A stretch of DNA of 64,000 bases from assembly GCF_022095675.1 (NCBI RefSeq), contig NZ_JAHYSG010000044.1:27544-91543 (forward strand), read 5' to 3'. The notes under the pieces are model-generated. The model was not told where the DNA came from, did not search any database, and worked only from the letters and a program-made list of their open reading frames with translations. A program made the translations under genes and the position numbers. The stretch comes from Dactylosporangium sp. AC04546 (lineage in GTDB: Bacteria; Actinomycetota; Actinomycetes; Mycobacteriales; Micromonosporaceae). Within the stretch, counting starts at the first letter, position 1. Every line of letters starts with the position of its first letter. Below are positions 1 to 64,000 of the stretch, one piece after another.

Positions 1-369
1 CGGCTGCGCAGCGTCGACGGCCCGAAGACCTTCCGGACCCACTTCGTGTGGGCGTCCGTGGGCGCCGCGCTGATCGGGTCGAGCTTCTACTTCGGGTACG
101 ACTCGATCGCCCTGCGCTTCTGGGCCGGCCTGTCCGTCGCCGTCGGGCTGTTCCCGCCGCTCATCGCGTTCGGCACCTGGCTGCGCGAGCGGCGGCTCGA
201 GGAGCCCGAGGAGGAGCAGCTGCCCCCGACGCTCATCATGACGATCAAGGCGACGGCCTCCGCGCACGCGTCCCTCGACGTGTCGGACCTGCCCACCGTG
301 GCCGGCATCCCGGTGGTACCGCACGCCGGCGTGCCCGCGCCCCGGGTTCCGGCCGGGGAGACGACATGA
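1..369 (+). CDS. C-terminal part of an unidentified polytopic membrane protein (truncated by window edge)
   Basis: The frame is open from the first base of the window, so the gene starts upstream. The visible 122 residues contain two hydrophobic segments: one near WASVGAALIGSSFYF, and one near FWAGLSVAVGLFPPLIAF, which is followed by a basic WLRERR stretch and an acidic tail. This fits the end of a membrane-embedded protein with a cytosolic C-terminus. The stop codon overlaps the ATG of the GH26-like gene (ATGA), so the two are probably translated together and act in the same surface-polysaccharide process. A membrane glycosyltransferase is a plausible identity from that context, but no catalytic domain lies inside the window, so this is inference. 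Confidence 0.6.
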   Translation, partial: RLRSVDGPKTFRTHFVWASVGAALIGSSFYFGYDSIALRFWAGLSVAVGLFPPLIAFGTWLRERRLEEPEEEQLPPTLIMTIKATASAHASLDVSDLPTVAGIPVVPHAGVPAPRVPAGETT

Positions 370-1535
370 TCACACTGCCCCGGATCATGTTCCTGGCGCT
401 GCTGGTCATCGGCGGCTACGTGTTCGTCGTCGCGCCGCGCGTCGAGTCCTCGCCGGTCGCGACGTGGCAGTCGCAGGTCGCGGAGCCGACGCCGACGTTC
501 ACGCCGTCGCCGAAGGCCAAGGACCCCGAGCAGTTCCCGCCGGTCGGCAAGGCGTTCTTCGGCATCTTCACCGATCGCGGCCCGGGCGACCTCACCGACT
601 ACAACGGGTTCGTGCAGGCCGCCGGCCGCGGGCCGCAGGTGATGATGTTCGCCCAGGGCTGGGCCACCCACAAGAAGTTCGACCGCCAGCCGTTCGACCG
701 CATCGTCAACCGCGGCATGCTGCCGATGCTCGGCTGGGAGCCGTGGAACTACCGCGTGGAGTCCAAGGTGGACACCGAGCGCGGCACGCAGCCCGAGTAC
801 CGGCTCGCGAAGATCACCGGCGGGGCGTACGACGCCTACATCAAGTCCTACGCCGAGGGGATCAAGGCGCTCGGCTACCCGGTGGCGCTCCGGTTCGCGC
901 ATGAGATGAACGGTTACTGGTACCCCTGGTGCGAGTCCGCCAACGGCAACAAGCGCGGCGACTACGTGGCAGCGTGGAAGCACGTCCACGACCTGTTCGA
1001 CGCGGCCGGGGCCCGCAACGTCATCTGGGTGTGGAGCCCCAACGTCGTCTACGAGAACTCGACGCCGCTGTCCCAGCTGTACCCCGGGGACGACTACGTC
1101 GACTGGGTCGGCCTGTCGGGCTACTACGGCACGGTCGGCATGGAGACCTACCAGACGTTCGAGCAGATCTACCGGAACACGCTCAGCGAGCTCAAGCAGG
1201 TGTCGAAGCGGCCCATCGTGGTCACCGAGGTCGCCGCCACCGACGCCGCCGGGCGCAAGGCGGAGTGGATCACCGACCTGCTCAAGACCCTGCCGAAGCA
1301 CCCGGAGATCATCGGCTTCATGTGGTACGAGTCGGTCAAGGAGACCGACTGGCGGATCTCGGTCTCGAAGACGGCGTCGGCGGCCTTCGCCCAGGGCGTC
1401 GCGCAGCCGTACTTCTCGGTGACGTGGTCGCCCGACACTGTGCCCCGCCGGACGCTGCCCGCCGTCGCGGCCTCGGCGTCGCCGTCGGCCTCGCGATCGG
1501 CCTCGCCGACTCCGTCGGCCTCCCGATCCAGATAG
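366..1535 (+). CDS. Membrane-anchored or secreted GH26-like glycoside hydrolase
   Basis: This 389-residue protein starts with an uncleaved-looking hydrophobic N-terminus (MITLPRIMFLALLVIGGYVFVV) that should anchor or export it. A Pro/Thr/Ser linker follows, then a TIM-barrel-like domain with GH26 features: RFAHEMNG carries the presumed acid/base Glu, VVTEVAA carries the presumed nucleophile Glu, and IGFMWYES is a late-strand motif. GH26 enzymes mostly cleave beta-mannans or related beta-glycans; the substrate here is unknown. A Ser/Ala/Pro-rich tail ends the protein. The start overlaps the stop of the upstream membrane gene by four bases, which argues for coupled translation and a joint role in cell-surface glycan synthesis or trimming. 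Confidence 0.8.
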   Translation: MITLPRIMFLALLVIGGYVFVVAPRVESSPVATWQSQVAEPTPTFTPSPKAKDPEQFPPVGKAFFGIFTDRGPGDLTDYNGFVQAAGRGPQVMMFAQGWATHKKFDRQPFDRIVNRGMLPMLGWEPWNYRVESKVDTERGTQPEYRLAKITGGAYDAYIKSYAEGIKALGYPVALRFAHEMNGYWYPWCESANGNKRGDYVAAWKHVHDLFDAAGARNVIWVWSPNVVYENSTPLSQLYPGDDYVDWVGLSGYYGTVGMETYQTFEQIYRNTLSELKQVSKRPIVVTEVAATDAAGRKAEWITDLLKTLPKHPEIIGFMWYESVKETDWRISVSKTASAAFAQGVAQPYFSVTWSPDTVPRRTLPAVAASASPSASRSASPTPSASRSR

Positions 1536-1615
1536 TGCTTGTTGTCGTACCCCGCCGCTAGCATGGCGCGCACCGGTCAATCGTCCTAGGAGATCTCGAT
1601 GTTGGGTAGGCCGTC

Positions 1616-4600
1616 GTGGTGAACATGACGCCCGGCGGGTTCGTCGTCGGCATCGACCTGGGCACGTCCAACACCGTGGCCGTCATCCGGTCCCCCGACG
1701 GCCGCCGCCGTCCCGTGCTGTTCGACGGCGCCCCGCTGATGCCCTCGTCCGTGTTTCTGCAGGACAACGGGCAGCTCGCGGTGGGCCGCGACGCGCAGCG
1801 GCTTGCCCAGCTCGACCCGGGGCGCTACGAGCCCAACCCGAAGCGGCGCATCGACGAGGCGTCGGTGCTGCTCGGCTCGGTGGAGATCCCGACCGTGCAG
1901 GTGCTCGCCGCCGTCCTGCGCTCGGTCGGCAACGGCATCAGCGAGATCACTCGGTTCCCTCCGCCCGCCGTGCTGACCTACCCGGCGTCGTGGGGCCAGA
2001 TGCGCCGCTCGCTGCTGCACGACGCCGCCGTGGCGGCCGGCTTCCCGCAGGTCACGCTGGTGCCCGAGCCGGTGGCCGCCGCGCGATACTTCATCAGCGC
2101 CCTCAACCACCCGCTCCCCCGCGGCTCGGCCATGGTCGTCTACGACTTCGGCGGCGGCACGATCGACATCGCCGTGGTCCGCAACGACGACCAGGGCTTC
2201 ACCGTGATCGGCTCCGGCGGCCTGGAGGACGTCGGCGGCCTCGACATCGACGCCGCCCTGGTCGAGCTGCTCGGCGAGGTGCTGCGCACCTCCGAGCCCG
2301 ACGTGTGGCGCCGCCTGGAGCAGCCACTCACCTCGCAGGACCGCCGCGACCGGCGCCTGTTCTGGGAGGACATCCGCGGCGCCAAGGAGATGCTGTCGCG
2401 CCAGACGGTCGCCCCGGTCTCCGTCCCCGGCGTCGAGGCCGCGCTCCACCTCACCCGCGAGGAGCTCGAGCGCAAGATCGGCCCGATGATCCGGCGCACG
2501 GTCGCCGAGACGGCCCGGGTCGTCCAGCAGTGCCACCTGCAGCCCGACCAGCTCGCCGGCATCATGCTCGTCGGCGGCTCCTCCCGGGTGCCGCTCGTGG
2601 CCCGCATGCTGCACCGCGAGCTCCAGCTCGCGCCGACCGTCCTCGAGCAGCCGGAGCTGCCGGTCGCCGAGGGCGCCGTCGTGCACCCGGCCGAGCTGAC
2701 CACCGACGGCCGCTTCGGCGTCGCGACCGGCTCGGCGTCGGTCGGCGGCACGGCGGCCGCGTTCGGGGCGCCGCCGCCCGGCACCGGCTATGGCCCGCCG
2801 TCCCAGGGCTACGGCCCGCCCGGGCAGGCGTCGCCGGCCGGCTACGGCCCTGCGACCGGCCAGGGCTCACCCTCCGGCTACGCTCCCGCGGCCGGCTACG
2901 GGCCGCCGACCGGGCAGACCGCGCCCGGCTACGGCGTGCCGGCCGGGCAGGCATCACCCGGCTACGGGCCGCAGCCGGGCCAGACCGGGCCTGGGCACAC
3001 CGCACCGGGGCAGACCGCGCCCGGCTACGGGCCGCCGGGCCAGACCGGGTCCGGGCAGACTCCGCCGGGGCAGACCGCGCCGGGCTACGGCGTGCCGGCG
3101 GGGCAGGCCTCGCCGGCCTACGGGCCGCCGCCCGGTCAGGGATCGCCCGGCGGCTACGGGCCGCCGCCCGGCCAGACCGGGCCGGGCCAGACCGCACCGG
3201 GCTACGGCGGGCAGACCGGCCAGACCGGCCAGACCGCGTACGGGGTGCCGGCCCAGCCGGCCTCGGCCGAGGACCTGCCCACCGGGCAGCCGCTGTGGGG
3301 CGACCGGGAGTATCGGCCCGCCCACGTCGAGCAGCCGATCACCGACCCCACCGGCGGCGGGGCACCGTCGGGCTACGTGTCGCCGCCCCCGGGCACCGAG
3401 TCCGTGCAGCAGTTCCACGTGCCGACCCAGCCGACGCCGTCGGGCGGCATCCCCGCCCAGACCGGCTACGGCGCGGCCGCCTCGGCCGCGCCCACCTCGG
3501 CCCCGCCGGTCTCCGGCGTGCCCTTCTCCGCCCCGCCGGTGTCGGGCATCCCGTCCTCCGCGCCGCCGATGGGCGGGCGGTCCGGCGTCGTGTACGGGGG
3601 CGCCGCGCCCGTCTCGTCGATGCCGGCCATCGACGCGCCGGTCTCCGGCGTGCCGGTCAGCGGGCCGGCGGGTCCCGCCTATCCCGTGACCGGCGCTCCG
3701 GTCTCACCGGTCTCGCCGGCCGCGGCACCGGTGTCGCCGGGCGCCGCGGTCGCCGGCTACGCGGCGTCGCCCATCGCCACGCCGAGGCCACCGGCCTCCC
3801 CCGACGACCCGGTCGTCGCACCGCCGAAGCCGCCCGTGGTCGACCCGGGCGGCGGCGGCAAGCGCCGCGGCGCGCTCATCGCCGCCCTGGTCGCGCTGGT
3901 GGTGCTCATCGGCGGCGGCGCCTGGGCGTGGACGGCGCTGCGCGACAAGAGCACCGACGGCGGCGAGGAGACCCCGGACCCGATCGGCGCCTGGACGAAG
4001 CTGCCCGACGTGCCGACCGCGCTCAACGGCAACAAGACCGGCATCGAGGGCGCCGGCGCGGCGGTGGTGAAGAACAAGCTGTACGTGATCGGCGGCTTCA
4101 CCGCGCAGGACCCGCGCCAGCAGATCAACTCGGTCTGGGTGTACGACCTGAGCCAGGGCGACACGGGCAAATGGACCGAGGGGCCGGACCTGCCGAAGCC
4201 GCTGAGCCACATGGCCGTCGTGGTCGACCGCAACGACACGCTGTGGGTGCTCGGCGGCTGGGCCTCCGACGGCGCCACCGACCAGGTGATCCAGCTCAGC
4301 ACCGACGGCAGGGCGTGGGACCAGAAGGCGCCGCTGCCGGAGCCGCGGCTGTCGGGCGCGGCGGTGTACGACGGCCTGGGCATCATCTTCGCCGGCGGCA
4401 CGGACAAGGACGGCAACGCCACCGACACGATCTACGGCCTGAACAAGACCGGCGACGGCTGGGACCACGTCGGCAACCTCCAGCACCCGCGGGAGAAGCT
4501 GGCCGCGGTGAGCGACGGCGCGGGCAACGTGCTGCTCATCGGCGGCACGTACAAGAGCCAGGAGCTCGTCTACGACGACGTCGAGGCCCTCGCCAACCGC

Positions 4601-4891
4601 AAGCCGAAGGGCACCGACCTCAAGCTCGACCACCCGCGCGAGGGCCCGGCGGGCGTCAACATCCAGGGCATCGGCCTGTGCGTGCTGGGCGGCAACAAGG
4701 GCAACGACGAGTACTTCGACTGGTGGTGCCAGGACGCGTCGAAGACCCCGCTGCTGCCGCAGCTGGAGATGCCCCGCTCGGGCATCGCCCTGGCCACGTC
4801 CGCCGGCGCGGTGTACGCGATCGGCGGCTACAACGGCGCCAAGAACCTCCACGGCACGAGCACGGTCGAGGTCTTCCGCCCGAACAAGTAG
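1616..4891 (+). CDS. Hsp70-like actin-fold ATPase fused to a TM segment and an extracellular Kelch-type propeller
   Basis: The 1091-residue product has four parts. Residues 10-360 form an Hsp70/actin-like ATPase with phosphate-1 motif GIDLGTSNT, phosphate-2 motif YDFGGGTID near 175 and adenosine motif LVGGSSRVP near 318. Residues 385-545 and 615-708 are low-complexity Gly/Pro/Gln and Pro/Val/Ser linkers. A single TM helix sits near 751-775 after a KRR stop-transfer patch. The C-terminal 310 residues carry Kelch-like blades (YVIGGF, VLGGWAS, GIIFAGGT, YAIGGYNG). The Hsp70 substrate-binding domain is absent. The predicted topology is ATPase inside and propeller outside, suggesting ATP-linked signalling or assembly across the membrane. 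The GTG at 1616 follows a GGTAGG; GTG 1619 and ATG 1625 are alternative starts. Confidence 0.85.
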   Translation: MVNMTPGGFVVGIDLGTSNTVAVIRSPDGRRRPVLFDGAPLMPSSVFLQDNGQLAVGRDAQRLAQLDPGRYEPNPKRRIDEASVLLGSVEIPTVQVLAAVLRSVGNGISEITRFPPPAVLTYPASWGQMRRSLLHDAAVAAGFPQVTLVPEPVAAARYFISALNHPLPRGSAMVVYDFGGGTIDIAVVRNDDQGFTVIGSGGLEDVGGLDIDAALVELLGEVLRTSEPDVWRRLEQPLTSQDRRDRRLFWEDIRGAKEMLSRQTVAPVSVPGVEAALHLTREELERKIGPMIRRTVAETARVVQQCHLQPDQLAGIMLVGGSSRVPLVARMLHRELQLAPTVLEQPELPVAEGAVVHPAELTTDGRFGVATGSASVGGTAAAFGAPPPGTGYGPPSQGYGPPGQASPAGYGPATGQGSPSGYAPAAGYGPPTGQTAPGYGVPAGQASPGYGPQPGQTGPGHTAPGQTAPGYGPPGQTGSGQTPPGQTAPGYGVPAGQASPAYGPPPGQGSPGGYGPPPGQTGPGQTAPGYGGQTGQTGQTAYGVPAQPASAEDLPTGQPLWGDREYRPAHVEQPITDPTGGGAPSGYVSPPPGTESVQQFHVPTQPTPSGGIPAQTGYGAAASAAPTSAPPVSGVPFSAPPVSGIPSSAPPMGGRSGVVYGGAAPVSSMPAIDAPVSGVPVSGPAGPAYPVTGAPVSPVSPAAAPVSPGAAVAGYAASPIATPRPPASPDDPVVAPPKPPVVDPGGGGKRRGALIAALVALVVLIGGGAWAWTALRDKSTDGGEETPDPIGAWTKLPDVPTALNGNKTGIEGAGAAVVKNKLYVIGGFTAQDPRQQINSVWVYDLSQGDTGKWTEGPDLPKPLSHMAVVVDRNDTLWVLGGWASDGATDQVIQLSTDGRAWDQKAPLPEPRLSGAAVYDGLGIIFAGGTDKDGNATDTIYGLNKTGDGWDHVGNLQHPREKLAAVSDGAGNVLLIGGTYKSQELVYDDVEALANRKPKGTDLKLDHPREGPAGVNIQGIGLCVLGGNKGNDEYFDWWCQDASKTPLLPQLEMPRSGIALATSAGAVYAIGGYNGAKNLHGTSTVEVFRPNK
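2784..3250 (+). repeat. Degenerate coding repeat of Gly-Tyr-Gly-Pro-Pro-x-Gly-Gln type
   Basis: Within the linker of the Hsp70-Kelch gene, units of the form GYGPPxGQ and GQTAPGYG recur more than a dozen times with varying spacing (8-15 residues). They are in frame and have drifted in sequence, so they are a low-complexity protein linker and not a mobile or CRISPR-type repeat. Confidence 0.8.
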
Positions 4892-4896
4892 CGAGG

Positions 4897-5856
4897 CTAC
4901 GGGGAGAGGGCGCCGACCTGCTTCACGTGGCGGAGGGTCGGGGCCGTCTCCACGCGCTCGACGCCCTGGAGGGGGCCGACCCGCCGGGTCAGGTACTCGT
5001 ACAGGGCGTGCATGTCGGGGCAGATCACCGTCGCGAACAGGTTCGTCTCGCCCGTGGTCGCCACCGCGAACACCACCTCGCGATGGCCGGCCAGGGCCTG
5101 GCCGACCGTCGCCAGGTGGGCGGGGGCGACCGTGAGCCACAGCATGACGCGCACCGGGTAGCCGAACAGGGACGGGTCCATCTCCACGTCGAAGAACAGG
5201 GCGCCCGTGCGGCGCAGCTGCTCCAGGCGGCGGCGGACCGTGGACTCCGACCAGCCCGTGGCCCGGGCCAGCTCCGGGTAGCCGAGGCGGCCGTCGCGGT
5301 TCAGGGCCACGAGCAGCGGGCGGTCGGACGGGAGGAGCTCGGCGCCGTCCTGCAACGGGACCCCGGCGCGCAGTTCGGCGATCTCGTCCGCGGTGAGGGA
5401 CGAGTCGCGGGCCTCGCCGCCGACCGGGCCGCCGGCGAAGTGGTGGATCAGGCAGTGGGCGCGCACGGCGACCACGCGCGGGGTGCGCGGGAGCTTCTGC
5501 AGGAGCAGCTGCTCACGGTCGGCCGGGTCGGGGTTCTGGATGTGGCACGTGACCTCGGTACCGCCGGATGCGAGGGTGACCCACGACGTGTCGGGGCGGC
5601 GGGCGAGCGCGTCGGCGATGGCCGCCGCGCTGTCCGGGGTCGCCTGGAGGCGGATCATCCACATGTCGTAGCCGAGGCGCACGCCGTCCGGCAGGCCGGC
5701 CACGCGCAGGCCGGCGTCGGTGCGCAGCCGGCGGTAGCGGCGCGCCACCGTCTGGTCGGAGACCCCGAGGACGGCGGCGAGCGTGCTGAACGGGACGCGG
5801 CCGTCGATGCGCAGGGCGTCGGTGATGCGGTGGTCGAGCGTGTCGAGTTCCACCAT
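4897..5856 (-). CDS. Lrp/AsnC-family regulator with two tandem Lrp modules
   Basis: The 319-residue protein is about twice the usual Lrp length. It has a first winged HTH (LDTLDHRITDALRIDGRVPFSTLA...VSDQTVARRYRRL), a first ligand-like domain, then a second HTH (DRPLLVALNRDGRLGYPELARATGWSESTVRRRLEQL) and a terminal RAM/AsnC domain with the GETNLFATV and HALYEYL signature. It probably binds DNA as an oligomer and senses an amino acid or related metabolite. It is divergent from the MFS gene at 5938 with only 81 bp between the starts, so it is the likely regulator of that exporter. The ATG at 5856 begins the first HTH. Confidence 0.88.
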   Translation of the reverse strand: MVELDTLDHRITDALRIDGRVPFSTLAAVLGVSDQTVARRYRRLRTDAGLRVAGLPDGVRLGYDMWMIRLQATPDSAAAIADALARRPDTSWVTLASGGTEVTCHIQNPDPADREQLLLQKLPRTPRVVAVRAHCLIHHFAGGPVGGEARDSSLTADEIAELRAGVPLQDGAELLPSDRPLLVALNRDGRLGYPELARATGWSESTVRRRLEQLRRTGALFFDVEMDPSLFGYPVRVMLWLTVAPAHLATVGQALAGHREVVFAVATTGETNLFATVICPDMHALYEYLTRRVGPLQGVERVETAPTLRHVKQVGALSP

Positions 5857-5937
5857 CACAACGTAGCTCGTGTCGGAATCCGGCAGGGCCAGCGGCGCAG
5901 CTATGGCGTGACCGCCAGACCAGGCACCTTCGACGGC

Positions 5938-7374
5938 ATGCGCAAATGGTTTCCCCTGATCGCGGTGTCGATCGGTACGTTCATGCTGCTCGTCGACGTC
6001 ACGATCGTGGTCGTCGCCCTGCCGGCGCTCGCCGGCGATCTCGGCGCCACGCCCGAGGGCCTGCAGTGGGTGCTCGACGGCTACGCCCTCGCACTGGCCG
6101 CGCTGGTGCTCGGCGCCGGGGCGCTCGCCGACCGGCACGGCCGCAAGCGGCTGTACCTCGCCGGGACCGCCCTGTTCGCCGTGGCGTCGCTGGCGTGCGC
6201 GCTGGCGCCGAACGCCGGGCTGCTGGTCGCGGCGCGGTTCGTGCAGGGCGTCGGCGGCGCGGCGATGTTCGCGACGACGGTCGCGATCCTCAGCGTCGCG
6301 TACCACGGCCGCGACCGCGGCGTCGCGTTCGGCGTGTGGGGCGCGGTCAACGGCGCCGCCGCGGCGGCCGGCCCGATCGCCGGCGGCCTGCTCACCGAGC
6401 ACCTGAGCTGGCACTGGATCTTCCTCGTCAACCTCCCCGTCAGCCTGCTGGCAATCTGGTTCACGGTCCGCGGCGTCACCGAGTCGCGCGGCCGCGCCGG
6501 CGCCCGCTTCGACCTGCCGGGCACGCTGACGTTCACCCTGGCCGCGGGCGCGGTCACGTTCGGCCTGATCCGCGGCGGCGAGGCCGGCTGGACCGCGCCG
6601 CTGACCCTGTCGGCGTTCGCGGTGAGCGCGGTGGCCCTCGTGGTCTTCGTCGCCGTCGAGCGCGCGAGCGACCACCCGATGCTGGACCTGCGCCTCTTCA
6701 CCCAGCGCTCGTTCGCGATCCTGATGGTGGCGGCGGTACTGGCGCAGGCCGCGGCGTTCGCGTACCTGCCCTTCACGACGGTGTGGCTGCAGCAGTTCCT
6801 CGGCAACGGGCCGGTGGACGCGGGCCTGCTCGGTGCGCTGCCCATGAGTGCCGCGGCCTTCGTGGCGGGCGCGTCCGCCGGCCGCTTCCTGCAGCGCGTC
6901 GCCCCGCGCTGGACGATCGGCGCCGGCCTGCTGCTCGTCGCGGCCGGCGACCTGCTCCAGGCGCGCCTCGACGCGGCGAGCGACGGCACGGCCCTCATCC
7001 CCGGCCTGATCCTCGTCGGCCTGGGCGTCTCGGCGGTCCTGCCGACGCTGGCCTCGGCGGCCCTGTCGGCCGTGCCGCACGAGCGCAGCGGCATGGCGGG
7101 CGGCGCGGTGAACACCTTCCGCCAGCTCGGGTTCGCGCTCGGCGTGGCGGTCTTCGGCGCCGTCTTCAGCGACCGCCTGGCGGGCGCGGCCGACCCGCGA
7201 GCGGCCGCCGCCGACGCGGTGAACATGACGGTGACGGTCGGCGGCCTGACCGCGCTGGCGGCGGCGGCCCTGGTCCTGCTGTTCCTGCGCCGCCCGGCCC
7301 CGGCGCCCCACGCGGCCCCGGCGGGCGGGCGGCCGACCGGCGAGACCGCGCAGGAACCGGCCGCGGCGCACTAG
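5938..7374 (+). CDS. MFS multidrug exporter, DHA2 (14-TM) family
   Basis: The 478-residue membrane protein has the DHA2 hallmarks: TM1 with LLVDVTIVVVALPAL, the loop 2-3 motif GALADRHGRKRLY, motif C-like glycine-rich TM5 (GAVNGAAAAAGPIAGG) and WHWIFLVNLPV after TM6. It should act as a proton antiporter for lipophilic or cationic toxic compounds in the cytoplasmic membrane. It is divergent from the double Lrp regulator. ATG 5938 has no clear Shine-Dalgarno; GTG 5908 in the same frame is the alternative. The last four bases overlap the convergent hypothetical gene. Confidence 0.9.
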   Translation: MRKWFPLIAVSIGTFMLLVDVTIVVVALPALAGDLGATPEGLQWVLDGYALALAALVLGAGALADRHGRKRLYLAGTALFAVASLACALAPNAGLLVAARFVQGVGGAAMFATTVAILSVAYHGRDRGVAFGVWGAVNGAAAAAGPIAGGLLTEHLSWHWIFLVNLPVSLLAIWFTVRGVTESRGRAGARFDLPGTLTFTLAAGAVTFGLIRGGEAGWTAPLTLSAFAVSAVALVVFVAVERASDHPMLDLRLFTQRSFAILMVAAVLAQAAAFAYLPFTTVWLQQFLGNGPVDAGLLGALPMSAAAFVAGASAGRFLQRVAPRWTIGAGLLLVAAGDLLQARLDAASDGTALIPGLILVGLGVSAVLPTLASAALSAVPHERSGMAGGAVNTFRQLGFALGVAVFGAVFSDRLAGAADPRAAAADAVNMTVTVGGLTALAAAALVLLFLRRPAPAPHAAPAGGRPTGETAQEPAAAH

Positions 7375-7784
7375 GGCCGGCGGCGGCCGGGTGGGAGCGG
7401 GAGCAGGTCGGGCTCCACCCAGCCGGTCCGAGCCTCCGGGGAGGCGAGGGTGGAGGAGCGGTAGAAGCGGCCGAGGAGCCGTTTGTCCAGCAGCGCCGGG
7501 TTCCGCGCCAGGAACCCGGCGAAGTCCTCGGCAACATCCGAGGCGGGCTCGGCGTGCACGGCGACCAGCTCGACCCAGGCCCGGCTGATCGTGACGTGGT
7601 ACTTCTGCGGGACGCCCGCGTAGCGGGCCGTGCGCCGGATGCCCTCGCTCACCACGCCGATCGCCGCCGGCATGCCGGCCCGCCGGACCGCGAGCCAGGT
7701 CACGTGCACGTGCTCGCGGTGCCCGAACCGCTCGGCGCCCGCCATCACCTCGTCCAGCAGCGCGCCGAACTCGGTGGCCGTCAC
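7371..7784 (-). CDS. Conserved hypothetical protein, translationally coupled to a MarR regulator
   Basis: This 137-residue protein is not assigned to a functional family with confidence. It is soluble and mostly helical in appearance, has conserved-looking His and Trp positions (REHVHVTWLAVRR near the start, KYHVTISRAWVELVAVH centrally) and a C-terminal block LLDKRLLGRFYRSSTL. Its ATG overlaps the stop of the upstream MarR gene (ATGA), so it is expressed from the MarR promoter and may be part of the regulator's target function. The 3' end overlaps the convergent exporter by four bases. Confidence 0.75.
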   Translation of the reverse strand: MTATEFGALLDEVMAGAERFGHREHVHVTWLAVRRAGMPAAIGVVSEGIRRTARYAGVPQKYHVTISRAWVELVAVHAEPASDVAEDFAGFLARNPALLDKRLLGRFYRSSTLASPEARTGWVEPDLLPLPPGRRRP

Positions 7785-8182
7785 CGGTCCGCCTCGGTCA
7801 GGGCGGCCAGGACCGCGAGCGCCGCGGCCAGGGTCTCCGGCGGCAGGCCGGCGAGGGCCCGCCGCTCCAGCTCGTCCATCGCGGCCCGCACCTGGGCGGC
7901 GGTCTCGGCACCGGCCTCGGTCAGCTCGATCCGCACCGAGCGGCGGTCCCCCGGGTGCATCGCCCGGGTGATCAGGCCGCGCCGCTCCAGGCGGTCCAGG
8001 ATGCCGGTCAGCGTGGCCGGGCGCGTGCCGACGTCGGCGCCCAGCCGGGAGACGGTCCGGGGTGTGCCGTCGGCCAGGTTGGCCAGCGCGTTCAGGTCGG
8101 ACGGGGTCAGGTCCAGGTCGACCAGCTCGGCGGTGAGCGACTGCAGGGTCGCGTGGGTGGCGCGTTGCAGCTCAAGTATCAC
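7781..8182 (-). CDS. MarR-family transcriptional regulator
   Basis: The 133-residue protein has the MarR winged-helix layout: an N-terminal dimer helix, HTH around LTPSDLNALANLADGTPRTVSRLGADVGTRPATLTGILDRLERRGLI, and the wing TRAMHPGDRRSVRIELTEAG with the family-typical D-x-R-[SR] motif. It probably represses its own operon and the coupled hypothetical gene until a phenolic or other small ligand binds. A direct repeat with operator character lies immediately upstream of its start (8188-8210). Confidence 0.88.
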   Translation of the reverse strand: MILELQRATHATLQSLTAELVDLDLTPSDLNALANLADGTPRTVSRLGADVGTRPATLTGILDRLERRGLITRAMHPGDRRSVRIELTEAGAETAAQVRAAMDELERRALAGLPPETLAAALAVLAALTEADR

Positions 8183-8187
8183 GGTTT

Positions 8188-8210
8188 CGAACTATACGAT
8201 TCCGAACTAT
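8188..8210 (-). promoter_or_regulatory. Direct repeat CGAACTAT-N7-CGAACTAT, candidate MarR operator or promoter
   Basis: On the plus strand, CGAACTAT occurs at 8188-8195 and again at 8203-8210, with a 15-bp period. The block is AT-richer than its surroundings and lies directly upstream of the MarR start at 8182, while its right end contains the stop codon of the membrane gene. This position suits an autoregulatory operator; binding is inferred. Confidence 0.4.
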
Positions 8211-9286
8211 CGCTCGCCAGCGAGTTTCGCCTCGACCCAGGCGTCGTCGAGGTGCTCGGCGTACGGGCCCCCGGGTGGGTCGACGACCCAGACGTGCATC
8301 ATCTCGGCGGCGGTGACGGAGATGGTCAGGGGCGGGCAGCCGCCGTACGGCGAGACCACGCCGAAGCCAGGCGGCAGCAGGCCGACGCAGACGTCGTGCG
8401 CGTGCCAGCGGGTGCTCGTGCCGCCGATCGCCGGGCCGGGCGCGCCCGCGACCGGGACCTGGTACACCACGCCCAGCAGCAGGGCACGGTCGCCGCGCAC
8501 GGCGTAGACCAGCTGCTCCGGGGCCTGCGGGTCCAGTGTGCGCCCATCGGCCTGGTGGCCCTTGTGGTCGAAGTGGACCTGCGGGCCCTCCGCCGGGCCG
8601 GCCGGGCGGTAGCCGGCGGCGAGGGCCGCGGCGAGCTCCCGGTACGGCGCCGTCGCGGCCCGCGTCTGCTCGGCCAGGTCGCGGGCCGCCGCCAGCTGGG
8701 CCGCCGTCGGCGGCGGGCCGGCCGCCCGCTGGACGACGCCGGCCTGGAGCCGGTCGGGGGCCTGGTGGTCGTGGCGGGTAAAGCCGACCAGCCACATCGC
8801 GGTGCCGAACAGCATGACGACGAGGACCGTCGCGGCCCGGGCGGCGAACCGGCGGGCCGCCAGCGAGAGCACGGTCAGCTGCAGGATCGCGGCGGCCATG
8901 CCGACCTGGTCGGGGCCGACGGGGCCGCGGGCGGCCCACCCGCAGTACACGATGAGGACCATCGGCGTCGTGATCGCCAGGCCTCGCCTCCAGGCCCGCC
9001 CGCGGACCGCCCGCAGCGCCAGCCACGCCTCCACCAGGGCGGCGGCCGCGAGGAGCGGCGACATCGTCAGGTGGAGCGCGGCGACCGCGCCGAGCAGGGC
9101 GGCCGCCGTGCGGGTCAGCGGGTCGGCCGCGCGCCAGCCGTCCCGCAGCCGCAGCGCCCACGCCTGGCCCAGGCCGGCGTGGCCGGCGACGATGCGCCGG
9201 GCCTGCCAGGCCAGCAGCGGCGCCACCAGCAGCGCGGCCAGCGCGGCGCGGTGCTCAGGGGCGATGCCGGGCCAGAAGTCGTTCAC
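8207..9286 (-). CDS. Membrane protein with a C-terminal His-rich soluble domain, unknown function
   Basis: The 359-residue protein has about six hydrophobic segments in its first 180 residues, then a soluble C-terminal domain with histidine motifs (HFDHKGH, TRWHAHDVCVG, AEMMHVWVVDPPGGPYAEH) that could bind a metal. A domain of this look (VWVVDPPGGPYAEHLDD at the end) recurs in actinobacterial hypothetical proteins, but no activity is known to me. It starts with a GTG that overlaps the stop of the preceding small membrane gene (GTGA). Together with that gene it lies downstream of a sensor kinase, so it may be an output or an accessory sensor of that two-component system. Confidence 0.75.
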   Translation of the reverse strand: MNDFWPGIAPEHRAALAALLVAPLLAWQARRIVAGHAGLGQAWALRLRDGWRAADPLTRTAAALLGAVAALHLTMSPLLAAAALVEAWLALRAVRGRAWRRGLAITTPMVLIVYCGWAARGPVGPDQVGMAAAILQLTVLSLAARRFAARAATVLVVMLFGTAMWLVGFTRHDHQAPDRLQAGVVQRAAGPPPTAAQLAAARDLAEQTRAATAPYRELAAALAAGYRPAGPAEGPQVHFDHKGHQADGRTLDPQAPEQLVYAVRGDRALLLGVVYQVPVAGAPGPAIGGTSTRWHAHDVCVGLLPPGFGVVSPYGGCPPLTISVTAAEMMHVWVVDPPGGPYAEHLDDAWVEAKLAGER

Positions 9287-9639
9287 CGCGCCACCGGAAC
9301 CGGCGCGGCCAGCAGGCGCAGTGTCAGGGCGAGGACCGCCGCCGGAAGGACGATCGTCGTCAGCACGGCGGTGAGGTTCACCGTCGAACCCAGCTGCGGC
9401 AGGAGGGCGGCCACCTGCTGGAGCCAGAAGCCGCACAGCGCCAGGCCCTCGACGGCGAGGACGGTCCACAGGGCCCAGCGGCGGGGCAGCAGCGCGGCCA
9501 GGGTGAACAGGGCGGTGGCGTAGAGGGCGGGGACGACGGCGTACGCCGGGTTGAAGGCCATCAGCGCCACCAGGCCCAGCGTCGCGGTCAGGGCGAACGC
9601 GGCCTGCAGCACCAGCAGCGACCGCACGACGGCTGCCAT
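9283..9639 (-). CDS. Small four-TM membrane protein
   Basis: The 118-residue product is almost wholly hydrophobic, with about four predicted TM helices (LVLQAAFALTATLGLVALMAF, VPALYATALFTLAALL, WALWTVLAVEGLALCGFWL and a C-terminal helix). I do not recognise a functional family. It begins 45 bp after the sensor kinase stop and ends in a GTGA overlap with the larger membrane protein, so the four genes from 11687 down to 8207 look like a single transcription unit. Confidence 0.75.
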   Translation of the reverse strand: MAAVVRSLLVLQAAFALTATLGLVALMAFNPAYAVVPALYATALFTLAALLPRRWALWTVLAVEGLALCGFWLQQVAALLPQLGSTVNLTAVLTTIVLPAAVLALTLRLLAAPVPVAR

Positions 9640-9684
9640 GACGACCAGCGTGGGCGCCGTCGATGAGACCGCCGTGAGCCGTTC

Positions 9685-11028
9685 CTAAGAGGTCGATGAG
9701 AGCCCGGCGGCGGGCAGGTCGACGACGAACGAGGCGCCGCCGCGGGCGTTGTTCGCGGCCAGGATCGCGCCGCCGTGCGCCCGCACGATCGACAGGGCGA
9801 TGGCGAGGCCCAGGCCGGCGCCGGCGCCGCTGCGGGACTCGTCGGCGCGGTGGAAACGCTCGAAGATGTGGCGCTCGGCGCCGGGCGGGATGCCGGGGCC
9901 GTCGTCGGCGACGTTGAGCTGGGTCGACGGCCCGCGCTGGGTGACGGTGACCCAGACGTTGCCGCCGTCCGGCGAGTACTTCACGGCGTTGTCGACCAGG
10001 ATCCAGACCAGCTGCGCGAGGGCGTCGGCGGCACCGCGCACCGGCGGGGCGGGGGTGAGCGCGCAGTGGATCTCCCGCGCCGGGTGCAGCGTGCGCGCCT
10101 GCCGGCAGACGTCGTCGACGATCTCGCCGAGATCGACGGCGGCCATCGCGGGGAGCTGCCCGGCATCGGCGCGGGCCAGGGTCAGCAGCTGCTCGACGAG
10201 GCGGCTCATGCGGGCGCTCTCGCCCTCGATGTCGCGCAGCGCCGCGTCCCGGTCGGCCTCGGCCGCGTCGGGATGGCGCAGCAGGAAGCCGGCGTTGTTG
10301 CGCACGGTGGTGAGCGGGGTGCGCAGCTCGTGCGACGCGTCCGCGACGAACCGGCGCTGCGCGGCGAGGCTGCCCTGGAGCCGGTCCATCATCGCGTTGA
10401 AGGCTGTGGTGAGGCGGCCGACCTCGTCGCCGGCCGGGGCCGGGGGCAGCCGGCGGGAGGGCTCGGCGCCGACTTCGCCGACGAGCGTCGTGAGCTGCCG
10501 CAGCGGGCGCAGTGCGCGGCCGGTGACGAGCCAGGTCGCGCCGGCGGCGGCGAGGAAGGCGAGCACGGCGTACACGCACACGAGCACGAACAGCCCCCGC
10601 CGGTCGTCGCGGACCCGCTGCGTGGTCTGCATGGCGGCGACGTACCCGCCGTCCACCGGCCGGACGGCGACCCGCACCGGCACCCCGGGCGCGACGGCGA
10701 CGGTGCTGCGGTCGGCCGACCGGGCGACGCGCGGGATGCTGCCGTCGATGTGGCCCGTGCTGTACAGCGGGCGCCCGGAGTCGTCGTAGACCGCGATCAC
10801 GATGTCACCCGCGGTGCGCAGGTCGAGGGCGGCCGGGGCCGGCTTGCCGGACAGGCCCGCGATGTCGGAAAGGCTGGGCACTGCCGCCTCCGCCCGCGCC
10901 GCCAGCGCGGTGTCCTGCGTGGCGGTCGCGCCCGCCGCCAGCAGCAGGAACACGGCCGTGCAGAACGCGCCCAGCACCAGGCTCACGACCACCAGGCCGA
11001 ACAGCGTGACCCGCAGGCGGATGGTCAC
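9685..11028 (-). CDS. Two-component sensor histidine kinase
   Basis: The 447-residue HisKA-type kinase has TM1 at about residues 9-33, an extracytoplasmic domain of about 110 residues, TM2 near 146-168, a HAMP domain (ATWLVTGRALRPLRQLT), a phospho-acceptor His233 in ASHELRTPL, the N box DNAVKYSPDGG near 346, and G boxes DDGPGIPP and GAGLGLAI. It should autophosphorylate in response to an envelope signal and phosphorylate the coupled OmpR-type regulator. The GTG start overlaps the regulator's stop by four bases. Confidence 0.93.
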   Translation of the reverse strand: MTIRLRVTLFGLVVVSLVLGAFCTAVFLLLAAGATATQDTALAARAEAAVPSLSDIAGLSGKPAPAALDLRTAGDIVIAVYDDSGRPLYSTGHIDGSIPRVARSADRSTVAVAPGVPVRVAVRPVDGGYVAAMQTTQRVRDDRRGLFVLVCVYAVLAFLAAAGATWLVTGRALRPLRQLTTLVGEVGAEPSRRLPPAPAGDEVGRLTTAFNAMMDRLQGSLAAQRRFVADASHELRTPLTTVRNNAGFLLRHPDAAEADRDAALRDIEGESARMSRLVEQLLTLARADAGQLPAMAAVDLGEIVDDVCRQARTLHPAREIHCALTPAPPVRGAADALAQLVWILVDNAVKYSPDGGNVWVTVTQRGPSTQLNVADDGPGIPPGAERHIFERFHRADESRSGAGAGLGLAIALSIVRAHGGAILAANNARGGASFVVDLPAAGLSSTS

Positions 11029-11687
11029 CGCAGCACGTATCCCACGCCGCGGACCGTGTGCAGCAGCCGGGGCTCGCCGCCCGACTCCAGCTTGGCCCGC
11101 AGGTAGCCGACGTAGACGTCGACCACGTTGCTCGCGGTCGCCGCCGGCAGGCCCCAGACCGCGGCCAGCAGGGCGGCGCGGCGCAGGACCTGCCGCGGGT
11201 GGCGCAGGAAGTGCTCCAGCAGCGCGAACTCCTGCGCGGTCAGCTCGACCGGGCGCGGGCCCCGGCGGCACTCGTGGGCGGTGCGGTCCAGGACCAGGTC
11301 GGCGAACGACAGCACGTCGGACGGGGGCACGCGGCGCAGCAGGGCGCGGACCCGGGCGAGCAGCTCGTCGTAGTCGAACGGCTTGACGAGGTAGTCGTCG
11401 GCGCCGGTGTCCAGGCCGGCGACGCGGTCGGCCGGGGCGTCGCGGGCGGTGAGCATGAGCACCAGCGGGCCGGCGCCCGACGCGCGCAGGCGGCGGCAGA
11501 CGGCCAGGCCGTCCAGGCCCGGCAGCATGCGGTCGAGGACGACCAGGTCGACCGGGCCGGCGGCCACGGCGTCCAAGGCGGCCGGGCCGTCGTGGGCGAG
11601 CGTCACGCGGTACCCCTCGTATCGCAGCGCCCGGCCGACCGAGGCGGCGATCGGCTCGTCGTCGTCCACGACCAGTACGTGCACCAC
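11025..11687 (-). CDS. OmpR-family response regulator
   Basis: The 220-residue protein has a receiver domain with acidic pocket D8-D10, phospho-acceptor Asp52 in VVLDRMLPG, Thr80 and Lys102 (YLVKPF), followed by an OmpR-type winged helix (ELTAQEFALLEHFLRHPRQVL ... ASNVVDVYVGYLRAKLE ... LLHTVRGVGYVLR). It is the cognate partner of the coupled kinase and the first gene of a probable four-gene operon with two membrane proteins. The targets cannot be read from the sequence. Confidence 0.95.
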   Translation of the reverse strand: MVHVLVVDDDEPIAASVGRALRYEGYRVTLAHDGPAALDAVAAGPVDLVVLDRMLPGLDGLAVCRRLRASGAGPLVLMLTARDAPADRVAGLDTGADDYLVKPFDYDELLARVRALLRRVPPSDVLSFADLVLDRTAHECRRGPRPVELTAQEFALLEHFLRHPRQVLRRAALLAAVWGLPAATASNVVDVYVGYLRAKLESGGEPRLLHTVRGVGYVLR

Positions 11688-11896
11688 GCGGCCACGCTAT
11701 CGGACCCAATCCAGCCCGCCGCCCGCCGTCGACGAGATCACTACCGTCCAGCGGCAGGAGGCGGTGGGGAGACGGTCATCCGGACGACCTAGCCGCCATC
11801 CTCCGCCCGGCCACCGCACACGTCGAGTGATCATCGATACGATCCTCGTCGATGAGCGTGCACGGGGCACGCCGCGAGGGTCGGGAGGCCGGGTTG

Positions 11897-13237
11897 GTGG
11901 AGCGGATACGCGTCCGGTTCGAGGGGGACGGCGCCGGCACCGGCGAGCTCGCGTGGGGCCAGCAGCAGGTCTGGCAGGCGATGAAGGAGCTCGGCTCGTC
12001 GATGGCGATGGGCGGCGTCGTGCCGGTCCTGGACGGCCGGACGGAGCGGGACTTCGCCGAGGAGCTGCGATTCTTCATGAGCCGGTACGGCGGGATGCGC
12101 GCGCTGCTGCGCTTCGGCCCCGCCGGTTCCGGGGAGGTCACCCAGGAGGTGTTCGGCAGCGGCGAGGCCACGCTGGAGGTCCACGACGCCGCGCCGTCCG
12201 AGGACCCGGCCGCGGTCGCCGCCGACCTGCTGGCCGCCTGGCGGGCCCGCCTCTTCGACTACGCCAACGAGTGGCCGATCCGGATGGCGGTGGTACGCGC
12301 CGCCGGCGCGGTGACGCACGTGGTCGTCCTCGTCTGCCACATCGCGACGGACGGCGCCGGCCTGGCGACGATGATCCGCGAGCTGGGCGAGCGCGACCCG
12401 GCGACCGGCCGGCCCGCCGCGCCCCACGCCGGGATGCAGCCGCTGGACCTGGCCGCCACCCAGGCGTCGCGGGCGGCGCAGCGGCAGTCGGACAACGCGC
12501 TGCGGTACTGGGAGGGCCAGCTGCGCACCATGCCGCCCCGCCGCTTCACGTCCCACGCCTCCCGGGGTGAGCCGCGCTTCCGGCGGGTCGTCTGGCAGTC
12601 GCGCGCGCTGCACCTGGCCGCCGACCGCGTGGCCGCCGCCCTCGGCACCGACCCGGGCTCGGTCCTGCTGGCCGCCTTCGCGGTGGCGTTCGGCCGGGTG
12701 ACGGGCGGCAGCCCGTTCGTGACCCAGGTGATCGTCGGCAACCGCTTCCGCCCGGGCCTGGCCGACCTGGTGAGCCCCCTGGCCCAGAACGGCCTGGTGG
12801 TGATCGACGTCGCGGGCGCCACCGCCGCCGAGGCGGTCGAGCGGGCCCGGCAGGCGTCGATGAGCGCCTCGAAGTACGCGTACTACGCCCCGGGCCCGCG
12901 CGCCGCGCTCATCGAGCGGGTGTCCCGCGAGCGCGGCGAGCCGATCGCGCTGGGCGTCCTGTGGAACGACCGCCGCGGCAACGTGCCCCGCGCGGCCGCT
13001 CCCGACGAGCTCCCGGAGGCGTCCCGGGTGATCGACGAGCAGGTGCTCCCGTTCTTCAACGAGGAGCTGATGCTCAACGTCGACGACGTCCCGGACACGA
13101 CCCAGATCACCACGGAGATCGACACCTGGTCGCTGCCGATCGAGGACCTGCACGCCCTGCTGGGCGAGATGGAGACCTTCACCGTCGCGGCCGCCCGGGA
13201 GGTGGCCGGCACCGCCGCGACGGCACCGGCCGGCTGA
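11897..13237 (+). CDS. Standalone condensation-domain-like protein (copy 1)
   Basis: This 446-residue protein is homologous to the products at 27224-28594 and 47032-48369: all share an R-[IV]-x-V-R-F-x-G-x-G-x-G start, an L-[AST]-W-G-Q motif, an acyltransferase-like motif and an N-R-F-R-[PR]-G-[LF] block. The HHxxxDG motif of NRPS condensation domains is here C147-H148-IAT-D152-G153, so the general-base His is kept and the first His is Cys. A role in acyl or peptidyl transfer between carrier-bound or free substrates is inferred from the family. The GTG at 11897 is chosen because GGGAGG sits 8 bases upstream; ATG 11852 in frame lacks a ribosome site. No small peptide gene precedes it. Confidence 0.78.
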   Translation: MERIRVRFEGDGAGTGELAWGQQQVWQAMKELGSSMAMGGVVPVLDGRTERDFAEELRFFMSRYGGMRALLRFGPAGSGEVTQEVFGSGEATLEVHDAAPSEDPAAVAADLLAAWRARLFDYANEWPIRMAVVRAAGAVTHVVVLVCHIATDGAGLATMIRELGERDPATGRPAAPHAGMQPLDLAATQASRAAQRQSDNALRYWEGQLRTMPPRRFTSHASRGEPRFRRVVWQSRALHLAADRVAAALGTDPGSVLLAAFAVAFGRVTGGSPFVTQVIVGNRFRPGLADLVSPLAQNGLVVIDVAGATAAEAVERARQASMSASKYAYYAPGPRAALIERVSRERGEPIALGVLWNDRRGNVPRAAAPDELPEASRVIDEQVLPFFNEELMLNVDDVPDTTQITTEIDTWSLPIEDLHALLGEMETFTVAAAREVAGTAATAPAG

Positions 13238-13238
13238 G

Positions 13239-13544
13239 TCACGGCCGCAGGTCGTACGCGGCGACGATGGCGCGGGCCAGAATCTGCTCCTGGTCCGCGG
13301 CGAGGTATCCGATCAGGGGGCCAAGCGCTGCACGGTCGATGGTCCTCACGTTGTCGCAGGAGACAACGGATGGGTGGTCCAGGCCGTTCGCCGGCCCGAC
13401 TTCGACCTCGGTCACCACGCCGCGAACGTTCGTGGTGATCGGTGCGATCGTGATCGACGCCAGGTATGACCGAACCGCGGGACGAGTCAGCACGAGCACC
13501 GGTCGAACCTTGTCAAGCCTTGCCAGGTGGATCGGCCGTGGCAT
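13239..13544 (-). CDS. mazF: MazF/PemK-type endoribonuclease toxin
   Basis: The 101-residue protein has the SH3-like MazF core: PRPIHLARLDKVRPVLVLTRPAVR, ITIAPITTNVRGVVTEVEVGPANGLDHPSVVSCDNVRTIDRAAL and a C-terminal helix. The R-P-V-L-V-L and S-x-[AV]-[CS]-x-N-V-x-T-I signatures are those of mRNA interferases. It directly follows the RHH gene with a one-base stop/start overlap (TGATG), the classical antitoxin-toxin order. It is probably an addiction or stress module that cleaves mRNA when the antitoxin is degraded. Confidence 0.85.
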   Translation of the reverse strand: MPRPIHLARLDKVRPVLVLTRPAVRSYLASITIAPITTNVRGVVTEVEVGPANGLDHPSVVSCDNVRTIDRAALGPLIGYLAADQEQILARAIVAAYDLRP

Positions 13545-13786
13545 CAGTCGATGCCCATGGGGTGTGTCGTCCCCCAGGCGGCCAGGCCGTCGAGGTCGTC
13601 CGGATCTTCTTTGCCGATGAGCGAGGCGTAGATGCGCGCGTCCTGTTCGGCGAAGTGGTTGCGGCGGTGGTCCTCGATCGCCCGCAGGACCACCGCGGCC
13701 CGGCTGGGCGACGCACCCGACGCGACCAGGCCGTCTACGTACTCGATGAGCTCGTCCGGCAGGCGGACGGCGATCTGCGTCGTCAT
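13544..13786 (-). CDS. mazE: Ribbon-helix-helix antitoxin (MazE-type)
   Basis: This 80-residue protein begins with an RHH DNA-binding motif (MTTQIAVRLPDELIEYVDGLVASGASPSRAAVVLRAI) and ends with an acidic, flexible tail suited to toxin wrapping. It precedes the MazF-like toxin with a one-base overlap. The ATG at 13786 starts the RHH exactly; an upstream ATG at 13831 would add 15 unrelated residues. Autorepression through the region just upstream is expected from the family. Confidence 0.82.
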   Translation of the reverse strand: MTTQIAVRLPDELIEYVDGLVASGASPSRAAVVLRAIEDHRRNHFAEQDARIYASLIGKEDPDDLDGLAAWGTTHPMGID

Positions 13787-13900
13787 ACCGAAATGGTACC
13801 GGAGTGGGATGCAAGACGGTAGCGAAGTCATGTCGTTAGCCTATAGGCCATGTGGCCCTAATAACAAGTCGCGTGTGGCGGGTGATCGGGAGCGGGCAAG

Positions 13901-14788
13901 ATGGCTTGCATGGACGTCACGTGGTGGGGGCACGCTACCTGCGCCATCCGCGATCGGGGGACCACCGTCCTCACCGATCCGGTGCTGCGGAACCGGCTCG
14001 CGCACCTGTACCGGCGGCGGGGGGCGCGGCCCGTGCTCGGCGCCGCGCCGGACGCCGTCATGATCTCGCACCTGCACGGGGACCACTGTGATCTTCCCTC
14101 GCTGCGGACGCTGCCGGTGACCACCACGCTGATCGTGCCGAAGGGGGCCGGGGCGTTCGTCTCCGGACGGACCGGGGGTGGGCGGCCGGTCGTCGAGCTC
14201 GCACCCGGCGACTCGACCACCGTCGGCTCGCTCACCGTCCAGGCGGTGCCGGCCAACCACGACGGCGGGCGGACGCCGAAGTCGCGGATCCGGGCGATCG
14301 CCGTGGGGTACGTGGTGCGGGGCAGCCGGACGGCCTGGTTCGGCGGGGACACCGGGCTGTTCGACGAGATGCGGGACATCGGGCCGGTCGACCTGGCGCT
14401 CGTGCCCGTGTGGGGGTGGGGGTGGACGCTCGGGCCGGGGCATCTGGACCCCACCGGGGCCGCCGAGGCGATGCGGCGGGTCGGGCCGGCCCGGGCGGTG
14501 CCGATCCACTGGGGCACGCTGTGGCCGATCGGGTGCGCGCGGGTGCGGCCCGACCGGTTCCTGCGCCCCGGTGAGGAGTTCGCCGCGCTCACGGCGACGG
14601 CCGCGCCGCGGACCGCCGTCGACGTGCTCGCGCCGGGTGAGCGGCTGTCCCTCGCCGAGACGCCCGCCGTGAACAACCCGGCCGCGGACAACCCGGACAT
14701 GGACAAACCGGACATGGACAAACCGGACATGGACAAACCGGACGTGGACAAGCCGGCCGCGGACCAGCCGTCGGGGCCCGGCGCGTGA
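13901..14788 (+). CDS. Metallo-beta-lactamase-fold hydrolase (UlaG-like) with a repetitive C-terminal tail
   Basis: The 295-residue protein opens with VTWWGHATCAI and contains HLHGDHCD (HxHxDH metal motif), VPANHDGG, WFGGDTGLF and PIHWGTLWP, the pattern of the UlaG-like/N-acylphosphatidylethanolamine phospholipase D-like MBL group. It probably uses two metal ions to hydrolyse a phosphodiester or lactone. The last 40 residues are a low-complexity tail of five-residue units (NPDMD, KPDMD, KPDVD). The stop overlaps the GTG of the DedA gene, so membrane phospholipid or lipid-carrier metabolism is a reasonable guess. A second ATG at 13910 is possible. Confidence 0.82.
   Translation: MACMDVTWWGHATCAIRDRGTTVLTDPVLRNRLAHLYRRRGARPVLGAAPDAVMISHLHGDHCDLPSLRTLPVTTTLIVPKGAGAFVSGRTGGGRPVVELAPGDSTTVGSLTVQAVPANHDGGRTPKSRIRAIAVGYVVRGSRTAWFGGDTGLFDEMRDIGPVDLALVPVWGWGWTLGPGHLDPTGAAEAMRRVGPARAVPIHWGTLWPIGCARVRPDRFLRPGEEFAALTATAAPRTAVDVLAPGERLSLAETPAVNNPAADNPDMDKPDMDKPDMDKPDVDKPAADQPSGPGA
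14684..14758 (+). repeat. Five tandem 15-bp units encoding a Asp-Lys-Pro-Asp-Met-type tail
   Basis: Units start at 14684, 14699, 14714, 14729 and 14744. The central three are identical (ATGGACAAACCGGAC), while the outer two have diverged. The repeat is in frame at the C-terminus of the MBL-fold gene and is a candidate for copy-number variation by slippage. Confidence 0.9.
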
Positions 14789-15375
14789 CCACGTTCGAGC
14801 AACTGGTCGCGGGGCTTGCCGTGCTGTTCGGGATCGTGGCCGCCGGGTCCACCGTGCCCGTGCTGCCGACCGGGGCCGCGGTCAGCGCCACCGCCGTCGT
14901 GGCCGCGCACCGCAGCCCGCTCGCGCTGCTCGCCGTGGTCGCCGTCGGGGCCCTCGGGGCCTACTGCGGGGACGCCGTCACGTTCGCCATCTGCCGGGCC
15001 GGCGGGGAGGCGCTGACCCGGCGGCTGCGGATGCTGCGCCAGCCGATACGGCTCACCGAGTCGATCCGCGAGCGACTGCACCGCCGGCCCGTGACGGCGC
15101 TGCTCGTGTCGCGGCTGGTGCCCGGCGGGCGGATCCCGGTGCTGCTCACGGCGGCGATCGTCGGGCTGTCGTGGCGGGCCTTCATCGTCTCGAACGTCGC
15201 CGCGTGTGCCCTGTGGTCGGCGACGTACGCGGCGATCGGGCTGCTCGGCCGCAGCGTCTTCCCGCAGCCGTGGCAGGGCGTGGTCGCCGCGATCGTCATC
15301 GTGCTGGCCGTCACGCAGGTGGCGGGCTGGATCCGCGGCCGCCGGGAGGCGCACCTGCCGAGCGACGCGACCTGA
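14785..15375 (+). CDS. DedA-family membrane protein
   Basis: The 196-residue integral membrane protein has the DedA (SNARE-associated/VTT) signature: the GALGAYCGDAVTFAICRAGG helix-loop and the second half-motif SRLVPGGRIPVLLTAAIVGLSWRAFIVSNVAACALWSATYAAIGLLG. DedA proteins are linked to lipid-carrier flipping and membrane homeostasis. The GTG start overlaps the MBL-fold gene stop (GTGA), implying a shared function. A hydrophobic N-terminal helix precedes the first motif. Confidence 0.88.
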   Translation: MTTFEQLVAGLAVLFGIVAAGSTVPVLPTGAAVSATAVVAAHRSPLALLAVVAVGALGAYCGDAVTFAICRAGGEALTRRLRMLRQPIRLTESIRERLHRRPVTALLVSRLVPGGRIPVLLTAAIVGLSWRAFIVSNVAACALWSATYAAIGLLGRSVFPQPWQGVVAAIVIVLAVTQVAGWIRGRREAHLPSDAT

Positions 15376-15384
15376 GGCCGAAGA

Positions 15385-16158
15385 TCAGGCGACGGCCTCC
15401 ACGTAGATCGACTCGTCGTTGCGCAGGACCTGGTCGAGGTCGGCCACGTCCTGGCGGGCGCCCTCGCGGTAGGCGCGCACGGTGATCGCCTCGTCGGCGA
15501 AGCCCGCCGAGGTCAGGGCGTGGCGCAGCTCCGCCTCGTCGTAGAGCCAGCGGTGGCCGTAGACGTAGAACAGCTGGTTGAACATGAACGCGCCGCGGGC
15601 CGGCATCGCGGGAGCGACGCCGGTGAGCGCGCGGTTCATCCGGCGCCGGTGCTTGCCGAAGAACCCGTCGCCGTTGACGTAGCTCTCGCAGTACACCTTG
15701 AGATCCGGCGTCGTCAGGCGGAGCAGGCCGCCCGGCCGGAGGATCCGCCGCACCTCGGTCAGCCAGGCGATGCCGACCGCGAGCGACACGTGCTCGACCA
15801 GGTGCTCGGCGAACACCCAGTCGACGGCGGCGTCGTCGACCGGCAGCGGGCCGGCGATGTCCATCTCGGCGAAGTACGCGGCGTCGTCGACCCGGTAGAC
15901 GTGGCCGGGCTCGGTGCGGGTGCCGCTCGCGTCGGTCAGCGACACGAGGTCGGTGCCGAGGGCCCGCGGGTGGGCGGTCTTGAAGGCGGCGAACTCGATG
16001 CCGGTGACCCCCAGCTCGGCGAGGTGCTCCGCGGTCAGGCGGGGGACGGACAGCACGGCGGAGATCTTCTCCACCTTCGCGAGGTCGTCGGTGAAGAGGT
16101 CGACGGTGGCCGCGAGCTCCTGCGGATCCTCCCAGTTCCAGGGGCGATCGGCGATCAT
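15385..16158 (-). CDS. SAM-dependent methyltransferase-like protein
   Basis: The 257-residue protein resembles class I methyltransferases of the Methyltransf_11 type used in surface glycan pathways: VDWVFAEHLVEHVSLAVGIAWLTEVRRILRPGGLLRLTTPDLKVYCESYV is the motif II/III region. The N-terminal SAM-binding GxGxG loop is poorly preserved (ELGVTGIEFAAFKTAHPRALGTDLVSL), so cofactor use needs proof. An AAGGGATGG ribosome site precedes the ATG at 16158. That ATG overlaps the stop of the phosphodiesterase gene, so the two are translationally coupled. Confidence 0.75.
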   Translation of the reverse strand: MIADRPWNWEDPQELAATVDLFTDDLAKVEKISAVLSVPRLTAEHLAELGVTGIEFAAFKTAHPRALGTDLVSLTDASGTRTEPGHVYRVDDAAYFAEMDIAGPLPVDDAAVDWVFAEHLVEHVSLAVGIAWLTEVRRILRPGGLLRLTTPDLKVYCESYVNGDGFFGKHRRRMNRALTGVAPAMPARGAFMFNQLFYVYGHRWLYDEAELRHALTSAGFADEAITVRAYREGARQDVADLDQVLRNDESIYVEAVA

Positions 16159-18263
16159 GGCGGTCCATCCCTTCGCGACGTGGAAAAAGTATCCAACCAC
16201 GTCGAATGGTGATCCACAAGGGACGGTCGGCGCAGCCCGAGGTCGTCCAACCAGCGCAGAAGTTGGCGGTGGACCGCGGCCGGGCCGACCGGCGCACGGT
16301 CGTCGACCGGCCAGTCGGCGGGGTGGACGAGCACCGCCTCGGTCTGCCAGCCGCCGATCCCGCCGTGCGAGCCGACGAGCTCCTCGAAGGCGGCCACCTC
16401 CTCGGTGCCGCCGTCGACCCGGCTGACCAGCACCAGGTCGCCGACGTGCGCGGTGCGCTGGTGGGCGAGCAGGTCGGCGGCGGCGTGCGGCCCGTACGGC
16501 AGCAGCGGGTCGATCCCGTCGACCGTGCCGTCGCGCAGGCGGTGCCGGCCGGCGGCGCCGATCGCGACCGGGCCGTCGGTGGCGGAGTGCCCGACGACCA
16601 GTCCGATGCCGGGGTGCTTGGCCAGGCCGTCCACCAGCCCGGGCCGCCGCTCCTCGACCTGTTCGAGGTCGGCGCGGCCGGGGACGCCGGTGAGGTACAG
16701 CATCGCGAGGTTCCCCGACACGACGGTCACCACCTCGCCGCGCGGGCCGGCGGTCACCGGGCCGCATGAGCGGGTCTGGTTCGACACGCCGGCGAGCAGC
16801 GCGTTGGCCCGCCCCCAGTTCTCGTCGTTGGTGCCGCCCTCGACCGTGGCGGTGACCCCGCCGGCGAGGTCGTCGACGAGCCGTTCCAAGGTCACGCCGT
16901 ACCGCTGGGAGAACGTCGCCCCCTGGCTCTGCCCGTGGTCGGAGAGCACGACGATCTCGTACCGCCGCCCGGCCACCTTCGCCAGCCGGTGCAGGGTGCC
17001 GAGCACCCGGTCGAGTCCTTCGAGCGTCTGCATCGCCTCCGGCCGCAGCGGCCCGGCGTGGTGCGCGACCTCGTCGTAGTCGACGAAGTCGCAGAAGATC
17101 ACCGGCGTGCCCTTGCTCATCTGCTCGGCGATCAGCGAGACGTTGAGGTCGCGCAACAGCACGTTCGTGACCGCCCGCAGGGCGACGTACGCCGCCGTGC
17201 GCGGCACCCTGGGGTACACGTTGCGAAACCGCTGGCGGCGGGCCTGCTGGATCTCCTTGAGCATCTCGCCGACGGACAGCACGGTCGCGCGGGCGAAGCC
17301 GTAGGGGCTCGCGACGAAGGCCAGGTAGCCGCGCGCAGACCGGCCGGGCAGCGCGGCGTTGCTGAACGTGAGCAGGCTCGTGGGCGCGTCCCCGCTGAAC
17401 ACGTTGCTGATGCTGGCCCCGCCGTCGGCGAGCAGACCCCGGCCGGTCGAGATGCGGGCCTCGACGTCGGCGGCGTCCTTCGGGCGGTTGGTGACGACGA
17501 GGCGGGCCTGCTCCTTCTCGAACCACCGGAAGGCCGGGATCTGGCCCTCCGACCCGTGCAGGATGCCGGCCTGGCTGGCGGGGGTGGTCGCGGGCATCCC
17601 GGTGTGCCATTGCACCAGCGAGTGCGTGCCGGTGCGCAGCCACTTGCCGAGGTTGGGCAGGTTGCCGGCCTTGACCGCCCAGCTCAGCAGCGGCGCCGAC
17701 AGCCCGTCGACCTGCACGAAGAGCACGCCGGGCTCGGTCGGCGGCCGGTCGTCGTGCCGGCGGGCCATCTGGCGCAGCGCCTGGCCGAGGAAGACGTCCT
17801 CGCTCCCCGCGTCGGCGAGCCAGTTGACCAGCGCGGTGAGGATCGCGGCGACCCAGCTGGCGACCCAGGCGTCGACGAAGCTGCCGACGCTCACCCCCTC
17901 GGTGACCTGGAGGGCGGTGAACATGACGACGGCCTGGACGACGACGCCGAGCAGCAGCACCCCCAGCCCGCCGACGACCACCGCCACCCCGAGCAGCACC
18001 AGCCGCATGAGGGTGCCGATGACGGCGAGCACCACGGTGAGCTCGACGAGTGCCGCCGGGCCGCCGCTGGCCGTCACGCCGGGCAGCAGCCAGAAGGTGA
18101 CGGCGAGGACGGCGAAACTGGTGAGGCCGCTGCGCAGCAGGGACTTGCCCCAGGCGACGGTGAGCCGCCAGTCACGCAGCAGGTGAGCCCCGAAGCGGAC
18201 GCGCCGGGCCACGACGGAGGCCGCCAGGGCGCGCATCAGCTTGGGGCTCACCTTGGGGCGCAC
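16155..18263 (-). CDS. Membrane-anchored type I phosphodiesterase / alkaline-phosphatase-superfamily enzyme
   Basis: The 702-residue protein has an N-terminal cytosolic stretch, four or so TM helices between residues 45 and 150, and then a phosphodiesterase domain. Metal and nucleophile motifs are visible: LFVQVDGLS (metal Asp), TGMPATTPASQAGILHG (Thr nucleophile region), CDFVDYDEVAHHAG and VLSDHGQSQG (metal Asp/His). It should hydrolyse phosphodiesters or phosphonate-like esters at the membrane. The GTG at 18263 gives the full N-terminus; ATG 18237 is an alternative. It is coupled by ATGA overlap to a methyltransferase-like gene. Confidence 0.85.
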   Translation of the reverse strand: MRPKVSPKLMRALAASVVARRVRFGAHLLRDWRLTVAWGKSLLRSGLTSFAVLAVTFWLLPGVTASGGPAALVELTVVLAVIGTLMRLVLLGVAVVVGGLGVLLLGVVVQAVVMFTALQVTEGVSVGSFVDAWVASWVAAILTALVNWLADAGSEDVFLGQALRQMARRHDDRPPTEPGVLFVQVDGLSAPLLSWAVKAGNLPNLGKWLRTGTHSLVQWHTGMPATTPASQAGILHGSEGQIPAFRWFEKEQARLVVTNRPKDAADVEARISTGRGLLADGGASISNVFSGDAPTSLLTFSNAALPGRSARGYLAFVASPYGFARATVLSVGEMLKEIQQARRQRFRNVYPRVPRTAAYVALRAVTNVLLRDLNVSLIAEQMSKGTPVIFCDFVDYDEVAHHAGPLRPEAMQTLEGLDRVLGTLHRLAKVAGRRYEIVVLSDHGQSQGATFSQRYGVTLERLVDDLAGGVTATVEGGTNDENWGRANALLAGVSNQTRSCGPVTAGPRGEVVTVVSGNLAMLYLTGVPGRADLEQVEERRPGLVDGLAKHPGIGLVVGHSATDGPVAIGAAGRHRLRDGTVDGIDPLLPYGPHAAADLLAHQRTAHVGDLVLVSRVDGGTEEVAAFEELVGSHGGIGGWQTEAVLVHPADWPVDDRAPVGPAAVHRQLLRWLDDLGLRRPSLVDHHSTWLDTFSTSRRDGPP

Positions 18264-18295
18264 CGCCCAAGATTACGTCTACCTGGCCGGATGCC

Positions 18296-18341
18296 CTGAT
18301 CACCGCGAGGGTGACCCGAGCCGCACGGACAGGGTGATCAG
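18296..18341. terminator. Inverted repeat CTGATCACC...GGTGATCAG between two minus-strand genes
   Basis: Nine-base arms at 18296-18304 and 18333-18341 with a 28-base loop flank the gap between the 74-residue gene and the phosphodiesterase gene. The right arm includes the stop of the small gene. It could be a weak terminator or an operator; no U-tract is present. Confidence 0.3.
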
Positions 18342-18562
18342 ACGGGGCTGAGCTCGGCGGGAGCGGGCGGGGGCAGCGGCGCGGCGGCCAGCCCCAGCAG
18401 GTCGTTGACCGCCTCGGCGTACTGCTCCGCCGAGCGGACGGTCTCGACCGCGGCCGTCCAGCGCTCCCCGGGCCGGACCGGCCGGGACGCGGCGAGCCGC
18501 ATGCGGAGGGTCTTCAGCTCCGCGAGGTGGGTGTCGAGCAGGAGGATGATGTCGTGGTGCAT
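18338..18562 (-). CDS. Small hypothetical protein
   Basis: The 74-residue protein (starting MHHDIILLLDTHLAELKTLRMRLAA...) looks like two or three amphipathic helices with a proline/alanine-rich end, and I cannot assign a family. The ATG at 18562 is preceded by GGAGG seven bases upstream, which decides this start over longer readings. It is 74 bp downstream of the lysine-rich micropeptide and probably co-transcribed with it. Confidence 0.6.
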   Translation of the reverse strand: MHHDIILLLDTHLAELKTLRMRLAASRPVRPGERWTAAVETVRSAEQYAEAVNDLLGLAAAPLPPPAPAELSPV

Positions 18563-18636
18563 GGTGCGGCCTCCGGGCTGGGCACGGGGATGGGAGGCCG
18601 CCCCCGCGCGGTGCGCGCGAGGGCGGACACATCGAC

Positions 18637-18684
18637 CTACTTCTTCTTGTTCTTCTTCTTGCCCTTCTTCGACTTCTTCGCCAT
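18637..18684 (-). CDS. Lysine-rich 15-residue micropeptide
   Basis: The reading frame encodes MAKKSKKGKKKNKKK and stops with TAG. A strong ribosome site (AAGGAGG, spacing 6) precedes the ATG at 18684, which a chance poly-Lys frame would not be expected to have. Eleven of the fifteen residues are Lys, so the product is highly cationic and could bind RNA, DNA or polyphosphate. It is divergent from the CYTH-CHAD gene (90 bp between the starts), whose CHAD domain is a polyphosphate-binding fold; this neighbourhood is suggestive but not proof. It is too short for routine gene callers. Confidence 0.65.
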   Translation of the reverse strand: MAKKSKKGKKKNKKK

Positions 18685-18773
18685 GGGTGCCTCCTTCCCC
18701 CACTCACGGTAGCGATTTGTTTATCTTCCGTTCACGGTTTCGCCTGGCCTCGTTCACTGCAAAACTGGACCTC

Positions 18774-20279
18774 ATGGCCGGAAAACTGGAAGTGGAGCGC
18801 AAGTACGAGGTACCTGCCGACTTCGCGTTGCCGCCGCTCGCGGGGATCGGCGGGGTCGCGTCGGTCGGCGACGCCGACGACCTGCGCCTCGACGCCACCT
18901 ACTACGACACCGCGACGCTGCGGCTGGCCCGCGGGCGGGTGACGCTGCGCCGGCGCACCGGCGGCCACGACGCCGGCTGGCACCTCAAACGCCCGTCCGG
19001 CGGCGACCGCAGCGAGCTGCAGGTGCCCGCCTCCAGCAGCCGGCAGACCAAACCCCCGGCGGCCGTCACCGCCCAGGTCCGCGCGCTGTCGCGCGGCGAG
19101 GCGCTGCAGCCCGTCGCCCGGATCCGCACGCACCGCATCGAGCGGGCGCTGCGGGCCGCCGACGGCAGCACCGTCGCGCTGGTCGCCGAGGACAGCGTGA
19201 ACACCGAGTCGCTGCACGGCAGCCGGCCCGAGCGGCAGTGGCGGGAGCTGGAGATCGAGCTCGTCGACGGGTCCCGGTCGGCCCTCGACGACCTCGACGC
19301 CGCGCTGCGCGCCGCGGGCGCCCGGCCGGCGGCCAGCCCGTCGAAGCTGGCCCAGGCGCTCGGCGACGACTACCCGGCCGCCCCGCCGAGCCCGGCGAAG
19401 CCCTCACCCCTCGCGGTGTACCTGCGCGACCAGCGCGACGCGATCGTCGAGCACGACCCCGGGGCACGCGACGGCGAGGTCGAGTCGGTGCACAAGATGC
19501 GCGTCGCGACCCGGCGGCTGCGCTCGACCATCCGCTCGTTCGCCCCGCTGCTGCCGGCCGGCACCGACCTCGACGAGCTGCACGACGAGATCAAGTGGCT
19601 GACCGGCATCCTCGGCGAGGTCCGCGACGGCGACGTGATGGGCGAGCGGCTGACCGCCGAGGTCGCCGCGGAGCCGCCGGAGCTGGTCCTCGGGCCGGTC
19701 GCGGCGCGCATCCAGCAGTTCATGGCCGGGCGCGGCGCGGCGGCCCGCGAGCAGCTCATCGCGGGGCTCGACAGTCCGCGGTACACCAGCCTGCTCGTGC
19801 AGCTGGACGCCTTCGTCGACGCCGCCGCGGGGCAGCGGGTCACCCGCAAGCAGCTCATGCGCCGGGCCCACCGGGCGCTGCGGCGCGCCGACCGCCGGCT
19901 GGCCGCCGCCGGGCACACCCCGCAGGACCCGCCGGCGCTGCCGGGCCACGAGACCCGCGACGAGCGGCTGCACGAGGCGCGCAAGGCGTACAAGCGGGCG
20001 CGGTACGCGGCCGAGCTCGTCGCGCCCATCGCCGGCGCCAAGGCCACGAAGCTCGCCGACCGGCTCACCGACCTCCAGGACGTGCTCGGCGCCCACCAGG
20101 ACTCGATCGTGACCGGCGAGCTGCTGCGCCAGCTGGCGGTGCAGGCCTACGCGGCCGGCGAGAACGCGTTCACGTTCGGGCTGCTGCACGCCCGCCAGCA
20201 CGAGCACGGCCTGCTCGTCCTGAACGACCTGCCGAGGGTCCGCCGCCGGGCGGCGAAGGCGGCGCGCAAGCTCTACTAG
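18774..20279 (+). CDS. CYTH-CHAD domain protein, polyphosphate-associated
   Basis: The 501-residue protein joins a CYTH domain (residues 1-195; start motif KLEVERKYEV, ExExK, then RVTLRRRTGG and HLKRPSG) to a CHAD domain (about 220-500) with repeated His/Arg helices (VHKMRVATRRLRSTIRSF, RRAHRALRRADRR, LHEARKAYKRARYAAEL). CYTH enzymes act on triphosphorylated substrates such as inorganic triphosphate, and CHAD binds polyphosphate granules. A role in polyphosphate metabolism is therefore expected from the families. The ATG at 18774 begins the ExExK motif correctly. Confidence 0.92.
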   Translation: MAGKLEVERKYEVPADFALPPLAGIGGVASVGDADDLRLDATYYDTATLRLARGRVTLRRRTGGHDAGWHLKRPSGGDRSELQVPASSSRQTKPPAAVTAQVRALSRGEALQPVARIRTHRIERALRAADGSTVALVAEDSVNTESLHGSRPERQWRELEIELVDGSRSALDDLDAALRAAGARPAASPSKLAQALGDDYPAAPPSPAKPSPLAVYLRDQRDAIVEHDPGARDGEVESVHKMRVATRRLRSTIRSFAPLLPAGTDLDELHDEIKWLTGILGEVRDGDVMGERLTAEVAAEPPELVLGPVAARIQQFMAGRGAAAREQLIAGLDSPRYTSLLVQLDAFVDAAAGQRVTRKQLMRRAHRALRRADRRLAAAGHTPQDPPALPGHETRDERLHEARKAYKRARYAAELVAPIAGAKATKLADRLTDLQDVLGAHQDSIVTGELLRQLAVQAYAAGENAFTFGLLHARQHEHGLLVLNDLPRVRRRAAKAARKLY

Positions 20280-20445
20280 ACCGGCGCCGGCTCGACGCGA
20301 GGGATCAACTCGGCGACCGGCCGGCGGTCGCCCGATCATCCTATGTGGACGCCCCGGATGGTCGAGCCGCCGCGCACATGACAACTGGTGCACGGGTTCG
20401 ATACTGTTCGAAGTTCCTCGCCCCTTCGGACCCCGGGTTGACCCA

Positions 20446-20802
20446 GTGCAACTGCAGCTCCACCTCGAAGCATCCGACGGCCACGCCGCGCCGGACATCG
20501 ACACACTCCTCTCGTTGCAGCAGTGGCTGGTCGGCGAGCCGGGGCTCGTCCAGTCCGAGATCGGGCTGACGAGCGAGGGGCGGCCGGGCGACCTCGGCGC
20601 CGCGGTGGAGATCATCAGCCTGGTGCTCGGGACCGGCCTGTCGGTCGGGCAGCTGGTGCTGGCGATCTCGAACTGGCGCCGTGCCCGCCCCAAGGCGCCG
20701 GCGGTCGTGCTCACCCGCACCGACCCCGACGGCGTCTCGGTGCGCATCGAGTCGTCCGACCCCGAGGCGGTCGCGGCCGCGGCCCGGGCGCTCGACGGCT
20801 GA
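20446..20802 (+). CDS. EACC1-like effector-associated component
   Basis: The 118-residue protein matches the layout of effector-associated constant component 1: an N-terminal beta-rich part (VQLQLHLEASDG..., DIDTLLSLQQWLVGEPGL), a central hydrophobic helix (AAVEIISLVLGTGLSVGQLVLAI), a basic NWRRARPKAP turn and a C-terminal ferredoxin-like strand set (AVVLTRTDPDGVSVRIESSDPEAVAAAARAL). EACC1 genes are known mainly beside protease or other effectors in predicted conflict systems. It is the first gene of the caspase-SIR2 operon. The start is GTG with no clear ribosome site, possibly leaderless. Confidence 0.7.
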   Translation: MQLQLHLEASDGHAAPDIDTLLSLQQWLVGEPGLVQSEIGLTSEGRPGDLGAAVEIISLVLGTGLSVGQLVLAISNWRRARPKAPAVVLTRTDPDGVSVRIESSDPEAVAAAARALDG

Positions 20803-20812
20803 TGACGGATTC

Positions 20813-22090
20813 ATGGCGGAACTAGCCGATCCGCGCGCGTCGCGGGCCGTGCTGATCGGCAGCGCCCGCTACGGGGCGCTGCCCGAGGTGCCGGCCGTGA
20901 CCCGCAACCTCGCCGGGCTGAGCGGGGTGCTCGCCGACGCCGACCTGTGGGGCCTGGCGCCCGAGCACTGCACGGTGCTCGCCGACCACGACGACCCGCG
21001 GTTGGTCAGCCGGGAGCTGCGCCGGGCGGCCGACGAGGCCCAGCCGGAGGGCATGCTCGTCGTGTACTACGCCGGGCACGGCCTGGTCGACCCGGTCGAC
21101 GGCAGCCTGGTGCTCGCCCTGCGGGACACCGATCCGGCGGTACCGCACGAGGCCGGCCTGCCCTTCGAACACCTGCGGCGGGCGGTGGCCGGCAGCCGGG
21201 CCCGCCGGCGCCTGGTGATCCTCGACTGCTGCTACGCGGGCCGGGCCGCCGGGCACATGGCCGCCGGCGAGTCCGGCACCCAGGTCGTCGCCGACCAGGC
21301 CGGCACCGACGAGACCTGCCTGCTGGTCTCCGCCCCGCGCAACCGCACCGCCCAGGCCCCGCCCGGCGAGCCCTACACGGCGTTCACCGGCGAGCTGCTG
21401 CGCGTGCTGCGCGGCGGGCTGCCGGACCGCTCGGCCCTGCTCGACGTGCGCACGGTGTGGCGGGAGGTGACGGCGCGGCTGCGCGAGCGCGGGTTCGAGC
21501 TGCCCGAGCTGCGGGCCGGCAACGCCGGCGACGAGCTGGTGCTGGTGCGCAACGCGGCCCGCCACCACCGGGACCTGGTCGGCCGGATCGTGGTGGCGAC
21601 CGCGGCGGTCGACGACCGCGACCTGCGCCAGGCGGTGGTGCTCATCCTGCGCCACGAGCGGGCCCGGGGCGCGGTCGGCGTGCGGATCAACGCGCCGACC
21701 AGCGCACCGCTGCCGGCGGAGATCCCGAGCGGCTGGCGGCGGCTGCTCACTCCGCCAGCGGTGATCTTCGACGCCGGGCCGCTCAGCCGCGCCGAGGGGT
21801 TCATCGCGGTCGCCCGGCTGCGGCCCGACGTGGAGCCGCCGCTGCGGTACCGGATGGTCCGGGAACGGCTCGGGGTCGTCGAGCTGTCGGCCGAGCCGGA
21901 GCCGCTCACCCCCGTGATCGCCGGGCTGCGGCTGTACTCCGGCTACCTCGGCTGGGGTCCCGAGCAGCTCGAGGCCGACATCGACGGCGGGCTGCTGCTG
22001 CTCAGCGACGCCGACGTGCGGGAGGTGCTGTCCAGCCGGCCCCGGGAGCTGTGGACCACCCTGCACGCACGCGCACGAGGGGACGCCTGA
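20813..22090 (+). CDS. Caspase-like peptidase fused to an AlgH/YqgE-like domain
   Basis: The first 250 of 425 residues form a C14 caspase-like peptidase with catalytic His89 in VVYYAGHG and Cys140 in LVILDCCYAG, plus the downstream LLVSAPRNRTAQAPPGEPYTAFTGELL substrate-loop region. Residues 257-425 resemble AlgH/YqgE (UPF0301): GRIVVATAAVDDRDLRQAVVLILRHERARGAVGVRIN, then a G-P-L-S-R-A-E-G-F block and LRLYSGYLGWGPEQLEADIDGGLLLL. A caspase-AlgH fusion is an uncommon arrangement. It lies ten bases after the EACC1 gene and its stop overlaps the SIR2 ATG by one base. The likely role is a suicidal or regulatory protease released on infection or stress. Confidence 0.82.
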   Translation: MAELADPRASRAVLIGSARYGALPEVPAVTRNLAGLSGVLADADLWGLAPEHCTVLADHDDPRLVSRELRRAADEAQPEGMLVVYYAGHGLVDPVDGSLVLALRDTDPAVPHEAGLPFEHLRRAVAGSRARRRLVILDCCYAGRAAGHMAAGESGTQVVADQAGTDETCLLVSAPRNRTAQAPPGEPYTAFTGELLRVLRGGLPDRSALLDVRTVWREVTARLRERGFELPELRAGNAGDELVLVRNAARHHRDLVGRIVVATAAVDDRDLRQAVVLILRHERARGAVGVRINAPTSAPLPAEIPSGWRRLLTPPAVIFDAGPLSRAEGFIAVARLRPDVEPPLRYRMVRERLGVVELSAEPEPLTPVIAGLRLYSGYLGWGPEQLEADIDGGLLLLSDADVREVLSSRPRELWTTLHARARGDA

Positions 22091-24126
22091 TGACGCTGCT
22101 CGACGAGATCGCCGGCGCGATCGGCCACGGTGCGCAGATCACCCTGATCCTGGGCGCCGGGCTGACCCAGCCGGCGGTGCCCGGGCTCACCGGGATCGTC
22201 GAGCTCGCCGACCGGTACGCGGCCGGGCTCGGCGACGACGGCGAGCTCACCCAGGCGCTGCACCAGGCCCGGCAGGAGCTGGGCCCGCAGGCCGCGCCGA
22301 TCGAGGTGTACCTCGCGTACCGGCGGGTCTTCACCGCCCGCCGCTCCCCCGGCGAGTTCGACGTGGTCGCCCAGCAGGCGGTCCTGGCCGGCTACCGGGC
22401 GCCGGACCTGGCCACCACGCCGCTGGCCACGCACGGCATCTGGCAGCGGGTCGACCTGCGCCTCGGCGAGCGGGTCGAGAACAGCCTCGACTGGTGGGAG
22501 CTGCCGCCGGGCGTGCGGGCGGTGGGCCGGCTGCTGGCCTGGCGCCCCGACGAGTTCGGCAGCGGGGTCGTGCTCACCACCAACTTCGACCCGCTGGTCG
22601 AGGTCGCCGTCCGGCTCACCGGCCGCCAGGCGGTCAGCGTGCCGGTCGACGCGGCCGGCCGCCCCGACCGCCGTCCGGAGGGCGACGGGACGGTCCAGGT
22701 CTTCCATCTGCACGGGTTCTGGCGGCCGGTGAACGAGACCGACCGCTCGCCGATGCTGCACGACCCGGCACCGTCCGTCGAGTCGGCCGAGCCGTCCGAG
22801 GCGTCCCGCGCGATCGCCGAGCTGATCACCGGCGACCAGGTCGTCGTGGTCGGCTACAGCGGCTGGGACGACGTCGTCACGGGCGCGCTGCGCGCGGTCC
22901 GGGCGGTCCGGCCGGTCCGGGTGCTGTGGGCGCTGCAGGAGGACGCTCCCCCGCCGGACCTGGCCGCGCGCCTCGGCGACCTGGTCACGTTCTTCCCCGG
23001 CATCGACGCCGACGAGCTGTTCGCCCGCCTCGCCGACCGGCTCCAGGTGCCGGCGACCGTCCCGCGCCCCGACCCGCGCCGCCGGGTGCGGCACCTCGAC
23101 TGGGAGCGCGAGCTGTTCTCGCAGCCCGGCAACGTCGTCCCCGACGGCGTGCTGCCGCTGCTGCGCCAGCTCGAGCGGCGCTACGGCTGGGGCGTCGACT
23201 GGGCCGGCGACCCGCAGCCGCCGCGCCTGCTCTTCTGGCCGGTCCGGCTGCGGGGCCGCGCGTCGCTCATCAACGCCGTCCAGGCCCTCGGCGCCGCCGC
23301 GCTCAGCGAGCGGGGCGTGCGGGTCGTGGTCTGCCTCGACGACTTCGGTGTCACGGACCGCGCCGAGCTCGGCGCCGCGTTCGCGGCCGACCTGCGCCGC
23401 TGGATGCGCCGCGTCGACCCGGCCGCCGGCCCGGCGGTCGTCTCGCTGCACGACTACATCGAGGACTCGCACCGCGAACCCAGCCTGCTCCGCCCGACCG
23501 ACCCCTGGTCGGTGGCCCGGATCTTCTACGGCGAGCGCAACCCGTCGCTGTACAGCGTCCTGGCCGCGATCAAGGTCGTGCCGCACCTGGCCCTGCACGA
23601 CCTGGAGCAGAACGCGGCAGCCATCGTGCAGACGCTGCTGAGCAAGGACGCGAACCGCCTGCTGACCCCGCTGACGACGTGGGCGTACCTCCACCACCTT
23701 CTGGAGACGGAGCCGGCGGCCGAGGTGATGGCGTACGCCGGCAGCGACGAGCGACTGCTGTGGGAGCAGTTCCGGGAGCACTTCGGGCTGGGCGGCACAT
23801 TGCTGTACAACCCGTACATCCGGCACCTCACCAACGAGTCCCGGATGGTGCGCTGGTCGACGCCGGCGGAGCTGCGCGAGTACCTCGCCTCGACCCGGGA
23901 GCTGCCCGGCTGGGGCGAGGAGGGCGGATACGTGCACTGGCTGGTCCAGAACGCGTTCCTGCTGCCGCGCTACCTCACCCGCTCGCCGTTCCCGGAGCTC
24001 GGCGGCTACCGCCTGGACTCGTGGGTGGCCTTCGCGGCGGCCCTGGACAAGGGCGCCCCGGTGCTGGACCTGCTGGCCGCGGACGTCTCGGCCTTCTACC
24101 TGCCGCCCACGCCACCGGCACCGTGA
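22090..24126 (+). CDS. SIR2-like domain protein of a caspase-containing conflict operon
   Basis: The 678-residue protein begins with a SIR2/TIR-associated Rossmann domain: LILGAGLTQP (NAD-binding GAG), VLTTNFDPLVEVA (TxNxD), VFHLHGFW and VVVGYSGWDD. Residues from about 340 on form a large alpha/beta and helical domain I do not recognise (for example LFWPVRLRGRASLINAVQALG, VVVCLDDFGVTDRAEL). SIR2-like proteins in bacterial defence deplete NAD+; here the domain could be sensor or effector. Its ATG overlaps the caspase stop by one base, so the two must be co-produced. Confidence 0.8.
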   Translation: MTLLDEIAGAIGHGAQITLILGAGLTQPAVPGLTGIVELADRYAAGLGDDGELTQALHQARQELGPQAAPIEVYLAYRRVFTARRSPGEFDVVAQQAVLAGYRAPDLATTPLATHGIWQRVDLRLGERVENSLDWWELPPGVRAVGRLLAWRPDEFGSGVVLTTNFDPLVEVAVRLTGRQAVSVPVDAAGRPDRRPEGDGTVQVFHLHGFWRPVNETDRSPMLHDPAPSVESAEPSEASRAIAELITGDQVVVVGYSGWDDVVTGALRAVRAVRPVRVLWALQEDAPPPDLAARLGDLVTFFPGIDADELFARLADRLQVPATVPRPDPRRRVRHLDWERELFSQPGNVVPDGVLPLLRQLERRYGWGVDWAGDPQPPRLLFWPVRLRGRASLINAVQALGAAALSERGVRVVVCLDDFGVTDRAELGAAFAADLRRWMRRVDPAAGPAVVSLHDYIEDSHREPSLLRPTDPWSVARIFYGERNPSLYSVLAAIKVVPHLALHDLEQNAAAIVQTLLSKDANRLLTPLTTWAYLHHLLETEPAAEVMAYAGSDERLLWEQFREHFGLGGTLLYNPYIRHLTNESRMVRWSTPAELREYLASTRELPGWGEEGGYVHWLVQNAFLLPRYLTRSPFPELGGYRLDSWVAFAAALDKGAPVLDLLAADVSAFYLPPTPPAP

Positions 24127-24173
24127 CCCGGGTCCTTCGTCCGGTGCCAACCGGGCGAGCGGCGGGTAGCGTG

Positions 24174-24524
24174 ATGGGCATGACGGTGCAGGCGTTACGG
24201 GCCGGCGGTGGGGTCGACCGCTGCCTGACGCTGCTGGGCGAGGAGCTGACCGCGTACATCGCGGGCGCCACGAGCGTCGGCGAGTTCCAGCGGTGGCGGG
24301 CCGACCGACGGCACCGCCGCGAGATCGATGAGCGCCTCCGGGGCGCCGCCGACGTGGCCGAGACGTTCGCCCGGGCCAACCGCCTCGGCGCCGCCGCCGG
24401 CTGGCTGCGCGAGGTCGGCGCGGCCGGGGTAGCCGGCCGCTCCCCCGCCCGCCTGCTGCGCGAGGCGACCGGCGAGGCCGTCAAGCGCGTCGTCGACGCC
24501 GCCGAACGATTCACCCGGCGGTAA
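24174..24524 (+). CDS. Small helical protein with a ParS/MbcA (DUF2384)-like C-terminus
   Basis: The 116-residue protein is helical and basic. Its end, GWLREVGAAGVAGRSPARLLREATGEAVKRVVDAAERF, resembles the Xre/MbcA/ParS toxin-binding domain, in which a W-L, a G-R-[ST]-P and a following helix recur. No RES-type toxin gene follows, so it could be an orphan antitoxin or an unrelated helical protein. It starts 47 bp after the SIR2 gene and may ride on that operon. ATG 24180 is an alternative start. Confidence 0.5.
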   Translation: MGMTVQALRAGGGVDRCLTLLGEELTAYIAGATSVGEFQRWRADRRHRREIDERLRGAADVAETFARANRLGAAAGWLREVGAAGVAGRSPARLLREATGEAVKRVVDAAERFTRR

Positions 24525-24599
24525 CACCCTCCGCACCCGCGACCTGCTATGTATACGGGGTACGGGCGTGACACGCTGCTGGTATGCGGAGCGGCTCCC

Positions 24600-25244
24600 A
24601 TGGCTGACCCTCTCCTCCTCGCGACCTCCCGCGACGACCTCGCCGGGGTGGTCGACCGGCTGCTCGCGACCGTGCGCGGGGGCAACTGGCCGCACGGTGC
24701 GCCGTACCGGCACGTCAACGGGTTCACGAAGATCGTCGCCGCGCAGTACGGCGACGGGTCCCGGCTGACGCTGCACTACTGGCCGGCCGCCCCCGGCGAG
24801 GCGCCCGACGTGTCCCGGCCACACGACCACCGCTTCCCGTTCACGTCCGTGCTCCTCGGCGGGCGGCAGCACTTCGTCGAGCTGGAGGAGTGCGGTGCCG
24901 GCGGTGAGGCCTGGACGCGGTTCACCTACCGGCCCTACCTCGGCGGCCGGGTCGCGCTCGTCGCCCGGACCGGCGACACGCGGCTGACCCCGGTGCGGAC
25001 CGTGGAGCGCCGGCCGCTCGCCGGCACCTACGCGACCACCTCCACGATCGTCCACCAGGCCGTGACCGGGCGGGACGAGCCCTGCGCGACGCTCGTGCTG
25101 CGGGGGCCGCGGGAGAAGCCGCGCTCCCAGGTGTACTACCGGCCCGGCGAGCCGCCGCCGCACGGGGGGCTCCAGTTCGGCCGGCGGCTCGACCGGGGCG
25201 AGGTGCTCCGGCAGCTCGCCGACGTGGCGGCCATGGTGGGCTGA
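24600..25244 (+). CDS. Cupin-like hypothetical protein
   Basis: This 214-residue soluble protein has a likely metal-binding cupin motif (HYWPAAPGEAPDVSRPHDHRFPFTSVLLGG) followed by beta-strand-rich sequence, including VHQAVTGRDEPCATLVLRGP. A function is not assignable. Its stop overlaps the ATG of the HD hydrolase gene by one base, so the pair is one unit. ATG 24600 is chosen since the upstream in-frame ATG at 24549 would add 17 unrelated residues. Confidence 0.65.
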   Translation: MADPLLLATSRDDLAGVVDRLLATVRGGNWPHGAPYRHVNGFTKIVAAQYGDGSRLTLHYWPAAPGEAPDVSRPHDHRFPFTSVLLGGRQHFVELEECGAGGEAWTRFTYRPYLGGRVALVARTGDTRLTPVRTVERRPLAGTYATTSTIVHQAVTGRDEPCATLVLRGPREKPRSQVYYRPGEPPPHGGLQFGRRLDRGEVLRQLADVAAMVG

Positions 25245-25822
25245 TGCTGTCCGCCCGGTTCGAGCAGGCGCTCGCCTTCGCCGCCCGCCGGCACACCGGG
25301 CAGGTCCGCCACAACACGCACACGCCGTACGTCTCCCACCTCCTCGCGACCTGCGCGATCGTCCTCGAGGAGGGCGGCGACGAGACCACGGCGATCGGCG
25401 CGCTCCTGCACGACGTGCTGGAGGACCAGCCGACCTCCCGGGACGAGCTGCGGGACGCGTTCGGCGACGACGTGTACCGCATCGTCCACGACTGCACCGA
25501 CGCCGACGCCGACGAGCGGACCCGGCTGACCTGGTGGGAGCGCAAGCGGGCGCACCTGGGGCGGATGGGCGGGGTGTCCGACCAGTCACTGCTCGTGATC
25601 GCGGCCGACAAGGTGTGCAGCCTCCAGTCCCTTGTGGACGACCTGCACCGCTTCGGCCCGGCGCTGTTCGCGACCAGCGCCCGCACGGCCGACGAGCTGC
25701 TGTGGAACTACCGCGAGGTGCTCGGCCTGCTCGCCTCCCGGCTCGGCGACCGGCCCGTGGTCGCCCGCCTCCGGCGGCTGGTCGCCGAGTTCACGGAGCT
25801 TGCCGTACCCCAGCCGCGGTGA
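25244..25822 (+). CDS. HD-domain alarmone hydrolase-like protein (MESH1/SpoT hydrolase type)
   Basis: The 192-residue protein is a compact HD hydrolase with the RelA/SpoT hydrolase pattern: FAARRHTGQVRHNTHTPYVSHLLATCAIVLEEGGDETTAIGALLHDVLEDQPTS, including HDxxED, and AADKVCSLQSLV later. It lacks any synthetase domain. Family knowledge suggests hydrolysis of (p)ppGpp or related nucleotides such as (p)ppApp. The usual Asn after the ADK/ADR motif is replaced by Ser, so activity should not be assumed. It is coupled to the cupin-like gene by a one-base overlap. Confidence 0.78.
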   Translation: MLSARFEQALAFAARRHTGQVRHNTHTPYVSHLLATCAIVLEEGGDETTAIGALLHDVLEDQPTSRDELRDAFGDDVYRIVHDCTDADADERTRLTWWERKRAHLGRMGGVSDQSLLVIAADKVCSLQSLVDDLHRFGPALFATSARTADELLWNYREVLGLLASRLGDRPVVARLRRLVAEFTELAVPQPR

Positions 25823-25834
25823 CAAGATTCGCGG

Positions 25835-27232
25835 GTGCGCCTCGACCTCTCCGGACTCGCCTCCTTCCGCGGTTCGCTGATCACCCCCTACGACCCCGGT
25901 TACGAGGGCGCCCGGGTGCTCTTCAACACCCGCGTGCGCACCCGGCCGGCGCTGCTGGCCCAGTGCGCGGACGCGGACGACGTGGCGGCCACCATCCGCT
26001 TCGCCCGCGAGCACGAGCTGCCGCTGTCGGTGCGCGGCGGCGGGCACCACGCGAGCGGACTGTCCCTTGTGGAGAACGGGGTGGTCGTCGACGTCGGCGG
26101 GATGCGCTCGATCGACTTCGACCCGGCCGCGGGCACGGTCACCGTCGGCCCCGGCGTGGGCTGGCGGGACATCGACCGGGTGACGTATGTCGAGCACTCC
26201 TTCACCGGCCCCGACGGCCTGGAGTACGGGCTGGCCGGCCCGGGCGGCGAGTGCCCGACGGTGAGCAACGCCGGCTACAGCCTGGGCGGCGGCTACGGCC
26301 CGCTCGGGCGCACCTACGGCCTCGGCTGCGACCACCTGGTCGAGGTGTCCGTGGTGGACGCCGACGGCCGGCTGCTGCGCGCCTCGGAGACCGAGCACCC
26401 CGACCTGTTCTGGGCGCTGCGCGGCGCCGGCGGGGCCGGGCTCGGCGTCGTGACCTCGCTGACGTACCGGCTCAACCCGCTGCCGAAGACCGTCGTGGGC
26501 GGGATCGCCGCCTGGCCGCTGGACCGCGCGCTCGACGTCTTCCGCGCCTACCGCGACCTCTACCAGGACCGCGCGGACGACCGGCTCGCGCTGTGCCTGC
26601 TGCTCACCACCGAGCCGTACCCGGAGGGCGAGCCGGTGGTCGCGGTCTACGGCATGTACGTCGGGCCGCCGAAGGAGGCGGAGGAGGCACTCGCCCCGAT
26701 CCAAGGGCTCGGCGAGCCGATGTTCACGTCGTTCGGCGAGGTGTCGTACTTCGACCTCATGCAGGGCATGGGCGAGGAGATCGTCTACGGCCTCCAGTCG
26801 AAGTGGCTCGGCGGGTACTTCGCGCCCGACGGCTTCGACGAGCCGGCGTTCGCGAAGCTGGTCGACCACTTCCGCCGCAGCCCGTCGGGCTTCTCGATGG
26901 TGCGCTTCGACCTGCTGGCGGGCGGGGCGATCGCCCGGGTGCCGGCCGACGCGACGGCGTTCGCGCACCGCGACAGCCTGCACTACGTCTCGATCATCGC
27001 GCAGTGGCAGGGCGACGAGGAGACCGACCTCAACGTCAGCTGGGTCGACGACTTCGCCGAGGACCTGCGTCCCCACCTGACCGGCGAGGTCTACCAGAAC
27101 TACGCCGACCGCGACCTGACCGGCTGGGAGACCGCGTACTACGGCGCGAACTACCCGCGCCTCCAGCAGGTGAAGGCGGCGTACGACCCGCAGGACGTCT
27201 TCCACACCCCGCAGTCGATCCGCCTACCGTAG
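25835..27232 (+). CDS. FAD-linked oxidase of the berberine-bridge (BBE) type with bicovalent FAD motifs
   Basis: The 465-residue protein has the FAD_binding_4 core with His71 in RGGGHH (8-alpha-histidyl FAD site) and Cys140 in GECPTVSNAGYSLGGGYG (6-S-cysteinyl site), then the BBE tail NYPRLQQVKAAYDPQDVFHTPQSI. Such enzymes oxidise sugars, phenols or alkaloid-like intermediates with O2. The gene is convergent with the condensation-like gene at 27224 (nine-base overlap) and may be a tailoring enzyme of the neighbouring locus, but it is on the opposite strand, so membership is uncertain. Start is GTG. Confidence 0.9.
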   Translation: MRLDLSGLASFRGSLITPYDPGYEGARVLFNTRVRTRPALLAQCADADDVAATIRFAREHELPLSVRGGGHHASGLSLVENGVVVDVGGMRSIDFDPAAGTVTVGPGVGWRDIDRVTYVEHSFTGPDGLEYGLAGPGGECPTVSNAGYSLGGGYGPLGRTYGLGCDHLVEVSVVDADGRLLRASETEHPDLFWALRGAGGAGLGVVTSLTYRLNPLPKTVVGGIAAWPLDRALDVFRAYRDLYQDRADDRLALCLLLTTEPYPEGEPVVAVYGMYVGPPKEAEEALAPIQGLGEPMFTSFGEVSYFDLMQGMGEEIVYGLQSKWLGGYFAPDGFDEPAFAKLVDHFRRSPSGFSMVRFDLLAGGAIARVPADATAFAHRDSLHYVSIIAQWQGDEETDLNVSWVDDFAEDLRPHLTGEVYQNYADRDLTGWETAYYGANYPRLQQVKAAYDPQDVFHTPQSIRLP

Positions 27233-28594
27233 GGCCTCGCCGACGACGGCCGCCTCCCCACGGTCCCTGGTCGTGTCGGGAAAGGCCGCGGAGACGACGA
27301 TCTCCTCCATCGCGCGCAGGCAGCCGGCCATGTCGTCGGGTGAGAGGCGGTGGGTGTCGGCGCGGATGGTGAGGTCGATCGTGTCCGGCACCGGGTTCAC
27401 GAGCAGGAAGCAGGTCGTGTCGGGGGTGTCGGAGCGCCGGCCCCAGCGCAGCCGGCCGCGGTCGAGCGCGCGGGTGACGTCGCCGGCCGTCACCGTCATG
27501 CCGTCCGGGAACGTCGCGAACGACCGGCGGCGGTCGCTGAAGTACGAGCTGACGTCGATCGCCGCGCCGCGCTCGGTGCCGACCCGCTCGATCATCGCCC
27601 ACAGCTCGCGGGGGTCGTAGTACGCGTGCAGGCCGGCGGACAGCTGGCTCTGGAACGCGGTGGCGACGACCTCGTCGAACGTCTGCCCGCCGACGTCGAT
27701 GACGCACAGCGCGCTCTGCGCGACGGGGGCGACGGTCTCGCGGAAGCCGGGCCGGAAGCGGTTGCTCACCAGCGTCCGCAGCACGGTGCGCGGATCGCCC
27801 GAGATCCGGGCGAGCGCGACCGCGTACGCGGCGAGCAGCACCGTTCCACTGTGGACCTTCGTGCGGGCGGCCACCTCGTGCAGGGCGAGGTACGTCGCCG
27901 GCGAGTCGTAGCTGACGTCCCACCACCGCGGCTCGGCGGGCGCGGCCACCGGCGGGAAGCGCTCCGGCGGGATGGCGCGCAGGTGCTGCTCCCAGTGCCG
28001 CAGCGAGGCCGCCTGCTGCCGCCGGGCGGTCGCCGCCCGCTGCCGGCGCGCCTGCTCGAACGGCTGGACGCCCGGCACCTCGTCGGGGGGATCGGTCAGG
28101 TCGGCGGTCAGCGCCTCGATGCCGTAGCCGTCGAGGACCAGGTGCGTGTAGAGGGCGACGAACCAGGACGCCACCCCGTCCCGGCAGATCACCGCCCAGC
28201 GCACCGACCAGTCCTCGGCGGGGTCGAAAGGGGCGGTCTCCAGGCGCTCGCGGACCGCCTCGGCGACGGTTTCCGGGTCGCGGTCGCCGGCCTCGACGAC
28301 CTCCAGGAAGACCTCACCCTCGTCCGTGAGGAACTGGCGCGGCTCCCCGTCGGCGTCGAGGGCGAAGCGGGTCCGCAGCGACTGGTGCCGGCTCATCACG
28401 ACGCCGAGCAGCGCGGCGAGCTCGTCCACGGTCTGCCCGTCGCGCAGCGGCATGGTGCCGCCGGCCCAGTCGGCCTCGCCGTTGATGCGCATGGATCCCC
28501 AGGCGGCCCGCTGGCCCCAGGTCAGTTCCTCGACGCCCACGCCCTCGCCCGCGAACCGGACCGGTATGCGCTGCGCCGTTGCAGTTTCCAGCAT
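27224..28594 (-). CDS. Standalone condensation-domain-like protein (copy 2), downstream of a repeat peptide
   Basis: The 456-residue protein is a clear paralogue of the products at 11897 and 47032 (RIPVRFAGEGVGVEELTWGQ, SNRFRPGFRETVAPVAQ). The HHxxxDG motif reads T150-H151-LVL-D155-G156, retaining the catalytic His and Asp-Gly. No adenylation or carrier domain is attached. It lies 94 bp downstream of a micro-ORF for the peptide MKNAALRNAALRNARL, separated by a hairpin, and its own ATG has a CGAGG ribosome site. Acyl or peptide-bond formation acting on, or with, that peptide is a hypothesis only. Confidence 0.8.
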   Translation of the reverse strand: MLETATAQRIPVRFAGEGVGVEELTWGQRAAWGSMRINGEADWAGGTMPLRDGQTVDELAALLGVVMSRHQSLRTRFALDADGEPRQFLTDEGEVFLEVVEAGDRDPETVAEAVRERLETAPFDPAEDWSVRWAVICRDGVASWFVALYTHLVLDGYGIEALTADLTDPPDEVPGVQPFEQARRQRAATARRQQAASLRHWEQHLRAIPPERFPPVAAPAEPRWWDVSYDSPATYLALHEVAARTKVHSGTVLLAAYAVALARISGDPRTVLRTLVSNRFRPGFRETVAPVAQSALCVIDVGGQTFDEVVATAFQSQLSAGLHAYYDPRELWAMIERVGTERGAAIDVSSYFSDRRRSFATFPDGMTVTAGDVTRALDRGRLRWGRRSDTPDTTCFLLVNPVPDTIDLTIRADTHRLSPDDMAGCLRAMEEIVVSAAFPDTTRDRGEAAVVGEALR

Positions 28595-28598
28595 GTGA

Positions 28599-28622
28599 CC
28601 TCGTGTTCGGCCTCGTGTTCGG
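28599..28622. repeat. Tandem duplication of a 12-bp unit CCTCGTGTTCGG
   Basis: Two identical, adjacent copies (28599-28610 and 28611-28622) lie just before the start of the copy-2 condensation-like gene. On the gene's strand each copy reads CCGAACACGAGG, and the last copy supplies part of the ribosome site. Confidence 0.9.
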
Positions 28623-28639
28623 GAAGCGTCGGTTCCGGG

Positions 28640-28673
28640 GGCGGCCGGCGGAGGTGTCCCCCGGCCGGCCGCC
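28640..28673 (-). terminator. GC-rich hairpin between repeat peptide and condensation-like gene
   Basis: Perfect 10-bp arms GGCGGCCGGC (28640-28649) and GCCGGCCGCC (28664-28673) enclose a 14-base loop. There is no U-tract, so it may act as an attenuator or RNA stabiliser and set a high peptide-to-enzyme ratio. An equivalent hairpin pair exists in the divergent unit. Confidence 0.6.
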
Positions 28674-28688
28674 GTTCGGTGATGCGGC

Positions 28689-28739
28689 TCAGAGCCGGGC
28701 GTTGCGCAAAGCGGCGTTCCGCAGAGCAGCGTTCTTCAT
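28689..28739 (-). CDS. 16-residue repetitive peptide, candidate precursor (NAALR repeats)
   Basis: The micro-ORF encodes MKNAALRNAALRNARL, i.e. NAALR, NAALR, NARL after MK. A GGGAGG ribosome site lies seven to eight bases upstream of the ATG at 28739. Synonymous codons differ between units (AAC GCT GCT CTG CGG versus AAC GCC GCT TTG CGC), so the amino-acid repeat is conserved and is not a recent DNA duplication. The peptide on the divergent side starts MSNAALR, sharing the NAALR element. The gene is followed by a hairpin and a condensation-like enzyme. It may be a ribosomal precursor, a carrier peptide or a leader peptide for attenuation. Confidence 0.65.
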   Translation of the reverse strand: MKNAALRNAALRNARL

Positions 28740-29190
28740 GTCGCACCTCCCTCGCGTCGGGTCACCGGCAGGGTCCAGGAAAGGGTGGATCGACCGTTGT
28801 CATGGCGTTGAATCGTTTGGAGACTGACGGCCGTGGTGTCCTCCACCCGTCACGCGGCGACCTACCCGATCCGGCGGGTGCAGTCGCGGCGTTCGGACTC
28901 CGCGGCGAAGCCTATCCACAGGAACCGCTCCGCCGAAAGGTCTTCACATTGATCACTTCAAATCAGTAGATTCTCCGGGCATTCTGGCGACGGTTTGCCC
29001 GATTTCTCGCGAACGCACGGAAACGCATTGAAAGCTGTCGTCGAGTTAGCTCAGCGGTTGACAGCCCGAACGGTGCGGGTGATGCTTTTGGCGGCCATTG
29101 ATCGAAGTCGTTTGCCAATGGCCTGGTGCCGCCTGCGGTGCGCCATTCATAACGCACCGCGGATGGATTGGTTGATATGAGGAGGTGAAC
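28740..29190. promoter_or_regulatory. 451-bp divergent intergenic region between the two repeat-peptide genes
   Basis: No gene is seen here. The stretch is less GC-rich than its surroundings, especially 28950-29185. It contains a TTGACA at 29058-29063 with a possible GATGCT 17 bases on (plus strand), and copies of a CCAAACGATT-like element on the minus strand at 28811-28820 (exact) and 29106-29115 (GCAAACGACT). It should hold the promoters and operators for both peptide units. Confidence 0.55.
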
Positions 29191-29304
29191 ATGTCGAACG
29201 CTGCTCTGCGCGTGGTCTCCGGCCGCGTCGTCTCCGGCCGCGTGGTGTCCGGGCGCGTGGTGTCCGGGCGGGTCGTCTCGGGCCGTCGCGTCGTCTCGGG
29301 CTGA
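29191..29304 (+). CDS. 37-residue peptide with six RVVSG repeats, candidate precursor
   Basis: The micro-ORF encodes M-S-N-A-A-L followed by six consecutive R-V-V-S-G units, the last preceded by one extra Arg, then TGA. It has an ideal Shine-Dalgarno (AGGAGGTGAAC) directly before the ATG at 29191. Codons vary synonymously between units (GTG/GTC, TCC/TCG, GGC/GGG, CGC/CGG), so selection acts on the peptide sequence. The N-terminal NAALR element is shared with the divergent 16-residue peptide. Downstream come two strong hairpins and a condensation-like gene. A repetitive ribosomal precursor or a carrier peptide is the leading hypothesis; a basic amphipathic effector peptide is the alternative. 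Confidence 0.7.
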   Translation: MSNAALRVVSGRVVSGRVVSGRVVSGRVVSGRRVVSG

Positions 29305-29412
29305 ACCTGGTAGTCACCGCGGCCGATGCCGGCCGCACGCTGTAGCACCGCGGCCACGTTCCGGCCGCATCTTCCGCGCTGTGATCTCCCTCGGCTCGCA
29401 GCGCGGGTCATC

Positions 29413-29450
29413 CCCGCACCCGGACGCCTCCCCGTGCGTCCGGGTGCGGG
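29413..29450 (+). terminator. Perfect 15-bp hairpin after the RVVSG peptide gene
   Basis: Arms CCCGCACCCGGACGC (29413-29427) and GCGTCCGGGTGCGGG (29436-29450) enclose an 8-base loop. The stem is very stable but lacks a U-tract; it may be an attenuator or 3'-end stabiliser for the peptide mRNA. Confidence 0.65.
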
Positions 29451-29453
29451 AAC

Positions 29454-29491
29454 GCGGGCGGCCGGCCGGGCGACAACCGCCGGCCGCCCGC
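29454..29491 (+). terminator. Second perfect 13-bp hairpin, tandem with the first
   Basis: Arms GCGGGCGGCCGGC (29454-29466) and GCCGGCCGCCCGC (29479-29491) flank a 12-base loop, starting only three bases after the previous hairpin. It ends 24 bases before the ribosome site of the condensation-like gene. The tandem pair would strongly limit read-through. Confidence 0.65.
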
Positions 29492-29524
29492 GATCTGTCC
29501 TGCCCGCGATCCGTGGAGGCTGCC

Positions 29525-30766
29525 GTGCACGAGACGTATCCGGCGACCGTCGGCCAGCTGTCGGTCTGGCGCGACATCGAGAAGATGCCGCCGGAGCGGC
29601 GCTGGGAGGCGAACCTGGTGTTCGTCTGGGACCTGCCCGCCGGGGCGTGGACCGAGGACGAGATCTGGGACGCCCTGGGGCGGCTGGGGATGCGGCACGG
29701 GTCGCTGCGCACGACGTACGAGCTCGACGCCGGCGGCCTGCCCCGCCAGCACCTCGCCGCCGGCACCGCCGCCGAGGTGCGCGACGCCGTCCGCCAGGGC
29801 ACGGCCGCGATCGCCGACCTCGCGGCGATGGAGACCGCCGAACTGCAGCGGGCCATCGACGCCACCGCCGAGCTGCCGTGGCGGACCTGGATCCTGACCG
29901 AGGCGGGCCTGCCGCGGCAGGTGCTCGTCGTGGTCAACCACATGGCCGCCGACGGCGCGGCGATGCTGCTCATGCGGGACGACTTCGAGCGGCTGCTGCG
30001 GGGCGAGACCCTGCCGCCCGCGCGCGGCCCCCTGGAGATGGCCCTCGACCAGCAGGGCGCGGGTTCGGGGCGGCTGCGGACGGCCGAGCGGTACTGGCGG
30101 CGCACGCTCGACGCCGCGCCGAAGCTGGCCCCGGGCACGCCGCAGGGCCCGCCGCTCGGCGCGACCCTGCACACCGGCATCCCGATGCCGCTCACCCACG
30201 AGGGCGCCGCGAAGCACGAGGTCAGCACGGCCAGCCTGATCCTCGCGGCCTACTACACGGCCCTGCGCGAGGTCACCGGCGAGCAGGCCCAGCTGCTGTA
30301 CCCCATGTCGTCGAACCGCTACGACGACGAGCACGCCGCGGTCGTCACCAGCCTCAACCAGTGGACGCCGCTGCTGCTGGACCTGGAGGAGCCGTTCGCC
30401 GACCTGCTCACGAAGGTGCACTGGAAGAGCTTCAACGCCCTCAAGAACGGCGTCTGCTCCCCGGACGCGATCCTGACGATCCGCTCGGAGCACGAGCAGG
30501 CAGGCGGCGACCCCGGGTACTACTACAACCCGATCCTCGCCCCGCCCGGCTTCCCCTCCGAGGACACCGTGGTGCCCCCGTCGCTGGAGCACTACGAGCC
30601 GGCCCGCACGACCGGCCCGGGCTTCTACGTCATCGCCCGCGGCCTGACCAGCCTGGACCTCATCGTGCGCGTCCACCGCCCGGGCTGGACCGCACAGTCG
30701 CTGGACCGGGTCCTGGCCCGGATGCAGTCGACGCTGGCCGAGTCGTTCGGCGGCCACCCCCTGTGA
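29525..30766 (+). CDS. Standalone condensation-domain-like protein (copy 3), downstream of the RVVSG peptide
   Basis: The 413-residue protein is a more distant member of the condensation superfamily than the other three copies. Its HHxxxDG site reads N138-H139-MAA-D143-G144. Other recognisable parts are the N-terminal VGQLSVWRDIEKMP (Q-x-x-[FLV]-W of condensation N-termini) and a late SSNRYDDEHAAVVTSLNQWTPLLLDL block. GTG 29525 has GGAGG five bases upstream, and a longer reading frame from 29381 would run through the hairpins. It is the enzyme partner of the plus-strand peptide unit. The substrate is unknown. Confidence 0.75.
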   Translation: MHETYPATVGQLSVWRDIEKMPPERRWEANLVFVWDLPAGAWTEDEIWDALGRLGMRHGSLRTTYELDAGGLPRQHLAAGTAAEVRDAVRQGTAAIADLAAMETAELQRAIDATAELPWRTWILTEAGLPRQVLVVVNHMAADGAAMLLMRDDFERLLRGETLPPARGPLEMALDQQGAGSGRLRTAERYWRRTLDAAPKLAPGTPQGPPLGATLHTGIPMPLTHEGAAKHEVSTASLILAAYYTALREVTGEQAQLLYPMSSNRYDDEHAAVVTSLNQWTPLLLDLEEPFADLLTKVHWKSFNALKNGVCSPDAILTIRSEHEQAGGDPGYYYNPILAPPGFPSEDTVVPPSLEHYEPARTTGPGFYVIARGLTSLDLIVRVHRPGWTAQSLDRVLARMQSTLAESFGGHPL

Positions 30767-30781
30767 CGCACCGATCTCCCC

Positions 30782-30855
30782 CGCGATCTTGGAGTTGTGG
30801 TCCCAGAAATGTCCGATAAAGGCGACAAGTCGGGGACCACAACTCCAAGATCGCG
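30782..30855. repeat. Perfect 23-bp inverted repeat with 28-bp spacer (REP/MITE-like or bidirectional terminator)
   Basis: Arms at 30782-30804 (beginning CGCGATCTTGGAGTTGTGGT) and 30833-30855 are exact reverse complements. The element fills the gap between two convergent genes. Its moderate GC content and exact symmetry set it apart from local hairpins. It may be a dispersed genomic element that doubles as a two-way terminator. Confidence 0.8.
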
Positions 30856-30877
30856 CGCTTGAAAAGGGCGGCCGCCC

Positions 30878-31837
30878 TCAGGACTCGCGCAGTGAGCGGC
30901 CTGTCTTTGTCAGGAAGACGTCGTCCAGTGTCGGGCGGTGCAGTTCGATCGTCGACAGCGTGATTCCCGCGCCCTCCAGGGTGCGCATGATCTGGGGGAT
31001 CGCGGTGTCGCCCGCGTCGACGGTGAGCCACAGCTCGCCGTCCTCGCGCTGCTCCAGGCCGCGGGCGAAGGGCTGGTCGCGCAGCGTCTCGGCGGCCTTG
31101 TCGGCCAGCTCCGCCGGCACGCCCACCGTCACCACGTCGCCCGAGATCTCCCGCTTCAGCGCGTCGGGCGTGCCCTCCGCGACGATCTCGCCGTGGTCGA
31201 TGATCGCGATGCGGTCGCAGAGCGCGTCGGCCTCGTCGAGGTAGTGCGTGGTGATGAAGACGGTCATACCCTCGGCGCGCAGGCGGCGGATCTCGTCCCA
31301 CATGTGCGCGCGGCTCTGCGGGTCGAGGCCGGTCGTCGGCTCGTCCAGGAACAGCACCTGCGGCTTGTGGATGACGCCGAGCGCGATGTCGACCCGCCGG
31401 CGCTGGCCGCCGGAGTACGTCTTGCACTTGCGGTCGGCGTACTCGGTCAGGTCGAACGCGGCGAGGGCCTCCTCGGCCCGCTGGGTCGCCTCCGCCTTGC
31501 CCAGGCCGTACATGCGGGCCTGGAGGATCAGCTCCTCGCGGGCGGTGACGTCGTCGGAGGTGCCGCCGCCCTGCGCGACGAAGCCGATGCTGCGCCGGAC
31601 GGCGGCCTGGTCGTTGCGCAGGTCGTTGCCGGCGATGGTGGCCTCGCCGTCGTCGGGCGGGATGAGCGTCGCCAGCATGCGCAGGGTCGTGGTCTTGCCG
31701 GCGCCGTTCGGGCCGAGGAAGCCGAAGATCTCGCCCTCGGCGACGTCGAGGTCGATGCCCTTGACCGCGTCGACGCTGACCGTCTGCCGCTTGTGCCGCG
31801 TCTTGAAGGACTTCTGCAGCCCCTTGGTCTTGATCAT
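30878..31837 (-). CDS. DrrA-type ABC exporter ATPase
   Basis: The 319-residue protein has Walker A GPNGAGKTT, signature YSGGQRRRVDIALGV, Walker B VLFLDEPTTGLDP and H-loop TTHYLDEADALCDR, followed by the DrrA C-terminal extension. It should energise export of a hydrophobic or glycosylated product with the adjacent ABC-2 permease. It is the last gene of the minus-strand operon methyltransferase, carrier protein, glycosyltransferase, permease, ATPase, and so probably gives self-resistance or secretion for the cluster product. A GGAG ribosome site precedes the ATG. Confidence 0.93.
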   Translation of the reverse strand: MIKTKGLQKSFKTRHKRQTVSVDAVKGIDLDVAEGEIFGFLGPNGAGKTTTLRMLATLIPPDDGEATIAGNDLRNDQAAVRRSIGFVAQGGGTSDDVTAREELILQARMYGLGKAEATQRAEEALAAFDLTEYADRKCKTYSGGQRRRVDIALGVIHKPQVLFLDEPTTGLDPQSRAHMWDEIRRLRAEGMTVFITTHYLDEADALCDRIAIIDHGEIVAEGTPDALKREISGDVVTVGVPAELADKAAETLRDQPFARGLEQREDGELWLTVDAGDTAIPQIMRTLEGAGITLSTIELHRPTLDDVFLTKTGRSLRES

Positions 31838-31862
31838 GAGAACTCCTGGTGACGACGACGGG

Positions 31863-32627
31863 CTAGCGGACCGAGCGGGCGAACAGGCGGGCCGACCAGG
31901 CGACCGCCACCACCACGAGCCCGCCGCAGATGACGAGGCTCTTCCAGACGCTGGCGTCGCCCGGGTTGCCGGCGTAGAGCGCGCGCATGCCGGTGACGGC
32001 CCAGTTGAACGGGTTCCAGTCGGCGATCGTGCGCAGCCAGAGCGGGGCCAGGGCGAGCGGCAGCAGGGTGCCGGACAGCAGCATGAGCGGCTGGGCGACG
32101 TTGTTGATGACCTGCCCGAGGACGTTCGGGTTGTTCACCTTGATCGCGATGCCGTACGAGATCGACGCGGCGGCGAGGCTGATCAGGGCGAGGATCGCGT
32201 AGCCGAGCAGGATGTTGCCGATGTTGGTGATCAGGCCGAACGGCAGCGACAGCACGGTGATGAGGATCGACTGCACGATCACCGTGACGACGTCGCGCAG
32301 CGAGCGGCCCAGCAGCAGCGCGACCCGGCTCACCGTGGTCACCCGGGACCGCTCGATGACGCCGTTGGCGAGGTCGCCGAGCAGGCCGAAGCCGACGTAC
32401 AGGCCGCCGCCGATGGCCAGCGCGACCAGCATGCCGGGGACGTACACCCGGTAGGCGTCGATCATCGAGTCGGCGCCGAGCGAGGCGAGCGCCGGCTTGA
32501 GCAGCGGCGCGAAGAGGATCAGGTACACGACCGGCTGCGCGATGCCCAGGAACACCCACAGCGGCGAGCGGACCATCAGCAGCATGTGTCGTTGGAAGAT
32601 CAGCCAGGTGTCGCGCAGTACTTTCAC
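31863..32627 (-). CDS. DrrB-type ABC-2 permease
   Basis: The 254-residue permease has about six TM helices and the ABC-2 core (FLGIAQPVVYLILFAPLL, VLGQVINNVAQPLMLLSGTLLPLALAPLWLR, NPFNWAVTGMRALYAG). The GTG at 32627 overlaps the glycosyltransferase stop (GTGA), which favours it over a TTG at 32639. It pairs with the downstream ATPase as an efflux system. Confidence 0.9.
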   Translation of the reverse strand: MKVLRDTWLIFQRHMLLMVRSPLWVFLGIAQPVVYLILFAPLLKPALASLGADSMIDAYRVYVPGMLVALAIGGGLYVGFGLLGDLANGVIERSRVTTVSRVALLLGRSLRDVVTVIVQSILITVLSLPFGLITNIGNILLGYAILALISLAAASISYGIAIKVNNPNVLGQVINNVAQPLMLLSGTLLPLALAPLWLRTIADWNPFNWAVTGMRALYAGNPGDASVWKSLVICGGLVVVAVAWSARLFARSVR

Positions 32628-33808
32628 GGTGTCTCGCAATCGTCCTTGTCGAGGAGGGGGTGGGCCAGGCGCTCGAGGTGGCCGGCGGCCGCCTCCGCTC
32701 CGCCGCCGGCGGTGAGCTCGGCGCCCAGCTCGCGGGCCGCGTCCGCGTAGGACGGCGTGGCGAGCAGGTCGAGCAGGGCGGCGCGGAGCCGTTCGGGTGG
32801 GGTGTGGTCGAAGGAGACCCGCAGCCCGGCGCCAGCGGTCGCGACGGCCGCGGCGTTCAGCGCCTGGTCGCCCTTGATCGGCGCGACGAGCAGCGGCACG
32901 CCGTGGACCAGCGCCTCCGAGACGGTGTTCAGCCCGCCGTGGGAGACGACGGCGTCGAGGTGCGGCAGCAGGTCGAGCACCGGCACCCGGCGGCGGACGA
33001 GGACGTGCGCGGGTGCCTCGGTGATCGTGCCCTCGGCCGCGACGACCACCGCCTGGAGCCGGTCGCCGAGCGGCTCCAGGGCGGCGAGCATCCGCTGGTA
33101 GAAGTCCTTGGCGAGGTCCAGCCCGAGGGTGCCGACGGTGACCAGGACGTGGCGGCGGCCCGGATCGAACCAGTCGAGCGGGAAGTCCGGGTCGGGGGCG
33201 CGGGCGGCGAGCGCCGGCCCCACGAGCACGGCGTTGCCGGGCCGGTCGGACGGGTCGCCGGCGAGTGCGCCCGCGCTGAAGGCGATCACACCGTACGGCG
33301 AGAAGCGCAGGTCGTGCGGCGGTTCACCGGGCCGGCCGGCGGCCGTCCACGCGGCGGCCATCCGGCCCTGGATCCACGCCTCGACGCCCGGTAGCGAGCG
33401 CCGGAACGGCCGCGTGAGCTCCATCGTCGTCGGCGCGACGCTCGCCCAGCGCAGCCCGCGGGCGGTGGCGACGATCGCGCCGGCGATCGCGTGCTGGTCG
33501 ACGACCACCAGGTCCGGCACGAACGCCTCGGCGGCGGCCTCGATGCCTTTGCGGGTGCTCTTGGCGTGCGGCAGGATGTAGCCGTCCCAGCGGGACCGGG
33601 TGGCGTCGAGGCCGCGCTCGGCGATGCCGCGGTGGGCCCGCAGCGGGATGCCGTGGATCTGCGCGTCGTCGCCGACGAGCGGCCGCAGGAACGACTCGGA
33701 GCCGGCCCACAGCACGTCGTGGCCGCGGCCGGTGAGCGCGTGCGCGACCGCCGCCATCGGGTTGACGTGCCCGGTGAGCGGCAGCGAGACGAACAGGAAC
33801 CTGGTCAT
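32624..33808 (-). CDS. UGT/MGT-type glycosyltransferase (GT1 family)
   Basis: The 394-residue protein has a two-domain GT-B fold with N-terminal LFVSLPLTGHVNPMAAVAHAL and a donor-site motif SHGGLNTVSEALVHGVPLLVAPIKGDQALNAAAV. Family members transfer sugars from nucleotide donors to phenols, macrolides or lipids. Its start overlaps the carrier protein stop (ATGA), and its end overlaps the permease start. It should glycosylate the cluster product before export. No sugar-biosynthesis genes are nearby, so a primary-metabolism donor such as UDP-glucose is likely. Confidence 0.9.
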   Translation of the reverse strand: MTRFLFVSLPLTGHVNPMAAVAHALTGRGHDVLWAGSESFLRPLVGDDAQIHGIPLRAHRGIAERGLDATRSRWDGYILPHAKSTRKGIEAAAEAFVPDLVVVDQHAIAGAIVATARGLRWASVAPTTMELTRPFRRSLPGVEAWIQGRMAAAWTAAGRPGEPPHDLRFSPYGVIAFSAGALAGDPSDRPGNAVLVGPALAARAPDPDFPLDWFDPGRRHVLVTVGTLGLDLAKDFYQRMLAALEPLGDRLQAVVVAAEGTITEAPAHVLVRRRVPVLDLLPHLDAVVSHGGLNTVSEALVHGVPLLVAPIKGDQALNAAAVATAGAGLRVSFDHTPPERLRAALLDLLATPSYADAARELGAELTAGGGAEAAAGHLERLAHPLLDKDDCETP

Positions 33809-34074
33809 GTCCGCGCCGTGACGTAGTCGGCGACGTCGGCCACCGTGAGGGTGAGCAGGGCGTCGAAGTCCAGGCCGGCGACGTGGCCGGCCAGGTCCAC
33901 CGCGGGGCCGAAGCGGGCGGCGAGGGCCGCGCTCAGCGCGACCAGCTCGACGCTGTCCAGGAACAGGTCGCCGTCGAGGCGGGTGGCCGGGCCCAGGCCG
34001 GCCTGCCACTCCGCGTCCTCGCCGGTGACCTCGCGCAGCAGCTCGGCAACCGCCCGCTGCGCCGCGGTCTCCAT
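33805..34074 (-). CDS. Acyl/peptidyl carrier protein
   Basis: The 89-residue protein has a carrier-protein helix bundle with the phosphopantetheine Ser41 in LFLDSVELVAL. It begins two bases after the methyltransferase stop and overlaps the glycosyltransferase start by ATGA. A carrier placed between a methyltransferase and a glycosyltransferase suggests that methylation occurs on a tethered acyl chain, which is inference. It needs activation by a phosphopantetheinyl transferase such as the one at 50326-50967. Confidence 0.85.
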   Translation of the reverse strand: METAAQRAVAELLREVTGEDAEWQAGLGPATRLDGDLFLDSVELVALSAALAARFGPAVDLAGHVAGLDFDALLTLTVADVADYVTART

Positions 34075-34076
34075 GA

Positions 34077-35006
34077 TCAGTCTCCGGTCGCTTCGAAGGT
34101 CGCCTCGAGGGCCGGCTTGGTGGCGCGCACGGCGCCGTAGGTCATCGCGCCGGTCTCGAAGCCCTTGAGCATGAGCGGGCCGGCGTAGAAGAACCCGAGG
34201 ACGTCGACGCCCCGGTCGCGGGCCAGGTCGCGCATCATCGAGCGGCCGTTGTCGAGCTCGCGGACCTGCGCGAACGTCGGCTCCCAGGAGTTGGCGACGT
34301 TGGCGCTCCAGTCGGCGGACGCGACGGCGGCGAAGCCGGCCGCGGCGGCCAGCCGCTCGTGCTCCTCCAGCGACGAGAAGCTCGGCATCACCTGGTGGCG
34401 CAGGATCTGGTCGACGACCCGGTGCTCCTCGGCGGTCAGCTCGCCGTCGCGGACCGACCAGGTCGCGATCGCGAGCACCCCGCCCGGGCGCAGCAGCCGC
34501 ATCGCCTCGGCGAAGAAGGCCACGCGGTCGGCGATGTGCATGAGGCTCTCGACCGCCCACAGCGCGTCGAACGACGCGTCGGGGTAGCCGTTGTCGAAGA
34601 AGTCGCGCTGGTGGAAGCGGGCCCGGCCGGCCAGCCCGGCGGCGGCCGCCTTCTCGTTGGCCCGGGCGGCCTGGGCGGCGCTGAGCGTGACCCCCTCGAC
34701 CGAGCAGCCGACGGGGCCGGCGAGGTACAGCGCGGGGCCGCCGATGCCGCAGCCGACGTCGAGCACGTGCCCGCCGTGCGGTATCCCGGCGAACGTCACC
34801 AGCTCGCGGACCAGCCGGTCGGTGGCGACGTGGCGGTCCTCGTCGCTGCCGGGGCGCTCGCCGGCGTCCCAGAAGCCGTGGTGGACGTGCTCGCCCCAGA
34901 GGTCCTCGTAGAGGTCGAGCGTGGTGTCGTAGTACCGCTCGACGGCCGCGTTCAGGCCCGGCCCGGCTGGCGCCGACGGGTATGCAGAAGTGCTATTCGC
35001 TTTCAC
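34077..35006 (-). CDS. SAM-dependent small-molecule methyltransferase
   Basis: The 309-residue class I methyltransferase carries motif I HVLDVGCGIGGPALYLA, post-I VEGVTLSAAQAARAN, DALWAVESLMHI and LRPGGVLAIATW, in the pattern of O- or C-methyltransferases such as the rebeccamycin/tocopherol group. The GTG at 35006 is preceded by GGAGAT, and a promoter is visible at 35075-35105. It is the first gene of the five-gene minus-strand operon. Confidence 0.9.
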   Translation of the reverse strand: MKANSTSAYPSAPAGPGLNAAVERYYDTTLDLYEDLWGEHVHHGFWDAGERPGSDEDRHVATDRLVRELVTFAGIPHGGHVLDVGCGIGGPALYLAGPVGCSVEGVTLSAAQAARANEKAAAAGLAGRARFHQRDFFDNGYPDASFDALWAVESLMHIADRVAFFAEAMRLLRPGGVLAIATWSVRDGELTAEEHRVVDQILRHQVMPSFSSLEEHERLAAAAGFAAVASADWSANVANSWEPTFAQVRELDNGRSMMRDLARDRGVDVLGFFYAGPLMLKGFETGAMTYGAVRATKPALEATFEATGD

Positions 35007-35074
35007 AGGCGCAAATCTCCGAATGGGATCGCCGGCTTGGGAACGTGCCCACAATGGGTGGCGCGAGCCCGGCC

Positions 35075-35105
35075 ATTGTATGGGCGCTGCGCCGACGGTT
35101 GTCAA
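35075..35105 (-). promoter_or_regulatory. Near-consensus sigma-70-type promoter for the methyltransferase operon
   Basis: On the minus strand, TTGACA (35105-35100) and TACAAT (35080-35075) are separated by 19 bases. Transcription would start near 35068 and give a leader of about 60 nt before the GTG at 35006. Confidence 0.6.
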
Positions 35106-35349
35106 TGCGGCGCACGGCGGGCGCGCGAACGTCTCCGCGGGTCACGGCCATCCCGCCGGCATAGGTGCGGCAACGGTATATGCACTCCGGGAGGCCTGGA
35201 CGGGCGTTCGCATTCGCATTTGCAAACCGTTGAGAATCCCCTGTCCCGATAGGCCCGCTCCTGCGGCGAATGTCCGAATCCCTGGGAATGCTCGGATGTC
35301 CCCCGAACCGGCGCTGAACTCGATCGTTGGCAAAACGTCAGTCGTATCG

Positions 35350-35365
35350 ATCCAAACGATTGGAT
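35350..35365. promoter_or_regulatory. Palindrome ATCCAA-ACGA-TTGGAT, candidate operator
   Basis: Six-base arms flank ACGA. The core CCAAACGATT also occurs exactly (minus strand) at 28811-28820 upstream of the NAALR peptide, and as GCAAACGACT at 29106-29115, so a shared regulator of both parts of the locus is possible. Confidence 0.45.
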
Positions 35366-35420
35366 GCGGGAGTTCGCGGGACACTTCGGACATCCGGATC
35401 AATGGTCGGGTCGCACAGCC

Positions 35421-35448
35421 TTGTAAAACCAACTTGAATGCGTAAGGT
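35421..35448 (+). promoter_or_regulatory. Possible promoter for the long biosynthetic operon
   Basis: TTGTAA (35421-35426) and TAAGGT (35443-35448) are 16 bases apart, about 165 bp before the GTG of the AMP ligase. It matches the consensus only moderately. Confidence 0.35.
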
Positions 35449-35615
35449 CTATGGCTAGTCGAGGTGCCTATTTCCTGCTCTTTGTGCTTGTGAGCCTTTG
35501 GACGCCCTCGACCTTCGCAGCGTGTACATCGGGGGTTGTGCGCACGCTGATCGGCGGCCAACGCGGGCCGGCGGTCAGCCGCTCAACCCTGCGCGGATAT
35601 GGAAAGGGGTTTGCG

Positions 35616-37112
35616 GTGACCGACGAGGCGCTGGACCCCCGGTGGGTCGACGAGGTCCTGCTGGCCGGCCCGGACGAGCAGGTAGCCCTGGTCCTCGCGG
35701 CCCCGGTCACCCGGGCCGAGCTGCGCCGGCTGGTCTCGGCGAAGCAGGCGGTGCTGTCCAGCGCCGGGCTCGGCCCCGGCGGCTCGGTGGCGCTGTGCCT
35801 CGCGCCGTCGCTCGCCTTCGTGGCCAACCTGCTCGCCTGCTGGCGGCTCGGCGCGCGGGCGGCACTGCTCGACCACCGGCTCACCCCGTTCGAGGTCGAC
35901 AACGCCCTGCAGCGCCTCGCGCCGCAGGTGGTCGTCACCGCCGGGCACGCCTCCGGCGGGCCGCTGCGCGGGTTCCAGGAGATCGAGGAGCGGGTCGCCA
36001 CCTACCCCGGCCGCCCGGCCGACACCCCGCACGCGCTGATCCAGCTCAGCTCCGGCTCCACCGGGCCGTCAAAGGTCATCGCCCGCACCGCCGCGAACCT
36101 CGTGGAGGAGCTGGAGCGGTACACGGCGATCGGTGCCGGCGTGCCCCGGGCCGGCGAGCGCATCGTCTCGCTCGCGTCCATGGTGCACGTGCTCGGGCTC
36201 GTCGGCGGTCTGCTGTACGGACTCCACATCGGCGCCCAGGTGGTGATCCCGGCGCGGATGACCGCCGACGGCATCCTGGCCACCGTCGCCGCGGGGCCGG
36301 AGCCGACCACCCTGCTCGGCGTCCCCTTCCACATCGAGCTGCTCTCGTCGGTGCAGGCCCCGCCGCCCCTGCCCCAGCTGACCGGCATGACGACCGGCGG
36401 CGAGCTGGTGCGCCCCGAGGTGTACGCCGGCTTCGTCGACCGCTACGGCGTGCGCCTCGGCAACATGTACGGCATGACCGAGGTCGGGGTCATCGCGACC
36501 GACCTCTTCGGCGAGCACCGCCCCTTCCTCACCCCGGCCCCGGGCCTGCGTGTGCGCGAGGAGGGCGGCGAGCTGCTGGTGTCGCTGGCCGCCTCGCCGT
36601 ACCTCGGCCTGGTCGACCCCGCGCGGTGGTCCGGCGGCTGGCTGCGCACCAAGGACGCCGGATTCGTCGACCCGGCGACGGGCCGCTTCCGGGTGCAGGG
36701 CCGCCGCGACTCCCAGGTCTCCGTCGGCGGCCTGAAGGTGGACCTCACCGAGGTCGAGCACACGCTCGCCGCGCTGCCCGGCGTCGCCGCCGCGGTCGTC
36801 ACCTACGACAAGGCGATCGAGGCCTACGTGACGCTGCAGGAGGGCGCCTCGGCGGCCGGCGTGCAGGCGCAGCTCGCCGAGCGGCTGGCCGGCTTCAAGC
36901 GCCCCCGGGTCCTCAAGGTCGTCGAGCAGCTGCCGCGCACCGCCACCGGCAAGCTCGTGCGCGACCGCACGCTGCTGGTCGCGGCCGCCGCGGACAGCGT
37001 GCCCGCCGTGCCCACCGTGCCCGCTCAGCGGGCCGCAACAGACGTGACCGACGGCCATCAAGGCGCTGCCGTACCGGCAGCATCCGTCCAGGAAGGAAGC
37101 ACCACGCGATGA
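35616..37112 (+). CDS. AMP-dependent acyl ligase (adenylating enzyme 1)
   Basis: The 498-residue ANL-family enzyme has the AMP-binding P-loop LIQLSSGSTGPSKV, GNMYGMTEVG, the hinge region WLRTKDAGF...GRFRVQGRRDSQVSVGG and the catalytic Lys in RTATGKLVRD. It should adenylate a carboxylic acid and load it onto one of the carrier proteins encoded next. GTG 35616 has GGAAAGGGG six bases upstream, and the stop overlaps the next carrier gene by ATGA. A Val/Pro/Ala-rich tail of about 35 residues follows the catalytic domain. Confidence 0.9.
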   Translation: MTDEALDPRWVDEVLLAGPDEQVALVLAAPVTRAELRRLVSAKQAVLSSAGLGPGGSVALCLAPSLAFVANLLACWRLGARAALLDHRLTPFEVDNALQRLAPQVVVTAGHASGGPLRGFQEIEERVATYPGRPADTPHALIQLSSGSTGPSKVIARTAANLVEELERYTAIGAGVPRAGERIVSLASMVHVLGLVGGLLYGLHIGAQVVIPARMTADGILATVAAGPEPTTLLGVPFHIELLSSVQAPPPLPQLTGMTTGGELVRPEVYAGFVDRYGVRLGNMYGMTEVGVIATDLFGEHRPFLTPAPGLRVREEGGELLVSLAASPYLGLVDPARWSGGWLRTKDAGFVDPATGRFRVQGRRDSQVSVGGLKVDLTEVEHTLAALPGVAAAVVTYDKAIEAYVTLQEGASAAGVQAQLAERLAGFKRPRVLKVVEQLPRTATGKLVRDRTLLVAAAADSVPAVPTVPAQRAATDVTDGHQGAAVPAASVQEGSTTR

Positions 37113-37387
37113 ACGACGCCACCGCAGCGGAGATCCGGCAGTTCCTGCTCGACTCGCTGACCGAGATGAACTACAGCACCGACGACATCGACGACGACAC
37201 CGCGCTCGGCCCGGCCGGCGCCGACCTGGAGTCGCTGTCGCTCGCCGAGCTGGCGGTGCGGGTCGAGGACCGCTTCGGCGTCCGGTTCGACGACGACGAG
37301 GCCGAGAAGCTGGCCGGCATGACCGTCGGCGAGTTCATCGCCTCCGTCGCCGAGCGCCTGGCCGCCGCCGCCACGGCGGGCAGCTGA
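37109..37387 (+). CDS. Acyl carrier protein
   Basis: The 92-residue acidic protein has the carrier motif GADLESLSLAELAVRVEDRFGVRF with the presumed phosphopantetheine Ser42 and the MTVGEFIASV helix IV. It is coupled to the AMP ligase (ATGA), the likely loading partner. Confidence 0.88.
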   Translation: MNDATAAEIRQFLLDSLTEMNYSTDDIDDDTALGPAGADLESLSLAELAVRVEDRFGVRFDDDEAEKLAGMTVGEFIASVAERLAAAATAGS

Positions 37388-37389
37388 GC

Positions 37390-37638
37390 GTGGCCGTGGC
37401 ACCCGACGCACCGGGCCGCGACGAGATCCTCGCCATGCTCGCCACCTACGGCGACCGGCGCGTCGAGGACGTCGCGGAGGGGATCGACTCGCTCGAGCTG
37501 GCCTGGCTCGTCCACCAGCTCGAGCAGCACTACGGCGCGGCGCTGGACCTCTCCGACGAGGAGCTCGCCCGGATGACCACGGTGAGCGGCGCCGTCGAGG
37601 TCCTGGCGGGCCTGAGGGCCGGGACGAGCCCGCGATGA
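37390..37638 (+). CDS. Second acyl carrier protein
   Basis: The 82-residue protein resembles a carrier protein with presumed Ser34 in EGIDSLELAWLVHQLEQHYG and a final helix SGAVEVLAGL. It starts (GTG) two bases after the previous carrier gene stop and overlaps the ketosynthase start by ATGA. Two adjacent carriers may tether two different acyl groups to be joined. Confidence 0.8.
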   Translation: MAVAPDAPGRDEILAMLATYGDRRVEDVAEGIDSLELAWLVHQLEQHYGAALDLSDEELARMTTVSGAVEVLAGLRAGTSPR

Positions 37639-38774
37639 CCGCGCGGCGGGGAACCGAGGACGTCGTACTCACCGGCGTCGCGGCGCTGAGCGCGTTCGGC
37701 CGGGGCATGACCGCCCTCGCGGCCGGGCTCGACGCCGGGACGCCCGCGTTCGCGCCGGTCGAGCGCTTCGACGTGAGCGGCCGGCGGGTCGGGGTGGCCG
37801 CGGCCGCGGCCGGCGCGCCCGCCCTCGCCGCGGAGCTCGCCGACCTGCTCGACGAGGCGTGCGACGAGGCGAAGCTGAGCACCGCCCAGCGCGCCGCCGC
37901 CCCGCTGTTCCTCGCCACCCACGGCGACCCGGAGCTGGCCCGCGTGCCGGTGGCCGACCGCCTGCGGCACGGCAGCACCGCGTTCGCCGTGGCCCTCGCG
38001 GTCGCGGCCGGGCTCGGCGGCACCGTCCGCGCCTACACCACCGCCTGCGTCGCGGCGAGCACCGCGATCGCCGACGCGGCCGCGCTCGTCGCCCACGGCG
38101 AGGCGGACCGGATCGTCGTCGCCGGCGCCTACCTCGTCGAGCCCGACCAGTTCGCGCTGTTCGACGCCGGCCGCGCGCTCGCGGTCGACGGGCAGGTGCG
38201 GCCGTTCTCCGCCGGCCGGCGGGGGCTGCTGCTCGGCGACGGCGGCGGCGCGTTCGTCGTCGAGTCGGCGGCGGCCGCCCGCGAACGGGGCGCGCCGGTG
38301 CTCGCCCGGCTGGCCGGCTGGGGCCGGGCCGGCGACGCGTACCACCCGTGCCAGCCGCACCCCGAGGGCCGCGGGATGGCCCGCGCGATCGCCGCCGCCC
38401 TGGAGCGGGCCGGCGTCGCGCCCGAGGCGGTCGGCTACGTCAACGCCCACGGCTCGGGCACCCCGCAGAGTGACACCGCCGAGGCGGCCGCGCTCTACGC
38501 GGTGCTCGGCGGCCACGCCGCCGAGGTGCCGGTGTCGTCGACGAAGGCGCTGCACGGCCAGGCCCTGGAGGCTTCGGGCGTGCTGGAGCTCGCGGTGACC
38601 GTGCACGCGCTCACCACCGGCCGGCTGCCGGTGAACGCCGGCTACACCGGCCCCGACGACGGCTGCCGGCTGAACCTCGTGCTCGCACCGCGGACCGGCG
38701 CCCCGGGTTACGCGCTGACCCTCAACGCCGCGTTCGGCGGCGCCAACACCGCGCTCCTGGTGGGTGCGGCATGA
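37635..38774 (+). CDS. Beta-ketoacyl synthase (KAS I/II type)
   Basis: The 379-residue condensing enzyme has a full Cys-His-His triad in TTACVAASTAI, NAHGSGTPQSD and STKALHGQALEASG, and GG-rich C-terminal NAAFGGANTALLV. It should extend or join acyl chains on the preceding carriers by decarboxylative Claisen condensation. No reductase genes accompany it. It is tightly coupled upstream and lies beside a ketosynthase-like partner. Confidence 0.88.
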   Translation: MTARRGTEDVVLTGVAALSAFGRGMTALAAGLDAGTPAFAPVERFDVSGRRVGVAAAAAGAPALAAELADLLDEACDEAKLSTAQRAAAPLFLATHGDPELARVPVADRLRHGSTAFAVALAVAAGLGGTVRAYTTACVAASTAIADAAALVAHGEADRIVVAGAYLVEPDQFALFDAGRALAVDGQVRPFSAGRRGLLLGDGGGAFVVESAAAARERGAPVLARLAGWGRAGDAYHPCQPHPEGRGMARAIAAALERAGVAPEAVGYVNAHGSGTPQSDTAEAAALYAVLGGHAAEVPVSSTKALHGQALEASGVLELAVTVHALTTGRLPVNAGYTGPDDGCRLNLVLAPRTGAPGYALTLNAAFGGANTALLVGAA

Positions 38775-38790
38775 GCGCAGCGTGGAGTTC

Positions 38791-39339
38791 ATGTGCCCGC
38801 AGCGGAGCGGAGGGCTCATGAACCGCCGCCTGGTCGAGGGAGCCCAGCGCGCCGGCCTCGCCGTCGCCGCCTCCGCCGCCTGGCCCGAGCCGGGCGACGG
38901 AGCGCCGCCCGCCCTGGCCGGGTTCGTCCACTCGGCGTTCAACCCGCTCGTCGCGGCGGTCTCCGGCCGCTGCATCGAGCGCCACCGAGAGAGCGCTCCC
39001 ACACCGACCGCGACGACCGCGGTCGTCCTGGTGAGCGCCGTCGGCGACGCGGCCAGCGCCGCGCACGTCGCCGACGCCGTCGACCACGGCGGCCGGGTCG
39101 GGCCGCTGTTCTTCTTCCAGTCCGTGCCGAACGCGGTCGCCGGCCACGTCGCCGCGCGCTGGTCGCTGACCGGGCCGGTGGTCTGCGTCGGCGACACCGC
39201 CGCCGGGCTGGATGTCGCACGGCTGCTGCTCGCCGACGGCGACGCCGACGAGGCGCTGCTCGTGGAGCTGCGCCAGGACACGGCCGGGCGGGAGACCGCG
39301 ACCGCCGTCGTCCTCACCGAGGAAGGAATCTCCGCATGA
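38791..39339 (+). CDS. Non-catalytic beta-ketoacyl-synthase-like protein (Ketoacyl-synt_2 type)
   Basis: The short protein (182 residues from ATG 38791) matches the standalone N-terminal ketosynthase-like family seen beside ketosynthases in aryl-polyene-type clusters: NPLVAAVSGRCIERH, VVLVSAVGDAASAAHVADAV and GPLFFFQSVPNAVAGHVAARWSLTGPVVCVGD. The active-site Cys and His residues of true synthases are missing, so it is probably a structural or chain-length partner. The start is uncertain: GTG 38764, ATG 38791 and ATG 38818 are all in frame. Its stop overlaps the next ketosynthase by ATGA. Confidence 0.72.
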   Translation: MCPQRSGGLMNRRLVEGAQRAGLAVAASAAWPEPGDGAPPALAGFVHSAFNPLVAAVSGRCIERHRESAPTPTATTAVVLVSAVGDAASAAHVADAVDHGGRVGPLFFFQSVPNAVAGHVAARWSLTGPVVCVGDTAAGLDVARLLLADGDADEALLVELRQDTAGRETATAVVLTEEGISA

Positions 39340-40586
39340 CGAACCGCAGCGCCGCGGTCACCGGCATCGGGCTGGTGACGTCCGTCGGCGAGACCGCCGC
39401 CGCGGTCTTCGACGCGATGTGCGAGGGCCGCTCCGGCCTGGTCCGGCCGCCGGAGGGGCACCCCCTGGCCGGGTCGGCGGACGTCGCCGCGCTCGCCCCG
39501 CCGATCGACCCGGCCAGCGTCCTGCCGGCGCCGGAGACGCGCGTCGTCGACCGGTACATCGTGATGGCCCTCCGCGCGGCCGAGCTGGCGCTCGCCGACG
39601 CGGGGATCGTGGCGGGCCGGGACGTCGACCCGTACCGCGTCGCGGTCATCCTGTCCGGGACCGGCGGCCTGGCGACCCTCGACGCGCAGGCGGTGCTGCG
39701 CGCGGAGAAGGGCCGGCTCGGGGTCAGCCCGTACCTGCTGCCGGGCATGCTGCCGAACATGGGCGCGGCCCGGGTGGCCATGAAGTACGGCTTCCAGGGG
39801 TACAGCAGCTCGATCGGGACCGCCTGCGCGGCCGGCGCCCAGTCGATCGGCGAGGGCCTGCGGCTGCTGCGCGCCGGCGAGGCCGACGTCGTCGTCTGCG
39901 GCTGCAGCGAGGCGCCGCTGTTCCCGACGCTCGCCGAGACGTTCGGCAACGCCCGCGCGCTCGCCCGCGGCTGGGCCGACCCGACCGAGGCGAGCCGCCC
40001 GTTCGACCGCCGCCGCAACGGCCTCGTCCTCGGCGAGGGCGCGGGCGTGTTCGTGCTGGAGCGCGCCGAGCACGCCGAGGCGCGCCGGGCCGCCCGCTAC
40101 GCCGACCTGCTCGGCTGGGGCGCCACCAACGACGCCCACCACCCGACGACGCCCCGCCCCGACGGCTCGGCGGCCGCGGCCTGCATGGTCCGCGCCGTCG
40201 CCGACGCCGGCCTGGAGCCGGGCGACATCGGCTACGTGAACGCGCACGGCACCAGCACCAAGCTCGGCGACGTGGCCGAGGCCACCGCGATCCGCACGGT
40301 GTTCGGTACCGCCACCCCGCCGGTCAGCTCGACCAAGGGCGTCACCGGGCACATGCTCGGCGCGTCCGGGGTGGTCGAGGCGGCGGTCGCGGTGCACGCG
40401 CTGCGCCGCGGGCTGCTGCCGCCGACGCACAACCTCGACGAGCCCGACCCGGCCTGCGACGTCGACCACCTGACCGAACCCCGTCCGGCGAAGGTGCGCC
40501 ACGTCCTGTCCAACTCGTTCGGATTCGGCGGGCACAACGTCAGCCTCGTCTTCGGCCCACCCACGTCCGCTCTGACGAAGACGTGA
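39336..40586 (+). CDS. Beta-ketoacyl synthase II-like (FabF-type)
   Basis: The 416-residue enzyme has the Cys-His-His triad in GTACAAGAQSIGEG, NAHGTSTKLGD and STKGVTGHMLGASG, and the C-terminal NSFGFGGHNVSLVF. Its better match to FabF than the previous synthase makes it the main elongating enzyme candidate. It probably pairs with the non-catalytic protein encoded just before it. It ends 35 bases before the dioxygenase gene. Confidence 0.9.
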   Translation: MTNRSAAVTGIGLVTSVGETAAAVFDAMCEGRSGLVRPPEGHPLAGSADVAALAPPIDPASVLPAPETRVVDRYIVMALRAAELALADAGIVAGRDVDPYRVAVILSGTGGLATLDAQAVLRAEKGRLGVSPYLLPGMLPNMGAARVAMKYGFQGYSSSIGTACAAGAQSIGEGLRLLRAGEADVVVCGCSEAPLFPTLAETFGNARALARGWADPTEASRPFDRRRNGLVLGEGAGVFVLERAEHAEARRAARYADLLGWGATNDAHHPTTPRPDGSAAAACMVRAVADAGLEPGDIGYVNAHGTSTKLGDVAEATAIRTVFGTATPPVSSTKGVTGHMLGASGVVEAAVAVHALRRGLLPPTHNLDEPDPACDVDHLTEPRPAKVRHVLSNSFGFGGHNVSLVFGPPTSALTKT

Positions 40587-40621
40587 CCAAGGCCGGATAG
40601 GCCGCGAAAGGGAAGCAGGCA

Positions 40622-41713
40622 ATGGAGATCCTCGGCACCGACCACATCGAGTTGTACGTCGGCGACGCATGGCAGGCCGCCGGCCAGCTGTGCGCGACCT
40701 ACGGCTTCCACGTCATCGGGCAGGGTGGCCCGGAGACCGGCCTGGCCGGGCAGCGCAGCGTGCTGCTGGGCCAGCGTGACATCCGGATCCTGCTCACCTC
40801 CGGGCTGAGCAGCGGCCACCGGGCGAGCCGGTACGTCGCCCAGCACGGCGAGGGCGTGGCGATCGTCGCGTTCGGGTGCGCCGACGCCGGGGCGGCGTTC
40901 GAGGAGGCGGTCGCCCGCGGTGCGACGGCGGTCCAGGAGCCGCGGCGGTACGAGCGGGACGGCGAGACGGTCGTCACCGCGGAGGTGTCGGGCTTCGGCG
41001 ACGTGACCCACCGGCTGGTCCAGCGCTCCGGCGACGCCTTCCTGCCGGGCGCGCTCGACGAGGTGGCGATGGCGGAGCCGGACGCGGAGGACCTGCTGCA
41101 CACCATCGACCACGCCGCGATCTGCCTGCCGGCCGGCGAGCTCGACGCGACGGTGCGCTACTACGAGCACGTGTTCGGCTTCGGCATGATCTTCCAGGAG
41201 TACATCGAGGTCGGCGAGCAGGGCATGCAGTCCAAGGTGGTGCAGAGCCCGTCGGGCGGCGTCACGTTCACGCTGATCCAGCCGGACATCAGCCGCCGCG
41301 CCGGGCAGATCGACGACTTCCTCGCCTGGCACGAGGGCGCCGGCGTGCAGCACATCGCGTTCAGCACCGACGACATCGTGCGGGCCGTGCGCACGCTCGG
41401 CGACCGGGGCGTCGAGTTCGCCCAGACCCCCGGCAGCTACTACGACATGCTCGACGCCCGGCTCGGCGCCGTCGACGTACCGGTGGACCGGCTGCGCCCG
41501 CTGGGCATCCTGGTCGACCGCGACCACTGGGGCCAGATGTACCAGATCTTCGCGAAGTCGACCCACATCCGGCGCACGTACTTCAACGAGCTCATCGACC
41601 GCCACGGGGCCCGCACGTTCGGCACCAGCAACATCCCGGCGCTCTACGCGGCGAAGGAACGCGAACTCGCGGCGATCCGCGAGACCACCATGTCTGAAGG
41701 GACGGCATCGTGA
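40622..41713 (+). CDS. hmaS: 4-hydroxymandelate synthase-like / HPPD-family dioxygenase
   Basis: The 363-residue VOC-fold enzyme has iron ligands His164 (TIDHAAICL), His244 (GVQHIAFSTDD) and Glu323 (YFNELIDRHG). The 80- and 79-residue spacings equal those I recall for hydroxymandelate synthase. The family converts 4-hydroxyphenylpyruvate with O2 into either homogentisate (HPPD) or 4-hydroxymandelate (HmaS). The presence of a hydroxymandelate-oxidase-like gene and an HpgT-like aminotransferase in the same locus favours HmaS. Phenylpyruvate is an alternative substrate. AGGGAAGC precedes the ATG. Confidence 0.82.
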   Translation: MEILGTDHIELYVGDAWQAAGQLCATYGFHVIGQGGPETGLAGQRSVLLGQRDIRILLTSGLSSGHRASRYVAQHGEGVAIVAFGCADAGAAFEEAVARGATAVQEPRRYERDGETVVTAEVSGFGDVTHRLVQRSGDAFLPGALDEVAMAEPDAEDLLHTIDHAAICLPAGELDATVRYYEHVFGFGMIFQEYIEVGEQGMQSKVVQSPSGGVTFTLIQPDISRRAGQIDDFLAWHEGAGVQHIAFSTDDIVRAVRTLGDRGVEFAQTPGSYYDMLDARLGAVDVPVDRLRPLGILVDRDHWGQMYQIFAKSTHIRRTYFNELIDRHGARTFGTSNIPALYAAKERELAAIRETTMSEGTAS

Positions 41714-42624
41714 CCACCTCGGTGACCAACGCATTCGCGCTGTCGGAGCAGGAGCAGGCGCTCCTGCCGACCGACGACGAGGTCGAGGCGTACGCGCGGC
41801 AGGGCTGGTACCTCACCCGCAAGCTGTTCACCGACGCGGAGGTCGACGAGCTGACCGCGGCGAGCGAGCGGTTCTACGCCGGCGAGCGCTCCCGCACGCT
41901 GCCGGCCCGCCCGCCGCGGCTGGCCTACTGGGAGCCGGAGAAGGGCGCCGTCCAGCGGCACAACGACTACATCCACTACGAGCACGACGCCATCGCGCGG
42001 ATCCTGCGCAAGCCGCTCATCGGCGCGGTCGCCGCCCGCCTGGCCAAGGCGGACGAGATCCGGATCTGGCAGTCGACGCTCATCTACAAGCCACCGATCT
42101 CCGGCGAGCCGTCGAACGTGGTGCCGTGGCACTTCGACCGCCACTACTGGCAGGCCTGCACGTCGGAGGAGATGCTCACCGCGTTCATCCCGTTCCACGA
42201 CTGCGGCGTCGAGATGGGCACGATCACGATGGTCGACGGCAGCCACCGCTGGGAGGAGATCGGCGCCGACGACACCACGACGCGCCACTTCGCCGAGCGC
42301 GACAACACCGACCTCGACCGGATGCTCGCCGACAACGCGGCGCACAACCACGCCGAGGTACGCAAGATCCCGATGGTCATCCCGAAGGGGCACATGAGCT
42401 TCCACCACTGCCGGACCTACCACGGCAGCGGCGCGAACGTGAGCCCCGACCCGCGCCGGGCCATCTCCTTCCACCTGCAGCCGGGCGACAACGAGCACCG
42501 CTCGTTCCGGCTGTCCACCGGGGACGTCGTCGCCTACAACCACGACGTCCTGGTCCGCCGGACCGCCGACGGCCGGCCGGACTACGCCGATCCCGAGTTC
42601 TGCCCCGTCCTGTGGCGGAACTAG
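41710..42624 (+). CDS. PhyH-type Fe(II)/2-oxoglutarate oxygenase
   Basis: The 304-residue protein has the phytanoyl-CoA dioxygenase-like double-stranded beta-helix with HFDRHYW (HxD) and the distal His in [13 protein letters not shown], followed by the 2-oxoglutarate-binding Arg in [13 protein letters not shown]. It should hydroxylate or otherwise oxidise an intermediate, perhaps carrier-bound. The GTG start overlaps the HmaS-like stop (GTGA), so the two oxygenases are made together. Confidence 0.87.
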
Positions 42625-42643
42625 CAAACCTGAAGGAGGTACC

Positions 42644-43453
42644 GTGTCCCGCTACGACTGGGGTCAGCGCCACCCGGGCATCGACCGGCTGGAGGAGCTG
42701 ATCGCCGATGCCCGCACCGAGGTCGTCGGCCACCCGATCTACGCCCGTCTCGACAGCCTGCCGGCGATCCGCACGTTCCTGGAGCACCACGTCTTCGCCG
42801 TGTGGGACTTCATGTCACTGCTCAAGTCCTTGCAGCGCAACCTCACCTGCGTCGAGGTCCCGTGGATCCCGACCGGCCCGACGGGCAGCCGCCGGCTCAT
42901 CAACGACATCGTGCTGGTCGAGGAGAGCGACGAGCTGCGTGGCGGCTTCATCAGCCATTTCGAGTTGTACCTCGAGGGCATGACCGAGGCGGGCGCCGAC
43001 CGCACCGTCGTCGACGCGTTCATCGGGCTGCTGCGCGACCGCAACCCGGTCCCGGCGGCGATGGCCGAGGCCGGGGTGCCGGCGGCGGCCGCCGAGTTCG
43101 TCCGGCTCACCTGGCACCTCATCGAGAGCGCGCCGATCCACTGCCAGGCCGCCGCGTTCGCGTTCGGCCGCGAGGACCTGATCCCGGACATGTTCCAGCA
43201 GGTCATCAAGGTCAACGAGCAGGTCGGCAACCTCAGCACGTTCGTCGACTACCTGGCCCGCCACATCGAGGTCGACGGCGAGGAGCACACGCCGATGGCC
43301 ATGCAGATGGTCACCGACCTGTGCGGCGACGACGAGGCCAAGTGGAACGACTGCGCCGAGACGATCAACCTCGCACTGGCCGCCCGCGCGAAGCTGTGGA
43401 GCGGCATCCTGGCCGAGATCGACGCTGCCGTACCGGCCGTACAGGGAGTCTGA
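42644..43453 (+). CDS. DUF3050 protein, haem-oxygenase-fold putative diiron oxidase
   Basis: The 269-residue helical protein has the DUF3050 layout ([80 protein letters not shown]). Glu and His residues in these helices could bind two irons, as in haem-oxygenase-like diiron oxidases that desaturate, fragment or N-oxygenate their substrates. No activity is established for this subgroup to my knowledge. An AAGGAGGT ribosome site precedes GTG 42644. Confidence 0.82.
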
Positions 43454-43454
43454 C

Positions 43455-44420
43455 GTGACCGACGCCGCCGGGCTGTACCGGACGGTCCGCCTGATCCGCC
43501 GCTTCGAGGAGCGTGCCGTCGAGCTCGTGCACGACGGCACCATCCTCGGCGGCATCCACCCGTACCTCGGGCAGGAGGCGATCGCGGCCGGCACCTGTGC
43601 CGCGCTGCGGCCCGACGACGTCATCACCAGCACGCACCGCGGGCACGGCCACGTCCTGGCCAAGGGCGCCGACCCGGCCCGCATGATGGCCGAGCTGACC
43701 GGCCGGGCGACCGGCCTGAACCGGGGTCGCGGCGGCTCGATGCACGCCGCCGACGTCTCCCTCGGCATCCTCGGCGCGAACGCGATCGTGGGCGCCGCGC
43801 TGCCGATCGCGGCCGGTGCCGCGTGGGCCGCGCGGCGCGCCGGGCTGGACCGGGTCGCCGTCACCTACTTCGGTGACGGCGCGGTCAGCCAGGGCGTCGT
43901 GCTCGAGACGTTCAACCTGGCCGCGCTGTGGCGGGTCCCGGTCGTGTTCGTCTGCGAGAACAACGGGTTCGCCACGACGACCCGCTTCGAGGACGCGGTC
44001 GCCGGCACGGTGACCGGCCGCGCGGCGGCGTTCGGCATCCCGGCGTCCACGGTGGACGGTGCCGACCCGGAGGCAGTGCTCGCGGCGGCCTCGGAGGCGG
44101 TCGCGCGGGCCCGCGCCGGCGAGGGTCCGACGCTGCTGGAGTGTGTGGTCTACCGCTTCGACGCCCACCACACCTGGGAGCACGCGGCCCGTCCGCGCTA
44201 CCGGACGGACGACGAGGTGGCCGAGGGCATGCGCCGCGACCCGGTCGAGATCCAGGGCGCGCGCCTGGCGGCCTCAGTCAGAGCTGAAGTCGACGCGGAC
44301 GTCGAGGCTGTGCTCGACGAGGCCGTGCGGTTCGCGCGCGAGAGCCCGTTCCCCGACGTGGCCGGCGCGCTCGACCACCTGTACGCCGACGGCCTGCGGG
44401 CCCGGGCGGGGGTGGCCTGA
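43455..44420 (+). CDS. 2-oxoacid dehydrogenase E1 alpha subunit
   Basis: The 321-residue TPP enzyme subunit has the GDG(X)NN motif in YFGDGAVSQG...CENNGFA and the H-R-G-H-G-H and GGSMH signatures of E1 alpha. With the next gene it should form an alpha2beta2 decarboxylating dehydrogenase for pyruvate, branched-chain or aryl 2-oxoacids. In this locus an aryl 2-oxoacid such as (hydroxy)benzoylformate or phenylpyruvate is a candidate, by analogy to PglB/PglC in phenylglycine biosynthesis. No E2 or E3 gene is present in the window. Confidence 0.9.
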   Translation: MTDAAGLYRTVRLIRRFEERAVELVHDGTILGGIHPYLGQEAIAAGTCAALRPDDVITSTHRGHGHVLAKGADPARMMAELTGRATGLNRGRGGSMHAADVSLGILGANAIVGAALPIAAGAAWAARRAGLDRVAVTYFGDGAVSQGVVLETFNLAALWRVPVVFVCENNGFATTTRFEDAVAGTVTGRAAAFGIPASTVDGADPEAVLAAASEAVARARAGEGPTLLECVVYRFDAHHTWEHAARPRYRTDDEVAEGMRRDPVEIQGARLAASVRAEVDADVEAVLDEAVRFARESPFPDVAGALDHLYADGLRARAGVA

Positions 44421-45388
44421 TGCCGAACCTGTCCTACCTCAAGGCGCTCAACCGGGCGCTCGGCGCCGAGATGGCCCGCGACCCGGCGGTCTGCGTGTTC
44501 GGCGAGGACGTGCGGGTCGGGGTGAGCAACGTGACCACCGGCCTGCTCAAGAAGTTCGGCCCCGAACGGGTCGTGGACACGCCGATCTCCGAACAGGCGT
44601 TCACCAGCTTCGCGACCGGGGCGGCCCTGGCCGGTCAGCGGCCGGTCGTCGAGTTCCAGATCCCGGCCCTGCTGTTCCTGGCCTTCGAGCAGATCGCCAA
44701 CCAGGCGCACAAGTTCTCGCTCATGACCGGCGGGCAGGTGCGGGTGCCGGTCACCTACCTGCTGCCGAGCTCCGGGTCGCGCGGCGGCTGGGCCGGGCAG
44801 CACTCCGACCACCCGTACAGCATCTTCGCCCACGTCGGCGTCAAAACCGCGGTGCCCGCGACCCCGGAGGACGCCTACGGGCTGCTCCTGTCCGCGATCC
44901 GCGACGACGACCCGGTCGTGGTCTTCGCCCCGGCCGGTGCCGTGGGCGTGCGGGCCGACGTCGACCTGGCCGCGCTCGACGCCGTGCCGCTCGGCGTGGG
45001 CCGGGTGCACCGGACCGGCGACGACGTGACCCTGGTCGCGGTCGGCCACCTGGTGCACGACGCGCTCGCCGTCGCCGAGGAGCTGGCCGGCACCGTGTCG
45101 GTCGAGGTGTTCGACCCGCGCACCCTGCACCCGTTCGACTGGGCCGGGCTCGGCGCGTCGCTGGAGCGCACCGGCCGGCTCGTGGTCGTCGACGACTCGA
45201 ACCGCTCCTGCGGCATCGGCGGCGAGATCCTGGCGACCGCCGCCGAGCAGCTGCGGCTCGTCGCCCCACCGAAGCGGGTGACCCGCCCGGACGGCGCGGT
45301 GCTGCCGTTCGCGCGGGACCTGGACCTGGCCCTGCAGCCGACCCGTGAGCAGATCCGCGCGGCCGTCGAGGCCGTCGCGAAGTCCTGA
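44420..45388 (+). CDS. 2-oxoacid dehydrogenase E1 beta subunit
   Basis: The 322-residue partner has the E1 beta features FGEDVRVGVSNVTTGL, DTPISEQAFTSFATGAAL, GWAGQHSDHPYSIFAHVGVKTAVPATPEDAYGLL and VFDPRTLHPFD. Its ATG overlaps the alpha-subunit stop by one base, as expected for subunits made in equal amounts. Confidence 0.92.
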   Translation: MPNLSYLKALNRALGAEMARDPAVCVFGEDVRVGVSNVTTGLLKKFGPERVVDTPISEQAFTSFATGAALAGQRPVVEFQIPALLFLAFEQIANQAHKFSLMTGGQVRVPVTYLLPSSGSRGGWAGQHSDHPYSIFAHVGVKTAVPATPEDAYGLLLSAIRDDDPVVVFAPAGAVGVRADVDLAALDAVPLGVGRVHRTGDDVTLVAVGHLVHDALAVAEELAGTVSVEVFDPRTLHPFDWAGLGASLERTGRLVVVDDSNRSCGIGGEILATAAEQLRLVAPPKRVTRPDGAVLPFARDLDLALQPTREQIRAAVEAVAKS

Positions 45389-45410
45389 CCGACACAGAGG
45401 GAGTACATCC

Positions 45411-47039
45411 ATGGCGTCCACGAGCATCCGGGCGGCGCTCGCCGCCGATCCCGGCGTCGGCGCGGGCAACGTCCTGCACAAGCTCATCGAGCACGGCGCC
45501 CCGCTCGACGGGCCGGGCATGGCGTTCGACACGCCGGTCGACGGCTTCCCGGCCTGGCAGGGGCTGACCCTGGGCGAGCTGTACCACCGGGCCGCGGCCC
45601 GGGCCGCCTGGCTGCACGCGGCCGGCATCCGCCGCCGCGACCCGGTCGCGATCTACGTGACGACGGCGGCCGACTGCTTCCTCAACTGGATGGGCCTGAC
45701 CTGGCTCGGCGCGATCCCGGCGCTGATGAACCCGAACATCCCGGGCGACATCGCCGCCGAGTACATCCGCAAGCTGCGCGGCGTCGCGCTGCTCACCGAC
45801 GCCGCCCACATGGAGCGGCTGGCCGGGCACGACCTCGGCATCGCCGTCCACGACGTGGCCGAGACCGGCACCGGCGACCCGGCCACCGCGCCCGCCCCGT
45901 TCCGCCACCACGCCGACGACCCGATCGCGATCACCCACTCGTCAGGTACCACCCGGATGCCGACCGCGGTCGTGCACTCGCACGCGAGCCTGTTCCACGC
46001 AACCCGCCGGATCCGGCTCAACGGTCCCCGGGCGCAGGGCACCGAGCGCATCCTCAGCGCGCTGCCGGCGCCCCACGCGGCCGGCATCATGACGATCAAC
46101 CACGCCCTGAGCAACCGCTCCGACCTGCTGTTCCTGTCCCGGCAGGACGACGGCGCGGCGGTGCTGGAGGCGATCGAGCGGTGGAAGCCGACCGGTGTGT
46201 TCGGGTTCGCGGTCACCTGGGCCGAGCTGGCCCGCTTCGACCTCGACCAGCACGAGCTGGCGTCGGTGTCGTTGTGGTTCAACACCGGCGACTGCGCCCA
46301 CGAGCCGCACATCCGGCACCTGGTGAACGCCGGCTCCCGCAACGTGGTCACCCGCGAGGGCGTCAAGCGGGTCAAGGGCTCGCACTTCGTCGACGGGCTC
46401 GGCTCGACCGAGATGGGCCACTCCGCGTTCCACATCACCCACCGGCCCGACACCGAGCGGTACGGCCGCTGCGTCGGCGTCCCGCACGTGTTCGCCGAGG
46501 TCGCGCTCCTCGACACCGCCACCGGCAAGGAGGTGCCGGTCGGCGCGGTCGGCCACTTCGGCCTGAAGTCGCCGACCCTGGCCCCCGGCTACTGGAACGA
46601 CCACGTGAACACCTACCGCAACCGGCTCGGCGGCTACTACCTCACCGGCGACCTCATGTTCCGCGACGCCGACGGCTACTACTACCACGTCGACCGGGCC
46701 GTCGACTCGGTCGACCTCGGCGACGGCAACTGGCTCTACACGGCCATGTCGGAGGAGCAGATCCTGCGCGCGATCCCGGCCGTGCGCGACTGCACGGTCG
46801 TGGCGGTGACGACGCCGGAGGGCACGGTCGTCGCCGACGTCCTGCTGTCGCTGCACGCCGGCGCCGACCCGTCCCGCGACCACACCGAGGCGGTCCGCGG
46901 CGCGCTGAGCCCGGCGGTCGCCGCGACCCTGCGCAAGGTCGTGGTGTTCCCCGACTCGGACATCGTCGTCGGCCCGACCGGCAAGGTGCGCAAGTTCCTC
47001 ATGCGGCAGCGTCACCTCGCCGAGCTGGCGAATGCCTGA
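45411..47039 (+). CDS. AMP-dependent acyl ligase (adenylating enzyme 2)
   Basis: The 542-residue ANL enzyme has the P-loop ITHSSGTTRMPTAVV, GLGSTEMGHSAF, YYLTGDLMFRDADGYYYHVDRAVDSV and Lys in VGPTGKVRKFLM. It is only distantly similar to the first ligase, so it should activate a different acid. It has a good ribosome site (AGAGGGAG) and its end overlaps the start of a condensation-like gene by eight bases, which suggests that the activated acid is delivered to that enzyme. Confidence 0.88.
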   Translation: MASTSIRAALAADPGVGAGNVLHKLIEHGAPLDGPGMAFDTPVDGFPAWQGLTLGELYHRAAARAAWLHAAGIRRRDPVAIYVTTAADCFLNWMGLTWLGAIPALMNPNIPGDIAAEYIRKLRGVALLTDAAHMERLAGHDLGIAVHDVAETGTGDPATAPAPFRHHADDPIAITHSSGTTRMPTAVVHSHASLFHATRRIRLNGPRAQGTERILSALPAPHAAGIMTINHALSNRSDLLFLSRQDDGAAVLEAIERWKPTGVFGFAVTWAELARFDLDQHELASVSLWFNTGDCAHEPHIRHLVNAGSRNVVTREGVKRVKGSHFVDGLGSTEMGHSAFHITHRPDTERYGRCVGVPHVFAEVALLDTATGKEVPVGAVGHFGLKSPTLAPGYWNDHVNTYRNRLGGYYLTGDLMFRDADGYYYHVDRAVDSVDLGDGNWLYTAMSEEQILRAIPAVRDCTVVAVTTPEGTVVADVLLSLHAGADPSRDHTEAVRGALSPAVAATLRKVVVFPDSDIVVGPTGKVRKFLMRQRHLAELANA

Positions 47040-48369
47040 CACGGCGACGCCGTCGTTCGCGGACACCGGGATCCGGCCGAGTGCGCGGATCCCGGTGCGG
47101 TTCTCGGGCGACGGCGCGGGGACCGCGGAGCTGTCCTGGGGGCAGCGCGAGATCTGGCGGACCATGGTGCGCCAGCGCTCCTGGCTGCCCATCGGCGGCT
47201 GGTCGCGGCTCGCCCCGGGCACGACCCTCGACGACGTGGCGGCCGAGCTGCGGTGGGCGATGCGGCGGTACCAGCCGATGCGCACGCGGCTGCGGTACGC
47301 GCACGACGGGCGGCCGTTGCAGGCGGTCGCCGACCGCGGCACGATCGGGCTGGACGTCTACGACTGCCCGGACGGCACCGACCCGGCGGCGTTCGTGGTC
47401 GCGATCGACGCGCAGGACCGGTCGCGGCCCTACGACGTGGTCGAGGAGTGGCCGGTGCGGATGGGCGTGGTCCGCCACCGCGGCGTGCCGACCCACCTGT
47501 CGACAGTGATGTGCCACCTGGTCACCGACGGGCTGGGCGGGCGGCTGTTCCTGCGCGAGGTCGCCGACCCCGCCTCGGCGTCGCCGCTGACCGGCACCCA
47601 GCCGCTCGAGCAGGCCCACTGGCAGGCGTCACCGGCCGGGCAGCGGCAGCAGGCCGCCGCGCTGCGGCACTGGGAGCGGGTGCTGCGCCGGCTCCCGCCG
47701 CCCCGGACCGCGTCCACTGTGGACGGGCCGCGGTACCGGCGGGGCGAGTTCCGCTCCACGGCGCTGCCGCTCGCCACGCACGTCGTGTCGGAGCGGACCG
47801 GCGCCGACTCGTCGCAGGTGCTCATGACGTTCCTGGCGCTCGCGCTGGGCTCGCTCGGCGGCGACCCCGTCGTCCTGCGGCCGATGGTGAGCAACCGGTT
47901 CCGGCGCGGCTTCGAGACGGTCGTCGCGATGGTCGCGCAGCGCGGCATCTGCGCCGCCGACCTGGGGGGCGTGCCGTTCGCCGAGGCGCTGCGCCGGGTC
48001 GGGTCGGCGGCCGTCGGCGCGTACAAGTACGCCTACCTCGACCCCGACGGCGTGACCGCCCGCGCGGCCGAGCTGGCGGTCGACGACGAGGCCGGGCTGT
48101 GGTTCAACGACCGGCGGGTCGCCACGCGGCAGGGCTTCTCCGGCGGGCTGCCGGCCGCGGACGCGCTGCGGGCGGCTCCCGGCGGCGACTTCCGCTGGAC
48201 CGTGGCCCAGGACGACCCGTTCGACCCGCTCAGCGTCGACGTCGACGACGCGCCGGGCGGCGCCTGGCTGCTGACGGTCTTCACCGACACGGCCCGGCTC
48301 GGCACGGACGGCGCCGAGGAACTGGTGCGGGCGGCGGAACGGATCGCGGTGCGGGAGGCAGTGTCGTGA
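47032..48369 (+). CDS. Standalone condensation-domain-like protein (copy 4)
   Basis: The 445-residue protein is close to copies 1 and 2 (RIPVRFSGDGAGTAELSWGQREIW; SNRFRRGFETVVAMVAQ). Its HHxxxDG equivalent is C161-H162-LVT-D166-G167. It sits between an acyl ligase and a KAS III in the main operon, coupled to both (8-base and GTGA overlaps). This is the copy whose context best fits amide or ester formation with a carrier-bound acyl group. Product and nucleophile are unknown. Confidence 0.8.
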   Translation: MPDTATPSFADTGIRPSARIPVRFSGDGAGTAELSWGQREIWRTMVRQRSWLPIGGWSRLAPGTTLDDVAAELRWAMRRYQPMRTRLRYAHDGRPLQAVADRGTIGLDVYDCPDGTDPAAFVVAIDAQDRSRPYDVVEEWPVRMGVVRHRGVPTHLSTVMCHLVTDGLGGRLFLREVADPASASPLTGTQPLEQAHWQASPAGQRQQAAALRHWERVLRRLPPPRTASTVDGPRYRRGEFRSTALPLATHVVSERTGADSSQVLMTFLALALGSLGGDPVVLRPMVSNRFRRGFETVVAMVAQRGICAADLGGVPFAEALRRVGSAAVGAYKYAYLDPDGVTARAAELAVDDEAGLWFNDRRVATRQGFSGGLPAADALRAAPGGDFRWTVAQDDPFDPLSVDVDDAPGGAWLLTVFTDTARLGTDGAEELVRAAERIAVREAVS

Positions 48370-49289
48370 CGTCGTTGGTGGCCGTGGGAACCCACGTGCC
48401 GGAGGGGCGGGTGCCGGTCGAGGCGCTCGCGGAGCGGTTCGAGCTGACCCCGATGCAGGTGCGGGTGTTCCGGCGGTACCACAAGATCGGCCAGGCCGCC
48501 CACGCGCCCGAGTCGTCGCTGACCGACCTGCTGCGGGCCGCGCTGGCCGACCTGGCGCTGACCGGCGAGCAGGCGGCGCGGGTGCGGTACGTGCTCTACG
48601 CCCGCACGTTCCCGGTCGTGGTGCCGTACCCGCACAACCCGCTGCACGACGTGTGCCGCGACGCCGGCCTCGGCCACGCGCAGGCGTTCGCGGTCGGCCA
48701 GCAGGCCTGCGCGTCCGGGCTGCTCGCGATCGACCTGGCCGGCCGGCTGCTCGCCGACGACCCGTCCTCGCTGGCGGTGGTCCTCACCGGGGAGAAGGCG
48801 TTCACCGGCGAGGCACAGTTCGTGCCGGAGACGTCGATGTTCGGCGAGGGCGCGGCCGCCTGCCTGGTGTCGGCGTCCGGCGAGCGCGACCGGCTGCTGT
48901 CCTACGTGGCGCGGCTGCGCGGCGAGTTCGACGGCGACCTGGAGGAGGTCGCCGGCGAGTTCCAGCGCATCTACCACGACGCGCTCGGCGAGGCCGTCAC
49001 CGCCGCCGTCGCGAAGGTCGGCCTCGAACTGGCCGACATCGCGGTGATCCTGCCGCACAACGTCAACGTGGTGGCGTGGCAGCGCACCTGCAAGCGGATC
49101 GGCTACCCGCTCGACCGGGTGCTGCTGGAGCACGTCGCCGACTACGGCCACGTGTTCTGCGCCGACGCGTTCGTCAACCACCGCACCGCCGTCGCCCGGG
49201 GGCTGCTGCGGCCCGGCGACCGGTACGTGGTCGCCGCCGCCGGGGCCGGCCGGGGCGCCACGTTCGCCGCCATGGTCTTCGAACACTGA
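48366..49289 (+). CDS. KAS III (FabH-like) condensing enzyme
   Basis: The 307-residue thiolase-fold enzyme has the active Cys in GQQACASGLLAI, His in ILPHNVNVVAW and a late HVADYGHVFCADAFVNH region, with C-terminal GDRYVVAAAGAGRGATFAAMVFE. KAS III enzymes start chains from acyl-CoA or transfer acyl groups. Substrate choice here could be the acid activated by ligase 2 or the E1-derived acyl group. It is coupled to the condensation-like gene upstream. Confidence 0.86.
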   Translation: MTSLVAVGTHVPEGRVPVEALAERFELTPMQVRVFRRYHKIGQAAHAPESSLTDLLRAALADLALTGEQAARVRYVLYARTFPVVVPYPHNPLHDVCRDAGLGHAQAFAVGQQACASGLLAIDLAGRLLADDPSSLAVVLTGEKAFTGEAQFVPETSMFGEGAAACLVSASGERDRLLSYVARLRGEFDGDLEEVAGEFQRIYHDALGEAVTAAVAKVGLELADIAVILPHNVNVVAWQRTCKRIGYPLDRVLLEHVADYGHVFCADAFVNHRTAVARGLLRPGDRYVVAAAGAGRGATFAAMVFEH

Positions 49290-49310
49290 GTCCTGGAAGG
49301 GGCCTTTCGC

Positions 49311-49598
49311 ATGTCCGACACCGCCACCATCGACCCCGTCCTGCGTGAGCAGGTCGTGGAGACGATCTGCGACCTGCTCCCCCGCGTGCTCAAGCGCGAG
49401 GTGGCCGGCGCGTCGGAGACCACCACGCTCATGGACGACCTCGGCATGAGCTCCACCACCGGCCTGGAGCTGGTCCTGGAGCTGGAGGACCGGCTCGAGC
49501 GCGAGATCAGCGTCGAGGACCTGGGCCGCGACAACTTCGAGACGGTGGGCACGCTCGCCGACTACGTCGCCGGCAACCTGCTGCCGGAGGAGGAGTGA
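49311..49598 (+). CDS. Third acyl carrier protein of the operon
   Basis: The 95-residue protein has the carrier motif LMDDLGMSSTTGLELVLELEDRLEREI with presumed phosphopantetheine Ser48, in which the usual Asp before Ser is Ser. It follows the KAS III gene by 21 bases (GGAAGGGG ribosome site) and its stop overlaps the next gene (GTGA). Confidence 0.88.
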   Translation: MSDTATIDPVLREQVVETICDLLPRVLKREVAGASETTTLMDDLGMSSTTGLELVLELEDRLEREISVEDLGRDNFETVGTLADYVAGNLLPEEE

Positions 49599-50356
49599 CC
49601 TGGGGCCTGCGCCGGGCGGTCGCGCGCCGGTTCCCGGCGCCGGCCGCGGTGGCCGCGGACCCGGCGCACGCCGGCCGCCTGGCGACCTACCTGACCGACC
49701 TGCTCACCCCGTACGGCCTGGCCCTCGGCACCGCCACCGTCGCCGGCCAGTCGTACGGGGAGATGGCGGTCGCGCTGCTCGACGACCTCGGGGACGACGC
49801 GCTCGCCGACACGCTGGTGCTCGCGTACGACATCCCGGACGTCGAGCCGGGCCGGGCCACCGCGACCTACCTGAGCCACGTCTGCCCGGGCGACCCGATG
49901 GCGTTCGCCGTCTCCGACCAGGGCCGCGCGGGCGCCCACACCGGCCTGCGGCTGCTCCGCGGTCGGGGCCGGGGCGTGCTCCTGGTCGTGGAGCAGTCCG
50001 AGCTGCCGTACGACCCGGGCGTGCCGATGCTCCGGCCGGCGGCGCACGCCGGGGTCGCGCTCGCGCTCGGAGAGTCCACTGTGGATGGCGTGGAGTCGGT
50101 CGTGCGGCCCGCTGCGGCCGCCGGTGACGTGGTGGCCGAGCTCGACCGGTTCGCCCCGGCGACGGTGATCCTCGGCGGCGGACTGTCCGATGTGGATGTC
50201 CGGGCGGAGAAGGTCCTCCACGCCGACCCGGATCAGCCGATGACCGGAGTCTGGTCGGTGCTGGCTGACGTGTGGTCGCCGGACGCGGGCCGGATCGTGG
50301 TCGCCGACTACGACCCGCTCCTGCGCTACCTGTGCGTGAGCGTCTTCGGGGCGTAG
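49595..50356 (+). CDS. Ketosynthase-like (thiolase-fold) partner without an obvious catalytic Cys
   Basis: The 253-residue protein looks like the N-terminal half of a thiolase-fold synthase: LADTLVLAYDIPDVEPGRATATYLSHVCPGDPMAFAVSDQGRAGAHTGLRLL resembles the KAS III strand-helix preceding the active site, but the position expected for Cys reads Gln-Gly. A role as non-catalytic partner of the KAS III encoded two genes upstream is inferred. It overlaps the carrier gene by GTGA, and its 3' end overlaps the convergent transferase gene by 31 bases. Confidence 0.62.
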   Translation: MTWGLRRAVARRFPAPAAVAADPAHAGRLATYLTDLLTPYGLALGTATVAGQSYGEMAVALLDDLGDDALADTLVLAYDIPDVEPGRATATYLSHVCPGDPMAFAVSDQGRAGAHTGLRLLRGRGRGVLLVVEQSELPYDPGVPMLRPAAHAGVALALGESTVDGVESVVRPAAAAGDVVAELDRFAPATVILGGGLSDVDVRAEKVLHADPDQPMTGVWSVLADVWSPDAGRIVVADYDPLLRYLCVSVFGA

Positions 50357-50967
50357 ACATGAAACGGCGCGTCGCCGTCGAGGGCGACGGCCGCGCGGAA
50401 GCCGACCGGCGCTGCGACGTCGGCGAGGGCGTATCGGCGGCCGTCATGCTCGACGACCGGCGGCGGGTCACCCGCGACCGGCAGGCATAGGCCGCGGGTC
50501 AGCCGGTCCCCCGCCGCCTTCACGACCGCCTCCTTGCGGGCCCACAGTTCGGCGAACCGCTCGGGACCATCCGCAGCGACCAGGGCGGCCTCACCGGCGG
50601 GGAAGAACCGCGCGGCCATCGCGGCTACGTCGAGGGTCGGCAGCACCTGCTGCAGGTCGACCCCGACCGCTCGGGCGGCGGTCAGCGCGACGAGGATGAG
50701 ATCACCGGAATGCGACAGGTTGACCCGCAGCGAACCTCCGTCCAGCTCAGGCTTGCCGTTGACGCCACGGATCCAGCGCACCCCCGCCGGGGCAATGGCG
50801 AGCCGGTCGGCGACGATCCTTCGCGCGGCGGCGTGGGCGACCGCGAAGCGATGCCGATCCAGCGGGTGCCCCATCGCGGCGTGCCGCTCGCGCTCCGCCT
50901 CGTCCAGCAGCTCCAGGTCGGGCTGCGCGGAGCCCGCGTCGACCAGGTGGAGCTCGACCGTCGTCAC
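50326..50967 (-). CDS. 4'-phosphopantetheinyl transferase (Sfp type)
   Basis: The 213-residue protein has the Sfp-type motifs GKPEL, VNLSHSGDLILVAL, GVDLQQV and FAELWARKEAVVKAAGDRL. It converts apo carrier proteins into the holo form using coenzyme A and should serve the four carriers of this locus. The GTG start overlaps the aminotransferase stop (GTGA), so it is co-expressed with the aryl amino acid genes. Confidence 0.92.
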   Translation of the reverse strand: MTTVELHLVDAGSAQPDLELLDEAERERHAAMGHPLDRHRFAVAHAAARRIVADRLAIAPAGVRWIRGVNGKPELDGGSLRVNLSHSGDLILVALTAARAVGVDLQQVLPTLDVAAMAARFFPAGEAALVAADGPERFAELWARKEAVVKAAGDRLTRGLCLPVAGDPPPVVEHDGRRYALADVAAPVGFRAAVALDGDAPFHVYAPKTLTHR

Positions 50968-52235
50968 GCGCGCAGCAGGGCGGCCAGGCGGCGGACGCCC
51001 TCCTCGATCTGGGCCGGCTCCAGGGCGCTGCACGACAGCCGGATCGCGTGGGTGCCGCCGCCGTCGACGTAGAAGAAGCGCATCGGGGTCCACAGCACGC
51101 CGTACTCGCGGGCGGAGACCTCCAGCAGGTCCTCGGACGCGTCGACCGGCACGTCGACGACGACGAAGAAGCCGCCGCTGGGGCTGTTCCAGCGGATCGG
51201 GCCGCCGGCGAACTGCCCCTCCAACGCGGTGAGGAGGGTGCGCAGGTTCTGCCGGTAGAAGGCGATCTTCGCCTGGTTGGCGGCGCGGAGGCTGAAGCCG
51301 CTGTCGATGAGCATGCCGCCGACCACGGCCTGCGAGAGGGCCGAGGTGTTGACGGTGAGCATGCTCTTGACCGTCGACAGCTCCTCGGCGAGCAGCGTCC
51401 GCCGGCCGGCGGCGTCGACCACGGGCTGGTCGGCGACCAGGAAGCCGACGCGGGCGCCCGGGAAGTACGACTTGGCGAAGGAGCCCAGGTAGATGACGCG
51501 CTGGTCGGCGTCGAGCGACTTGAGCGTGGGGCGCGCCTCGTCGTCGAGGCCGAACAGGCCGTAGGGGTCGTCCTCCAGGATCAGCAGGCCGGCCTCGGCG
51601 GCGACGTCGAGCAGCGCCCGGCGGGTCGCCACCGGCAGCGAGACGCCGGACGGGTTGGCGAAGTTGGGCACCAGATACAGCGCCTTGGGCTCGCGGCCGC
51701 TCGCCCGGGTCGCCGCGGCGACCTCGCGGACCGTCTCCGGGCGCAGCCCCTCAGCCGACTCGGGCACCGGCACGACCTCGACGCCGAGGATGCGCGCCGC
51801 GCCGGTGAGCCCGACGTAGCAGGGCTCGGCGGCGAGCACCACGTCGCCGGGGCGCGCGCACAGCCCGCGCAGCGCGACGACCATCGCCTCCTGGCAGCCG
51901 GCGGTGACCATCACGGCGGCCGCCGGCACCTGGATGTTCTCGTCGACGTCGAGCATCCGGGCGATGAGGTCGCCGACGTGACCGTTGGTCCGCCCGTACT
52001 GCGTCAGCAGCTGCCGGCTGCGGGCCGGGCCGAGACCCCGCTCGCGCAGGTGCGTGAGATACGCCTGGAGATGCTTGTCGATGTCGGAGACCGCGTGGAA
52101 CTCGTCGAACGGCCGGCCCGCCGCCAGGGAGATCGCGTCGGGGAACCGGCCGGCGACCTCGTTGAGGAAGTTCATCGACGCCGACACCGGGTCGACGACC
52201 GACACGTGCAGCGAATCCCGGGCCAGCTCCACCAT
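50964..52235 (-). CDS. hpgT: PLP-dependent aminotransferase, HpgT-like
   Basis: The 423-residue class I/II aminotransferase has the PLP Lys in YLGSFAKSYFPGARVGF and NFANPSGVSLP, with the long N-terminus typical of the MocR-related/HpgT group. In glycopeptide clusters HpgT transaminates 4-hydroxybenzoylformate to 4-hydroxyphenylglycine. The adjacent oxidase-like gene supplies that type of substrate, which supports the name; the exact specificity cannot be read. The ATG shares one base with the stop of the oxidase gene. Confidence 0.82.
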   Translation of the reverse strand: MVELARDSLHVSVVDPVSASMNFLNEVAGRFPDAISLAAGRPFDEFHAVSDIDKHLQAYLTHLRERGLGPARSRQLLTQYGRTNGHVGDLIARMLDVDENIQVPAAAVMVTAGCQEAMVVALRGLCARPGDVVLAAEPCYVGLTGAARILGVEVVPVPESAEGLRPETVREVAAATRASGREPKALYLVPNFANPSGVSLPVATRRALLDVAAEAGLLILEDDPYGLFGLDDEARPTLKSLDADQRVIYLGSFAKSYFPGARVGFLVADQPVVDAAGRRTLLAEELSTVKSMLTVNTSALSQAVVGGMLIDSGFSLRAANQAKIAFYRQNLRTLLTALEGQFAGGPIRWNSPSGGFFVVVDVPVDASEDLLEVSAREYGVLWTPMRFFYVDGGGTHAIRLSCSALEPAQIEEGVRRLAALLRA

Positions 52236-53347
52236 CAGGCGCCTCCTGCGATCGTCGACATCCGCACGACGGAGCGGTCGAGGTGGCCCAGCGTCGGGCT
52301 GCCGGCGAGCGCCATCGCATGCGCCAGCTCCTCGGTGGTCGTGCGCAGCAGCCCGGCCACGCCGTCGGCGCCGCCGGCCGCGAGCCCCCACAGCGGCGGG
52401 CGGCCGAGCAGCACCATCCGGGCGCCGAGGGCCAGCGCGGCGAGGGCGTCGACGCCCCGCCGGATCCCGCCGTCGAACAGCACCGGGCGGCCGCCGGCCG
52501 CGTCCACCACCTCGGCGAGCACGTCGAGGCTGGCCACGGCGCCGTCGAGCTGGCGGCCGCCGTGGTTGGAGACCACGATCGCGTCGGCGCCGTGGTGCAC
52601 CGCGAGCCGCGCGTCCTCGGCGGTGAGGATGCCCTTGAGCACCAGCGGCAGCCGGGTCCGCCCGCGCAGCCAGGCGAGGTCCGCCCAGGTGACGCCCGCG
52701 TCGAACTGCTGGGCGGTGTGCCGGACGAGGGCCGAGCTGCCGGCGTCGCGCTCGTGTGCCGAGGCCATCAGGCCGGGGTCGATGTTGACCGCCGCGACGT
52801 CGCCGCCGATGGCGAACCCGTTGCGCATGTCGCGCCACCGCCGCCCCATCCGCGGGACGTCCACGGTGAGCATCACGGCGCCGTAGCCGCACCGCTCAGC
52901 CCGGCCGATCAGCGCCTCCATGACGTCGCGCCGCCTCAGCCAGTACAACTGGATCCACAGCTCCGAAGAGGACGCCTCGGCGATCTCCTCCAGCGTCCGG
53001 CTGGCGAACATGCCGACCACGAACAGCGCGCCGACGGCTCCCGCGCCCCGCGCCGTCGCCACCTCGCCCTCGACGTCGACCAGGCGGTGGTAGGCCGTCG
53101 GCGCGATCCCGATCGGCGTGGCGTAACGCCTGCCGAACAGCTCCACGGAGGTGTCCACCTCGGACACCCCGGCCAACACCCGCGGCCGCAGCCGCACCCG
53201 GTCGAACGCCTCGACGTTGGCCGCGACGGTGCGCTCGGCCTCGGCGCCACCCTCGATGAAGTCCCACACGTCGGGATCGACGAGGTCACGGGCGAGCTGC
53301 TGATAATCCGTCCCGGTGAACGGCTGTCCGGTCCGAGTTTGTGTCAC
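52235..53347 (-). CDS. hmo: FMN-dependent alpha-hydroxy-acid oxidase, hydroxymandelate-oxidase-like
   Basis: The 370-residue TIM-barrel flavoenzyme has IGIAPTAYHRL, YWLRRRDV, MLTVDVPRMGRRWRDMRNGF, LKGILTAEDA, the catalytic His in SNHGGRQLDG, and the FMN phosphate site FDGGIRRGVDALAALALGA. The family oxidises L-lactate, glycolate or mandelates. Beside an HmaS-like enzyme and an HpgT-like aminotransferase, oxidation of (hydroxy)mandelate to (hydroxy)benzoylformate is the most economical reading. It leads the three-gene minus-strand operon from a GTG start. Confidence 0.85.
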   Translation of the reverse strand: MTQTRTGQPFTGTDYQQLARDLVDPDVWDFIEGGAEAERTVAANVEAFDRVRLRPRVLAGVSEVDTSVELFGRRYATPIGIAPTAYHRLVDVEGEVATARGAGAVGALFVVGMFASRTLEEIAEASSSELWIQLYWLRRRDVMEALIGRAERCGYGAVMLTVDVPRMGRRWRDMRNGFAIGGDVAAVNIDPGLMASAHERDAGSSALVRHTAQQFDAGVTWADLAWLRGRTRLPLVLKGILTAEDARLAVHHGADAIVVSNHGGRQLDGAVASLDVLAEVVDAAGGRPVLFDGGIRRGVDALAALALGARMVLLGRPPLWGLAAGGADGVAGLLRTTTEELAHAMALAGSPTLGHLDRSVVRMSTIAGGA

Positions 53348-53413
53348 CGCAGCCGCTCCATAGGCGTTAGCCTATCGGTACCCCCCGACGAACACATGAG
53401 CCGAAAGGCTTAC

Positions 53414-54103
53414 ATGGCACCGGAATATGCGCAGACGCTGGAGTCCCTCGACCCGCACTGCCTTCGCGACGGCGAGGCCGCGCGGCTGCTCGCCCGCCAC
53501 CGCTGGCGGCGTTTCGCGGTCCTCGGCGACAGCGTGGCCGAGGGCCTGACCGAGCCGGTGGACGGGTATCACCCGCTGGCGTTCCCCGACCGGGTCCGGG
53601 CCGAGCTGGCGGCCGTGCGGCCCGAGCTGGCCTACCTGAACCTCGGGCGGCGCAACCTGCGGGTGGCCGAGGTGCACGCCACGCAACTTTCAGCCGCGCT
53701 CGCGTTCGCGCCGGACCTGGCGATGGTGATCTGCGGCGCGAACGACGCGATGCGCCCCGGCTACGAGGCGCGCGCCGACGCGGTCGACGCCGGCCTGACC
53801 GCGATCGTCCGCCCGTTGCAGCGGACGGGCACGGAGGTCGTCACCGTCTCGCTGTTCGTGATGCCGGCCTATCCGTCGCTGCCGTCGTGGCTGGGTCCCG
53901 CCTTCTCCCGCCGCATGGCGCTGCTCGGCCGGCGGCTCGCGGCACTGGCGCTGGAGCTTGGCACGATCCACGTGGATCTGGCCAACCATCCGGCGATCGG
54001 CGACGATGACCATCTGACCGGATCCGACGGTCTGCACGGCAACGGCCGCAGCCACGCGATCGCGGCGGCGGAGGTGGTCCGCCGCCTGGCCCGCGCCATC
54101 TAG
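53414..54103 (+). CDS. SGNH/GDSL-type hydrolase
   Basis: The 229-residue protein has block I FAVLGDSVAEGL (Ser), block III CGANDAM (Asn) and block V DGLHGNGRSHAIAA (Asp/His). No signal peptide is visible, so it is probably a cytosolic esterase or lipase. ATG 53414 has AAAGG five bases upstream; ATG 53396 has none. It is divergent from the oxidase gene. Confidence 0.85.
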   Translation: MAPEYAQTLESLDPHCLRDGEAARLLARHRWRRFAVLGDSVAEGLTEPVDGYHPLAFPDRVRAELAAVRPELAYLNLGRRNLRVAEVHATQLSAALAFAPDLAMVICGANDAMRPGYEARADAVDAGLTAIVRPLQRTGTEVVTVSLFVMPAYPSLPSWLGPAFSRRMALLGRRLAALALELGTIHVDLANHPAIGDDDHLTGSDGLHGNGRSHAIAAAEVVRRLARAI

Positions 54104-54160
54104 CCGCAGCTCGTCGGGCCCGTCGGCTCTGGACCCGGTCCGACGTCTGAAGGAGGACGC

Positions 54161-55096
54161 ATGCCACTCGACCCGCAGCTGCAGGCGATTCGCGACCAGA
54201 AGGAGCGCGACGGGGTCGCGCCGCTGTACACGATGTCGCTGGCCGAGGCGCGGGCCGCGGACCTGGCGTCGATCCAGGCCTCGGGCGGCACCCCGGAGCC
54301 GGTCCACTCCGTCTCGGAGCACACCCTTCCCGGCCCGGCCGGCGAGCTGGTGCTGCGCGTGTACCGCCCGGCAGCGCCGGGCCCGCTCCCGGTGCTGATG
54401 TACTTCTACGGCGGCGGCTGGGTGCTCGGCGCGATCGACACGGCCGACGGGGTGGCCCGCCACCTGGCCAACGCCGCCGGCTGCATCGTGGCCGTGCCCG
54501 GCTACCGTCTGGCGCCGGAGCACCCGTTCCCGGCCGCGATCGAGGACTGCTGGGCGGCGACCCAGTGGGTGCACGACAACGCGGCGGCGCTGGGCGCCGA
54601 CCCGGTGCGGATCGCGGTGGGCGGCGACAGCGCGGGCGGCAACCTGGCGGCCGCGCTGACGCTGATGGCGCAGGAGTCGGGCGACCTGGTCCTGGCCGGC
54701 CAGCTGCTGATCTACCCGAACACCGACCAGGCCGCCGAGGACGACTCGATGCGGGAGAACGACGACCGGTACATGTTCAACCATCATTCGGTGGCTTGGT
54801 ACCGTTCGCACTATCTGACCGACCCGGACGACGCGTTCAACCCGCTCGTGTCCCCGCTGCGCGCGGAGACCCTGCGCGGCCTGCCGCCGGCGTTGGTGAT
54901 CACGGCCGAGTACGACCCGCTGCGCGACCAGGGCGAACGCTACGCCCGCCGGCTGGCCGAGTCGGGGGTGCCGGTGGCCGTGACCCGGTACGAGGGAATG
55001 GCCCACGGCTTCTTCACGATGGCGGGGACGCTGGACGCGGCCCGCCTGGCCCAGGCCCAGGCAGCGAAGCAGCTGCGAATCTTCTTCGGCACCTGA
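54161..55096 (+). CDS. Alpha/beta hydrolase, hormone-sensitive-lipase-like esterase
   Basis: The 311-residue esterase has the HSL-family nucleophile motif GGDSAGGNLA, catalytic Asp in ITAEYDPLRDQG and His in EGMAHGFF. The oxyanion motif reads YGGGW, so the usual first His of HGGG is Tyr. It probably hydrolyses short-chain esters. A GAAGGAGG ribosome site precedes the ATG. Confidence 0.9.
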   Translation: MPLDPQLQAIRDQKERDGVAPLYTMSLAEARAADLASIQASGGTPEPVHSVSEHTLPGPAGELVLRVYRPAAPGPLPVLMYFYGGGWVLGAIDTADGVARHLANAAGCIVAVPGYRLAPEHPFPAAIEDCWAATQWVHDNAAALGADPVRIAVGGDSAGGNLAAALTLMAQESGDLVLAGQLLIYPNTDQAAEDDSMRENDDRYMFNHHSVAWYRSHYLTDPDDAFNPLVSPLRAETLRGLPPALVITAEYDPLRDQGERYARRLAESGVPVAVTRYEGMAHGFFTMAGTLDAARLAQAQAAKQLRIFFGT

Positions 55097-55131
55097 GCCA
55101 CTACTCCCCCACCGCCGTTCAGGTCGTGTTC

Positions 55132-56127
55132 ATGACCGTCGGGCAGCATCGGCGCGCTATGGAACCTGCCGTCTGGCTGCGGGACAACTGTGTGTGTCCG
55201 CAGTGCCGCGATCCGCACAGCGGGCAGCGGCTCATCGCCCTTGCCGATATTCCCGCCGATCTTGCCGTCGTCAGTCGTGACGGGTCAGCTGTGACGTTCA
55301 GTGACGGGCATCGTGGACAGCTCGGGGAGCCGCCCGCTCACGGGGACGGGCGGACCGAGGCCGCCAAGACGCTCTGGGACAGCGTCGGCGTGCCGCGGTG
55401 GTGGTGGCGAGACTACCTCGACGATCCCGTGCCGGCGATGCGCGCCGTGTGGGAGCTCGGGTTCTGCCTGCTGTCGGGCACGCCGGTGCAGCCCGGTGCC
55501 GTGCTCGCGGTCGCCCGGTCGTTCGGGCACGTGCGGACCACCAACTACGGGGACCTGTTCGACGTCCGGGTCACCGAGCGGCCCAACAACCTGGCGTTCA
55601 CCGGTCTGGCCATCGGGCCGCACACCGACAACCCGTACCGCGACCCGGTGCCCACCATCCAGCTCCTGCACTGCCTGCGCAACAGCGCCGACGGCGGCGA
55701 GTCGGGGCTGCTCGACGGGTTCCGGGCGGCGGCGCTGCTGCGGGAGGCGCACCCGGAGTACTTCCGGATCCTCACCACCACGCCCGTCACGTTCGCGTGG
55801 TCGGACGGCACCACGCGGCTGCGGGCCGAGAAGCCGATCATCGGCCTCGACCCCGCCGGGCGGATCCGGGAGGTGCGCTACAACCACCGGTCGCTGCGGC
55901 CGCCGGCGAACGAGGCCTTCTATGCCGCGTACCGGGCGTTCGACGATGTGCTCAACCGGGCCGGCGCCACCGTCACGTTCCGGCTCGACCCGGGTGACTG
56001 CGTCATCTTCGACAACACCCGGCTGATGCACTCGCGCACGGCGTTCACGACCGCGAGCGAGCGGCACCTCCAGGGGTGCTACGCCGACCTGGACGCGCTG
56101 CAGACCTTCCTGGAGGAGTCCTCGTGA
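55132..56127 (+). CDS. TmpA-like / gamma-butyrobetaine-hydroxylase-type 2-oxoglutarate dioxygenase
   Basis: The 331-residue protein has an N-terminal zinc-binding DUF971-type domain (VWLRDNCVCPQCRDPHSGQR) and a TauD-like dioxygenase domain with iron motif IGPHTDNPY (HxD) and distal His in NTRLMHSRTAF followed by R-H-L-Q-G-C-Y. This is the gamma-butyrobetaine hydroxylase architecture. The coupled HD gene has PhnZ/TmpB-type iron residues, so hydroxylation of an organophosphonate such as 2-trimethylaminoethylphosphonate (TmpA role) is the favoured inference. ATG 55159 is an alternative start. Confidence 0.82.
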   Translation: MTVGQHRRAMEPAVWLRDNCVCPQCRDPHSGQRLIALADIPADLAVVSRDGSAVTFSDGHRGQLGEPPAHGDGRTEAAKTLWDSVGVPRWWWRDYLDDPVPAMRAVWELGFCLLSGTPVQPGAVLAVARSFGHVRTTNYGDLFDVRVTERPNNLAFTGLAIGPHTDNPYRDPVPTIQLLHCLRNSADGGESGLLDGFRAAALLREAHPEYFRILTTTPVTFAWSDGTTRLRAEKPIIGLDPAGRIREVRYNHRSLRPPANEAFYAAYRAFDDVLNRAGATVTFRLDPGDCVIFDNTRLMHSRTAFTTASERHLQGCYADLDALQTFLEESS

Positions 56128-56678
56128 ACCCGATCGACGAGCTGGGCCGCCTCTTCGCCGAGGAGGGCACCCGGGACTACTTCGGCGAGCCGGTGAGCCA
56201 GGCCGCGCACATGCTGCAGGCCGCCGCCCTCGCCGAGCGGGACGGGGCGCCCGAGCCGCTCGTCGCGGCCGCGCTGCTGCACGACATCGGGCACTTCCAC
56301 GGGCTGGTGACCGGCGCCGAACTGATGCGGGGCACGGACAACCGGCACGGCGACACCGGCGCCGACTGGCTGGGGCGCTGGTTCGGCGCCGCCGTCTGCG
56401 AGCCGGTGCGGCTGCACGTCGACGCCAAGCGGTACCTCTGCGCGGTCGAGCCCGGCTACCACGACCGGCTGTCGGACGCGTCGAAGTACACGCTCTCGGT
56501 CCAGGGCGGCCCGATGACCGCGGCCGAGGCGGAGGCGTTCGCCGCCGGGCCGCACGCCGCCGACGCCGTCCGGCTGCGGCGCTGGGACGAGGCCGCCAAG
56601 GACCCGAAGGCCGACGTGCCGCCGTTCGACCGCTACCGGCCGATGCTGCAACGCCAGCTACTCGACAACCGCGAGTAG
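56124..56678 (+). CDS. PhnZ/TmpB-like HD-domain mixed-valent diiron oxygenase
   Basis: The 184-residue HD protein has Tyr19, Glu22, His29, His53 and Asp54 (DYFGEPVSQAAH and ALLHDIGHF). In PhnZ the corresponding residues, as I recall them, are Tyr24, Glu27, His34, His58 and Asp59, so every spacing is preserved. PhnZ and TmpB oxidatively cleave the C-P bond of 1-hydroxy-2-amino-type phosphonates, releasing phosphate. The GTG start overlaps the stop of the TmpA-like gene. The final 21 bases overlap the convergent MarR gene. Confidence 0.8.
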   Translation: MNPIDELGRLFAEEGTRDYFGEPVSQAAHMLQAAALAERDGAPEPLVAAALLHDIGHFHGLVTGAELMRGTDNRHGDTGADWLGRWFGAAVCEPVRLHVDAKRYLCAVEPGYHDRLSDASKYTLSVQGGPMTAAEAEAFAAGPHAADAVRLRRWDEAAKDPKADVPPFDRYRPMLQRQLLDNRE

Positions 56679-57143
56679 GTCGCGGAGCAGGGACGACAGG
56701 CGCTGCCGGTCGGCCTCGGGGAGGCGCTCCAGCACCTCGCGCTGCGCCGCCAGCCCGATGCCGACCGCCTCGTCGATCAGCTCCCGGCCGCGGCCGGTCA
56801 GCGTGACGACCAGACCGCGGCGGTCGGCCGGGTCGGGCGAGCGAGTCACCAGGCCGGCCCGCTCGAGGCGGTCGAGCCGGCCCGTCATGCCGCCGGTGGT
56901 GAGCATGAGCGACGCGCTCAGCGCCTTCGGGGAGAGCTGGAACGGCGCCCCCGCGCGGCGCAGCGTCGCGAGGACGTCGAACTCGCCCCGGTTGATGCCG
57001 AGCGCGCCGTACAGCTTCTCCTGCCGGTCCCCGACCACGCGGGCCAGCCGGTAGATCCGGCCGAACACGCCCATGGCCTCGGTCTGCAGGTCGGGGCGCT
57101 CACGGGCCCACTGGCCCAGGATGCGGTCGACGTCGTCCTCCAC
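56658..57143 (-). CDS. MarR-family regulator
   Basis: The 161-residue protein has an N-terminal dimerisation helix, winged HTH (INRGEFDVLATLRRAGAPFQLSPKALSASLMLTTGGMTGRLDRLERAGLV) and wing PDPADRRGLVVTLT. It is divergent from the EamA transporter with a perfect palindrome between them, so it should repress both. The start is GTG. Confidence 0.9.
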   Translation of the reverse strand: MEDDVDRILGQWARERPDLQTEAMGVFGRIYRLARVVGDRQEKLYGALGINRGEFDVLATLRRAGAPFQLSPKALSASLMLTTGGMTGRLDRLERAGLVTRSPDPADRRGLVVTLTGRGRELIDEAVGIGLAAQREVLERLPEADRQRLSSLLRDLLAVVE

Positions 57144-57167
57144 GGTCTTCAGCGTACCACTTGCTCG

Positions 57168-57193
57168 TAAGTAGCTTAGTGCTAAGCTACTTA
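57168..57193. promoter_or_regulatory. Perfect 12-bp palindrome, MarR operator
   Basis: Arms TAAGTAGCTTAG (57168-57179) and CTAAGCTACTTA (57182-57193) are separated by TG. The site ends three bases before the EamA ATG and is 25 bp from the MarR start, so a bound dimer would block both genes. Confidence 0.75.
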
Positions 57194-57196
57194 GTC

Positions 57197-58120
57197 ATGA
57201 GGAACCTGCGAGCGGTCACCGCCGTCGCCCCCGCGCTGTGGGGCACCACGTACCTCGTCACCACCGAGCTGCTGCCGCCCGGCCGGCCCCTGCTCGCCGG
57301 CACACTGCGCGCCCTGCCCGCCGGCCTGCTCCTCGTCGCGCTCGTCCGGGCGCTGCCCACCGGGCGGTGGTGGTGGCGGGCCGCCGTGCTCGGGACGCTG
57401 AACATCGGGCTGTTCTTCGCGCTGCTGTTCGTCGCCGCGTACCGGCTGCCCGGCGGGGTCGCCGCCGTCCTCGGCGCGCTCGGGCCGTTCGTGGTGGCCG
57501 CGCTCGCGTTCGGGCTGCTCGGCCAGCGGCCCGGCATCCGGGTCATGGCCGCCGCCGGCGTCGGCCTGGCCGGCGTGGCGCTGCTCGTGCTCCGCTCGGC
57601 GACCGCCCTTGACCCGATCGGCCTGGCCGCGGCGGCGGCGGGCATGGTGTCGATGTCGTTCGGCACGGTGCTCGGCCGCCGGTGGGGCGTGCCGGACGGC
57701 TTCGCCGAGCGCCGCACGGCACTGCTCGCGCTGACCGGCTGGCAGCTCACCGTGGGCGGCCTCATCCTGGCGCCGGCGGCCCTGCTCATCGAGGGCCTGC
57801 CGGTGAGCCTCTCGCTCGCGAACGCTGGAGGCTTCGCCTACCTGTCCCTGTTCGGCACCGCGGGCGCCTACTTCCTCTGGTTCCGCGGCGTCACCGCCCT
57901 ACCGCCGGCCCAGGTGACCCTGCTGGGGCTGCTCAGCCCGGTCGTCGCCGCCGCCCTCGGGTGGCTCGCGCTGGGGCAGTCGCTGTCGCCGGGTCAGCTC
58001 GCCGGTGCGGCGGCGGTGCTCGCCGCCGTCCTCCTCGGTTCGGCGCCCCGGTCCGGGAAGCCCGGTGCGACGACCGAGGTTCGTGAGCCGCAGCCGGGGT
58101 TGGTCCGGTCGCACGCCTGA
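57197..58120 (+). CDS. EamA/DMT-family transporter
   Basis: The 307-residue membrane protein has ten predicted TM helices in two EamA repeats (PALWGTTYLVTTELLPPGRPLLAGTLRALPAG; GAYFLWFRGVTALPPAQVTLLGLLSPVVAAALGWLALGQSLS). Such proteins export or import metabolites such as amino acids; the substrate is unknown. The start lies directly next to the MarR operator. Confidence 0.9.
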   Translation: MRNLRAVTAVAPALWGTTYLVTTELLPPGRPLLAGTLRALPAGLLLVALVRALPTGRWWWRAAVLGTLNIGLFFALLFVAAYRLPGGVAAVLGALGPFVVAALAFGLLGQRPGIRVMAAAGVGLAGVALLVLRSATALDPIGLAAAAAGMVSMSFGTVLGRRWGVPDGFAERRTALLALTGWQLTVGGLILAPAALLIEGLPVSLSLANAGGFAYLSLFGTAGAYFLWFRGVTALPPAQVTLLGLLSPVVAAALGWLALGQSLSPGQLAGAAAVLAAVLLGSAPRSGKPGATTEVREPQPGLVRSHA

Positions 58121-58179
58121 GCCGCCCAGCCGGGTTGTCGGCCGATGTGGTGCCTGGGTGGGGCCGGGGCGGCTGCATG

Positions 58180-59130
58180 TCAGCGTTGCTGGAGTACCTG
58201 TGCCAATCTGGGCAGCGCGTCGAGGGGGTCGGATTCGGCGGGGATCATGACGACGCTGGTGGCGCCGGCGGCGTGTCGCGCCGCGATCTGGGTGTGGACC
58301 TCGTCGGGTGTGCCGGCGAGTGACAGTTCCCGGAGCCAGGTGTCGGGCATGGTTGCCGCGAACGCTTCGGGGCCGGTGGACGTCTGGCGGTGCCGGGCAA
58401 GGTCGGCGGCGAAGGATAGTGGGGCGAGGTGTGGTGCCCAGTCCGGCTCGCCGATCCAGGTCAGGCCGGGGCGTACGAGTTCGCGGGCGGCGTTGCCGTC
58501 GGGGCCGACGGCTGCGGCGTCGTAGGTGATGACTTCCGGTGCGGCCGCTGCGAGGCGCTCGATCGAGTCGCGGATGTAGGGCGGTGCGGCGGGCTCGGCC
58601 AGGAGGAGTCCGTCGGAGACCTGGCCGGCGACGGCGATGGACTTCGGGCCGCGGACGCCGAGCACGACCGGTGGTACGACCTGCGGTGTCTCGCCGATGA
58701 TGACGCCTTCGACGTTGACGTACCGCCCGGCGGCGGGTCCGGGTTCGCCGCGGATCAGCGTGCGGAGGGCGATCGTGTATTCGCGCAAGAGGGTGAGGGG
58801 GCTGGCGGGGCGGGCGCCGACCTGGCGCATCCAGTCGGGCATGCCGTGGCCGATGCCTGCGATGAGGCGCCCGGGGAACAGCTGGGCGAGGGTGGCGAGC
58901 TCCATCGCGGCGAAGGCGGCGTTGCGGGCGCCGGCGGGCAGGATGCCGATGCCGACGACGATGTGGGAGGTGGCGGCGAGGACGGCGCCGGCCTGGGCCA
59001 CGCCGCCGCGGAAGCCGAGATCCTCCACGACCCACAGCTCGTCGAAGCCGAGTTGCTCGGCGGTGCGGGCGTAGGTCAGCACCTGCTGCGGGGGAAGGTC
59101 CCGCGGCAGCATCACTCCGACACGGGCCAT
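58180..59130 (-). CDS. LLM-class (luciferase-like) flavin- or F420-dependent oxidoreductase
   Basis: The 316-residue protein has the TIM-barrel luciferase-like pattern ARVGVMLPRDLPPQQVLTYARTAEQLGFDELWVVEDLGF, IVVGIGILPAGARNAAFAAMELATL and RLIAGIGHGMPDWM. F420 or FMN is the expected cofactor. It is the last gene of a DeoR-HAD-LLM operon, overlapping the HAD gene by 19 bases. The substrate is unknown. Confidence 0.88.
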   Translation of the reverse strand: MARVGVMLPRDLPPQQVLTYARTAEQLGFDELWVVEDLGFRGGVAQAGAVLAATSHIVVGIGILPAGARNAAFAAMELATLAQLFPGRLIAGIGHGMPDWMRQVGARPASPLTLLREYTIALRTLIRGEPGPAAGRYVNVEGVIIGETPQVVPPVVLGVRGPKSIAVAGQVSDGLLLAEPAAPPYIRDSIERLAAAAPEVITYDAAAVGPDGNAARELVRPGLTWIGEPDWAPHLAPLSFAADLARHRQTSTGPEAFAATMPDTWLRELSLAGTPDEVHTQIAARHAAGATSVVMIPAESDPLDALPRLAQVLQQR

Positions 59131-59813
59131 GACGACAACCTCCGGTCTGTCTGGTGAAGCGGGGGTACTGGCGATGCGAGCCGCGACGAACGTCGTCCCG
59201 CCGTGGTGGCGTCGATGGCCCGGGCGGCTGCGGCGGGGTCCGTGAACAGGTGGGTGTGCAGTCCGAGGCGGTCGGCGGCGTTGATGTTCTCGGCGCGGTC
59301 GTCGATGAACAGCAGGCGGTCGGGGGCGAGGCCGAGCGCGCGGCAGCACCAGAGGAAGGCGTCGGCGTCGGGCTTGGCCCGGCCGATGCGGCAGGAGAAG
59401 GCGATGAGGTCGAAGTGGCGCAGCCAGCGGGCGTGGTGCTGTTCGTAGTGGCTGGCGAGCTCTTCGGGGACGTTCGACAGGAGCGCCAGGTGCGTGCCCG
59501 CCGCATTGACTCGTTCGATCAGGGCGACCATGGCGTCGTCGACGGCGCTCCAGCTGGCGACGTCGGCGGCGATGAGGGCGGTGACGCGGTCGCCGTCGAA
59601 GGTGGTGCCCAGGGCGGTGGCGACCCATCGCCAGTACTCGGCGCCGGTGATCTGGCCCAGGTCGTAGGGGGCGCGCAGCCGCCAGTAGGCGTCCCAGAAC
59701 GCGGTGACCGGGGCGTCCGCCGTCTCGGCGAGCGTGCGCTTGGCCGCCTGGGACTGGTTGCGGGCGATGACGCCGAACAGGTCGAACAGGATGACGTCGG
59801 GCATGTTGATCAT
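59112..59813 (-). CDS. HAD-superfamily hydrolase
   Basis: The 233-residue protein has HAD motif I VILFDLFGV with nucleophile Asp11, motif II LLSNVPE, motif III Lys in GRAKPDADAF and motif IV FIDDRAEN. The +2 residue after the nucleophile is Phe, not Asp, as in the haloacid-dehalogenase-like branch, so it may be a dehalogenase or a phosphatase of the variant group. Its ATG overlaps the DeoR stop (ATGA). Confidence 0.88.
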   Translation of the reverse strand: MINMPDVILFDLFGVIARNQSQAAKRTLAETADAPVTAFWDAYWRLRAPYDLGQITGAEYWRWVATALGTTFDGDRVTALIAADVASWSAVDDAMVALIERVNAAGTHLALLSNVPEELASHYEQHHARWLRHFDLIAFSCRIGRAKPDADAFLWCCRALGLAPDRLLFIDDRAENINAADRLGLHTHLFTDPAAAARAIDATTAGRRSSRLASPVPPLHQTDRRLSSWPVSE

Positions 59814-60565
59814 ACCTTGTGGACGATGGTGCCGGCGGCGGTGAGTGCGTCGGTGTCGTCGCCGGCAGCGTCGTCGGTGGTGACGACCATGCTGAGGGCG
59901 GAGACGGGCGCCACGTAGGCCAGGGCGGTGCGGGAGAACTTGGCCGGTTCGGCGGCCGCGATCACGCGGTGGGCGGCGGCGATGATCGCGCGTTTGATCG
60001 CGGCGTCGGCGAGGTCGTAGGCGGTCATCCCATCCGCGGTCAGCCCGCAGCAGCCGAGGACCGCGGTGTCGAAGCGCAGCGCCGCCAGGGACGCCTCCGC
60101 GAGGGGGCCGGTGAGCGCGAGCTCGTCGGGGCGCGGTTCGCCGCCGGGGAGCAGCAGCCGCAGCTGCGGGCCGCCGACCAGGGCGTTGGCCGCGTGCATG
60201 GACAGCGGCATGATCGTGAGCCGGCGCGGGGCGAGCAGGCGGGCGACCTCCAGGCAGGTGGTGCCACTGTCGAGCACGACGGCCTCACCGTCGACGATCA
60301 GGCCGGCGACCGCCTCGGCGATGCGGCGTTTGGCGTCCTGACCCTCGTGGGTGCGCACAGCGAACGGGGGCTCCTCGCCGCGCAGGACAAGGCTGCGCGC
60401 GCCGCCGCGGTAGCGCTCGAGCATCCCCTGCTCGGCGAGCTGCTCCAGGTCCCGGCGCACGGTCATCTCGGACGTTCCGGTCAGCTCGGCCAGCCGGGTC
60501 ACGCCGAGCTGACCGGCCTGCTGGACGGCGTCGAGGATCCGCCGGTGGCGATCACTGATCGTCAT
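59810..60565 (-). CDS. DeoR-family transcriptional regulator
   Basis: The 251-residue protein has an N-terminal DeoR HTH (RHRRILDAVQQAGQLGVTRLAELTGTSEMTVRRDLEQLAEQGML) and a sugar-phosphate-sensing domain (LDSGTTCLEVARLL, DTAVLGCCGLTADGMTAYDLADAAIKRAII). It leads the operon with HAD and LLM genes and probably controls it in response to a phosphorylated sugar-like ligand. Confidence 0.92.
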   Translation of the reverse strand: MTISDRHRRILDAVQQAGQLGVTRLAELTGTSEMTVRRDLEQLAEQGMLERYRGGARSLVLRGEEPPFAVRTHEGQDAKRRIAEAVAGLIVDGEAVVLDSGTTCLEVARLLAPRRLTIMPLSMHAANALVGGPQLRLLLPGGEPRPDELALTGPLAEASLAALRFDTAVLGCCGLTADGMTAYDLADAAIKRAIIAAAHRVIAAAEPAKFSRTALAYVAPVSALSMVVTTDDAAGDDTDALTAAGTIVHKV

Positions 60566-60618
60566 GCCAGCGATTGAACACCAAGGCGCTCGCTAAAACA
60601 ACATCCAGAACACGAAGT

Positions 60619-60645
60619 ATGTTCATTATGTTTGAAATCATGTTC
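60619..60645. promoter_or_regulatory. Three ATGTTY hexamers, candidate DeoR operator
   Basis: ATGTTC (60619), ATGTTT (60628) and ATGTTC (60640) occur in an AT-rich patch 55-80 bp upstream of the DeoR start. On the minus strand they read as repeated RAACAT, a plausible multi-site operator overlapping the promoter. Confidence 0.45.
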
Positions 60646-60834
60646 GCTACTCCCCCGCCGGGTGGTGCCGGCCAGCGGAGTCTTCCTCAGCACCGTGCTC
60701 GTCCTGCCCGCGCTGGCGGCCGACACCTGGACGCTGAGGTAGTCACAGCGGAGACCCCCGTGCCGGGACAGCGAGCGGCCGTCCAGAACGCGACACTTGT
60801 TCGATCACCGGCGGCCGCACCGTAGGTTGGTGCG

Positions 60835-62520
60835 GTGACGTCGCTCGCGCGGTTCCTCCCGGTGGCGCGCCGAGCCGCGCACACCGCCGGCCGCTGGGCG
60901 GTGGAGGCCGGCCGCTGGGTCGTCGAGACCGGGCGCCGGGTCGCGCGCTGGGCCCGGCCCCGTGCGGCACAGGCCAGGCAGTGGGCCGTGGAGGAAGGCG
61001 CGCCCCGAGCCGCGCGAGCCGGACGGTGGGCCGCGCAGGAGACAGCGCAAGCCGGACGATGGGCCGCGGACGCCGGCCGCCGCGCCGCACGCCAGGCCGG
61101 GCCACGGGCCGCACAGGCGAGGCAGTGGGCCACGCGAGAGGCAGCGCACGCCGGACGATGGGCCGCGCGCGGGGACGGGCCCGGGGCCGGCGGCGCTCGG
61201 CGGCGGCTTCCGCACATTCCCCGGATCGTGGTCGCCGCCGGTGCCGCGCTCGCGACCCTCGTCGCCGTGGCAGCCGTCGCGGCCGCGCAGCTGCCCGAGA
61301 CGCCCGCGAGTGCCGGGCGGCTGATCACCGCGATCGGGCCCGCCGCCGTCGCCACCTCCGCCGAGGGGCTCGGGTGGACGGCGCGGTGGACCGCCGGGCC
61401 GAAGCGGTTCGTGGACGCGGGCGGCCGGGTGTGGGAGCCCGACGCGGCCGTCGCCGCGGGCGGGAGCGTGCGATCGGGCGTCGCCGGGGGCCGGGTCGCC
61501 GTGCCCTACCGGTGGACGCGCACCGGGACGCCCACCTGGACGCTGCCGGTACCGTCGCCCGGCACCTACGCCGTGGTCCTCTCGTTCGCCGCGACCGCCG
61601 CCAAGGGGTCGCCCGACGCCGAGGTCACCGTCCGGCTCGCGGACGGCACCGCGCCCCGGCTGCGGCTCGCGGGCACCACCGACGCCCGGGCCCGCCACGC
61701 GGTCGTGCTCGCCCGCACCGAGGGCTCCACGGTCGCCGTGGCGGTCGAGGCGGCCGCAGGCGTCGGGGGCGTCTCCGCGATCAGTGCGATCTTCGCCCGT
61801 ACCTCCACCGAGCTGCTCCACGAGGAGTTCTCCGACGACTTCGAGGGCGCCGCGGGGCGCCCCGACCCGAAGCGGTGGCGGTTCCAGACCGGCGCCACCG
61901 GCTGGGGCAACGGCGAGCTGCAGAACTACACCGACCGGCCGGACAACGGCGGCCGCACCGGCGACGGGCACCTCGCGATCGTCGCCCGGCAGGACGGCAC
62001 CGGCTACACCTCGGCCCGCATGCGCAGCGTCTTCGAGGCGCGGTACGGGCGGATCGAGGCCGAGCTGCGCGTGCCGTCCGGGGCCGGGCTGCTGCCCGCG
62101 TTCTGGATGCTCGGCGCCGACGTGGACCGCGCCGGCTGGCCGCAGGCGGGCGAGATCGACATCATGGAGTCGCTGGGCGACGCCGAGCCGGGCATCGTGC
62201 ACGGCGCGGTCCACGGGCCGGACGGCTCGGTCCGCGGCTGGGAACGCACGTGGATCGCGCGGCCGTCCGGCGGGCCGGCCAAGGGTTTCCATCGGTACGG
62301 GCTGGAATGGTGGCCGGGTGTGCTCCAATGGAGCGTCGACGGGGTGGTCCAGGGCGTGCTGCGGCCGGAGGACCTCAGCGCCAAGGAGCGATGGGTGTTC
62401 GAGGCGCCGGCGTTCCTGTTGCTCAACGTGGCTGTCGGCGGTCGCTGGCCGGGCAACCCGCCGCCGGCGACGGTGTTCCCGCAGACGATGTTGGTCGACG
62501 CCGTGCATTGGTGGCGTTAG
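60835..62520 (+). CDS. GH16 beta-glucanase-like hydrolase with TM anchor and repetitive N-terminus
   Basis: The 561-residue protein has an N-terminal 120-residue stretch built from imperfect AGRWA-x-x-A repeats rich in Arg, Trp and Ala, then a TM or signal helix (IVVAAGAALATLVAVAAVAAA), a beta-sandwich carbohydrate-binding-like domain (about 160-320) and a GH16 domain ending VDAVHWWR. The GH16 catalytic motif is GEIDIMES, with both Glu residues present. It should cleave beta-1,3 or mixed-link glucans outside the membrane. The cytosolic repeat segment is unusual for GH16. The start is GTG. Confidence 0.88.
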   Translation: MTSLARFLPVARRAAHTAGRWAVEAGRWVVETGRRVARWARPRAAQARQWAVEEGAPRAARAGRWAAQETAQAGRWAADAGRRAARQAGPRAAQARQWATREAAHAGRWAARGDGPGAGGARRRLPHIPRIVVAAGAALATLVAVAAVAAAQLPETPASAGRLITAIGPAAVATSAEGLGWTARWTAGPKRFVDAGGRVWEPDAAVAAGGSVRSGVAGGRVAVPYRWTRTGTPTWTLPVPSPGTYAVVLSFAATAAKGSPDAEVTVRLADGTAPRLRLAGTTDARARHAVVLARTEGSTVAVAVEAAAGVGGVSAISAIFARTSTELLHEEFSDDFEGAAGRPDPKRWRFQTGATGWGNGELQNYTDRPDNGGRTGDGHLAIVARQDGTGYTSARMRSVFEARYGRIEAELRVPSGAGLLPAFWMLGADVDRAGWPQAGEIDIMESLGDAEPGIVHGAVHGPDGSVRGWERTWIARPSGGPAKGFHRYGLEWWPGVLQWSVDGVVQGVLRPEDLSAKERWVFEAPAFLLLNVAVGGRWPGNPPPATVFPQTMLVDAVHWWR

Positions 62521-62529
62521 GGTACAAAG

Positions 62530-63717
62530 GTGACGTTCGATGCCATCGTCGTCGGTGCGCGCTGCGCCGGTTCGCCCACGGCCATGCTGCTCGCCCGCCA
62601 GGGCCACCGCGTGCTCCTGCTCGACCGCGCCGGCTTTCCCAGCGACGCGCTGTCGACGCACCTGATCCACGTGCCCGGGATGGCGTACCTGCGGCAATGG
62701 GGCCTGCACGACGCGGTGGTGGCGACCGGCGCACCGCCGCACGAGCGGTTCACGATGGACTTCGGCGCCTTCGTCATCGACGGCCCGCCGCCGGCGGTCG
62801 ACGGGGCTTCCCAGCCGTACTGCATCCGCCGCGTTCTTCTGGACAAGATCCTCGTGGACGCCGCGCGCGACGCGGGAGCCGAGGTGCGTGAGCACAGCAC
62901 CGTCGACGGGCTGCTCCACGACGCGGACGGGCGGGTCACCGGTGTGCGGGTGGCGGGCGAGGAGCTCGGCGCGCGGATCGTGATCGGCGCCGACGGGCTG
63001 CACTCGACGGTGGCCCGCGAGGTCGGCGCCGGCACCTACGACGCGACGCCGGCGCTGACCGCGGGCTACTACGCGTACTACCGGGGCGTGTCCGGCCCGG
63101 GCGCGGAGATCTACCAGCTCGGCGACCGGGCCGTGGTCGTGTTCCCCACCAACGACGACCTCGCGTGCGTCTTCGTCGCCTGCCCGATCGCGCAGTTCCA
63201 CGACTTCCGCCTCGACGTGGAGGGCAACTACCGCTCGGCGATCGGCCGGGTGCCGGAGCTGGCCGCCCGGGTCGAGGCCGGCGAGCGGACCGAGCGCATC
63301 CGCGGCACGGCCGACGTGCCGAACTTCTTCCGCGAGTCGGCCGGCCCCGGATGGGCGCTGGTCGGCGACGCGGGGTACCACAAGGACCCGTGCACGGCAT
63401 CGGGCATCACGGATGCCTTCACGTGCGCGTCGATGCTGGCCTCGGCCGTGGATCACGGCTTCGCGTCCGGTGACCTCGACGCGGCGGTCGCCGGATACGT
63501 CAAGGCGCGCGACGAGCGGTTCCGGCCGGCGCTGGCGCTGACCTGCCAGCTCGCGTCGATGGAGCCGCCGCCGCCCGAGATGGCCGCGCTGCTGGCCGCG
63601 GTGGCCGCGTCACCGGCCGAGACGACGCGGTTCCTCGGCATGATGCAGGGCAGCACGCCGGTGCCGGAGTACCTCTCGCCGGCCAACATCGGGCGCATCC
63701 TGTCGGGCTCGTCCTGA
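62530..63717 (+). CDS. FAD-dependent oxidoreductase of the geranylgeranyl-reductase/PHBH-like group
   Basis: The 395-residue flavoprotein has the FAD-binding GxGxxG-like N-terminus DAIVVGARCAGSPTAMLLARQGHRVLLLDR, the DG motif VIGADGLHSTVAREVGA and the GD motif WALVGDAGYHKDPCTASGITDAF. It should reduce or hydroxylate a lipophilic or aromatic substrate with NAD(P)H. ACAAAGG precedes GTG 62530, ten bases after the GH16 stop, so the two may be co-transcribed. Confidence 0.9.
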   Translation: MTFDAIVVGARCAGSPTAMLLARQGHRVLLLDRAGFPSDALSTHLIHVPGMAYLRQWGLHDAVVATGAPPHERFTMDFGAFVIDGPPPAVDGASQPYCIRRVLLDKILVDAARDAGAEVREHSTVDGLLHDADGRVTGVRVAGEELGARIVIGADGLHSTVAREVGAGTYDATPALTAGYYAYYRGVSGPGAEIYQLGDRAVVVFPTNDDLACVFVACPIAQFHDFRLDVEGNYRSAIGRVPELAARVEAGERTERIRGTADVPNFFRESAGPGWALVGDAGYHKDPCTASGITDAFTCASMLASAVDHGFASGDLDAAVAGYVKARDERFRPALALTCQLASMEPPPPEMAALLAAVAASPAETTRFLGMMQGSTPVPEYLSPANIGRILSGSS

Positions 63718-63760
63718 ACTGGCACTTCCCTTTCGCGTTACTTGCGCGTAACACTGGGGC

Positions 63761-64000
63761 ATGGTTTCTGCATCGAGAGTGCTGAAACATTCGCTTCGCG
63801 GCCGCGACCGCGAGCTCGCCCTGGTCCGCGCGCTGCTCAGGGCCGCCGCCGACGGCCACGGCGGCGCTGTGGCGCTGACCGGTCCCCCGGGCTCGGGCCG
63901 CTCGGCGCTGCTCGGCGCCGCCACGATGCCGGGCACCACCCGCCTCACGGTGACCGGCTGCCCCGCCGAAACCGCCCTGCCCGGCGCCGCCGTACACCGC
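63761..64000 (+). CDS. N-terminal part of an AAA/LuxR (LAL)-type regulator, cut by window end
   Basis: The first 80 residues show a short leader, LRGRDRELALVRALLRAAADGHGGAVALTGPPGSGRSALL with Walker A GPPGSGRS. This is the AAA_16 ATPase start common in large LuxR-type regulators, which usually end in an HTH beyond the window. The exact class cannot be decided from this part. A GTTAC/GTAAC inverted repeat lies just upstream. Confidence 0.75.
   Translation, partial: MVSASRVLKHSLRGRDRELALVRALLRAAADGHGGAVALTGPPGSGRSALLGAATMPGTTRLTVTGCPAETALPGAAVHR

Follow-up and report, generated by a model that had tools for sequence, protein, structure and literature searches.

A tiny repeat-peptide gene paired with a stand-alone condensation enzyme in Dactylosporangium and other actinobacteria

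In a stretch of 64,000 nucleotides (hereafter the window) from the 13.0-Mb genome of a Dactylosporangium strain, a 37-residue repeat peptide is encoded just upstream of the gene for a condensation-like protein. The question raised by this locus is what a peptide of this kind could do beside such an enzyme. The results described below suggest that ribosome-made peptides may act as partners or substrates in antibiotic-type biosynthesis of some soil actinobacteria.

The p1 peptide and its counterparts in relatives

The frame p1 (29191-29304, plus strand) encodes MSNAALRVVSGRVVSGRVVSGRVVSGRVVSGRRVVSG, 37 aa, starting with ATG at 29191 and ending with TGA at 29302-29304. The ribosome site that the initial annotation had seen directly before this short frame was confirmed as AGGAGGTGAAC (29180-29190, plus strand). 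Its AGGAGGTG is conserved in Dactylosporangium sucinum JCM 19831 (Micromonosporaceae; G005) and in the relatives G002, G001, G004 and G023; G006 carries GGAGGTG. The combination of ribosome site and ATG is common in the genome of the window (293 matches vs 101 for the reversed pattern), so a strong site alone proves nothing. Of the six RVVSG units, which had been described as consecutive, all six are present, but only five are contiguous and the sixth follows an extra Arg. The units differ by synonymous codons, as had been noticed: over the 15 unit pairs the differences at codon positions 1/2/3 were 0/0/38, that is, all 38 fell on third positions. In the region 26000-33000 no Rfam match reached the gathering score, and no plasmid record similar to 28600-30766 was found.

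A repetitive ORF of the p1 type was found 5' of C1 in six Dactylosporangium genomes and in one other genus (G023). The orthologues read MSNAALRVVSG(RVVSG)5RRVVSG in G005, one unit longer than in the window, MPNTAKRVVSGRAVSG... in G002, MSN(AISGR)8RAISG in G004, M(RVVSS)5R in G001, MPSIISRKIISRVISN in G006 and MKAVSSRAVSSRGIKSRAVSSRAVSSRAIKSS in G023. The codon-position differences were 0/0/49 for the seven units of G005, 0/0/63 for the eight RAISG units of G004, 0/0/16 for the five RVVSS units of G001 and 0/10/52 for the seven R(V/A)VSG units of G002; the four units of G023 gave a less clean 3/3/13. Because the differences within Dactylosporangium genomes are almost all at third positions while the unit varies between species, selection acts, as judged at the codon level, on the amino-acid repeat. 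This bears out the selection proposed for the window. The repeat unit is not fixed (RVVSG, RAISG, RVVSS, AVSSR and, loosely, IISR), and the MSNAAL start is dispensable, as the G001 peptide begins with MRVVSS. When the repeat was searched genus-wide, eight places outside C1 loci were matched at E < 1e-3, all of them within open frames of 177-719 aa.

In genus g4, probably Micromonospora, 15 genomes have at the p1 position a non-repetitive ORF of 7-8 residues with GGAGGT(G) in front. Four types were read: MKNNSAG (n=3), MKGNSAG (n=1), MVKNDCAG (n=3) and MRK(D/G/N)DCxx (n=8). Loci that keep the enzyme and lack any repetitive small frame had been named beforehand as evidence against the proposal. 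Repetition is indeed lost in these 15 genomes, but the tiny ORF stays there, and repetition is evidently not essential to a tiny ORF at C1 as far as these loci tell. No leader separate from a core could be recognized, the G001 peptide consisting of units only after Met and the g4 peptides of 7-8 residues. The two features expected of a ribosomally encoded (RiPP) precursor gene, coding selection and a conserved ribosome site, are both apparent from the sequence comparison.

All eight MRKxDC loci (L090-L097) carry a further 12-residue ORF, MRSVGKRGVSWT or MRNVRNRGISWT, with its own ribosome site and a start some 120-135 bases 5' of the MRKxDC ORF; none was seen in L088 and L125, which are MVKNDC loci. 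The MRKxDC clusters have a second C-like gene, and a partnership of the 12-mer with it was considered and dropped, since L107 has that gene without the 12-mer.

The p1 ribosome site sits within ATGAGGAGGTGA (29177-29188, plus strand), a three-codon frame M-R-R-stop that ends two bases 5' of the p1 start codon. These letters are identical in G005, G001 and G004; G002 has ATGGAGGAGGTGAAC instead, in frame.

The C1 enzyme, its pairing with a tiny ORF and a second pair

C1 (29525-30766, plus strand) is a stand-alone condensation-domain enzyme of 413 aa. It matched PF00668 with 36.3 bits (cut-off 30.6), and its structure model (pLDDT 89.9, pTM 0.86) gave as best structural matches 6cgo, the chain-releasing C domain of enacyloxin, and SgcC5 (4znm). 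The condensation-like partner of the initial annotation is a C-domain protein by both family and predicted fold. In its NHMAADG motif, residues H139, D143 and G144 do not vary across 20 aligned rows, and the first His is Asn in the window. The PF00668 match, C-domain fold, HHxxxDG-type motif and catalytic His of a free-standing condensation enzyme are all found in C1, with the His and Asp intact as read from the alignment rows.

The enacyloxin C domain and SgcC5 act in trans on untethered acceptors. C1 is like them in fold and active-site motif, whereas its identity to solved C domains is about 13-21% among the structural matches listed. We know of no partner peptide gene for either of these two enzymes. 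Within Dactylosporangium, C1 is 51-86% identical to that of the window in the alignment (87% for D. sucinum in a separate comparison) and, locally, 25-38% identical to its genus paralogues. C-domain matches per genome, counted in the genome of the window and six relatives and including domains within large NRPS frames, numbered 12 to 33 in six of the seven and 3 in the seventh.

The search for small frames upstream of C1 homologues, which the initial annotation had proposed, was carried out in the family (354 genomes), of which 25 were matched at E 1e-85 or better; after exclusion of the outgroup genomes G281, G288 and G053, whose C1-like match has no tiny ORF, the C1 clade comprised 22 genomes. 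In 22/22 the enzyme gene is closely preceded by a tiny ORF that has a strong ribosome site. A class-wide search (394 genomes, E 1e-45) gave six matches besides that of the window, all in other families (L112-L117), and none has a tiny ORF with at least 5 ribosome-site bases. The MRK/MVKxDC-type ORF was also searched as a DNA pattern, derived from known members and not covering the four MKxNSAG loci, whose serine codon is TCG. It occurred in 11 of 160 g4 genomes, once each and directly 5' of C1; the reversed control gave zero matches in the same 160.

Tiny ORFs were then scanned outside called genes in 529,011 bp of loci, the window included and the second D. sucinum copy (L009) excluded. ORFs of 5-58 aa that start with ATG and have 7/8 or more ribosome-site bases numbered 21, and all 21 lay directly upstream of a C1- or C2-type enzyme, in loci that had been fetched because they contain such enzymes and in which 453 genes were called by our own script, some being missed. 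The same scan gave 5 ORFs with exactly 6 ribosome-site bases, one of which is the G002 peptide read from an earlier start, and 28 with 5 bases, which represent background. On a tree of 65 chosen enzymes, 27 of them with a tiny ORF, the trait required two changes, one covering all 21 C1-clade rows and one covering 6 C2 rows. None of 500 label shuffles did as well, a comparison in which near-copies favour clustering; the tree is without L089, L024, the C2 copy of G023 and some of the fetched paralogues. At the level of gene order, the peptide is paired with C1 in all members found.

The window holds a second such pair, absent from the initial annotation. The peptide p2 (28689-28739, minus strand; MKNAALRNAALRNARL, 16 aa) has an NAALR repeat and the ribosome site GGAGGTG (28744-28750, minus strand), and it precedes C2 (27224-28594, minus strand), a second stand-alone condensation enzyme divergent from C1. 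The p2 peptide is identical in G005 and reads MKGAALRGARL in G002, MKSAQLRGSNAQLRSVNAQLRNARL in G001, MKAAQLRGSNAQLRNARL in G004, MKDAVSLRSASQLKLARLARRAEAQL in G023 and MKSVRSL in a G006 relative. The C2 family is large, with a member in 87 of 300 genomes at E 1e-35. Thirty of its loci were read. A tiny ORF that starts with ATG and has 6 or more ribosome-site bases is present in six of them (L135-L139, L142); two (L140, L144) have GTG-start ORFs alone, which were taken for chance, and 22 have none. Most other C-enzyme paralogues read were likewise without a tiny ORF. The genes p1 and p2 have in common the identical 15-nt word GAACGCTGCTCTGCG, which covers NAALR; as NAALR, the p2 unit, also opens p1, the sequences suggest that peptide segments may have been exchanged between the pairs. 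The C2 orthologue of G023 (L101, G023:C1:1242734-1244077) contains a TAG in frame, its p2 peptide has drifted, and it may be decaying.

Cluster context and possible roles of the peptide

The enzyme lies in a cluster of free-standing NRPS and type II PKS parts, among them three carrier proteins, two each of AMP-binding ligases and ketosynthases, and four C-domain proteins. C1 is adjoined by a DrrA-type ABC exporter ATPase (30878-31837, minus strand), assigned by Pfam and syntenic in G005, G002, G001, G004 and G006, and by an ABC-2 exporter permease (31863-32639, minus strand), assigned by Pfam and synteny. A free-standing carrier protein follows at 33805-34074 (minus strand), a weak PF00550 match with 23.0 bits (cut-off 20.8). 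Domain searches placed two more carrier proteins at 37109-37387 and 49311-49598, an AMP-forming acyl/amino-acid ligase at 35616-37112 and a second AMP-binding enzyme at 45411-47039, all on the plus strand. Two ketosynthase-type genes (37635-38774 and 39336-40586) with an AmcG-like gene between them, below its family cut-off, fill 37635-40586 (plus strand). The product of 40622-41713 (plus strand) is 4-HPPD/hydroxymandelate synthase-like, above the TIGR01263 cut-off, and together with an aminotransferase and an FMN-dependent dehydrogenase (50964-53269, minus strand; domain search) it looks like a putative 4-hydroxyphenylglycine set. The cluster also holds a KAS III-like gene, an E1-type dehydrogenase pair, a phosphopantetheinyl transferase and an ectoine-hydroxylase-like oxygenase below the cut-off of that family. 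It is syntenic for the most part in G002, G001, G004 and G006, until the contig end in G005, and in part in G023.

Two otherwise unlike cluster types of g4 both hold the tiny ORF, C1 and an MFS transporter with 59-61% identity. One type has a PCP, a P450, a ligase and a PLP enzyme; the other has a carrier-protein-like gene and a radical SAM-SPASM protein. As the two types share only C1 and the MFS exporter, among the genes called in the compared stretches and apart from a weak match of a second L103 MFS gene, the tiny ORF with C1 (and exporter) behaves as a cassette.

Two perfect stem-loops separate p1 from the C1 gene, one of 12 bp at 29416-29447 and one of 13 bp at 29454-29491 (both plus strand), the latter inside the hairpin that ranked strongest there in the hairpin comparison. 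In 19 of 26 loci (21 of p1 type and 5 of p2 type) the strongest hairpin between ORF and enzyme exceeded every one of ten shuffles of its GC-rich interval; the other seven were the window, G002, G004, G006, L091, L092 and the p2 locus of G005. In the eight MRKxDC loci, 2 of 25 predicted pairs were changed on both sides with pairing retained.

A short ORF followed by a terminator-like stem-loop and an enzyme gene is also the arrangement of leader-peptide attenuators, known for amino-acid biosynthesis and as the erm/cat type. The main rival explanation is accordingly a regulatory leader, in which translation of the tiny ORF would control whether the stem-loop is read through towards the C1 gene run by amino-acid, tRNA or drug sensing, or by Rho/polarity. 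We consider this possible but rather unlikely. It would account for the position, the strong ribosome site and the hairpins, for the length of the tiny ORF in g4 and for the place of C1 as the first gene of the following run at the g4 loci. The hairpin 5' arm was searched for an upstream partner in 150 nt plus the ORF against 100 mononucleotide shuffles, and the window had the strongest pairing signal of 15 loci (z -2.0). However, over these loci z ranged from -2.0 to +1.5 with no partner clearly beyond the shuffles, and a conserved antiterminator was not found. The units RVVSG, RAISG, NAALR, KNNSAG and KDDCAG have no regulated amino acid in common, and no run or key codons of a single one are shared by the p1, p2 and g4 units. 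Unlike in known attenuators, the geometry is variable, the distance from stop codon to strongest hairpin being 4 to 144 nt and the whole interval about 680 nt in G002, and the units are amplified in tandem, from 5 to 8 copies. In the window, moreover, the C1 ribosome site lies outside the stem-loops.

An accessory peptide that binds and activates or stabilizes the C enzyme in an MbtH-like manner, or docks a carrier protein, without being consumed, appears improbable to us. One co-inherited peptide per enzyme agrees with such a role, and the basic repeats could bind acidic carrier proteins. On the other hand, 7-8 residues are very small for a folded partner, and the repeat changes in unit and copy number among Dactylosporangium genomes whose enzyme is still 51-86% identical to that of the window. 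A pentapeptide-repeat (Qnr-like) fold for NAALR/RVVSG was rejected, as Arg, to our understanding, misfits at a buried position. That the repeat is a non-functional element of RNA or DNA which happens to be open is very improbable. Slippage can generate tandem 15-bp repeats, and an antisense frame exists at 29046-29411, but the codon differences in the plus frame (0/0/38, 0/0/49 and 0/0/63) speak strongly against this explanation and led to rejection of the antisense frame. In addition, ribosome site, ATG and stop are retained despite the change of unit, and the tiny ORF is present at 22/22 enzyme loci.

The explanation that we prefer, with a confidence just short of even, is that p1 is a ribosomal and apparently leaderless partner of the trans-acting C1, most likely its acceptor or carrier. 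It is favoured by selection at the amino-acid level, amplification of the unit, an acyl-transfer enzyme with exporter, and the absence of clear attenuator signs. The wider proposal, held more tentatively, is a ribosome-NRPS hybrid in which a C enzyme uses in trans a leaderless ribosomal peptide (a 7-8-mer or tandem pentads) as acceptor or carrier, the cassette of peptide gene, C enzyme and exporter having moved between unrelated clusters, and a second peptide gene standing before a second C enzyme. A free-standing carrier protein of the cluster would present an acyl or aminoacyl group as a thioester, and C1 would transfer this group onto translated p1. The putative product, the p1 conjugate or a part processed from its several copies, would leave through the adjacent transporter. 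The stem-loop behind the peptide gene might let peptide mRNA outnumber enzyme mRNA.

The reactive site could be the Ser/Cys of a [R/K]-x-x-[S/C] unit, which would have been multiplied to 5-8 tandem copies in five of the six Dactylosporangium genomes and kept single in g4. The motif is present in 10/10 p1-type representatives and in both 12-mers, a signal that is weak for single short peptides (shuffle probabilities 0.09-0.40 for peptides of 7-12 aa, 0.12 for G006 and 0.22 for G023). As it is missing in 5 of 6 p2-type representatives, and the p2 peptides of G000 and G002 are without any Ser or Cys, acylation of Ser/Cys cannot be general, and the motif was discarded as a general rule. The p2/C2 genes might be a second such pair with another site. 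Against an acceptor role count two further stand-alone C-like enzymes of the window (11897-13237 and 47032-48369, both plus strand; domain search), which are without a strong-RBS tiny ORF in the ORF scan, and the fact that tiny ORF, hairpin and gene run also fit a regulatory leader. No constant maturation protease was seen in the cluster; the sole protease-like gene, that of a caspase-domain protein at 20849-22090, is unmatched in G001 and G004.

Comparison with known systems and further observations in the window

To our knowledge, no system of a tiny peptide gene with a condensation enzyme has been described. In biarylitide-type minimal RiPP clusters a tiny pentapeptide gene is followed by a P450. 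The likeness lies in a gene of few codons with its own ribosome site directly 5' of a presumed tailoring enzyme, and in the lack of a classical leader. Here, however, the partner is a condensation-domain protein and 7 of 22 members are repeat peptides. An aromatic cross-link motif with an adjacent P450 was not found: p1 and p2 contain zero aromatic residues, the neighbour is a PF00668 protein, and the P450 that the L103 cluster of g4 does contain comes fourth among the genes behind C1.

In PEARL/pearlin pathways a ribosomal peptide serves as scaffold. The idea of a ribosomal scaffold or carrier for a non-ribosomal unit is the same, whereas a Lant_dehydr/PEARL-type domain is absent from the 33 window proteins scanned with Pfam and the partner belongs to PF00668. 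The acylated RiPPs goadvionin and selidamides are made by GNAT acyltransferases. They likewise join acyl chains of PKS or fatty-acid machinery to a ribosomal peptide, but among the same 33 proteins there is no GNAT, the peptide has no long leader, and the enzyme has a C-domain fold.

Should the peptide prove to be a substrate or carrier, a single step would unite the condensation chemistry of NRPSs with peptide synthesis on the ribosome. Genome mining would then gain a handle on products likely to escape ordinary gene calling, because the peptide genes have only 7-48 codons. Even with a regulatory or accessory role, a tiny peptide partner throughout the members found of a C-enzyme clade (22/22) is unexpected and lends itself to direct tests.

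Two other features of the window were recorded. A tiny Lys-rich ORF, MAKKSKKGKKKNKKK (18637-18684, minus strand), stands behind AGGAGG and adjoins a CYTH-CHAD gene; it is identical in G005 and changed in length in G001 and G004 (MAKKSKKGKKDKKDKKGKKK and MAKKSKKDKKGKKGKKK). At 20849-24126 (plus strand) the caspase-domain protein, which has an AlgH-like part, is encoded beside a SIR2-like protein. These genes are matched in the G005, G002 and G006 loci, with no match in those of G001 and G004, and may form a separate defence-type unit.
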